Source of the DNA: Solirubrobacterales bacterium
GTDB taxonomy: Bacteria; Actinomycetota; Thermoleophilia; Solirubrobacterales; 70-9
Length of the DNA stretch: 32,907 bases
Direction: 5' to 3'
NCBI GenBank assembly: GCA_035573435.1
Contig: DATMZR010000004.1
Location: 1 to 32,907, forward strand
A program made the position numbers and the translations under genes. Shown here one piece after another: positions 1-32,907 of the stretch. Within the stretch, counting starts at the first letter, position 1. Every line of letters begins with the position of its first letter. Below the pieces are notes generated by a model. The model was given only the letters and a program-made list of their open reading frames with translations, was not told where the DNA came from and did not search any database.

Positions 1-19
1 CGCGACTTCGCCGCTAGCC
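1..19 (+). repeat. Tail of an interspersed repeat cut by the window edge
   Basis: The first 19 bases match the last part of the repeat found complete at 710-810 and 2992-3092 (the block ending in GCTAGCC), with one mismatch (C for T in the CGTCGC part). Only the tail is visible because the window starts inside it. It lies just before the first gene, as intergenic copies do elsewhere here. Confidence 0.55.
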
Positions 20-36
20 ACGCTTAGCATGCATCG

Positions 37-381
37 GTGGCCGCGTATCGCCTGACGGTTCGACACGGGCCCAACGTCGAACGGGAGAGCTTCGAAACGG
101 TGGACGAGGCCGTCGCGGCACTCGAGCGGCGCGCCGAGACGGTCCGCCGGGAAGGGCCGCTGACGAGGGTCAACACCCTGCGCGACTACGAGCCGGGTCA
201 GCGGGTCCACGCTCGTCTCGAGCTGTCCACCGGCGGGGTCCTGCGCGGCCGCGAGGCCGGGATCGACGTGATGGGGGACGGCGCGCTGGTCCCCTATGTG
301 GGCGTGATCCGCAAGCGCCGGCTCGAGCCGAGCCGGGATCGGTCGGCATTCGACGCCGTCCGCGAGGCGTTGACCGGATGA
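37..381 (+). CDS. Small protein of unknown function (114 aa)
   Basis: I do not recognise a family. The protein is 114 residues, soluble and charged, with no signal peptide or membrane segment. The N-terminal third (residues 3-40) reads as a strand followed by an Ala/Glu/Arg-rich helix; the centre has alternating hydrophobic residues suggestive of beta strands (around RVHARLELSTGG) and the C-terminus is basic. The start is a GTG at 37 without a clear Shine-Dalgarno; the ATG at 29 is out of frame. The stop overlaps the next start in an ATGA (378-381), so the two genes are probably co-translated and their products may act together. Confidence 0.6.
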   Translation: MAAYRLTVRHGPNVERESFETVDEAVAALERRAETVRREGPLTRVNTLRDYEPGQRVHARLELSTGGVLRGREAGIDVMGDGALVPYVGVIRKRRLEPSRDRSAFDAVREALTG

Positions 382-707
382 GCCCGAACGAAGCCCAGGT
401 GAAGCTCGACCAGGTCTCCGAGGGTGTCGAGGTGGGATGCCGAGTACGCCTGCCACGTGGCGCCGAGCCGCCGATCCGCGTCTACGTGAACGGGGTCGAG
501 CAGAGCGAGGGCTCGGACTTCCGGATTCGACGCGGCGAGATCGTCTTCGAGCGTCCGATCGTCAAAGAGGGAAAGGTGAGCGGATTTCGCTGGCTGGCGA
601 TGCTGCTCGGCCTCTTCGGCACCTATCGCAAGCACGAGACGGTCGACGTCGAATACCGCCTGGCAGGCGAGGTCAAGCTCTACTCCGACGCTGAGATCCT
701 GCGCTAA
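378..707 (+). CDS. Small protein of unknown function (109 aa), coupled to the preceding gene
   Basis: No family recognised. The protein is 109 residues with a predicted beta-rich body: RIRVYVNGVEQ-like strands, the segment SDFRIRRGEIVFERPI, then a short hydrophobic patch (WLAMLLGLFGTY, about residues 72-83) and a final strand pair. The hydrophobic patch is too short and isolated to call a membrane protein with confidence. Its ATG overlaps the stop of the upstream gene by four bases (ATGA), which implies translational coupling. An interspersed repeat starts right after the TAA, and the next gene is convergent. Confidence 0.6.
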   Translation: MSPNEAQVKLDQVSEGVEVGCRVRLPRGAEPPIRVYVNGVEQSEGSDFRIRRGEIVFERPIVKEGKVSGFRWLAMLLGLFGTYRKHETVDVEYRLAGEVKLYSDAEILR

Positions 708-709
708 TA

Positions 710-810
710 ACTCCGCCGAAAGCCTCGGCTTCGCCTACGTTTTCGGCGGGTTAGGGCCTGAGCCTTACCCGGCAGGCACCTCCGTATCTACCGCGACTTC
801 GTCGCTAGCC
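710..810 (+). repeat. Interspersed palindromic repeat, intergenic copy A
   Basis: This 101-base block is nearly identical to 2992-3092 (about six differences). Its first part forms a hairpin with a 9-bp perfect stem, CCGCCGAAA (713-721) pairing with TTTCGGCGG (741-749), around a loop that itself contains a smaller AAGCC/GGCTT palindrome. The second part ends in CCGCGACTTCGTCGCTAGCC. Stem pair A719-T743 is G-C in copy B, a compensatory change. It fills the space between two convergent genes and stops about 10 bases from the acyl-CoA dehydrogenase stop. No transposase is nearby. Confidence 0.85.
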
Positions 811-819
811 CCGCCCTGG

Positions 820-1833
820 TTAAGCCGGCGTCGCCACGGCGCCCATTCCGGCGAGCCTGGCGACGCGCTCGCGGTGGAGGCGAGGATCGCCGAGCAGCTC
901 GCCTCCGACCTTGGCTCGCTTGAGCAGGAAGTGGAGGTCGTGCTCCCAGGTGAAGCCGATGCCGCCGAGCACCTGGAGTGCATCATTGGTCACCCGCCAG
1001 GCGGCATCTGAGGCCCTCGCCTTTGCCATCGAGCCCGCCAAAGCCAAGGACTCGGGCTCGTCGTCGGCGCACCAGGCGGCGTAGTAGGTGAGGGACCGCG
1101 CCTCCTCTACGTCGTAGAGCATCCCGGCGCAGCGGTGCGATACGGCCTGATAGGCGCCGATCGGGCGGTCGAACTGCTGGCGCTCCTTGGCGTAATCGAT
1201 CGCGAACTCCATCGCCCGCTGCGCGATCCCGGTGAGCTCCGCAGCGAGCGCCACCAGCGACCGGTCCGCGGCCGCCTCGACGTCGCCTGGGAGCCGATCG
1301 CCGTCCGTGTCCTGGACCCGCGCGTAGAGGCGAGTCGCATCCACCAGCTCGATGGGCTCGATCTCTGCGTCACCCGCCTCCACCAGGACCGCGCGATCTC
1401 CGTCGTTCAGGACCAGCACCGTGGCACCCGCGGCATCCGGGACGAGCGCGTTGCTTCGGGGCTCGAAGGCGGCCGCACCTCGCAGCTCACCCGAGGCGAT
1501 CCCGGGCAACCATCGCTGCCGCTGCTCGTCGGTTCCAGCCTGATCGATGAACAGGCCCGCCGAGGCGTTGGACAGGAAAGGCGCCGGCGCGCAGGCGTAG
1601 CCGAGCTCCTCGCAGAGGATCGCCAACTCCACCATGCCGAGCCCCTGGCCCCCGTGGTCCTCCGGGATTGCGATCCCGGGCCAGCCGAGGCTGCGGATCT
1701 CGGCCCAGAGGGCGTCGTCGTAGGCTCGAGCCTCGGCCGCCTGGCGGACCTTCTCCAGGGGCGAGCGCTTGGCCAGCATCTCGCGAGCCGTCTCCTTGAT
1801 CGCCTGCTGCTCGTCGTTGAAGCCGAAGTCCAC
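820..1833 (-). CDS. Acyl-CoA dehydrogenase family protein, short subunit
   Basis: This is a flavin-dependent acyl-CoA dehydrogenase-type protein of 337 residues. The family motifs include the N-terminal helical domain (WPGIAIPEDHGGQGLG), the C-terminal helical domain (YAKERQQFDRPIGAYQAVSHRCA) and GGIGFTWEHDLHFLLKRA near the end. It is shorter than the usual 380 residues; the central beta domain is reduced and the Ser/Thr-rich flavin loop is poor. I see no IEGGT-type catalytic glutamate, unlike the gene just upstream. Such pairs in actinobacteria (FadE/ChsE type) form alpha-beta heterotetramers in which one subunit carries the base, so a partner role is likely. I chose GTG at 1833, five bases after the upstream stop; an ATG at 1860 would overlap that gene. 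The substrate cannot be told. Confidence 0.85.
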   Translation of the reverse strand: MDFGFNDEQQAIKETAREMLAKRSPLEKVRQAAEARAYDDALWAEIRSLGWPGIAIPEDHGGQGLGMVELAILCEELGYACAPAPFLSNASAGLFIDQAGTDEQRQRWLPGIASGELRGAAAFEPRSNALVPDAAGATVLVLNDGDRAVLVEAGDAEIEPIELVDATRLYARVQDTDGDRLPGDVEAAADRSLVALAAELTGIAQRAMEFAIDYAKERQQFDRPIGAYQAVSHRCAGMLYDVEEARSLTYYAAWCADDEPESLALAGSMAKARASDAAWRVTNDALQVLGGIGFTWEHDLHFLLKRAKVGGELLGDPRLHRERVARLAGMGAVATPA

Positions 1834-1837
1834 GGGG

Positions 1838-2974
1838 TTACCTGAGCCTCGGCAGGCCAAGGACGCGCTCGGCGATGATGTTCTTCATCACGTCCGTGGT
1901 GCCACCCTCAATCGAGTTGGCACGCGAGCGCAGCAGGCGATAGGCCCACTCGGAGCCGGGCGCCAGCGCTTCGGGCCCCAGCACATCCGTGGCCAACTCG
2001 GTCAGGCTCTGATTCATGTTCGCCCATTCCCACTTCGCGAGCGATCCCTCGGGCCCCGGGATTCCCACCTTCATCTGCTGGGTGAGAGCGCGCAGCGCCC
2101 CGAACCGAAGGGCCTCGATGCCGATCTTGAGCCCCCCGATCCGCTGACGGATGACGGGGTCCTCGCCGAGGCCGCGCTCGTTGATCAGCCCGATCAGCTC
2201 GTCCAGGTCGCGCCGCACCTGAATCGCGGAGGCCGCTCCGATGCCTGCCCGCTCGTGCATGAGGGTCGTGATCGCGACGTTCCAGCCATTTCCCTCCCCG
2301 CCCATCAGGTTCTCCTCCGGGACATAGGCGCCCTCGAAGAAGATCTCGTTGAACTCGGCCTCCCCTGTGATCTGGCGCAGCGGGCGAACCTCGATCTCGT
2401 CCTGCTGCATGTCGCAGATGAAATAGGTGAGGCCCTTGTGCTTTGGCGCCTCGGCATCAGAGCGCGCGAGCAGCATGCACCACCTCGCCTCATGGGCGAA
2501 GGTGGTCCAAACCTTCTGGCCTGTAATTCGCCATCCCCCGTTCTCGCGGACGGCTTTCGTCTTCAGCGAGGCGAGGTCGGAGCCGGATTCGGGCTCGGAG
2601 AATCCCTGGCACCAGATCTCCTCTGCGGACAGGATCGGCTCCAGGAAGCGCTCCTTCTGCGCCTCCGTGCCGTGGTTGATCACCACCGGGCCCCCCATCA
2701 CGAGACCGAGCACGTTGGCAGGCGAAGGGGCCTTCGCCCGCGCCATCTCCTCGGAGAAGATCGCCTGCTCGATCAAGGTGGCGCCGCGGCCGCCGTACTC
2801 CTTCGGCCACGAGATCCCGGCCCAGCCCGCGTCGTGGAGCTTGCCCTGCCAGTCGCGGCGAAACTCGAACTTCGCGTCCTCGCCGTCCGGCTCGGCCCCG
2901 GGGTGGTTGGCCTCCAGCCAGGCACGAACCTCGTCTCGGAACGCCTCCTCTTCCGGGGTCAGCGTGAGGTCCAT
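1838..2974 (-). CDS. Acyl-CoA dehydrogenase, catalytic subunit
   Basis: This 378-residue protein, the family's normal length, oxidises an acyl-CoA to the enoyl-CoA using FAD. Visible motifs are GWAGISWPKEYGG (about 50-62), the flavin/substrate signature WCQGFSEPESGSDLASL (121-137), the strand segment WRITGQKVWTTFAHEA, and the C-terminal SIEGGTTDVMKNIIAERVLG, where E356 sits at the position of the catalytic base in FadE-type enzymes. It precedes the shorter subunit by a four-base gap, so the two are probably co-expressed as a heteromer. The ATG at 2974 lacks a Shine-Dalgarno but lies nine bases after a TAGAGT box, suggesting leaderless or near-leaderless transcription. Fatty-acid, branched-chain or steroid-side-chain substrates are all possible. 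Confidence 0.93.
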   Translation of the reverse strand: MDLTLTPEEEAFRDEVRAWLEANHPGAEPDGEDAKFEFRRDWQGKLHDAGWAGISWPKEYGGRGATLIEQAIFSEEMARAKAPSPANVLGLVMGGPVVINHGTEAQKERFLEPILSAEEIWCQGFSEPESGSDLASLKTKAVRENGGWRITGQKVWTTFAHEARWCMLLARSDAEAPKHKGLTYFICDMQQDEIEVRPLRQITGEAEFNEIFFEGAYVPEENLMGGEGNGWNVAITTLMHERAGIGAASAIQVRRDLDELIGLINERGLGEDPVIRQRIGGLKIGIEALRFGALRALTQQMKVGIPGPEGSLAKWEWANMNQSLTELATDVLGPEALAPGSEWAYRLLRSRANSIEGGTTDVMKNIIAERVLGLPRLR

Positions 2975-2983
2975 CGAGCGGCC

Positions 2984-2989
2984 ACTCTA
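2984..2989 (-). promoter_or_regulatory. Candidate -10 box for the acyl-CoA dehydrogenase pair
   Basis: On the minus strand TAGAGT ends nine bases before the ATG at 2974, and no ribosome-binding site is visible. The same layout (TANNNT, six to nine bases, start codon) recurs in this window at 8282, 14381, 18751 and 32446. The box adjoins the end of repeat copy B, whose border supplies the preceding TAA. No -35 element is convincing. Confidence 0.4.
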
Positions 2990-2991
2990 TT

Positions 2992-3092
2992 ACTCCGCCG
3001 GAAGCCTCGGCTTCGCCTACGTTTCCGGCGGGCTAGGGCCCGAACCTGACCCGGCAGGCACCTCCGTATCTACCGCGACTTCGTCGCTAGCC
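2992..3092 (+). repeat. Interspersed palindromic repeat, intergenic copy B
   Basis: Second near-identical copy of the 101-base element. Stem CCGCCGGAA (2995-3003) pairs perfectly with TTCCGGCGG (3023-3031). Compared with copy A, G3001-C3025 replaces A719-T743, so the pairing is kept while the bases differ. It fills the space between the prenyltransferase stop and the acyl-CoA dehydrogenase start on the minus strand, so it would be transcribed in any read-through RNA and sits directly upstream of the TAGAGT box. Confidence 0.88.
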
Positions 3093-3103
3093 CAGGCCGG
3101 GGG

Positions 3104-4084
3104 CTAGTCGAAGATGTACAGCATGGCCAGGGCCGCGCCGACCCAGGTGACGGCCGCGAAGATCATGCCGGGGTCTTGCGTCAGGATCGCCGAGGTGGAA
3201 CGCGTGTCCCCGCGGTCGTAGATCAGGTACAGGTACCGGAAGATTCCGTACAGGACCGAGGGCGCGGTCGCGAGCATGCGGGTGCCGATCAGGGGACTGT
3301 TGACGGCGTAGATCGCGTAGCTCATGATCGCTGCCGCGGTCACCATCGCCACCATCTGATCGAGGAAGGCGAGCGAATAGTGCTCCAGCACGGGCCGCGT
3401 GACCGGGGACCGCGCCGCGGTCGCTGCTGATGAGGAAGCGGCCACGGATTGCTCCGACATCGCCTCCTGGCGGCGTTTGGTGAAGCCCAGGAAGAGGGCG
3501 AGCATCGCTGTGCAGAGGAGCAGCCACTCCGAGGCTTCGGCCTCGACCGCAACCGCGCCGCCCACCACCCGGAGGAGGAACAGCGACGCGATCGTCATCA
3601 CGTCGAGGATCACGAGTCGCTTGAGGACCAGCGAGTAGGCGGCGGTGATCACGCCATACAGAGCCACGAGCCCGGCGACCTCGGGCGAGACCCCGATCAG
3701 CGCCACCCCGACGCCGATCACCGCCAGGACGATCGCCCAAGCCCAGGCGGTCGCGACTGGGAGTGCCCCGCTGGCGATCGGGCGAAGGCGCTTCTCCGGG
3801 TGCTGCCGGTCATGCGCCCGGTCTCGGAGATCGTTGAACAGGTAGCCGGCGCTCGAGATCGCGCAGAAGGCGGTGAAGGCGAGCGTGGCATCGAGGACCT
3901 GGGCCCCCTCATCGAGCTTGCCCGAGAACAGCAGGCCCGCGAACACGAGCAGGTTCTTGATCCACTCCTGCGGGCGCATCGCGACCAGCAGCGCGTGCGG
4001 CTTCGACCTGGCGACCGGAGCGGTGGCTGACGCGGGCACACCGGAAACGGGCGGCCGCTCCTCGGTCACCGTTTCCATGCTCAC
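3104..4084 (-). CDS. UbiA-family prenyltransferase, decaprenyl-phosphate phosphoribosyltransferase-like
   Basis: An integral membrane protein of 326 residues with about eight or nine hydrophobic segments. It has the opening RPQEWIKNLLVFAGLLFSGKL, typical of decaprenyl-phosphate phosphoribosyltransferase-like UbiA proteins, and the aspartate motif YLFNDLRDRAHDRQHPEKRLRPIASG that binds the prenyl (pyro)phosphate through magnesium; the second Asp region is probably LVILDVMTIASLFLLRV. These enzymes move a polyprenyl-linked group at the membrane. The family is broad, so phosphoribosyl transfer is the nearest guess and transfer in lipid or quinone synthesis is an alternative. The gene follows the FAD oxidase by four bases, so it is the last gene of the SDR-oxidase-prenyltransferase operon. 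MSMETV allows a start two codons later. Confidence 0.85.
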   Translation of the reverse strand: MSMETVTEERPPVSGVPASATAPVARSKPHALLVAMRPQEWIKNLLVFAGLLFSGKLDEGAQVLDATLAFTAFCAISSAGYLFNDLRDRAHDRQHPEKRLRPIASGALPVATAWAWAIVLAVIGVGVALIGVSPEVAGLVALYGVITAAYSLVLKRLVILDVMTIASLFLLRVVGGAVAVEAEASEWLLLCTAMLALFLGFTKRRQEAMSEQSVAASSSAATAARSPVTRPVLEHYSLAFLDQMVAMVTAAAIMSYAIYAVNSPLIGTRMLATAPSVLYGIFRYLYLIYDRGDTRSTSAILTQDPGMIFAAVTWVGAALAMLYIFD

Positions 4085-4088
4085 AAGG

Positions 4089-5711
4089 TTAGGGGTCCAG
4101 GAGGACCCCGGGGTTCAGTACGCCCGCCGGGTCCACCGCGCGCTTCGCGGCGCGCAGACCCTCCGCGAACGGATCCGGGCGCTGCCGGTCGTACCACGGG
4201 CGGTGGTCGCGGCCAACCGCGTGGTGGTGCGTGATCGTGCCTCCCGCCTCGATTACGGCCTCCGAGACGGCCGCCTTCACCTCGTCCCACTGCTCCACCT
4301 CCCCGCCGCGGACCGCGGGGCAGATCACGGTGTAGTAGGGGGCGGGGCCGTCGGGGTACACGTGGGTGAAGCGGCAGGTCAGCCGCGGTGAACCAGAGCC
4401 GTTCGGGGGTGCCCCACAGACCTCGGCGATGGCGCCGCGGGCGGTCTCCATGACGGCGTCGTGGAACGCGCCGAAGCGCTCCCAGGTGATCGCCGTCTCG
4501 AAGGTGTCGGAGAGCACGCCACAGGCGACGAACGTGTCGCGCAGGTACGGCGCCGCGAGAAAGGCGTGGCGCCATGCCCCGACCGCGTCGGCGGCCTCCG
4601 GCCTCGAGGGCGAGGCCTCGCCCACCTGCCCGCCGTGGTCCCGGGCGGCGTCGAGTGCGATCCGCATGGGCTCCTCCACCGGGTGGTGCGCCGACTCGAA
4701 GCCGAGCACGAGCAGGGCCTTCCCCGCCGGCCCGGCGTGAGTGAGCTCGGACTCCGCCGGGTCGAGGAGACGGCAGTTGGAAGGATTGAGCCCGGACTGC
4801 GCCAGCTCCCGCACCGCCTCCGCGCCGCTCGCGAAGGACTCGAATGCAACCCCGCGTGAGACCTTCCAGCGGGGGCGCTCCCGGACCCGCACCCAGGCCT
4901 CCGTGATCACACCGAGAATTCCCTCCGAGCCGAGCAGGAGCCGATCGGGACTGGGCCCGGCGCCCGACCCGGGAAGGCGTCGGCTCTGCCAGAGGCCGCT
5001 GGGGGTGACCGCCCGCACCGACTCGACCAGGTCATCGATGTGGGTGTAGAGGGTCGCGAAGTGACCGCCGGCGCGCGTCGCGATCCAGCCGCCAAGGGTG
5101 GAGAACTCGAACGACTGCGGGAAATGGCGAAGCGTCAGGCCCTGCTCCCGGAGCTGGTCCTCGAGCACCGGCCCCGTGGCGCCGGCCTGGATCAGCGCCG
5201 CCTGGGAGATGTCGTCGACCTCGAGCACGCGGTCCATACGACGCAAGTCGACCGTCACCACCCCGGCGTAGGCGTCGCCGATTCGAGGCTCGACGCCACC
5301 GACCACGCTCGTGCCGCCTCCGTAGGGAATCGCGGCGAGGCGCTCCTCCGCACACCAGGCGAGCACCGCTTCGACCTCGCGCTCATCGCCGGGGTGCGCC
5401 ACCAGATCCGGCGGATCCTCGATCAAGCCCCGGAAACCGCGCACGACGTCCCGGTAGGCCCTGCCGAGCGCGTGCGAGACCCGCTCGTAGGGATCGGAGC
5501 GACAGAGGTGAGACAGCGACGGGGGCGGCTCGACCCGGGGCTGCGCCAGCTCGATTGCCTCGAGTGGCACCGGCTGCTCGGCCTCGGCGGCACCGAAGCC
5601 CAGCCGTTCGCGGATGTCCGGCGCGGCCGCCTCGAGCTGGTCGCGGGTCAGGGCCTGGTCCTCGAAGCCCCAGCCCCAGTGCTTTCGCCGGCGGGTCGCT
5701 GCGTCTACCAG
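4089..5711 (-). CDS. FAD-binding oxidase of the alkyl-DHAP synthase type
   Basis: A vanillyl-alcohol-oxidase-fold flavoprotein. Motifs fit alkyldihydroxyacetonephosphate synthase: the FAD loop AAIPYGGGTSVVGGVE, HFPQSFEFSTLGGWIATRAGGHFATLYTHIDDLV, the histidine run ITHHHAVGRDHRPW and the end AVDPAGVLNPGVL. In that family the enzyme swaps the acyl group of acyl-DHAP for a fatty alcohol, making an ether bond. The first GTG (5570) gives 493 residues but leaves out an in-frame upstream stretch encoding RRKHWGWGFEDQALTRDQL, a conserved N-terminus of these proteins. No ATG, GTG or TTG lies in that stretch, so I extend to a CTG at 5709-5711 that overlaps the end of the previous gene (540 aa). The start is uncertain; the family call is firmer than the exact substrate. 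Confidence 0.83.
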   Translation of the reverse strand: MVDAATRRRKHWGWGFEDQALTRDQLEAAAPDIRERLGFGAAEAEQPVPLEAIELAQPRVEPPPSLSHLCRSDPYERVSHALGRAYRDVVRGFRGLIEDPPDLVAHPGDEREVEAVLAWCAEERLAAIPYGGGTSVVGGVEPRIGDAYAGVVTVDLRRMDRVLEVDDISQAALIQAGATGPVLEDQLREQGLTLRHFPQSFEFSTLGGWIATRAGGHFATLYTHIDDLVESVRAVTPSGLWQSRRLPGSGAGPSPDRLLLGSEGILGVITEAWVRVRERPRWKVSRGVAFESFASGAEAVRELAQSGLNPSNCRLLDPAESELTHAGPAGKALLVLGFESAHHPVEEPMRIALDAARDHGGQVGEASPSRPEAADAVGAWRHAFLAAPYLRDTFVACGVLSDTFETAITWERFGAFHDAVMETARGAIAEVCGAPPNGSGSPRLTCRFTHVYPDGPAPYYTVICPAVRGGEVEQWDEVKAAVSEAVIEAGGTITHHHAVGRDHRPWYDRQRPDPFAEGLRAAKRAVDPAGVLNPGVLLDP

Positions 5712-7825
5712 TGAACGCCCCGCATCAGGTATGCGAAGGCGACCTGCTCCCTGGACGCCTCCTCGTTGGTCGCCGGCCTCCCGGGTGCCTCAGCTTTCTC
5801 GCCTCGCGCTGCCTGCGAGTCGGGGAACAGCTTGTAGGCGCTGTTGAGGATGTAGTCCATGGACTTCGGGTTGATTGCGTAGAGGATCTGGCCGAGCGTC
5901 CCGAGCGGAGTCGCGATCCGCTTCGGCCTGTGGATGATCGCCTCGCAGATCATGTCGGCCGCCCGGTCGGGCGTGATGGTGGGGAAGCGGTCGTACATCT
6001 TCGTCGGCTTGATCATCGGAGTGCGGACAAGGGGCATGTTGATGGTGGTGATCGCCACGCCCTCGTCCACGATCTCGGAGGCGACGCAGCGCGAGAAGGC
6101 GTCCAGCGCCGCCTTCGATGCGACGTAGGCCGAGAAGCGCGGCGTGTTGGTCTGCACGCCGATGGAGCTGATGTCCACGATTTGGCCTGAGCGCCGCTCG
6201 CGCATCAGCGGCAGGAACCTCAGGATCAGCTTCACGGCGCCGAAGTAATTGAGCTGCATCGTGCGCTCGAAGTCGTGGAAGCGGTCATACGAGAGGGCGA
6301 TCGAGCGGCGGATCGAGCGGCCGGCGTTGTTGACCAGGATGTCCACGTGGCCGTGCTGCGCAAGGACCTCGTCGGCCATCCGGTCGACGTCGTCCATGTC
6401 GGATAGGTCACAACGGTGAATGTGCGCAACGCCGCCGTTGGTTTCGATCTGAGTCTTGGTCTCTTCGAGCTTCTCGGGAGTGCGGGCGACGAGCAGAACG
6501 ATGCCGCCGGCGTCGGCGATCTTCAACGCCGCTGAGCGACCGATTCCCGACGACGCCCCAGTGACCAGGACAATCCGTCCCCGGACGGCCTGTTCGAGGG
6601 ACACCGTGCCCAGGACACGCCGCGCGAGCCGTAGCAGCTCGTCCGGGATCTGCTGCTCGATGATCTGGGTCGCCCCACCCACGGCGCCCGCTCTTCCGCG
6701 GACGGCTCCGACCAGCGTGCGGTCGCGGAACAGGTCCGGGTCGAGGTGGCGCTCCCAGTAGTCCCAGAGCTTGTCGGCGTACGCCTGAAGCGGCGGCACC
6801 CTGATGTCGGTCCCGCTCAGCGCCGCCTGCGCCTGGCGGCTGTCGAAGCTGGTCGGGTAATTGACGTAGGTGAGGACCGAGCGTGGGATACCGAAGTCCG
6901 CCAGGATGCTGTCGGCCGCAATCCCGGCCGGCGGCACCATCACCAGGCCCTTGAGCAGAGGCGCGATGGCTTCGACCGCGGCGGGCGGGACCCGTAAGGA
7001 CGACTGCGGGGCGTGTGCGGCGCGCGCGAAGATGTCGATCACCTCGCCGGCAGTCTTCGGGTTTGGATCGGTGAGATGGAAGGCCTGGCCGTCTCCCTCG
7101 TCCCGGTGGGCGATGTGGTCCATCGCCCGGGCGACGAAGTCCACGGGAACCAGGTTGATCTCCCTCCCCTCGACACCCACCATCGGTATCCACTGGGGGA
7201 CTGCGTTGCGCAGGCGGCGGATCAGCTTGAAGAAGTAATAGGGGCCGTCGATCTTGTCCATCTCGCCCGTCTCCGAGTGACCCACGACGATCCCCGGCCG
7301 GTAGACCCGCCACGGCCTGGAGCACTCGGTTCGGACAACAGCCTCGGAGTCGTGTTTGGTCCTGAAGTAGGGATTGGTGTCGAGGTTCTCGGCCTCCTCG
7401 AACATGTCCTCCCGCCAGGTCCCCTTGTAGAGGCCCGCGGCTGCGATGGAGCTGACCATGTGGACACGGCCGGCCTCCACCGCCTCGGCGAGCTCGACCA
7501 TGTGACGCGTTCCCTCCACATTGGCGACGCGTTGGCTCTCGGCGTCGGCGGTCATGTCGTAGATCGCCGCCAGGTGGAAGAGATGGTCGACCTCGCCGGT
7601 GAGGCGCTCGAGGTTCGCCTCGGAGACCCCGAGCCGCGGCTGGGAGAGGTCGCCGGGGATCCCGACTACCCGCTGATCGTCCGTGTCCCAGCGGCTTCGC
7701 AGCTCCTGCAGGCGGCCCTTGGAGCCCTCGCGCACCAGCACGTAGATGGTTCCCTCGCGCTCCAGCAGCAGCTCGACGAGGTTGCGACCGATGAAGCCCG
7801 TGGCGCCGGTGACGAAGTAGCTCAT
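5705..7825 (-). CDS. Two-domain SDR protein, fatty acyl-CoA reductase-like
   Basis: A 706-residue protein made of two short-chain dehydrogenase domains. Residues 1-360 are an extended SDR with the nucleotide loop TGATGFIG (6-13) and catalytic Y153/K157 (YFRTK), resembling acyl-CoA or thioester reductase domains. Residues about 412-690 are a classical SDR with TGASSGIG (422-429), NNAG (499-502), S553/S554 and YVASK (Y567, K571). The order matches mycobacterial AcrA1-type fatty acyl-CoA reductases, which make fatty aldehyde or alcohol with NAD(P)H. It has a strong ribosome site, GGAGGAG, before the ATG. It is first in an operon with an alkyl-DHAP-synthase-like oxidase, which would consume a fatty alcohol; that link is inference. 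A role as a paired epimerase/dehydrogenase cannot be excluded. Confidence 0.88.
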   Translation of the reverse strand: MSYFVTGATGFIGRNLVELLLEREGTIYVLVREGSKGRLQELRSRWDTDDQRVVGIPGDLSQPRLGVSEANLERLTGEVDHLFHLAAIYDMTADAESQRVANVEGTRHMVELAEAVEAGRVHMVSSIAAAGLYKGTWREDMFEEAENLDTNPYFRTKHDSEAVVRTECSRPWRVYRPGIVVGHSETGEMDKIDGPYYFFKLIRRLRNAVPQWIPMVGVEGREINLVPVDFVARAMDHIAHRDEGDGQAFHLTDPNPKTAGEVIDIFARAAHAPQSSLRVPPAAVEAIAPLLKGLVMVPPAGIAADSILADFGIPRSVLTYVNYPTSFDSRQAQAALSGTDIRVPPLQAYADKLWDYWERHLDPDLFRDRTLVGAVRGRAGAVGGATQIIEQQIPDELLRLARRVLGTVSLEQAVRGRIVLVTGASSGIGRSAALKIADAGGIVLLVARTPEKLEETKTQIETNGGVAHIHRCDLSDMDDVDRMADEVLAQHGHVDILVNNAGRSIRRSIALSYDRFHDFERTMQLNYFGAVKLILRFLPLMRERRSGQIVDISSIGVQTNTPRFSAYVASKAALDAFSRCVASEIVDEGVAITTINMPLVRTPMIKPTKMYDRFPTITPDRAADMICEAIIHRPKRIATPLGTLGQILYAINPKSMDYILNSAYKLFPDSQAARGEKAEAPGRPATNEEASREQVAFAYLMRGVHW

Positions 7826-7852
7826 GTCTTCTCCTCCACGTCCCTCAGCACG

Positions 7853-7862
7853 ACCCTACACT
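7853..7862. promoter_or_regulatory. Candidate two-way promoter core with overlapping -10 boxes
   Basis: The ten bases ACCCTACACT hold TACACT on plus (7857-7862) and TAGGGT on minus (7853-7858), overlapping by two bases. The plus box is six bases before an ATG at 7869; the minus box is 27 bases before the SDR start at 7825, which has its own Shine-Dalgarno. No good -35 is visible on either side, so this rests on the -10 match and the divergent gene layout. Confidence 0.35.
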
Positions 7863-7868
7863 GACATC

Positions 7869-7919
7869 ATGATCACCAGCCAGTCACCTCGCCGTACGGC
7901 TCGGCGCCAGCATCACTGA
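7869..7919 (+). CDS. Possible 16-residue leader peptide overlapping the zinc-ribbon gene
   Basis: An in-frame ATG at 7869 encodes MITSQSPRRTARRQHH and stops at TGA 7917-7919, whose A is the first base of the next gene's ATG (TGATG). A TACACT box six bases upstream would make it leaderless. The product is short and very basic. It may couple translation of the following gene, which lacks a clear ribosome site. It could also be chance; comparison with relatives would be needed to tell. Confidence 0.3.
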   Translation: MITSQSPRRTARRQHH

Positions 7920-8227
7920 TGCCCATTAGTCCGCTGCCGATCGACCCCGGCGACCCCGGCCATCCGAACACCAAGCTCGGCCGGGTTGACGGCTCCGCGC
8001 CGAGCGCGGAGCGGCGGCTGCTTCGGGACGGCATGCAGGTGCTGGCTCATGGGGCGCTTGTCTGCCCACGGTGTGCGCTTCCGCTGGCGATCGGCGGGCA
8101 GTTCCCCGCTGGACGGGACCTGGCGTGCGGCTTCTGCGACCACGTGGCCACCGCGCGCGACTTCGTGCGAGAGGACGTCTACGACACGATGTCCAACGAG
8201 GTCTACCTCGTCGCCCGCGTGGCCTGA
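7919..8227 (+). CDS. Small zinc-ribbon protein of unknown function (102 aa)
   Basis: The protein has two CxxC pairs, CPRC (49-52) and CGFC (70-73), 17 residues apart, which fits a single zinc ribbon. The first 38 residues are Pro/Asp/Gly-rich and look disordered; after the second pair comes an acidic helix (ARDFVREDVYDTMSNEVYLVARVA). No DNA-binding or enzyme domain is evident. The start at 7919 overlaps the stop of a possible leader peptide; an internal ATG at 8033 (MQVLAHG) would still keep the ribbon. The gene stands alone between a divergent SDR gene and the 2-oxoglutarate dehydrogenase fusion, with a decayed repeat right after its stop. Confidence 0.65.
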   Translation: MPISPLPIDPGDPGHPNTKLGRVDGSAPSAERRLLRDGMQVLAHGALVCPRCALPLAIGGQFPAGRDLACGFCDHVATARDFVREDVYDTMSNEVYLVARVA

Positions 8228-8228
8228 A

Positions 8229-8262
8229 CTATTCGGCCGGAAGCCTGGCCCAAACGTTCCAC
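8229..8262 (+). repeat. Decayed partial copy of the interspersed repeat
   Basis: Directly after the TGA, the sequence follows the hairpin half of the repeat: an ACTATT edge, then GGCCGGAAGCCT, then ACGTTCC. The central loop and part of the stem are lost and there is no trace of the second half. Placement straight after a stop codon is the same as copy A. The match is imperfect, so this is a weaker call than copies A and B. Confidence 0.4.
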
Positions 8263-8281
8263 CGTAGGGAGCGGCCGCTAC

Positions 8282-8287
8282 TAGACT
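8282..8287 (+). promoter_or_regulatory. Candidate -10 box for the 2-oxoglutarate dehydrogenase fusion
   Basis: TAGACT lies nine bases before the ATG at 8297, the same distance as TAGTCT at 32446 and TAGAGT at 2984. The AGAGG that touches the ATG is too close to act as a normal ribosome site. This fits a leaderless start. No convincing -35 element is seen. Confidence 0.4.
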
Positions 8288-8296
8288 GAGCAGAGG

Positions 8297-11200
8297 ATGG
8301 CGAACTCGGGGATCGTCGAGATCGAGATGCCCCAGATGGGGGAATCGGTGACCGAGGGCACCGTGCTCGAATGGCACAAGCAGGAAGGGGAGTTCGTCGA
8401 GGAGGGTGAGACGGTGGTCGAGGTCTCGACCGACAAGGTCGACGCCGAGGTGCCCGCCCCGGCGAGCGGCACGATTACCAAGATCCTCAAGGGCGTGGAC
8501 GAGACGATCGAGGTCGGCGGAGCGCTCGCCGAGCTCGACCCGACCGCCAAACCGTCCGGAGACGGCGCGAGCGCGGAGGCCCCGACCGACAGGGCCGAAG
8601 ATGCGCCCGCCCGGGCTAGCGACGAAGTCGCGGTGCAGGCGAGTGAACCTGCCGCCCCGCCCGCGTTGCAACCCGCCGACTCCGAGGCCGGCACGGATGC
8701 CACTTTGGCCGAGGGGTCGGCGGTTGAAGTCCGAATGCCCGAGATGGGAGAGTCGGTGACCGAGGGCACCATCCTCGAGTGGCACAAGAGCGAGGGGGAT
8801 TTCGTCGAAGAGGGCGACACCGTGGTCGAGGTCTCGACCGACAAGGTCGATGCCGAGGTGCCCGCCCCGGCGAGCGGGACGATCACCAAGATCCTCGCCC
8901 AGCCCGACGAGACCGTGAAGGTGGGCCAGGTTCTCGCGGAGCTGTCGGCGGCCCAAGGCGGCGACGGTCGCCCTAGCGGCCAAGCCGCGGTGCAAGACGT
9001 TGAACCTGCCGCCACGCCCGCGCCCAAGCCCGCCGGAAACGGAAGCGAAGCCGAGGCTTCCGGCGGATTGGTGTCGCCGGTGGCCCGGCGCATCGCGAAG
9101 GCGAAGGGCATCGATCTGAGCAGCCTCGAGGGGTCCGGGCCGGGCGGCAAGGTCACCAAGGCCGACGTGCTGGCCGCCACCGACGGCGCGGGCGACGGCG
9201 CTGCGGCGCCGGCGCGGGTGGCGCCAGGCGAGGCGAAGCCCCTGCGAGGTCCGGCCGCGACGCTGGCCAAGGCGATGAACGAGAGCCGCTCGATGCCCAC
9301 GGCGACCTCGTTCCGGACGCTTCCGGTGGACGTCCTCGATGCAAAGCGGAAGGCCCTCAACGGGGTCCTCAAGGACCGCGGCATGAAGGTCTCGTTCACT
9401 CATCTGGTCGCCTGGGCAATCGTCGAGGCCGCGAAGGATTGGCCGGTGATGGCGCGCGTCTACGAGGAGCGGGACGGCAAGCCGCAGGTCGTCGAGCCGG
9501 GCGGCGTCAACCTGGGGATCGCCGTCGACGTCGAGCGCAAAGGGGCGCGAAGCCTCATGGTCCCGTGCATCAAGGGAGCAGGCTCCCTCGAGTTCGCCTC
9601 CTTCCACGGCCGTTACGAGGAGCTGATCACCAAGACGCGCGAGAACAAGCTGACGGCCGACGATTTCCAGGGGACAAACGTGACCCTGACCAACCCCGGC
9701 GGCCTCGGCACGGTGGCATCGGTTCCACGCCTGTTGAACGGCCAGGGGACGATCGTCGCCACAGGCTCCATCGCCTACCCGGTCGAATGGGCCCACGCCC
9801 CGGCAGAGAGGATCAAGGCGCTCGGCATCTCGAAGGTGATGACGATGACGTCGACGTACGACCATCGCATCATCCAGGGAGCCGAGTCGGGATCCTTCCT
9901 GCGGCGCATCGACGAGCTGCTGCAGGGCGAGGATGGCTTCTACGAGTCGGTTGCCGAATCGCTCGGGCTCTCCCCCACCGTGACTGCCAAGGCCTACCCG
10001 GCCTCCGCCTCGGCATCGCCACTGGCCCCAAGCGAAGCGCCCGCGGCGCCGACCGCGGTGCCGCCCGACACCGAGCTGCTCCAGGGTGTGCAGGCGGCAA
10101 CCTCGCTGCTCAAGGCCTACCGTACGCACGGGCACCTGGCGGCGCACCTCGACCCGTTGGGCACCGAGCCTGCCGGCGATCCCGCGATCGAGCCCGAGAA
10201 CCTCAACCTGACACCGGAGCTGATGGGCAAGATTCCGGCCTCGATCCTGCGGATCGGGGTCGAGGGCGAGACGCTGCTCGAAGCGCTGCCCCGGATGCGC
10301 GAGGCGTACTGCGGCACGATCGCGTATCAGATCGAGCACCTCTCCTCGCACCAGCAGCGTATGTGGCTGCGAGAGATGATTGAGACGGGCGCCCATCGTC
10401 GTCCGCTCGACGCCGAGGAGAAGCGCGCCCTGCTCTTTCGCCTTGTCCAGGTCTTCGAGTTCGAGCGGTTCATCCAGAAGGCCTACCTGGGCCAGAAGGT
10501 GTTCTCGATCGAGGGCCTCGACGCCGTGGTGCCCATGATCGACGAGCTGGTGACGCTCGGGAGGCGCGGCGGCGCGGAGGAGATCGTGCTTGGGATGGCG
10601 CACCGCGGGCGGCTGAGCGTTCTGGCCCACAACCTGGGTCGCCCCGAGGCGTCGATCCTGGCCGAGTTCGAGGGAGCGAAGGCCCTCGAGCAGGTCAAGG
10701 CCATCGCCGCGATTCCCCATTCCGGCACCGGCGACGTCAAGTACCACTACGGCGCCGAGGGAATGTTCACCACCCGCGACGGCGACCAGGCAAAGGTTCG
10801 CCTCTATCCGAACCCCAGCCACCTCGAGTTCGTGGACCCGGTGGTGACCGGGGCCGCCCGGCTTGAGCAGACCTCCCACGCCGGCCCTCAGCTCGAGCAC
10901 ACGCCCGCCGTGGCGGTTCCGCTGCTGCTGCACGGCGACGCGGCCTTCCCCGGACAGGGAGTGGTGGCCGAGACGCTCAATCTCCAGTCCCTCGCCGGCT
11001 ACTCGACCGGGGGCACCGTCCACATCATCACCGACAACCAGGTGGGCTTCACCACCGATCCCGAGGACGCACGATCCACGCCCTACGCCAGCGACCTCGC
11101 CAAGGGCTTCAACATGCCCATCGTCCACGTGAACGCCGACGACGTCGAGGGCTGCGTCGCGGCGATCCGCCTCGCCATGGCCTACCGGGAACGCTGGGGC

Positions 11201-12676
11201 CGGGACGTGGTCATCGACCTGATCGGCTACCGCCGCTACGGGCATAACGAGACCGACGAGCCCGCCTACACCCAGCCCACGATGGCGGCGCAGATCAAGA
11301 GCCATCCGCCCGTTTCCCAGATCTATGCGGACCAACTGGTGAAGGAAGGGGTCGTCACCCCGGAGGAGGTCGAAGCAAACGGCAGGAATCGCCGCGAAGA
11401 GCTGCAGCGGCTCCACAAGGAGCTGAAGCGCAAGATGCTGGCGGGCGAGTACGAGGACCCGACCTCCACCCAGATCGGCACGCACGAGCTCGACCGCACC
11501 AAGAGCCCCGAGGTCGAAACCTCCGTCTCCGAGGAGCGCCTGCGATCCCTGAACGAGGAGCTGCTCCGGGTGCCGGAGAGCTTCACGATCCACCGCAAGC
11601 TTCGAAAGCCGCTGCTGCGCCGGCTCGAGGTGCTCGACGAGGGGCCGATCGAATTCGGCCATGCCGAGGCGCTCGCCTTCGCATCGCTGTTGACCGAGGG
11701 CACCCACATCCGCCTCACCGGCCAGGACACCGAGCGCGGCACCTTCTCGCACCGTCACCTGGCCCTGTACGACGAGAAAACGGGCCTCAAGTACGTGCCG
11801 ATTCAGAACCTGTCCGGCGCGCTAGCGCCCTTCGAGCTCCACAACAGCCCGCTGTCGGAAGCCGCGTGCCTCGGCTTCGAATACGGATACTCGGCAGCCT
11901 CACCCTCGAGCCTGGTGCTGTGGGAGGCGCAGTTCGGCGACTTCGGCAATGCCGCGCAGGTGATCATCGACAGCTTCATCGCCTCCGGCGAGGCGAAGTG
12001 GGGCCAAACAACGCGGCTGACACTGCTGCTGCCGCACGGCTACGAGGGGTCGGGGCCCGAGCACTCCAGCGCAAGGATCGAGCGCTTCATCGCGCTGGCT
12101 GCCGAGGGAAACCTGCGGCTTGCGAATCCGACCACCGCAGCCCAGTACTTCCACCTGCTGCGCCGCCAGGGCCGGCTCAGCAAGGCGCGGCCGCTGGTCG
12201 TGTTCACCCCCAAGGGCCTGCTGCGCCACAAGGATGCGGCCTCGCGGCTGGCCGACCTCACCTCCGGGGGATTCCAGTTCGTGCTGGACGACCCGCGCGC
12301 CGCCGACCGCAAGGACCAGGTCGAGCGGCTCGTGCTTTGCAGCGGCAAGGTCTATTTCGACATCGACGGCCACGAGCGCCGCGAGGACGCCGCGTCGGTG
12401 GCGATCGCCCGCGTCGAGCTGCTCTATCCCTTTGCGAAGGACCAGATCCGCAAGCTGATCGCCGGCTATCCCAAGTTGAAGGAGATCGTCTGGGCGCAGG
12501 AGGAGCCCCAGAACATGGGGGCCTGGAAGGTGATGACCCGGCGAATGCCGGAGCTCGTCCCGAACGAGGTGGAGTTCCGCTACGTGGGCCGGCCGCAGCG
12601 GGCCAGCCCGAGCGAGGGCTATCCCGGCGCCCACCGCTCCGAACAGGAGCGGATCGTGCTCACCGCGCTGACTTAA
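8297..12676 (+). CDS. kgd: Fused 2-oxoglutarate dehydrogenase: two lipoyl domains, E3-binding, E2 and E1 (1459 aa)
   Basis: One protein holds most of the 2-oxoglutarate dehydrogenase complex. Residues 5-81 and 143-217 are lipoyl domains with STDKVDAE motifs (lipoylated K47 and K183). Residues about 258-293 (VARRIAKAKG... GPGGKVTKADV) are a peripheral-subunit-binding domain that would dock E3. Residues about 315-560 are the E2 acyltransferase; its active-site motif is DHRIIQG (H523) with Gln for the usual Asp, as in mycobacterial KGD. From about 595 to the end is the thiamine-diphosphate E1, with AHRGRLSVLAH, the GD...N cofactor motif (D881 to N914) and GYEGSGPEHSSARIERF. Mycobacterial KGD (about 1230 aa) has E2 and E1 but no lipoyl or E3-binding parts. 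The linkers contain copies of the interspersed repeat. Aconitase is nearby but on the other strand. No E3 gene is seen. Confidence 0.95.
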   Translation: MANSGIVEIEMPQMGESVTEGTVLEWHKQEGEFVEEGETVVEVSTDKVDAEVPAPASGTITKILKGVDETIEVGGALAELDPTAKPSGDGASAEAPTDRAEDAPARASDEVAVQASEPAAPPALQPADSEAGTDATLAEGSAVEVRMPEMGESVTEGTILEWHKSEGDFVEEGDTVVEVSTDKVDAEVPAPASGTITKILAQPDETVKVGQVLAELSAAQGGDGRPSGQAAVQDVEPAATPAPKPAGNGSEAEASGGLVSPVARRIAKAKGIDLSSLEGSGPGGKVTKADVLAATDGAGDGAAAPARVAPGEAKPLRGPAATLAKAMNESRSMPTATSFRTLPVDVLDAKRKALNGVLKDRGMKVSFTHLVAWAIVEAAKDWPVMARVYEERDGKPQVVEPGGVNLGIAVDVERKGARSLMVPCIKGAGSLEFASFHGRYEELITKTRENKLTADDFQGTNVTLTNPGGLGTVASVPRLLNGQGTIVATGSIAYPVEWAHAPAERIKALGISKVMTMTSTYDHRIIQGAESGSFLRRIDELLQGEDGFYESVAESLGLSPTVTAKAYPASASASPLAPSEAPAAPTAVPPDTELLQGVQAATSLLKAYRTHGHLAAHLDPLGTEPAGDPAIEPENLNLTPELMGKIPASILRIGVEGETLLEALPRMREAYCGTIAYQIEHLSSHQQRMWLREMIETGAHRRPLDAEEKRALLFRLVQVFEFERFIQKAYLGQKVFSIEGLDAVVPMIDELVTLGRRGGAEEIVLGMAHRGRLSVLAHNLGRPEASILAEFEGAKALEQVKAIAAIPHSGTGDVKYHYGAEGMFTTRDGDQAKVRLYPNPSHLEFVDPVVTGAARLEQTSHAGPQLEHTPAVAVPLLLHGDAAFPGQGVVAETLNLQSLAGYSTGGTVHIITDNQVGFTTDPEDARSTPYASDLAKGFNMPIVHVNADDVEGCVAAIRLAMAYRERWGRDVVIDLIGYRRYGHNETDEPAYTQPTMAAQIKSHPPVSQIYADQLVKEGVVTPEEVEANGRNRREELQRLHKELKRKMLAGEYEDPTSTQIGTHELDRTKSPEVETSVSEERLRSLNEELLRVPESFTIHRKLRKPLLRRLEVLDEGPIEFGHAEALAFASLLTEGTHIRLTGQDTERGTFSHRHLALYDEKTGLKYVPIQNLSGALAPFELHNSPLSEAACLGFEYGYSAASPSSLVLWEAQFGDFGNAAQVIIDSFIASGEAKWGQTTRLTLLLPHGYEGSGPEHSSARIERFIALAAEGNLRLANPTTAAQYFHLLRRQGRLSKARPLVVFTPKGLLRHKDAASRLADLTSGGFQFVLDDPRAADRKDQVERLVLCSGKVYFDIDGHERREDAASVAIARVELLYPFAKDQIRKLIAGYPKLKEIVWAQEEPQNMGAWKVMTRRMPELVPNEVEFRYVGRPQRASPSEGYPGAHRSEQERIVLTALT
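8613..8692 (-). repeat. Interspersed repeat copy D, inside the first lipoyl linker
   Basis: Bases 8613-8634 match the GCTAGCGACGAAGTCGCG end of copies A and B exactly on the reverse strand. The middle matches copy C better (GTGAACCTGCCGCC), and the hairpin half is shortened, leaving CCCGCCGACTCCGAGGCC, so the stem is broken. It is read in frame as an Ala/Pro/Glu-rich linker (about residues 106-132). The hairpin has probably decayed after insertion, or the copy arose with the duplicated lipoyl domain. Confidence 0.6.
8972..9068 (-). repeat. Interspersed repeat copy C, inside the second lipoyl linker
   Basis: Read on the reverse strand, the first 41 bases match copy B with two mismatches, and the 9-bp stem CCGCCGGAA (9030-9038) with TTCCGGCGG (9058-9066) is intact. 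The rest matches more loosely through to GCTAG at 8973. It is translated in frame as residues about 226-257, a Pro/Ala/Gly/Glu linker before the E3-binding domain. The element is thus complete yet keeps the reading frame open. Confidence 0.75.
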
Positions 12677-13279
12677 TCAGGCCGCCCAGGAGAACTGCGA
12701 CCTGGAGAAGGCCGCCTTGGCGTCGTAGGAGATGCCGAAGGCGTCGATCGCAGAGCGCGTTGCTCGCGCAACGGTCAGCTCGGAACCGGCCGGATGGAAG
12801 ATCCCGGTGATCTTCGCCGGCTCGCCGGTCTCCACGCCGAAGGGCACCACGTCCTCGATCTCGAAGTCGACCGCGTCCCCAATCCGCACCGAATGCTTGA
12901 GGCCATCCTCCTGAATCTCGATCGGCAGGCGCTCCACTCCCAGGTTCTCGCCCACCAGTGGCCCAAGGGACTCCATTGGGCCCCCAAGCGCCCCCGAGAA
13001 CACTGCGCCCAGCTTCTCCGCCTGCTCGTCGGAGGCGGCGCTGTCGATCACGACGCCAAGGCGCCAGTTGCCCTCCGTCATCACCTTCGGGGTATCGGCG
13101 ACCGCAGCGACGGTGAGGCCACTGACGTCGGTGCCGTCCACCTCGCCGTTCTTGATGCGGAACACCAGCACGACGTTGCAGCGGTCCTTCGTTGCGCCGA
13201 GCGACATCGACGCGGTGCACGGGCAGACCACGTCGCATGAGCACGTCTCGAAATACGAACCTTCCAGCCTCCAGGCCAT
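12677..13279 (-). CDS. DUF1326 domain protein (200 aa)
   Basis: The protein opens MAWRLEGSYFETCSCDVVCPC, the cysteine-rich start typical of DUF1326, with C13, C15, C19 and C21 able to bind a metal or act as a thiol relay. The body is beta-rich (GVVIDSAASDEQAEKL, PIEIQEDGLKHSVRIGDAVDFEIEDVV). The function is unknown for the family. The frame is open upstream to 13549, but the ATG at 13279 follows a perfect AGGAGG at good spacing and starts the conserved domain, so the extra N-terminus is rejected. The gene's stop abuts the convergent fusion gene's stop with no gap. It is divergent from a second DUF1326 gene across 139 bases. Confidence 0.88.
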   Translation of the reverse strand: MAWRLEGSYFETCSCDVVCPCTASMSLGATKDRCNVVLVFRIKNGEVDGTDVSGLTVAAVADTPKVMTEGNWRLGVVIDSAASDEQAEKLGAVFSGALGGPMESLGPLVGENLGVERLPIEIQEDGLKHSVRIGDAVDFEIEDVVPFGVETGEPAKITGIFHPAGSELTVARATRSAIDAFGISYDAKAAFSRSQFSWAA

Positions 13280-13418
13280 TTCGCCTCCTAGGGAGTGGGA
13301 CGCAGAGGACGATATCGCCGAGCCGTTTCGGGGTGATCGACCGTACCCCTCACGCACACTTGATCGGCCCTTTGGCGCATGAAAGGATCCTGGCCGAATC
13401 CAACTCGAGGAGGAAGCG

Positions 13419-14066
13419 ATGGCCGAGGTTCCGAGCTGGCGACTCAGCGGCGACTGGTTCGACGTCTGCAGGTGCCGCGTCCCCTGTGGCTGCACTTTCG
13501 CCCAGGCCCCGGACGACGGGGAGTGCAACGGCATCCTCGCCTGGCACATCCGCGAGGGAAACTACGGCGACGTCCCGCTCGACGCGCTCAACGTAGTGGG
13601 AATCGGCAGCTTTGAAGGGAACATCTGGACCGGCGAGGCCATCAACTCCGCGATGGGGTTCTTCATCGACGAGCGAGCCGACGACGGTCAGCGCGAGGCC
13701 ATTCAGTCGATCTGGAGCGGTGAGGCCGGCGGCTGGCCCGCCGGCTTCGCGCAGCTGATCGAGGAGATGCGCGGGATCGAGTTCGCCCCGATCGACTTCG
13801 AGATCGCCGACGATCTCGCCCACTGGCGGGTGGAGGTTCCCGGGAAGGCGAAGGGGGGCGCCCAGGCGCTGACCGGCCCGACGGCCCCGGAGGGAGCGCG
13901 GGTCCAGCTCCACAACCCTCCCGGCGCAGAGGTCGGCCCTGGACAGATCGCGACCTGGGCCACGGCCACGGAGGACGAGGTGGAGGCCTTCGGCTTCAAG
14001 TGGAGCTGGCCCGGCCGCTCCAGCAAGCACTTTCCGTTCGACTGGTCCGGACCAGACGAAGCCTGA
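13419..14066 (+). CDS. DUF1326 domain protein (215 aa)
   Basis: A second DUF1326 protein, opening WRLSGDWFDVCRCRVPCGCTFAQ with C17, C19, C23 and C25 in the same spacing as its divergent neighbour. The middle has IDERADDGQREAIQSIWSGEAGGWPAGFAQLIEE and the C-terminus ends in FKWSWPGRSSKHFPFDWSGPD, both common in this family. There is no signal peptide or membrane segment. The ATG at 13419 has a strong GAGGAGG ribosome site. The two paralogues are clearly different in sequence, so the pair is old. The intergenic region holds both ribosome sites and presumably both promoters, though I find no convincing -35/-10 pair. Confidence 0.88.
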   Translation: MAEVPSWRLSGDWFDVCRCRVPCGCTFAQAPDDGECNGILAWHIREGNYGDVPLDALNVVGIGSFEGNIWTGEAINSAMGFFIDERADDGQREAIQSIWSGEAGGWPAGFAQLIEEMRGIEFAPIDFEIADDLAHWRVEVPGKAKGGAQALTGPTAPEGARVQLHNPPGAEVGPGQIATWATATEDEVEAFGFKWSWPGRSSKHFPFDWSGPDEA

Positions 14067-14068
14067 GC

Positions 14069-14278
14069 TCAGCAGGCCGGCGCCAGTGCGGCCCGCTGGA
14101 TGACCGCGACCGTCAGCGCCTCGCCGCACCCCGGACACGTCCGAAGTCGCGCCCAGGAGCAATGCTCGTGGCCGGCGGAGCAACGGTACTGGCGCTCGAA
14201 CCCGACCAACCGCCGCGGCTCGTGCCCACCGACCTCGGCCGGCAGGCCCATCGTGGATGTGCTGTTGGTGGCTCTCAT
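14069..14278 (-). CDS. Small putative zinc-ribbon protein (69 aa)
   Basis: From the ATG at 14278 the frame encodes a 69-residue protein with YRCSAGHEHCSWARLRTCPGCGEAL, a Cys/His set (C, H, H, C and a CPGC pair) that suits a zinc ribbon. That motif is the main reason to think it is real. The frame is open further upstream to 14638 but that part overlaps the divergent membrane-protein gene and reads as shadow sequence. The ribosome site is weak; an internal ATG (MGLPAEV) is an alternative start. The stop lies two bases from the convergent DUF1326 stop. Function unknown. Confidence 0.5.
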   Translation of the reverse strand: MRATNSTSTMGLPAEVGGHEPRRLVGFERQYRCSAGHEHCSWARLRTCPGCGEALTVAVIQRAALAPAC

Positions 14279-14313
14279 GCGATCAGTTTCGCGCCCGCTG
14301 TAGCGATCGCATA

Positions 14314-14356
14314 TGGACTCGTGTCCAATCTTTGCCCCGCTCGCTTGTACGCGGGG
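14314..14356. other. Two short inverted repeats upstream of two divergent small genes
   Basis: TGGAC-TCGT-GTCCA (14314-14327) is a compact dyad that could be an operator, and CCCCGC (14335-14340) with GCGGGG (14351-14356) forms a second one around ten bases. They lie in the 114-base gap between the zinc-ribbon gene and the membrane-protein gene. I do not recognise either as a known regulator's site. Confidence 0.35.
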
Positions 14357-14380
14357 TAGACCCGCCGCGACAGCGCCGGC

Positions 14381-14386
14381 TAATCT
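14381..14386 (+). promoter_or_regulatory. Candidate -10 box for the small membrane protein gene
   Basis: TAATCT lies six bases before the GTG at 14393 and there is no ribosome-binding site in between, which fits a leaderless transcript. The -35 region has no clear match. Confidence 0.4.
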
Positions 14387-14392
14387 CGGCTG

Positions 14393-14737
14393 GTGAGCCC
14401 GGCCAGTGCGGAGCAGGCGACCCTTGCCGATCGGCCCGAACCGCTGCGGCGGCCGGCTCCCGGTTCGCTGTGGCCGTGGGTGAAGCGCGCGAGCTGGCTC
14501 GAGCTGGCGATCTTCGCGGTGCTGATCGTCGTCTGGCTGGCTCCCGGCTTGGACCGCGAGACCTTCATCTTCGGCCTCACGCACGGGATCGGCTACATCG
14601 CGCTCTGCATCCTGATCTGGGTCGCGATCCTCCGGCATGAGGCCCCTTACACGTTGCTCGCCGCCACCCTGACGCCGGTCGGCCCCCTGGGCAGCGTGAT
14701 CGGGATCGAGGTCATCGAGCGCAGGCGCCGCGCCTAG
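14393..14737 (+). CDS. Small integral membrane protein, DUF3817-like (114 aa)
   Basis: After a 25-residue Pro-rich cytoplasmic stretch, three hydrophobic segments follow: about 36-50 (LELAIFAVLIVVWLA), 59-80 (FGLTHGIGYIALCILIWVAIL) and 86-104 (TLLAATLTPVGPLGSVIG), with a basic C-terminal tail ERRRRA. The THGIGYI and PVGPLGS motifs resemble the conserved His-Gly and Pro-Phe-Gly elements of DUF3817 membrane proteins. The function is unknown. The gene starts with GTG behind a TAATCT box and appears monocistronic; downstream is a long palindrome. Confidence 0.72.
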   Translation: MSPASAEQATLADRPEPLRRPAPGSLWPWVKRASWLELAIFAVLIVVWLAPGLDRETFIFGLTHGIGYIALCILIWVAILRHEAPYTLLAATLTPVGPLGSVIGIEVIERRRRA

Positions 14738-15099
14738 CCCGGACTACACCCCTGAGAACTCCGCCCCGTTGGCGAGTTTGTGGCGCATAGCGCCATAAAG
14801 TCGCCAGTAGACGGCGCCAAATGCAGCCCGGCGCCCTGAACATGGCGGGGCGGGGCTGTGGGAGGCAGGGGGTCCACACAGCCCGCGCCCACGCCTGCGC
14901 GTCGGTAGCCAGGGAGGGATGCCGACGCGATCGCCCCCGGAGGCGGGACTGGCCGGGGACGAGCTCTAAAAGTACTGCCTGCTCTGTAAGTGTGCCCGAT
15001 TCGTCAGTCACCCTGCATTCTGATGCATTCCGGCATGCAAAGTCAATAGAAAAAGTGACCAATTTGCAGGTACACAGGCACGGATCAGCTACGGGACCG
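14738..15099. other. Gene-free stretch between two convergent genes
   Basis: No credible coding frame is present in these 362 bases; the open frames across them are weak and lack start signals. It holds a long imperfect palindrome (14770-14806) and, from about 14968 to 15080, a patch visibly richer in A and T than its surroundings, with GCATTC/GATGCATTCCGGCATGC small palindromes. I see no tRNA, repeat copy or promoter that I can defend. Confidence 0.5.
14770..14806. terminator. Long imperfect hairpin, possible two-way terminator
   Basis: GGCGAGTTTGTGGCGC (14771-14786) pairs with GCGCCATAAAGTCGCC (14790-14805) around a three-base loop, with 14 of 16 positions complementary, plus a flanking T-A. 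It sits between the end of the membrane-protein gene and the end of the convergent aconitase gene, a usual place for a terminator. There is no T-run after either arm, so it could instead be a protein-binding dyad. Confidence 0.4.
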
Positions 15100-17919
<2,820 letters not shown>

Positions 17920-17935
17920 GCCGTCACCTCTGGAT

Positions 17936-18733
17936 CTAACGCTTGCTCGCCTGTCCCTCCGCTACCCGATCAGCGGTCTTTCTTGCGGTCCCGCCAGTGA
18001 TCGCGCGCATCGCGACCCGTGGGCTGGCGAGCCCGAGGTGGGCCAGTGCCCGCTGACGCAGCGGGGCCACGGTGACCTCCATCTTGTCGCGCTCGATCGC
18101 CTTGACCACTGCGGCGGCGACTTCCTCGGGGGTGGAGGTGCCTAGCCCGGGCGGAGGCTTGGCCCCGGAGGCGGCGAACATCCCCGCCTCGCGGATGAAC
18201 CCCGGGAGCACGAGCGAGACGCCCACCCCGGTGCGGGCCAGGTCGGCGCGCAGGCTGAGCGCGAAGCCGCGCAACCCGAACTTGGTCCCGCAGTAGACGG
18301 ACGATCGTGGGCTGGGAGCCTTGCCGGCCAGTGAGGAGACGAACACGAGGTGCCCGTTCCCACGCTCGCTCATCCCCGGGGCGAGCTCCCGCGCGAGGAT
18401 GATGGGCGCCTCGAGGTTCACCCGCAGCGCCCGCGTCACCTCCTGAGGCGAGAAGCTCTCAACCCTTCCCGTGCCTGGCAGGCCGGCATTCGCCACCAGG
18501 CAATCGATTTCGCCGGCGTCGGCCGCCAGCCGCTCCGCGGCTCCCTCCTCGGCGAGATCAGCTGGGGCGATCTCGTGCTCGCCCGGCAGCGACTCGGCCA
18601 GCTCCCGCAGAGCCTCCGGCTTGCGAGCGCTGAGCACGAGCGTGACCCCTCGCCGGGCAAGTGCGCCGCCGATCGCCTGCCCGAGGCCACCGGTGGCCCC
18701 GGTGAGGAGAACCCTCTTGCCGGAAAGCTCCAC
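17936..18733 (-). CDS. Classical SDR oxidoreductase (265 aa)
   Basis: A single-domain short-chain dehydrogenase of normal length. It has the cofactor loop TGATGGLG (11-18), NAG (82-84), the catalytic Ser (S133/S134) and Y147-x3-K151 (YCGTK). The residue after the second strand is Arg in SARKPE, which hints at NADP(H), though that is weak evidence. After the active site is [10 protein letters not shown], the usual substrate loop. The C-terminus is basic. Substrate unknown. It lies just upstream of aconitase on the same strand, which may only reflect shared transcription. The GTG at 18733 has no ribosome site but follows a TAGCTT box by six bases. Confidence 0.9.
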
Positions 18734-18739
18734 GTGGTG

Positions 18740-18756
18740 AAGCTAACGGATAGGCT
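18740..18756. promoter_or_regulatory. Back-to-back candidate -10 boxes in a 31-base divergent gap
   Basis: The gap between the two divergent GTG starts is only 31 bases. On minus, TAGCTT (18740-18745) lies six bases before the SDR start; on plus, TAGGCT (18751-18756) lies eight bases before the start at 18765. Neither gene has a ribosome site, so both transcripts are probably leaderless. Their -35 regions would fall inside the opposite gene. Confidence 0.45.
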
Positions 18757-18764
18757 GCCCGGCC

Positions 18765-19070
18765 GTGAGGCTCTACGTCTGCTGGGGCACCTTCCAGACC
18801 ATTCGCCCGGGTGGCCATCCGTGCCACAACGCCTACCAGGCCCTGAAGATGGCGGGCCACGACCCGGAGGTGGTCAAGGTCCGGGGGCTCGGCATCGGGC
18901 CGCGCTTCATGCACCTGGTGACCCAGGGGCGCAAGGAGGTCGAGGAGCTCTCAGGGCAGCGAGCCGTGCCCGTCCTGGTCACCGATCAGGGCGAGGTGAT
19001 CGCGGACTCCCACCGCATCATCGACTGGGCGGAGGCGAACCCCGCGCATCGGACCTCGGCCGCGAGCTGA
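18765..19070 (+). CDS. Glutathione S-transferase N-terminal-like / glutaredoxin-fold protein (101 aa)
   Basis: A single thioredoxin-fold domain of 101 residues. The first strand and active-site region read MRLYVCWGTFQTIRPGGHPCHNAYQAL, with C20 where the GST/glutaredoxin nucleophile usually lies and a further C6. The second half has QRAVPVLVTDQGEVIADSHRIIDWAEAN, containing the cis-proline and the ESxAI-like motif (ADSHRII) of GST N-terminal domains. The C-terminal helical GST domain is absent, so it is a stand-alone N-domain protein. It may act as a thiol oxidoreductase; actinobacteria of this type often use other thiols than glutathione. It is divergent from the SDR gene. Confidence 0.78.
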   Translation: MRLYVCWGTFQTIRPGGHPCHNAYQALKMAGHDPEVVKVRGLGIGPRFMHLVTQGRKEVEELSGQRAVPVLVTDQGEVIADSHRIIDWAEANPAHRTSAAS

Positions 19071-19110
19071 GGTCCCACGCACCGCGACGACGCGCGTCAA
19101 GGCACAAATA

Positions 19111-19139
19111 TTAAGAAGGTGTCTGCAAACGTCTAGCGA
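19111..19139 (+). promoter_or_regulatory. Possible promoter of the riboswitch transcript
   Basis: TTAAGA (19111-19116) and TAGCGA (19134-19139) are spaced 17 bases apart in an AT-rich stretch and would start RNA shortly before the riboswitch. A second box, TAGCCT at 19146, is an alternative. Both are weak matches. Confidence 0.3.
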
Positions 19140-19160
19140 ATGCTGTAGCCTGCCGCGAAA

Positions 19161-19301
19161 TTCTTAGCCGGTAGGCCGAGTTCCCGCCCGACCTTTGGGC
19201 GGGGAGCGGGGAAACCAACGAATGGGGCTAACCCACCTTCGGTGGGGGCGCAGGCTCCTTTAGCGCCAGCCCGACAGCTAACCCCGTAGGCCGACGAAGG
19301 A
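19161..19301 (+). ncRNA. Cyclic di-AMP riboswitch (ydaO/yuaA type)
   Basis: The conserved core of the ydaO/yuaA class is visible: GAGCGGGGAAACCAACG (19204-19220), AATGGGGCTAA following, and CCGACAGCTAACCCCGTAGGC (19271-19291). A GGTGGG/CCCACC hairpin with a TTCG loop (19232-19246) lies between them. The outer stem is probably TTCTTAGCCGG with CCGACGAAGGA, the latter overlapping the AAGGAG ribosome site (19297-19302) of the next gene. C-di-AMP binding would then hide that site; in this class the ligand usually turns expression off. In actinobacteria the class commonly precedes cell-wall hydrolase genes, which is what follows here. Confidence 0.9.
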
Positions 19302-19310
19302 GACTGGTTC

Positions 19311-19859
19311 GTGCCTACCCACGAGAAGGCTCGCGCTCACACGAAGCTCAAGGCGACGCTCGCCGTCATCGCGGCGCTCGCGTTGGTGCCTGCCACCCTC
19401 GCCCAGGCCGGCGACGGGGGCACGGGCACTTCGAGCTCGCAGGCCCGGCCCGGGAAGGCCAAGCTGGTCCACGGGAAGGCGATCGCGCCGTCGAACGCCC
19501 CCGCCCGCGTGGTGCGCGTCATCGACGCCGCCAACCGGATCGCCAAGGGGACCGACTACTGCTATGGCGGCGGCCACGCCAGCTTCAAGTCCAAGTGCTA
19601 CGACTGCTCCGGCTCGGTCAGCTACGCCCTGCACGGCGGCCGCCTCCTCCGCCGCCCGATGGCATCCGGCGATCTGATGCATTGGGGCCACGGACACAGG
19701 GGCAAGTGGATCACGGTCTTCGCCAACGCTGGTCACGCCTACATGACCGTCGCCGGGCTGCGATTCGACACCTCGATGACCAAGGGCAGTGGCCCCGGCT
19801 GGAGCAGGGAGATGCGCCCGAGCTCGGGCTACAAGAAACGTCACAAGGGTCGCTTCTAG
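19311..19859 (+). CDS. Secreted NlpC/P60-like peptidoglycan hydrolase (182 aa)
   Basis: Residues 11-33 form a Sec signal peptide (TKLKATLAVIAALALVPATLAQA, cleavage probably after AQA). A Ser/Pro/Lys linker follows, then a compact NlpC/P60-type domain from about 66: YCYGGGH, the catalytic cysteine C99 in KCYDCSGSVSYAL, MASGDLMHWG, and H142 in NAGHAYMTVAGLRFDTS. These fit a cysteine peptidase that cuts peptide stems of peptidoglycan outside the cell. The domain is slightly shorter than usual and ends in a basic tail. The GTG start has an AAGGAG site that the upstream c-di-AMP riboswitch can block. A strong terminator follows, so the gene is a one-gene transcript. Confidence 0.88.
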   Translation: MPTHEKARAHTKLKATLAVIAALALVPATLAQAGDGGTGTSSSQARPGKAKLVHGKAIAPSNAPARVVRVIDAANRIAKGTDYCYGGGHASFKSKCYDCSGSVSYALHGGRLLRRPMASGDLMHWGHGHRGKWITVFANAGHAYMTVAGLRFDTSMTKGSGPGWSREMRPSSGYKKRHKGRF

Positions 19860-19920
19860 GCCGGCCCTCCACAGGAGCCGCCTCCCTACCTCGGGCGGCA
19901 TTCGATTCGGGACAAAGCGC

Positions 19921-19950
19921 GAAAGCCCCGGCCCCCGGGCCGGGGCTTTC
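19921..19950 (+). terminator. Strong intrinsic terminator after the NlpC/P60 gene
   Basis: GAAAGCCCCGGCC and GGCCGGGGCTTTC form a perfect stem of 13 bp with a four-base loop. The T-run is only CTTTCC, so it is GC-driven. It ends the riboswitch-controlled transcript. No opposite-strand gene ends here. Confidence 0.85.
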
Positions 19951-20040
19951 CATCTGGGTGGGCGCGCCTGATCGGCAAGGGAAGCGGCTGAGCATTGTCC
20001 ACGGTGGGCCGCATGCCATCGTGGTCTTGCTATAGCTTCC

Positions 20041-21180
20041 GTGGGGCGCGGCTGTTGCCGCGTCGTGCACGTGGAGGACACTGCAGCCATCACCGTTGAC
20101 GACCGGGGGAGTGAGCAGCCCTCCGAGCCTGCCGCGCCGTCCGAGAAATCCTCTTCCGAGCCACCAGACGTCCGCCTCTCCGGCGTGCGCAAGACCTATG
20201 GCGAGGTTGTCGCCGTCGCCGGAGTCGACCTCGAGATTCCCCGCGGGGAGTTCTTCACCCTGCTGGGGCCCTCCGGGTCCGGGAAGACGACCACCCTCCG
20301 CATGATCGCCGGCTTCGAGGAGCCCGACGCGGGCTCGGTCGAGCTGGCCGGCCGAGACGTCAGCCGCCTCGCTCCGTACGACCGCGAGGTCAACACCGTG
20401 TTCCAGGACTACGCACTGTTCCCGCATATGACGGTGGCCGAGAACGTCGAGTACGGGATGCGGGTCCGTAAGGTGGCCCGCTCTGAGCGCGCCACCCGCG
20501 CCACTCAGGCGCTGGAGATGGTCCGGCTCTCGGGCTACGGGTCACGGAAACCGGGGGAGCTGTCCGGGGGCCAGCGACAGCGGGTGGCGCTCGCGCGAGC
20601 GATAGTCAACCGCCCCAGGGTGCTGCTCCTGGACGAGCCGCTGGGAGCGCTCGACCTGAAGCTGCGCGAGCAGATGCAGGTCGAGCTGAAGGGAATTCAG
20701 AACGAGGTCCGGATCACCTTCATCTACGTGACCCACGACCAGGACGAAGCCTTGACCATGAGCGACCGGATCGCAGTTTTCAACAAGGGGCGCATCGAGC
20801 AGGTGGGAGTGCCGGCCGAGATCTACGAGCGGCCGGCGACCCGGTTCGTGACCGGCTTCGTGGGGGTCTCCAACCTGCTCGAGCGGGACGGCAGGCGGTT
20901 CACGGTGAGGCCCGAGAAGATCAGGCTGCTCGAATCGACTGAGAAGGTGGACGGACTCCACACCGAGCGCGGCGTGATCCGGGACGTGGCCTACGCGGGA
21001 ATGATCACCCGCTACCTGGTTCAGCTCGATGAGGGCGGGGAGCTTCAGGTCGTCCGCCAGAACCTCGAGACCTCCTCCGCGGAGGCGCTCGGGCAGCGCG
21101 GTCGGCAGGTAACGGTCGGATGGCGACCCGAGCAAGCGGTGGCCGTCCAGGATGAGAAACGAAGAGAGGAGTTCCAGTGA
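20041..21180 (+). CDS. potA: ABC transporter ATP-binding protein, spermidine/putrescine type
   Basis: This 379-residue ATPase powers the importer encoded by the next three genes. It shows Walker [16 protein letters not shown], the Q-loop [11 protein letters not shown], signature [14 protein letters not shown], Walker [14 protein letters not shown] and the switch histidine [10 protein letters not shown]. The C-terminal part (from about 285) is a TOBE regulatory domain ([12 protein letters not shown]). The first 45 residues are an acidic, low-complexity extension. Starts at GTG 20041, 20065 or 20071 are all possible; a TATAGCT stretch at 20031 would favour the later ones. Its stop overlaps the next start in GTGA. 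The polyamine label comes from the family; other cationic substrates are possible. Confidence 0.92.
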
Positions 21181-22454
21181 GAGAAGGGCTCGACCGCCAT
21201 CCAGCAAGGGTGGCTTGGCTGATCGCCGCCGGCCTGATCATGGCCATGGTGGGCGTCGGCTGCGGAGACGATGACAACGGAGGCGGTGGCGAGGAGCTTC
21301 AGAGCGTCGGCAAGGGCGAGGGCAAGCTGGCCCTGCTCGCCTGGGTGGGGTACGTCGAAGATGGCTCCACGTCCTCGAAGGTCGACTGGGTGACGCCGTT
21401 CGAGAAACAAACAGGCTGCCAGACGAGCGTCAAGGTCTTCAATACCTCGGACGAGGCCGTGCAGCTGATGCGGACCGGTCAGTACGACGGCGTCTCGGCT
21501 TCCGGCAACGGATCGGCGCGCCTCGTGGATGGCGGCGACGTCGACCCCGTCAACGTCGACCTTGTCCCGAACTACGAGACGGTGTTCGATGACCTCAAGG
21601 ATCAGCCCTACAACACCTTCGACGGGACCCACTACGGGATCCCGCACGGGCGTGGGGCCAACCTGCTGGTCTGGAACACCGACGACGTCACGCCGGGGCC
21701 GAAGTCCTGGGACGTCATCCTCGATCCCAACAAGGCCGCGAATTACAAGGGCCAGATCAGCGTCTACGACGATCCGATCTACATCGCCGACGCGGCCGTG
21801 TACCTGAAGGCGCACCAGCCCGACCTCGGAATCGAGAACCCGTACGAGCTCAACGAGGAGCAGTTCAACGCCGCGGTGGACCTGCTCAAGCAGCAGCATC
21901 CGAACGTTGGCGAGTATTGGACCAACGCGCTGAAGCAGATCACGTCCTACACGAACGGTGACGTCGTGGTGGGCACCTCGTGGCAGTACCAGTACTTCAC
22001 GTTGCTGGCTGACGGCCAGCCGGTTGCCGCCAGCCCCGCCTCACAGGGGTTCGTCCCGGATGAGGGTGCGACCGGGTGGTCTGACACCTGGATGATCAGC
22101 TCCCAGGCCGAGCACCCGAATTGCATGTACAAGTGGATGGACTGGGTGATCTCGCCCCAGGTCAACGCGGAGATCGCGCAGTGGTTCGGCGAGGCTCCGG
22201 CGCAGAGCAAGTCGTGCGAGACCTCGACGCTCACCGCCGCTGCGAAGAACATCGGGTTGGCGCCAGACCCGAAGTTCTGCGACAACTACCACGCGGCAGA
22301 CCCCGCGTTCTGGGAGCGCGTCTACTACTGGAACACGCCGGTGAGCGATTGCGCGACGGTCGACCAGAAGGCGCATTCGGACCAGGCCGGCAGCGGTGAC
22401 GACTGCAAGGACTACAACGATTGGCTCCAGGCCTGGACCCAGATCAAGGGGTGA
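21177..22454 (+). CDS. Extracellular solute-binding lipoprotein, PotD type (425 aa)
   Basis: The substrate-binding part of the importer. The N-terminus has a hydrophobic segment ([16 protein letters not shown]) ending in a lipobox cysteine at C29, then an Asp/Gly linker, so the mature protein is anchored on the outer face. The body follows the PotD-like fold: [72 protein letters not shown]. The C-terminal region has several cysteines (CETST, FCDNYH, SDCATV, DDCKDY), unusual for PotD and likely to form disulfides. The order ATPase, binding protein, permease, permease differs from the second importer in this window. Confidence 0.9.
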
Positions 22455-22483
22455 TGGACGAATCCAAATGACGCAGTTCAGCC

Positions 22484-23383
22484 GTGGAGGCTGCTGACGC
22501 CCTAGCGTCAGAGCCCAGGAGGTCGGTGGGCCGCAGGCTCGCCGACCTCTTCCACGGCCGCCCCCGCCTGCAGGTCGGCAGCCTGCTGGCCGGCCCGCTG
22601 GGCTGGCTGGTGATCCTGTACCTCGGGTCACTGGGCGTGATGCTCATCGCCGCGTTCTGGAGCGTCGACGCGCTCAGCGGTGAGATCTCCCACACCTTCA
22701 GCACGGACAACTTTCAGACGCTGATCGACGATTCCGTCTACCGGGACGTCGCTCAGCGAACAGTCCTGATCGCGGCTCTCGTCACCCTCACCGACGCGCT
22801 GCTCGCGTTTCCGATCGCCTTCTACATGGCAAAGGTCGCGAGCCCGCGGATGAAGGGGACGCTCGTGGTGGCGATCCTGATGCCCCTCTGGTCGTTCTAC
22901 CTGGTCAAGGTCTATGCCTGGCAGACGATGCTCTCGGCCGGAGGCGTGATCAACTGGGCCCTCGACCCGATCGGGCTCAACGGCCCGGGATATGGGTCCA
23001 CCGCGGTCTGGCTGGTGGAGAGCTACCTCTGGCTGCCGTTCATGATCCTGCCCATCTACGCCGGCCTGGAGCGCATCCCGAACTCGTTGATCAGCGCCTC
23101 CGAGGACCTCGGCGCGTCACCGCTGACGACGTTCAGGCGCGTCATCCTGCCGCTGGCCTTCCCGGCCGTCGTCGCCGGCTCGATCTTCACCTTCTCGCTC
23201 ACCCTCGGCGACTACATCACGCCGTCGCTGGTCTCGCCCGACACCCAGTTCATCGGCAACGTGGTCTACAACAACATCGTCAACAACCTGCCCCTGGCCT
23301 CCGCCTTCGCGACCGTGCCGATTCTGGTCATGGTCGCCTACCTGTTCATCGCGCGGAGGCTGGGGGCCTTCGAGCATCTGTAG
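22484..23383 (+). CDS. ABC transporter permease, PotB type (299 aa)
   Basis: A six-helix membrane subunit: LLAGPLGWLVILYLGSLGVMLIAAFW, VLIAALVTLTDALLAFPIAFYMA, LVVAILMPLWSFYLVKVYAW, LWLPFMILPIYAGL, IFTFSLTLGDYI, and VPILVMVAYLFIA. The EAA loop that contacts the ATPase reads SASEDLGASPLTTFRRVILPLAFP. The GTG at 22484 has no ribosome site. A GTG at 22526 preceded by AGGAGG at short spacing is an alternative (285 aa) and would drop only a polar stretch. Two tiny overlapping frames lie between the binding protein's stop and this start. The next permease starts two bases after the stop. Confidence 0.9.
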   Translation: MEAADALASEPRRSVGRRLADLFHGRPRLQVGSLLAGPLGWLVILYLGSLGVMLIAAFWSVDALSGEISHTFSTDNFQTLIDDSVYRDVAQRTVLIAALVTLTDALLAFPIAFYMAKVASPRMKGTLVVAILMPLWSFYLVKVYAWQTMLSAGGVINWALDPIGLNGPGYGSTAVWLVESYLWLPFMILPIYAGLERIPNSLISASEDLGASPLTTFRRVILPLAFPAVVAGSIFTFSLTLGDYITPSLVSPDTQFIGNVVYNNIVNNLPLASAFATVPILVMVAYLFIARRLGAFEHL

Positions 23384-23385
23384 CG

Positions 23386-24240
23386 ATGCGGCTGTCACGG
23401 CGATCCAAGGGCATGCTCGGCCTCGGCGTTGGGGTCACGCTGGCCTTCATCTACATCCCCCTGGTCGTGATCGCGATCTACGCGTTCAATGGGGGGACGA
23501 CGCTCAGTTGGCCGCTCGAGAGCGTCACCACCGAGTGGTTCGGGAAGGCACTCGACAACCAGGGGGCCCGCGACGCACTCTGGACCTCCGTCAGGGTTGG
23601 AGCGGCTGCCACCGGAGTCGCGCTCTTGCTGGGCACCCTGGCCTCCTTCGCGGTCGCCCGCTATCGCTTCTTCGGCCGCGAGACGGTCTCGTTCCTCGTC
23701 GTGCTGCCGCTGGCCCTGCCCGGCATCGTGACCGGCGTGGCGCTCAGCAACACCTTCACCCAGGTCTTCGGCGTCGACCTCAGCCTCTTCACGGTCGTCG
23801 TCGGCCACGCGACCTTCTGCATCGTCGTCGTCTACAACAACGTGATCGCCCGACTGCGCCGGGTCTCGGAGAACCTCGAGGAAGCCTCCGCCGACCTCGG
23901 AGCGCACACCTGGCAGACCTTTCGGTTCGTCACGTTCCCGAGCATGCGGACTGCGCTAGTCGCGGGCGGCCTGCTCGCGTTTGCCCTCTCCTTCGACGAG
24001 ATCATCGTCACCACGTTCACGATCGGGGCGGGTGAGCAGACCCTTCCGATCTGGATCTTCAGCAACCTGTTCCGCGGCCAGCAGTTCCAGCTCACGAACG
24101 TCGTGGCCGTGATGGCGGTGTTGATCTCCATCATCCCGGTCTACCTGGCCCACCGACTGACCCTCGAGGAGGGTGGCGCCACCGCCGGCCGCGGGGCCCG
24201 CGGCGAGGCCGAGATCGCTGAGGTAACCGCCGTTCCCTGA
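23386..24240 (+). CDS. ABC transporter permease, PotC type (284 aa)
   Basis: The second membrane subunit, with six helices and the EAA loop LEEASADLGAHTWQTFRFVTFPSM. Other PotC-like marks are IYIPLVVIAIYAFNGG near the start, LVVLPLALPGIVTGVALS and ALSFDEIIVTTFTIG. It pairs with the preceding permease. The C-terminus is a short acidic tail (GEAEIAEVTAVP). It ends the plus-strand operon; its stop is only six bases from the stop of the convergent ATPase gene, with no terminator between, so the two transcripts probably overlap. Confidence 0.92.
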   Translation: MRLSRRSKGMLGLGVGVTLAFIYIPLVVIAIYAFNGGTTLSWPLESVTTEWFGKALDNQGARDALWTSVRVGAAATGVALLLGTLASFAVARYRFFGRETVSFLVVLPLALPGIVTGVALSNTFTQVFGVDLSLFTVVVGHATFCIVVVYNNVIARLRRVSENLEEASADLGAHTWQTFRFVTFPSMRTALVAGGLLAFALSFDEIIVTTFTIGAGEQTLPIWIFSNLFRGQQFQLTNVVAVMAVLISIIPVYLAHRLTLEEGGATAGRGARGEAEIAEVTAVP

Positions 24241-24246
24241 AATTCG

Positions 24247-25374
24247 TTAGCGGAGCACCAGCGCGTGCTCGGGATGCCATCCGAGCCTGACGCGCATGCC
24301 GATCTCCCAGCGATCGTCCGCCCGCGAGCGGGCGGTGTTCTGCTCCAGCGCGACCACGCGCACGTCAGGGGCCAACTGCACGATCACCTGGGTCGTTGTG
24401 CCCAGGTAGATCCGCTCCACGATCTCGCCCTCCACCGACACCATGCCGTCCTCGAGGTCGTCCAGGAAGATCTTCTCGGGGCGAACCGAGCAGAAGACGG
24501 AAGCGCCCTCCTCGCAGCCCTCGGGAAGCGGCGGAGCAAACAGCTCGCCGGTCTTGAGGCGCACGCCCTCAGCCTCAACCGTGGCCGGAAGCAGGTTCGA
24601 GACGCCGATGAACCCGGCGACGAACGGTTTCTGTGGGCTCTCGTAGATCTCCTCCGGCGGGCCGAACTGCTGCACAGCGCCCTCATCCATGACCGCGATC
24701 CGGTCGGACATGGCCAGCGCCTCCTCCTGGTCATGGGTGACGTAGAGGAAGGTGATCCCGACCTCGCGCTGGATCTCCTTCAGCTCGACCTGCATCTGCT
24801 TGCGCAGCTTCAGGTCGAGCGCGCCGAGCGGCTCGTCGAGCAACAGCACCGCGGGGCGGTTGACGAGCGCCCGGGCCAGCGCCACACGCTGCATCTGACC
24901 GCCCGAGAGCTGGCGCGGTTTGGCGCGCTCTCGGCCGGTGAGCTGGACGAGCTCGAGCGCGTCCGCCACGCGACTGCGGATCTCGTCCCCGGGAACCTTC
25001 CGCCTCTTCAATCCGAAGGCGACATTCCGCTCGACGTCGAGGTGCTCGAACAGGGCATAGCTCTGGAACACCGTGTTCACGTTCCGGGAGTACGGCGGGA
25101 CGTCGTCGACCGGCTCGCCCTCCAGGTACACGCTCCCCTCGGTCGGTTGCTCGAAGCCCGCGACCATGCGGAGGGTCGTCGTCTTCCCGCATCCCGAGGG
25201 CCCGAGCAGCGAGAAGAACTCGCCGCGCCGGATCGTGAGATTGAGGTCGTCGACCGCTACCGTGGCGCCGAAGCGCTTGGTGACCCCTTCGAAGCGGATC
25301 GCTTCGGAGCCGGTGCCATCGCTGCCGGTGGTCGCCTGGATGCTCGGGTCGGTGGTCGTGTGGTTTGCGGTCAT
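24247..25374 (-). CDS. potA: ABC transporter ATP-binding protein of the second importer (375 aa)
   Basis: ATPase with Walker [17 protein letters not shown]-loop FQSYALFEHLD, signature [14 protein letters not shown], Walker [14 protein letters not shown] and switch THDQEEALAM, followed by a TOBE domain (VRPEKIFLDDLEDGMVSVEGEI). It is close to the ATPase at 20041 in sequence, so the two importers are paralogues. It is the last gene of the minus-strand run; its ATG overlaps the upstream permease stop in ATGA. The N-terminal 25 residues are a Thr/Ser/Gly-rich extension. Confidence 0.93.
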   Translation of the reverse strand: MTANHTTTDPSIQATTGSDGTGSEAIRFEGVTKRFGATVAVDDLNLTIRRGEFFSLLGPSGCGKTTTLRMVAGFEQPTEGSVYLEGEPVDDVPPYSRNVNTVFQSYALFEHLDVERNVAFGLKRRKVPGDEIRSRVADALELVQLTGRERAKPRQLSGGQMQRVALARALVNRPAVLLLDEPLGALDLKLRKQMQVELKEIQREVGITFLYVTHDQEEALAMSDRIAVMDEGAVQQFGPPEEIYESPQKPFVAGFIGVSNLLPATVEAEGVRLKTGELFAPPLPEGCEEGASVFCSVRPEKIFLDDLEDGMVSVEGEIVERIYLGTTTQVIVQLAPDVRVVALEQNTARSRADDRWEIGMRVRLGWHPEHALVLR

Positions 25375-26255
25375 CCGGCCTCACCTCCAATCAGCACGTT
25401 TTGTTCCCCGCGTCGCCCCAGCAGGCGCGGGAGCGCAACGGCCAAGGCGACGATCAGGAACGAGATCACCAGCATCAGGGTCCCGATCGCGTTGATCGTT
25501 GGGCGGACGCCGAACCGGATCGAGGAGTAGATCTGCACCGGCAGCGGGGTCGGGGACTCGCCGGTGGTGAAGAAGGCGATCACGAAGTCGTCGAAGCTCA
25601 GCGCGAAGATCAAGAGCGCCGAGGCGATGATCGCGGGCCAGAGGGCGGGCAGCACGACCAGGCGAACCGTCTGTATGCGAGTGGCGCCGAGATCGAGCGC
25701 CGCCTCCTCGACCTCACGGTTCATCGTCGCCAGGCGCGCTCTCACGATCACGGTCACGAACGAGATCGAGAAGGTGATCTCGGCGATCATGATCGTGAGC
25801 AGCGAGAGGTCCATTCCGATCTGGGTGAACAGCACCAGCGCGGAGACGCCCGCGACGATCTCCGGGGTGACGAGCGGGATGAGCATGAGCACGTTGCTGG
25901 CCTGGGCGACCCGCGACCGGGCGCGGACGAGCGCAAAGGCCAGCGTGGTGCCGAGCACGGTCCCGACGATCATCGTCACGAACCCGATTTCGATGCTGGC
26001 AACGAGCGACTCCCGCAGGGTCACGCTGCTGAAGAACTCGTCGTACCACTGAAGGCTGAACCCCTCGAAGTTCTGCAGCGAGGGCGTTGAGTTGAAGGAG
26101 AACAGCGCGACGACCAGCAGCGGCGCGAAGGTCCAGACTACGAAGAGAAGGAAGAACGCGAGCAGGAAGCGGGGCCGGTCGAAGCCGCGCCGGCGCCGGC
26201 GCTCGGCGCGCCGCCGCGCGAGCGGCAGCCTCGCTGCCCAGCCCGGAGCGCTCAT
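25371..26255 (-). CDS. ABC transporter permease, PotC type (294 aa)
   Basis: Membrane subunit with six hydrophobic segments after a very basic N-terminus (RRRAERRRRRGFDRPR). The EAA loop is VEEAALDLGATRIQTVRLVVLPALWP, and LLIFALSFDDFVIAFFTTG matches the PotC signature. The ATG overlaps the stop of the preceding permease by four bases. Its partner is the permease at 26252. Confidence 0.92.
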   Translation of the reverse strand: MSAPGWAARLPLARRRAERRRRRGFDRPRFLLAFFLLFVVWTFAPLLVVALFSFNSTPSLQNFEGFSLQWYDEFFSSVTLRESLVASIEIGFVTMIVGTVLGTTLAFALVRARSRVAQASNVLMLIPLVTPEIVAGVSALVLFTQIGMDLSLLTIMIAEITFSISFVTVIVRARLATMNREVEEAALDLGATRIQTVRLVVLPALWPAIIASALLIFALSFDDFVIAFFTTGESPTPLPVQIYSSIRFGVRPTINAIGTLMLVISFLIVALAVALPRLLGRRGEQNVLIGGEAG

Positions 26256-27103
26256 GCCGACGCCTCCCGGGAGGCGCGCGTCGCCGAGCGCACGTACAGC
26301 AGCATCCAGACGAGCAGGAAGCCCATCATCACGATCGTCAACGCGGCTCCGAAGGGCCAGTTCTGGGCCTCGAGGAACTGCTGCTGGATCAGGTTGCCGA
26401 CCATGTACGTGTCCGGGCCACCGAGCAGCTGGGCGGAGATGAAGTCACCGACCGCGGGGAGGAAGACGAGCACGCAGCCGGCAACCACGCCCTGGAACGC
26501 GGCCGGCCAGGTCACATGCCAGAACGTCTGCCAGCGGTTCCCGTAGAGATCCTTGCCCGCCTCGATCAGGGCCGGGTCCATGCGGTCGAGCGCGGCGTAC
26601 AGCGGCAGGATCATGAAGGCCAGGTAGCCATAGACCAAGCCGCCGATCACCGCCCAGGAGGTATTGATGAACCGGACCCCGTTCTCGGCGAGGCCGACGT
26701 CCTGGAGGATCCCGTTCGCGAGCCCCTCGTCCGAGAGGATCGCCACCCAGGCGTAGGTGCGGACGAGGTAGTTGACCAGGAACGGCAGCACCACGGCCGC
26801 GATCAGAAGCGTCTTCCAACGGCCGCCGAAGCGGGCGATGTAGTAGGCGATCGGATAGCCGATCAGCAGGCAGAGGGCCACGGTGGCGAGCGCGTATGTG
26901 ACCGAGCGCAGCAGCACGGGGGCGAACAGCGGGTCGAAGACGTCGGCGTAGTTCCCCGGGTGCCAGCCGTAGACGGCCTCGAAGATGGGGTCCGTCCTCC
27001 CCAGGGATACCAACACGACGATGCCCATAGGGACTGCGAAGAGCAACAACAGCCACACCCCCGCGGGGGCCAGCATGAAATGCGCGAAACGGTTCTCGCT
27101 CAC
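26252..27103 (-). CDS. ABC transporter permease, PotB type (283 aa)
   Basis: Membrane subunit with helices starting FMLAPAGVWLLLLFAVPMGIVVLVSLG and an EAA loop ALIEAGKDLYGNRWQTFWHVTWPAAFQ; FLPAVGDFISAQLLGG is typical of PotB. The GTG start at 27103 follows the binding-protein stop by ten bases and has no strong ribosome site, so coupling is likely. It ends overlapping the next permease. Confidence 0.92.
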   Translation of the reverse strand: MSENRFAHFMLAPAGVWLLLLFAVPMGIVVLVSLGRTDPIFEAVYGWHPGNYADVFDPLFAPVLLRSVTYALATVALCLLIGYPIAYYIARFGGRWKTLLIAAVVLPFLVNYLVRTYAWVAILSDEGLANGILQDVGLAENGVRFINTSWAVIGGLVYGYLAFMILPLYAALDRMDPALIEAGKDLYGNRWQTFWHVTWPAAFQGVVAGCVLVFLPAVGDFISAQLLGGPDTYMVGNLIQQQFLEAQNWPFGAALTIVMMGFLLVWMLLYVRSATRASREASA

Positions 27104-27113
27104 TGGCCCGTGC

Positions 27114-28229
27114 TCACGACGCCTTCACCTCGAGGAACGTGTTGGTCCACAGCTCCCGGTCGTCCTGGGGGAGGTTCGCGAACTGGTCGCCGCCCTCGAG
27201 GTCGTCGACGGTGACCACGATGTTCGGGTCGCCCTTGGCCAGCTCCTGGAAGGTCTCGTCCTGGCCATGGTTGGGCATGGGGTAGCCGTTCCAGCTGACG
27301 TTCTTCGCGGCGTTCTTGGGATCGAGCATGAAGTCGATGAACAGAAGCGCCGTGCCCGGGTGCTCCGAGTTGACGGGTATGCAGAAGGCGTCGCTGCCGA
27401 CCGGAAATCCGTCCTGCGTGATCTTCTCGAACACGTAGGCGTCCGGGTCGTCGACCCGGTAGCGGATGTTGATGATGTCGCCGTTCCAGAGATGCTGGAT
27501 CCAGGCGTTGCCGCTCGACATGGTCGTGATCGTGTCCACCGAGAATCCGCGCAGCAGCGGCTTCAGGCCCACCAGCCACTCCTCGGTGGTGTTCAACTCC
27601 GACTCCACGACGGTGTTCATCTCGAAGCCGTTGCGAAGGTTTCCCGCCGCGAGCGCTTCCTGATAGTCGTCGAGTACATAGATCCGCCCCGCCGCCTCCT
27701 CGTTCGCGAGGTCGTCCCAGGAGCCGGTCAAGTCGCCCAGGATGTCGGCCCGGTAGCCGATCCCGGTGATGTAGAGCGAGTAGGGGACGGAGTGCGCCGA
27801 ATCAGGGTCGTACCAGGGGTCGTTGAAATAGCCGTAGATGTTGTCGAGATTCTCGAGCTTGTCGCGCGGGATCCGCAGCACCTGCTCTTGCTGGATCAGC
27901 CGCTGCACGTACTCGGCGGTCGGGAACATCACGTCGTAGGCATTGCCGGACCGAAGCTTGGCCAGCATCCCCTCCATCGAGTCAAAGTAGGACTCGATCA
28001 CCCTGACGTCGTACCGCTTCTCGAACTCCTTGACGAGTGCCGGGTTGATGTACTGGGAGTAGTTGAAGTAAAAGAGGTCGCCGTCCACCTTCGGCTCGAT
28101 CACCCGGTTGACGTCTCCCCGGATGCCGTGCCCGATCCCGCACCCCGCCAGCCCGTAGGCCGCGAGCGCCGCGCCGGCACCGGCCCGCAGCAGGTCACGC
28201 CGGCTGAGCGCGTCCAATCCGGGAGTCAC
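27114..28229 (-). CDS. Tat-type solute-binding lipoprotein, PotD type (371 aa)
   Basis: The binding protein of the second importer. The N-terminus has a twin-arginine motif (SRRDLLRAGAG, R10-R11), a hydrophobic segment and a lipobox LAGC (C30), so it is probably exported folded by Tat and lipid-anchored. The body has PotD-like blocks: LFYFNYSQYINPALVKEFEKRYDVRV, SGNAYDVMFPTAEYVQRL, VPYSLYITGIGYR, ALLFIDFMLDPKNAAKNVSWNGYPMPN. This differs from the Sec-type binding protein at 21177, so the two systems may bind different ligands. The GTG overlaps the TetR stop in GTGA, which places transporter and regulator in one transcript. Confidence 0.92.
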   Translation of the reverse strand: MTPGLDALSRRDLLRAGAGAALAAYGLAGCGIGHGIRGDVNRVIEPKVDGDLFYFNYSQYINPALVKEFEKRYDVRVIESYFDSMEGMLAKLRSGNAYDVMFPTAEYVQRLIQQEQVLRIPRDKLENLDNIYGYFNDPWYDPDSAHSVPYSLYITGIGYRADILGDLTGSWDDLANEEAAGRIYVLDDYQEALAAGNLRNGFEMNTVVESELNTTEEWLVGLKPLLRGFSVDTITTMSSGNAWIQHLWNGDIINIRYRVDDPDAYVFEKITQDGFPVGSDAFCIPVNSEHPGTALLFIDFMLDPKNAAKNVSWNGYPMPNHGQDETFQELAKGDPNIVVTVDDLEGGDQFANLPQDDRELWTNTFLEVKAS

Positions 28230-28885
28230 CTCGTTCCGCCTCCGGGGGCGATGGCATCGCGATCTTGCGGCGCCAGCTCACAGCCGAGCAGCAGCTCTGC
28301 CGCGCTGAGCGCCAGGTCGCGCATCCGCTCCGGCGTGATCCCACGGTCGTCCAGGGTCGCCTGGACTGCCAGCCCGTCCAAGAGGGAGGCGATGATCGTC
28401 GCTACGTCAATCCCGTCCTCCCCAGCGAACTCGCCGAGCTCCTGGCCGGCGCGAACGACCTCGGCAATCCGGTCGCGCCAGCGGTCATCAAGCCGTTGGC
28501 GGGCCACCGCCGCGCCCTGGTCCCGAAGGGCCCTGCCCCAGAGCTCGATCCACAGCCTGCAGTCGTACTCCGCGGCGCAGGCCTCGATCAGCGCGCGGAG
28601 CCGGTCGCGCGGGTGTTCGAGCCCGGCGAGACGCTCGGTGACGGCGCCGTCGAACCGGTCCTCATCGAAGGTGAGCGCGCTGGTGAGCAGTTCGTCCTTG
28701 GACCCGAACCAGTAGATCACGGCCGGCGGGCTGGTCCCGGCCCGTTCGGCGACGTCGGCCACCCGGGTCGAGCCGAATCCGCGCTCGCCGATCACCTCGG
28801 CCGCGGCAGCCAGAAGCTGCGGCTTGCGGATGTGATCGATCTGAGGGCGCGGACTCAACGGTCGCGGCCCATCCTCTCTCCTCAA
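28226..28885 (-). CDS. TetR-family regulator, first of two (219 aa)
   Basis: Residues about 16-62 form the TetR DNA-binding domain: HIRKPQLLAAAAEVIGERGFGSTRVADVAERAGTSPPAVIYWFGSKDEL. The rest is a helical ligand domain of BetI-like style. It sits upstream of the importer genes and overlaps the binding-protein start, so it probably controls them, and itself through the dyad at 28894-28919. The start is uncertain: TTG at 28885 gives 219 residues, TTG at 28858 gives 210. The best ribosome site (GAGGAGAGAGG) is placed for an ATG at 28872 that encodes only MGRDR and stops in TTGA at the second TTG. Confidence 0.88.
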   Translation of the reverse strand: MRREDGPRPLSPRPQIDHIRKPQLLAAAAEVIGERGFGSTRVADVAERAGTSPPAVIYWFGSKDELLTSALTFDEDRFDGAVTERLAGLEHPRDRLRALIEACAAEYDCRLWIELWGRALRDQGAAVARQRLDDRWRDRIAEVVRAGQELGEFAGEDGIDVATIIASLLDGLAVQATLDDRGITPERMRDLALSAAELLLGCELAPQDRDAIAPGGGTR

Positions 28886-28893
28886 TCGCTCCC

Positions 28894-28919
28894 GTAAGTT
28901 GAACCGACATTCAAGTTAC
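28894..28919. promoter_or_regulatory. Candidate TetR operator between the two regulator genes
   Basis: GTAAGTTGAA-CCGACA-TTCAAGTTAC is a 26-base dyad with 9 of 10 positions symmetric on each arm. It overlaps the end of the upstream TetR gene and a TAACTT -10-like box on the minus strand (28913-28918), nine bases before the first possible start of the next TetR gene. Size and position suit a TetR-family binding site for autoregulation. Confidence 0.6.
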
Positions 28920-29539
28920 ACCACCCGCCTAAGGTCCGCCGCCTCGATCCCGAGCTGCGGCGCCAACCGCTCGGCCACCAGGGCATGCGCGGCCTCGACG
29001 TCCATCGCTGGGTCATCGATCAGCGCCCTCACCCCCACCCCGTCGAGGAGGGCCATCGCCAGGTTGGCGGTGGCGGCGACGTCCGCGTCGGAGCGGAACT
29101 CCCCGCTCTCGACGCCGGCTCGAATCAGCGCCTCCATCCACCTGCGGTAGCGCTCGTACAGTCGCGCCGCGACCGGGCGAAGGCCCGGCTCGCGGACGGC
29201 GCGCAGCCACAGCTCCACCCAGAGCACCCAGTCACGGTGGGGGCGGCCGGGCTCCGGCAGACACTCACGGATCGCCCTGGCCATTCCGGCGGTGGCCGAC
29301 TCGGCCTCCCCGTCTCCCTCCGGGAAGCGGCCCTCGCCGACCAGCTCGAAGGAGTGAATGAGTGCCTGCTCGAGGAGCTCCTCGCGAGTGGAGAAGTAGT
29401 GGTGCACGAGGGCCGTGGAGGCACCGGCCCTCATCGCGACGCGGGCGATCCTCACCTCGTCGATGCCCTGAGCCGCGATCAGGTCGCAGGCGGCCTCGAG
29501 GATTCGCTCCCGGGTGCTCTGCGACACGGAGACGACCAT
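28916..29539 (-). CDS. TetR-family regulator, second of two (207 aa)
   Basis: The N-terminal domain reads STRERILEAACDLIAAQGIDEVRIARVAMRAGASTALVHHYFSTREELL, a full TetR helix-turn-helix. The C-terminal ligand domain is unrelated in detail to that of the neighbouring regulator, so the two probably sense different compounds. I start at ATG 29539 rather than the upstream frame (to 29614), because the extra residues are Arg-rich, overlap the FAD gene's end and lack family similarity. It lies 22 bases after the FAD oxidoreductase stop and 30 before the next TetR gene. Confidence 0.88.
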   Translation of the reverse strand: MVVSVSQSTRERILEAACDLIAAQGIDEVRIARVAMRAGASTALVHHYFSTREELLEQALIHSFELVGEGRFPEGDGEAESATAGMARAIRECLPEPGRPHRDWVLWVELWLRAVREPGLRPVAARLYERYRRWMEALIRAGVESGEFRSDADVAATANLAMALLDGVGVRALIDDPAMDVEAAHALVAERLAPQLGIEAADLRRVV

Positions 29540-29561
29540 AGGAGCCCTGCCGGACCTCAGC

Positions 29562-31169
29562 CTATGCGGCCGCCAGCGCCACCCCAGCGTCGGCGAGCAC
29601 GGCCGCCGCCGCATTCCGCCCGTTGAGCGCGATGACGCTCCCGGCGGGATGGGTCGCGGCCCCGCACAAGTAGAGGCCGGTCACCGGCGTTCTGGCCGAC
29701 AGTCTCCCCTCCCACATCTGGTCCGGCGTCACCTCGCCCTGGAAGATATTGCCGCCGGTCAGTCCGATCCGCGACTCGATGTCCGGGGGGCCGAGTACCT
29801 CGTACTCGGCCAGGCAATCCTCGAAGCCCGGGGCGAAGCGGTCGATCAGCTCGATGAACTGTCGCCCGACCGACTCGCGGCGCGAGTCCCAATCGCCTTC
29901 CGAGAGCTCGTAAGGCCCGTACTGGCCGAAGACGCTCATCAGGTGCTTGCCCTCGGGAGCGGGGCTGGGGTCATACCCGGTCTGGAAGTAGATCTCGCCG
30001 AAGCCAACGGCCGGCTCTCCGCGCTCGCATCTCTCGAACGCGCGCTGCGCGTCGTCGATCGTGCCGGTCACGTCGATCGTCGCCCGTGCCGGCCACGCCT
30101 CGCCTGGCGCCGCGCTCCAGCTCGGCAGGCGTTCGAGGGCGGCGTTGAACTTGACCACCGGGCTGCGGACCTTCCAGCGTTCCAGCCGCTCGCGATACGC
30201 GGGATCGACCTCCTGCTCGGAGAGCATGCCGAGGGTTCGCTTGGGGTCGGCGTTCGAGATCACCGTGTCCGACCGCAGCGCGGTGCCGTCCTCCAGGGTG
30301 ACGCCCTGGCCGGGGACGATCTCGGCGACCAGGACCCCGCAGGCCAGGACGGCGCCGGCCTCGCGGGCCGCGTCGGCGATCGCGAAGCTGACCATTCCCA
30401 TGCCGCCCTCGACGTATCCCCACAGCGGGCCCTGCCCGCCCATGTCGCCCTGGAAGTGCATGAGCTTGATCGAGGCCGTGCCCGGGTCCTTCGGCCCACC
30501 CCAGGTGCCGATGATCCCCTGGCCGAAGAGGGCGGTCTTGAGGCGCTCGTCGGACAGGTGGTCGTCCAGCACGTCCGCGATCGAGGCCTCGAACGCCAGG
30601 TCGATCATCGTGCGGTCGTGGCCCAGGAGCTCCTCGATCTCTGCGCGCGTGGGCGCCTCCCCCACCCAGGTGTCCCGTTCGCCCTGGCGCAGTTTGCGGC
30701 GAACCTCGTCGAACAGCTCCTCGTAGGCCCAATAGCCGTGGACGTCGGTCGCCGAGACGCCGAGCTCGTCGAGGTTGGCCTGGGTGCGCGAGTGGTCGAG
30801 CCACTGTCCGAAGGCAGTGCCGTCGTCGAAGGGAACCCACAGGTTCGGATCGGCCATCCAGTAGCGAAGGCCGCGCCGCTCGAGCTCGAGCTCCCGAATC
30901 ACGAGGTCGTCGAGCAGGCCAACCACGTAGGCGCACGGACTGACGACGAATCGCTCGTCCGAGAACGGCCGCTCGAGGGTGCAGGCGCCGCCCAGGCGCT
31001 CGCGCCGCTCCAGGACGCAAACCGAGCGCCCGGCCCGCGCCAGGTAGGCAGCGGCCGTCAGGCCGTTGTGCCCACCTCCGACGACGATCGCGTCCCAATC
31101 GCGCTTCGCGAGGTCGGCCACGGGCTCGGGCAGGCCGACCTCCCCCAGCTTGGCGGCGATCTCGTTCAC
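29562..31169 (-). CDS. FAD-dependent oxidoreductase, phytoene-desaturase-like (535 aa)
   Basis: A large flavoprotein with the dinucleotide-binding motif DAIVVGGGHNGLTAAAYLARAGRSVCVLERRERLGGAC (about residues 24-61) and the C-terminal FAD motif GLYLCGAATHPAGSVIALNGRNAA. This is the CrtI/amine-oxidase-like fold seen in many actinobacterial proteins of unknown substrate. The frame is open upstream to 31409, but GTG at 31169 has a GAGGAGGTGA ribosome site and overlaps the Rieske stop in GTGA, so it is the start. Being co-translated with a Rieske oxygenase, it may act on the product of that enzyme. A role as the electron-donor reductase is less likely, since no NAD or ferredoxin domain is seen. 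Confidence 0.9.
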   Translation of the reverse strand: MNEIAAKLGEVGLPEPVADLAKRDWDAIVVGGGHNGLTAAAYLARAGRSVCVLERRERLGGACTLERPFSDERFVVSPCAYVVGLLDDLVIRELELERRGLRYWMADPNLWVPFDDGTAFGQWLDHSRTQANLDELGVSATDVHGYWAYEELFDEVRRKLRQGERDTWVGEAPTRAEIEELLGHDRTMIDLAFEASIADVLDDHLSDERLKTALFGQGIIGTWGGPKDPGTASIKLMHFQGDMGGQGPLWGYVEGGMGMVSFAIADAAREAGAVLACGVLVAEIVPGQGVTLEDGTALRSDTVISNADPKRTLGMLSEQEVDPAYRERLERWKVRSPVVKFNAALERLPSWSAAPGEAWPARATIDVTGTIDDAQRAFERCERGEPAVGFGEIYFQTGYDPSPAPEGKHLMSVFGQYGPYELSEGDWDSRRESVGRQFIELIDRFAPGFEDCLAEYEVLGPPDIESRIGLTGGNIFQGEVTPDQMWEGRLSARTPVTGLYLCGAATHPAGSVIALNGRNAAAAVLADAGVALAAA

Positions 31170-32356
31170 GCCGTCACCTCCTCGTGCTCGAGAAGCGCCT
31201 CCATGTAGCGCCTGGCCACCATCACGTCGAAGGCGTGCACGTCGTCCTCCTCGGCCGAGTAGCGACCGGCCACGGCGCCGCGGTTGCGCACGCCCAGCTG
31301 GGTGAGCTCGCAGACGTGCCAGTCCTCCCGGTTGACCTGGTCCCAGAAGTCGATCGCGTCCGCAGGGTCGAAGTGGTCGGCCCCGATCGTCGCCGGCTCG
31401 AAGAACCACTCGCAGACCACGTCAGTGCGATCGGCCGCGCGCGGCCAAAGGGTGTGGAGCATCACGTAGTCCGGGTGCAGCGAGACGAGCGAGTTCGGGA
31501 ACAGGACGAAGTAGAGGACCGAGCTCAGGTCCTGGCCGGAGAGCCCGTCGATCGGCGCGCGCGGGTGCGCGTGCCCCCCGTTGCGCCCCATCGTCGCCGC
31601 GCCCTCGGTCAGGATCATGGAGCCGCCACACCAGGCCCCCTCGCCTTCCAGCACCTCACCGCTCAGGTAGTGGCTGAGGCGGTTGAGCTCCGGATGCACG
31701 CCTGGACAGTGAAGGCATTCGCTGTAGTTCTCGGCAAGCGCCTTCCAGTTGGCGCCGACCTCATAGTTGATCTGGCCCGCGCGACGCAGGGCTCCGACCC
31801 GGTAGTGCTCCAGGTGGCCCGCGAGCTCGCCCAGATGTGAGTCGACGTTGGGAGCGTCGCCGCTCAGGTCCACGAGGACCAAACCCCCCACGGTGGCGAC
31901 CCGGACCGGGATCAGCCCCCAGCAGGACGGCTCGAAGTCTTCGACCCCATCCATGTGAGGCGCGGCCTTGAGCTCGCCGTCGAACCCGTAGGACCAGCCG
32001 TGGTAGGGACACTGGACCCGGTGGCGTACGCTCCCCTCGAGGTCCTGGATCAGCCGCGAGCCCCGGTGCCGGCAGACGTTCAGGAAGGCGCGGGGGCGCC
32101 CGTCCTTCGCCCCCATGACGACGACGCTGTCGGTGCCGATCTCACGCATCACGTAGCTGCCCGGCTCGGCCACCAAGGAGGCGTGTCCCACGCACACCCA
32201 GCCGCGGAACATCGTCTCCAGCTCCCAGTCCAGAACGGCCGGATCCGTGAACGCACGCGGCGGCAGCATCGTGGCCCGCTCCAAGGGCTCGAGGGTCGCC
32301 TGGACCTCGCGGGGGTCGAGCTGGAGAGCGATCGGCGTCTGCGACTGGGTGCCCAA
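31166..32356 (-). CDS. Rieske non-haem iron oxygenase, alpha subunit (396 aa)
   Basis: The Rieske cluster ligands are C95-R-H97 and C116-x2-H119 (VCRHRGSRL and CPYHGWSY). The mononuclear iron motif is ENYSECLHCPGVH, with E213, H216 and H221; the position before the first His, usually Asp, is Glu, as in carnitine- and betaine-type oxygenases. The C-terminal NREDWHVCELTQLGVRNRG block is also typical of that group. The enzyme would hydroxylate or demethylate its substrate and needs a separate reductase, not seen here. The TTG at 32356 has AGGAGG six bases upstream; the longer frame to 32443 begins with Arg/Pro-rich shadow sequence. It heads the eight-gene minus-strand run. Confidence 0.92.
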   Translation of the reverse strand: MGTQSQTPIALQLDPREVQATLEPLERATMLPPRAFTDPAVLDWELETMFRGWVCVGHASLVAEPGSYVMREIGTDSVVVMGAKDGRPRAFLNVCRHRGSRLIQDLEGSVRHRVQCPYHGWSYGFDGELKAAPHMDGVEDFEPSCWGLIPVRVATVGGLVLVDLSGDAPNVDSHLGELAGHLEHYRVGALRRAGQINYEVGANWKALAENYSECLHCPGVHPELNRLSHYLSGEVLEGEGAWCGGSMILTEGAATMGRNGGHAHPRAPIDGLSGQDLSSVLYFVLFPNSLVSLHPDYVMLHTLWPRAADRTDVVCEWFFEPATIGADHFDPADAIDFWDQVNREDWHVCELTQLGVRNRGAVAGRYSAEEDDVHAFDVMVARRYMEALLEHEEVTA

Positions 32357-32421
32357 CGTTGGCCTCCTGACTGGTTTTGGGTCCGGCCGACCCGGTGGTC
32401 GGCCACCCCTCCTCGCCTGAG

Positions 32422-32437
32422 TTGACCTTGTAGTCAA
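32422..32437. promoter_or_regulatory. Candidate TetR-type operator over the divergent promoter
   Basis: TTGAC-CTTGTA-GTCAA is a 16-base dyad with perfect five-base arms. It covers the -35 box of the plus-strand promoter and lies just downstream of the expected start of the minus-strand transcript, so one bound protein could block both. Two TetR genes are in the minus-strand run it would control. Confidence 0.55.
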
Positions 32438-32471
32438 TCGCATGTTAGTCTGACGAGCCGATGGAGGTCAA
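32422..32471. promoter_or_regulatory. Symmetric two-way promoter for the Rieske and acyl-CoA dehydrogenase genes
   Basis: Plus strand: TTGACC (32422-32427), 18 bases, TAGTCT (32446-32451), then nine bases to the ATG at 32461. Minus strand: TTGACC (32466-32471), 18 bases, TAACAT (32442-32447), then a leader of about 80 bases to the TTG at 32356. The two -35 boxes are identical, the spacers are equal and the -10 boxes overlap by two bases. The minus -35 lies inside the first codons of the plus gene. Confidence 0.65.
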
Positions 32472-32907
32472 GTCGCTCGCCGAGGCGCCGGGCATCATGG
32501 GCGGAGTCCCGCTCGAGGTCGACGAAGGGGCGATCGCGCTGCGCGAGCGAGCGCGGGCGTTCGCGGAGGACGTCCTGATGCCGCTGGAGGAGGAGGCCGA
32601 ACGGCGGGCTGGGCGCCTTCCCGACGAGCTTGTCGCCCGGGTCAAGCGCGAAGCAATCGATGCCGGGCTGAGCGGCGGACTGCACGCCCGGGAGCACGGT
32701 GGGCAGGGCTGGACCCGGCTCGAGTGGGCGCTGGTCGAGGAGCAGTACGGCCGCACCACCAATGCGATCCACTGGCACGTGCCCAACGCCTACAACGTCT
32801 GGGTCCACGCCAGCCCCGAGCAGATCGACCGCTATCTGCGACCGGCGCTCCGCGGGGAGCTCAAGGACGCCTACGCGGTGACCGAGCGCGAGGCGGGCTC
32901 CGACCCA
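32461..32907 (+). CDS. Acyl-CoA dehydrogenase, N-terminal part (runs off the window)
   Basis: From ATG 32461 the frame stays open to the last base (149 codons). It reads MEVKSLAEAPGIMGG..., then an acyl-CoA dehydrogenase N-terminal domain: ALRERARAFAEDVLMPLEEEAERR, LSGGLHAREHGGQGWTRLEWALVEEQYG and, at the end, DAYAVTEREAGSDP, the start of the flavin-binding signature. The remaining two thirds lie outside the window. It is divergent from the Rieske gene and shares its promoter region, so it may work in the same breakdown route. It would be translated from a leaderless or very short-leader RNA. Confidence 0.9.
   Translation, partial: MEVKSLAEAPGIMGGVPLEVDEGAIALRERARAFAEDVLMPLEEEAERRAGRLPDELVARVKREAIDAGLSGGLHAREHGGQGWTRLEWALVEEQYGRTTNAIHWHVPNAYNVWVHASPEQIDRYLRPALRGELKDAYAVTEREAGSDP

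What the first reader, a model, noticed from the sequence alone, without database searches (positions are those of the whole stretch)
4089..7825. Acyl-CoA reductase, alkyl-DHAP-synthase-like oxidase and prenyltransferase in one operon: candidate ether-lipid locus
A reductase that makes fatty alcohol and an oxidase of the alkyl-DHAP synthase family are consecutive enzymes in ether-lipid synthesis, and they overlap here, followed by a membrane prenyltransferase. Ether or alcohol-derived lipids have been reported in deep-branching actinobacteria, but a complete gene route of this type is not something I know to be established for this group.
Basis: partly seen in the sequence, partly recalled or inferred. 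Interest (0 to 1): 0.62.

Follow-up and report, generated by a model that had tools for sequence, protein, structure and literature searches.

The report
Ether-handling flavoprotein beside a fatty-alcohol reductase
An uncultured actinobacterium carries an alcohol-making enzyme next to a flavin enzyme from the family that builds ether lipids, but that flavin enzyme is a closer relative of a bacterial protein found in gene clusters for breaking down ether-linked chemicals such as polyethylene glycol, so this is probably not the ether-lipid gene it was taken for.

Summary
The genes are real. FAR (5705-7825, -), an AGPS-superfamily flavoprotein ('A', 4089-5570, probably starting at CTG 5711 and overlapping FAR by 7 bp), a UbiA protein (3104-4084) and two acyl-CoA dehydrogenases form one same-strand cluster in a Solirubrobacterales genome.

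The oxidase is not of the lactate/glycolate type. It keeps every AGPS catalytic residue I recalled and checked, HHH included. But it lies in a sister clade to AGPS. Its relatives there include an oxidase followed by a GST gene in a probable PEG-degradation cluster on a plasmid of a PEG-degrading Sphingopyxis (best candidate for PEG-carboxylate dehydrogenase, an ether-cleaving enzyme), and oxidases on plasmids of dioxane degraders. Window protein to PEG-type: 46%, 456 bits. To Dictyostelium AGPS: 30%, 250 bits. Grouping the window clade with AGPS is rejected (AU p 0.0005). The genome has a second paralogue ('B', contig C8), which sides with true AGPS.

FAR-A linkage is confined to one family and no tighter than linkage to unrelated sucBA. 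The UbiA is a decaprenyl-phosphate phosphoribosyltransferase type. No GNPAT/PlsB-type acyltransferase was found.

Best reading: a flavoenzyme acting on R-O-CH2-C(=O)- ethers, more likely cleaving than making them (about 0.4). Ether-lipid synthesis by this gene: about 0.25; B is the better candidate.

The parts
5705..7825 (-). Two-domain fatty acyl-CoA reductase (FAR): N-terminal thioester-reductase-like NAD_binding_4 domain, C-terminal SDR domain
   Evidence: Pfam PF07993 167 bits and PF00106 183 bits; NCBIfam NF005539 951.9 bits, cut-off 549; GATGFIG, YFRTK (153-157) and YVASK (567-571) motifs intact
4089..5711 (-). AGPS-superfamily FAD protein, clade A; 493 aa from GTG 5570, probably about 540 aa from CTG 5711, overlapping the FAR stop codon
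   Evidence: PDB AGPS hits; equivalents of guinea pig H300, T309, S367, R419, R515, Y578 and H615-617 kept at H149, T158, S215, R267, R344, Y412 and H448-450; tree places it with PEG/dioxane-plasmid relatives, not with AGPS; CTG start conserved in genus
3104..4084 (-). UbiA-family membrane transferase of the decaprenyl-phosphate phosphoribosyltransferase type
   Evidence: NF008978 209.4 bits, cut-off 207; NF008977 227.2, cut-off 234; PDB 8j8j E 1.4e-27; NDLRD motif
1838..2974 (-). Acyl-CoA dehydrogenase, large-subunit type, same strand downstream
   Evidence: PF00441/PF02771/PF02770; nearest model pimC 257 bits, far below its cut-off
820..1860 (-). Acyl-CoA dehydrogenase, small-subunit type, overlapping the previous gene
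   Evidence: PF00441/PF02771; nearest model IpdE2 178 bits, far below its cut-off
8297..12676 (+). Divergent neighbour: fused 2-oxoglutarate dehydrogenase E2-E1 (SucB-SucA), the synteny yardstick
   Evidence: ORF with two lipoyl-like repeats and E2/E1 sequence read directly; adjacent to clade A gene also in families where FAR is not

Best explanation
The 4089-5711 gene encodes a flavoprotein of the AGPS superfamily, in a clade that is sister to AGPS and that I call clade A. It most likely acts on alkyl ethers next to a carbonyl, R-O-CH2-C(=O)-X. That is the group shared by alkyl-DHAP (the AGPS product) and by alkoxyacetates (the substrate type of PEG-carboxylate dehydrogenase). My preferred mechanism: FAD and the conserved HHH/Arg/Tyr site attack the O-CH2 carbon and break the ether, releasing the alcohol ROH plus a glyoxylate-level fragment. 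The neighbouring two-domain reductase would interconvert acyl-CoA, aldehyde and alcohol, and the two acyl-CoA dehydrogenases would feed chains into beta-oxidation. The UbiA protein belongs to a separate, polyprenyl-phosphate-ribose type reaction. Shown here: family, clade, residues and neighbourhoods. Inferred: substrate, direction of reaction, and that the neighbours work together. If the genome makes alkyl ether lipids, the AGPS-like enzyme for it is more likely paralogue B on contig C8.
For: Window protein against the S. macrogoltabida EY-1 plasmid protein: 45.6%, 456 bits. Against Dictyostelium AGPS: 29.9%, 250 bits. Paralogue B shows the reverse: 328 bits to Dictyostelium AGPS and 209 to the PEG-type protein. 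Tree: 48 clade A rows, including all 9 plasmid proteins, against 11 rows with B plus AGPS; SH-aLRT 100 with the outgroup and the guinea pig row left out, and 91/95 on the A branch with them. Window family plus Dictyostelium AGPS as one clade is rejected, AU p 0.00045. Fifteen clade-specific columns are shared by most clade A rows, nearly all of them also by the window and PEG-type proteins, including R148 beside H149 and A410-P411 beside Y412. Contexts of clade A: S. macrogoltabida EY-1, a PEG/PPG degrader (PMC4669395), has acyl-CoA synthetase, MFS transporter, clade A gene, GST, TonB receptor and GMC oxidoreductase. Xanthobacter dioxanivorans has GMC oxidase, aldehyde dehydrogenases, clade A gene, GST and glcDEF-like genes. 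A clade A gene also lies on a Mycobacterium dioxanotrophicus plasmid, and next to CaiB CoA-transferases on Polaromonas and Roseovarius plasmids. PCDH is reported as the ether-cleaving enzyme of PEG in Sphingopyxis (PMC7299911) and is linked to GST in the title of Somyoonsap 2008 (cited in PMC6987047).
Against: Not one clade A protein with a measured activity was matched letter for letter. The EY-1 protein is taken as PCDH from its size, FAD domains, GST neighbour and PEG cluster. The PEG-type proteins are on a long branch, and the fine order inside clade A is unresolved (17 open forks in the tree). The root is open: Dictyostelium AGPS joined to the whole of clade A is not rejected (AU p 0.51). 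All AGPS catalytic residues checked are kept, so synthase activity is not excluded; the EY-1 protein itself has Met in place of R515, which the window protein keeps. The gene is near-universal in its order (51 of 61 genomes), which is odd for a purely xenobiotic enzyme, and most clade A genes in Streptomyces and relatives stand alone, often beside a divergent TetR gene.
Confidence: 0.4

Rival explanations
1. One reading: FAR makes fatty alcohol, clade A protein exchanges it for the acyl group of acyl-DHAP, giving alkyl-DHAP and then alkyl ether membrane lipids.
For: AGPS catalytic residues intact; FAR directly upstream and probably translationally overlapping; linkage kept in 11 of 12 same-family loci read; precedent of the M. 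xanthus operon AGPS / FAR-GNPAT / epimerase (PMC9131029); a PlsC-GpsA fusion and FAR are near-universal in the order, while PlsY and PlsB/GNPAT C-terminal domains were not found in this genome.
Against: Clade A is apart from AGPS; paralogue B is closer to AGPS and has DagK as near or direct neighbour in two relatives; FAR without A in 9 genomes and A without FAR in 2; linkage no better than with unrelated sucBA; clade A outside this family is not next to FAR (4 of 89 loci have it); M. xanthus AGPS itself contributes only a minor share of ether lipids (PMC9131029).
Confidence: 0.25
2. The genes share a promoter by inheritance only: a flavin oxidase of unknown substrate, a housekeeping reductase, a cell-envelope UbiA and two acyl-CoA dehydrogenases with unrelated jobs.
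For: Synteny with sucBA is older (7 of 9 other-family loci) than synteny with FAR (0 of 9); the genes are lost independently.
Against: Probable 7-bp translational overlap FAR/A and 4-bp spacing A/UbiA; the cluster has outlived genus-level divergence (about 54-88% identity).
Confidence: 0.35

Closest known systems
PEG-carboxylate dehydrogenase (PCDH) of Sphingopyxis and its clade A relatives
   Same: 46% identity over 99% to the EY-1 oxidase that sits before GST in a PEG-type cluster; same two FAD domains; shared clade-specific residues beside the catalytic ones
   Different: Window gene is chromosomal, near-universal in its order, without GST or GMC dehydrogenase neighbours; PCDH identity of the EY-1 gene is inferred
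Alkyl-DHAP synthase (AGPS), Dictyostelium and guinea pig
   Same: Fold family, HHH motif, Arg, Tyr and His of the active site, N-terminal W-GWG motif
   Different: Only 30% identity; HFPQS in place of H[ED]PDS (Q for D303, shared with paralogue B); a separate clade
M. xanthus MXAN_1676-1674 operon (AGPS, FAR-GNPAT, epimerase)
   Same: AGPS-superfamily gene next to a fatty acyl-CoA reductase
   Different: No acyltransferase fused or adjacent here; UbiA and acyl-CoA dehydrogenases instead
Rubrobacter putative 1-O-alkyl glycerol phosphate operon (Sinninghe Damste et al. 2023, recalled, not held in the library)
   Same: Actinobacterial lineage with abundant alkyl ether lipids and a candidate operon
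   Different: Could not be compared here; whether it uses clade A or B is untested
Decaprenyl-phosphate phosphoribosyltransferase (UbiA, Rv3806c type)
   Same: Passes one curated cut-off; PDB 8j8j
   Different: No DprE1-type partner among the five FAD_binding_4 proteins scanned with NCBIfam

Membership tests
AGPS (alkyl-DHAP synthase) | VAO/PCMH-type FAD domains with the HHH catalytic motif | tested here: met
   FAD_binding_4 and FAD-oxidase_C; H448-H449-H450
AGPS (alkyl-DHAP synthase) | Active-site H300, R419, R515, Y578 (guinea pig numbers, recalled) | tested here: met
   H149, R267, R344, Y412
AGPS (alkyl-DHAP synthase) | Groups with characterised AGPS in a tree | tested here: not met
   falls in clade A; one clade of window family with Dictyostelium AGPS rejected, AU p 0.00045
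AGPS (alkyl-DHAP synthase) | Acyl-DHAP : alcohol exchange activity | not testable with these tools
   Needs enzyme assay
PCDH / ether-cleaving flavoprotein clade | Sequence grouping with the PEG-cluster protein | tested here: met
   but the inner order of clade A is unresolved
PCDH / ether-cleaving flavoprotein clade | Catabolic gene context (GST, GMC dehydrogenase, acyl-CoA synthetase) | tested here: not met
   Window has FAR, UbiA and two acyl-CoA dehydrogenases
PCDH / ether-cleaving flavoprotein clade | Glyoxylate release from alkoxyacetate | not testable with these tools
   Needs enzyme assay
D-lactate / glycolate oxidase | Best match and curated cut-off of GlcD-type models | tested here: not met
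   TIGR00387 125 bits, cut-off 568; PDB E about 1e-25 against 6e-70 for AGPS
Fatty acyl-CoA reductase, two-domain | NAD_binding_4 plus SDR domain with intact cofactor and YxxxK motifs | tested here: met
DprE1 (decaprenylphosphoryl-ribose oxidase) | Curated DprE1 model reached by some protein of the genome | tested here: inconclusive
   Best 94.5 bits, cut-off 500, among five scanned; two of ten FAD_binding_4 hits not scanned
Eukaryote-like ether-lipid pathway | GNPAT/PlsB-type DHAP acyltransferase (GPAT_C domain) | tested here: not met
   PF19277 absent in own genome, E. coli control rings
Ger/PlsA anaerobic ether-lipid pathway | HGD-D dehydratase-type domain | tested here: not met
   PF06050 absent in own genome, controls ring

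The most novel reading that the evidence does not exclude
One flavoprotein superfamily holds both the makers (AGPS) and the breakers (clade A) of alkyl ethers, using the same flavin and HHH/Arg/Tyr site in opposite directions. Clade A is a widespread, unrecognised group of bacterial ether-cleaving enzymes, of which a near-universal Solirubrobacterales enzyme next to a fatty alcohol reductase is one.
Probability: 0.3. Interest if true: 0.65.

Novelty: new member of a known kind. Interest (0 to 1): 0.38.

Why it matters
Presence of 'Agps homologues' is used in the literature to predict which uncultured bacteria make alkyl or alkenyl ether lipids (e.g. PMC11868695). If clade A cleaves ethers, such screens mix makers with breakers unless the two clades are separated; the separating columns are listed here. 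It would also point to candidate enzymes for breaking down PEG, dioxane-derived acids and glycol ethers, for which few ether-cleaving genes are identified (PMC7299911, PMC6987047).

Tried and rejected
Rejected: oxidase as glycolate or lactate oxidase; oxidase as DprE1 partner of the UbiA (its C-terminal domain and best matches are AGPS type). Tandem linkage as proof of one pathway was rejected, because unrelated sucBA is linked more widely.

No fold prediction was run, since sequence already fixes the fold.
Full report
What is there. On the minus strand of the window lie, in order of transcription, a 706-aa two-domain reductase (5705-7825), an AGPS-superfamily flavoprotein (4089-5570 by ordinary start codons), a UbiA protein (3104-4084) and two acyl-CoA dehydrogenases (1838-2974, 820-1860), divergent from a fused sucB-sucA gene (8297-12676, +). 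The genome has 2.58 Mb in 43 contigs and is 97% complete. Close relatives with names are Solirubrobacterales MAGs.

Start and overlap. AGPS-type proteins begin with a W-GWG motif. In the window this motif is encoded in frame upstream of GTG 5570 (RRRKHWGWGFEDQ), where there is no ATG, GTG or TTG. The three genomes of this genus share a CTG 12 codons before GWG, overlapping the last codons of FAR (CTGGTAG). Relatives in other genera mostly have ATG or GTG at about the same place. That start is inferred.

The reductase. NAD_binding_4 and SDR domains with intact GATGFIG, YxxxK and second YxxxK motifs match the layout of fatty acyl-CoA reductases (established knowledge of the family). It is found in 58 of 61 relatives. 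Outside the family of the window it is never next to the oxidase in the loci read.

The oxidase: superfamily. Its best solved relatives are AGPS of Dictyostelium and guinea pig (E 6e-70 and 2e-58). Glycolate and D-lactate types follow at about 1e-25. The GlcD model scores 125 bits against a cut-off of 568. Residues equivalent to guinea pig H300, T309, S367, R419, R515, Y578 and H615-H617 are all present. The roles of these residues in AGPS are from memory.

The oxidase: clade. The genome has a second AGPS-like gene, B, on contig C8 (43% identical). A 61-row tree puts B, a myxobacterial protein and both eukaryotic AGPS on one side (92/85) and the window protein with 47 others on the other (91/95). 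With the outgroup and the guinea pig row left out, the branch has SH-aLRT 100, and holding the window family together with Dictyostelium AGPS is rejected (AU p 0.00045). Joining Dictyostelium AGPS to the whole of clade A is not rejected (p 0.51), so the root between the clades is open. Pairwise scores agree. Window against the Sphingopyxis protein: 456 bits; against Dictyostelium AGPS: 250. B against Dictyostelium AGPS: 328; against the Sphingopyxis protein: 209. Fifteen columns separate the clades, several beside catalytic residues (R148 next to H149, A410-P411 next to Y412).

What clade A does elsewhere. Among named genomes it is in Streptomyces, Nocardia, Micromonospora, Binatia, Chloroflexi, Rhodopseudomonas and many others. 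Only 4 of 89 loci (80 genome loci and 9 plasmid loci) have FAR nearby. Recurrent neighbours in the genome loci are SDRs, luciferase-like flavin enzymes, AMP-binding ligases, enoyl-CoA hydratases, acyl-CoA dehydrogenases, CoA-transferases and TetR regulators. On plasmids it occurs in Sphingopyxis macrogoltabida EY-1, Xanthobacter dioxanivorans, Mycobacterium dioxanotrophicus, Polaromonas, Roseovarius, Moraxella and others. EY-1 grows on PEG and PPG (PMC4669395). Its clade A gene is followed by a GST gene and stands among acyl-CoA synthetase, MFS, TonB receptor and GMC oxidoreductase genes. The Xanthobacter locus shares the clade A-GST pair and has glycolate-oxidase-like genes behind it. PEG-carboxylate dehydrogenase, which cleaves the ether of PEG-carboxylate to glyoxylate, is reported from Sphingopyxis (PMC7299911), and a paper titled for PCDH and GST together is cited in PMC6987047. 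I recall that PCDH is a 64-kDa FAD protein encoded next to GST. The EY-1 protein (551 aa) fits, but the accession could not be compared here, so this identification is an inference.

Linkage as evidence. In 12 loci of the window's family read out, FAR and A are adjacent in 11. In 9 loci of three other families they are adjacent in none, yet 7 of these 9 keep A next to or near sucBA, a citric-acid-cycle gene of no obvious connection. Nine genomes have FAR without A and two have A without FAR. The UbiA is lost in at least four same-family genomes that keep FAR and A. The cluster therefore looks as much like inherited order as like a pathway unit.

The prenyltransferase. It passes one curated cut-off for decaprenyl-phosphate phosphoribosyltransferase (209.4, cut-off 207), just misses another (227.2, cut-off 234), and matches 8j8j. 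The best DprE1 score among five FAD_binding_4 proteins of the genome is 94.5 bits against a cut-off of 500. It is not evidence for ether lipids.

Rest of an ether-lipid route. No GPAT_C (PlsB/GNPAT) domain, with E. coli ringing as control, no PlsY and no HGD-D domain for Ger/PlsA. There are five PF01553 acyltransferases, one of them a PlsC-GpsA fusion conserved across the order. How this genome acylates the sn-1 position is open, so a DHAP-based route cannot be excluded. If it exists, B is the better AGPS candidate: it is closer to AGPS, has a diacylglycerol-kinase-like gene adjacent in Patulibacter and two genes away in one relative (kinase named from sequence, not scanned), and a gene that reads like a CDP-alcohol phosphatidyltransferase upstream in the same block (read from sequence, not scanned).

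Precedent. M. xanthus has an AGPS / FAR-GNPAT / epimerase operon with a minor role in ether lipids (PMC9131029). Agps homologues of Actinobacteria are listed among possible alkenyl-ether makers in the Black Sea (PMC11868695). From memory, Rubrobacter species have abundant alkyl ether lipids and a putative operon (Sinninghe Damste 2023, not held). So an actinobacterial route is not a new idea.

Verdict. Observation mostly right, interpretation only in part: the enzyme is an AGPS-superfamily member, but in the clade with the PEG/dioxane-plasmid proteins. I give 0.4 to an ether-cleaving or ether-acid role, 0.25 to alkyl-DHAP synthesis, and 0.35 to some other use with co-location by descent.

Noticed in passing
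window 5705-5711: Probable CTG start of the flavoprotein overlapping the FAR stop codon; conserved in three genomes of the genus, while other genera mostly use ATG/GTG at about the same place.
   Followed up: yes
L169 1366-3036 (own genome C6:8435-10099): PlsC acyltransferase fused to glycerol-3-phosphate dehydrogenase (556 aa), matched in 57 of 61 relatives; no PlsY and no PlsB/GNPAT C-terminal domain found in this genome, so the sn-1 acyltransferase is unknown.
   Followed up: partly
L054 9379-11010 (own genome C8): Second AGPS-like gene (B), on the AGPS side of the tree, the better ether-lipid candidate; a diacylglycerol-kinase-like gene is adjacent in L212 and two genes away in L056.
   Followed up: partly
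window 8297-12676: Fused 2-oxoglutarate dehydrogenase E2-E1 protein of 1459 aa with two lipoyl-like repeats, conserved in the order.
   Followed up: no
window 3104-4084: Decaprenyl-phosphate phosphoribosyltransferase-type UbiA kept in 32 of 37 same-family genomes, though no DprE1-type oxidase was found among the proteins scanned.
   Followed up: partly
window 20041-28229: Two ABC transporter sets with TOBE-domain ATPases and solute-binding proteins on opposite strands.
   Followed up: no
window 29562-32443: Amine-oxidase-like flavoprotein next to a Rieske ring-hydroxylating oxygenase alpha subunit.
   Followed up: no
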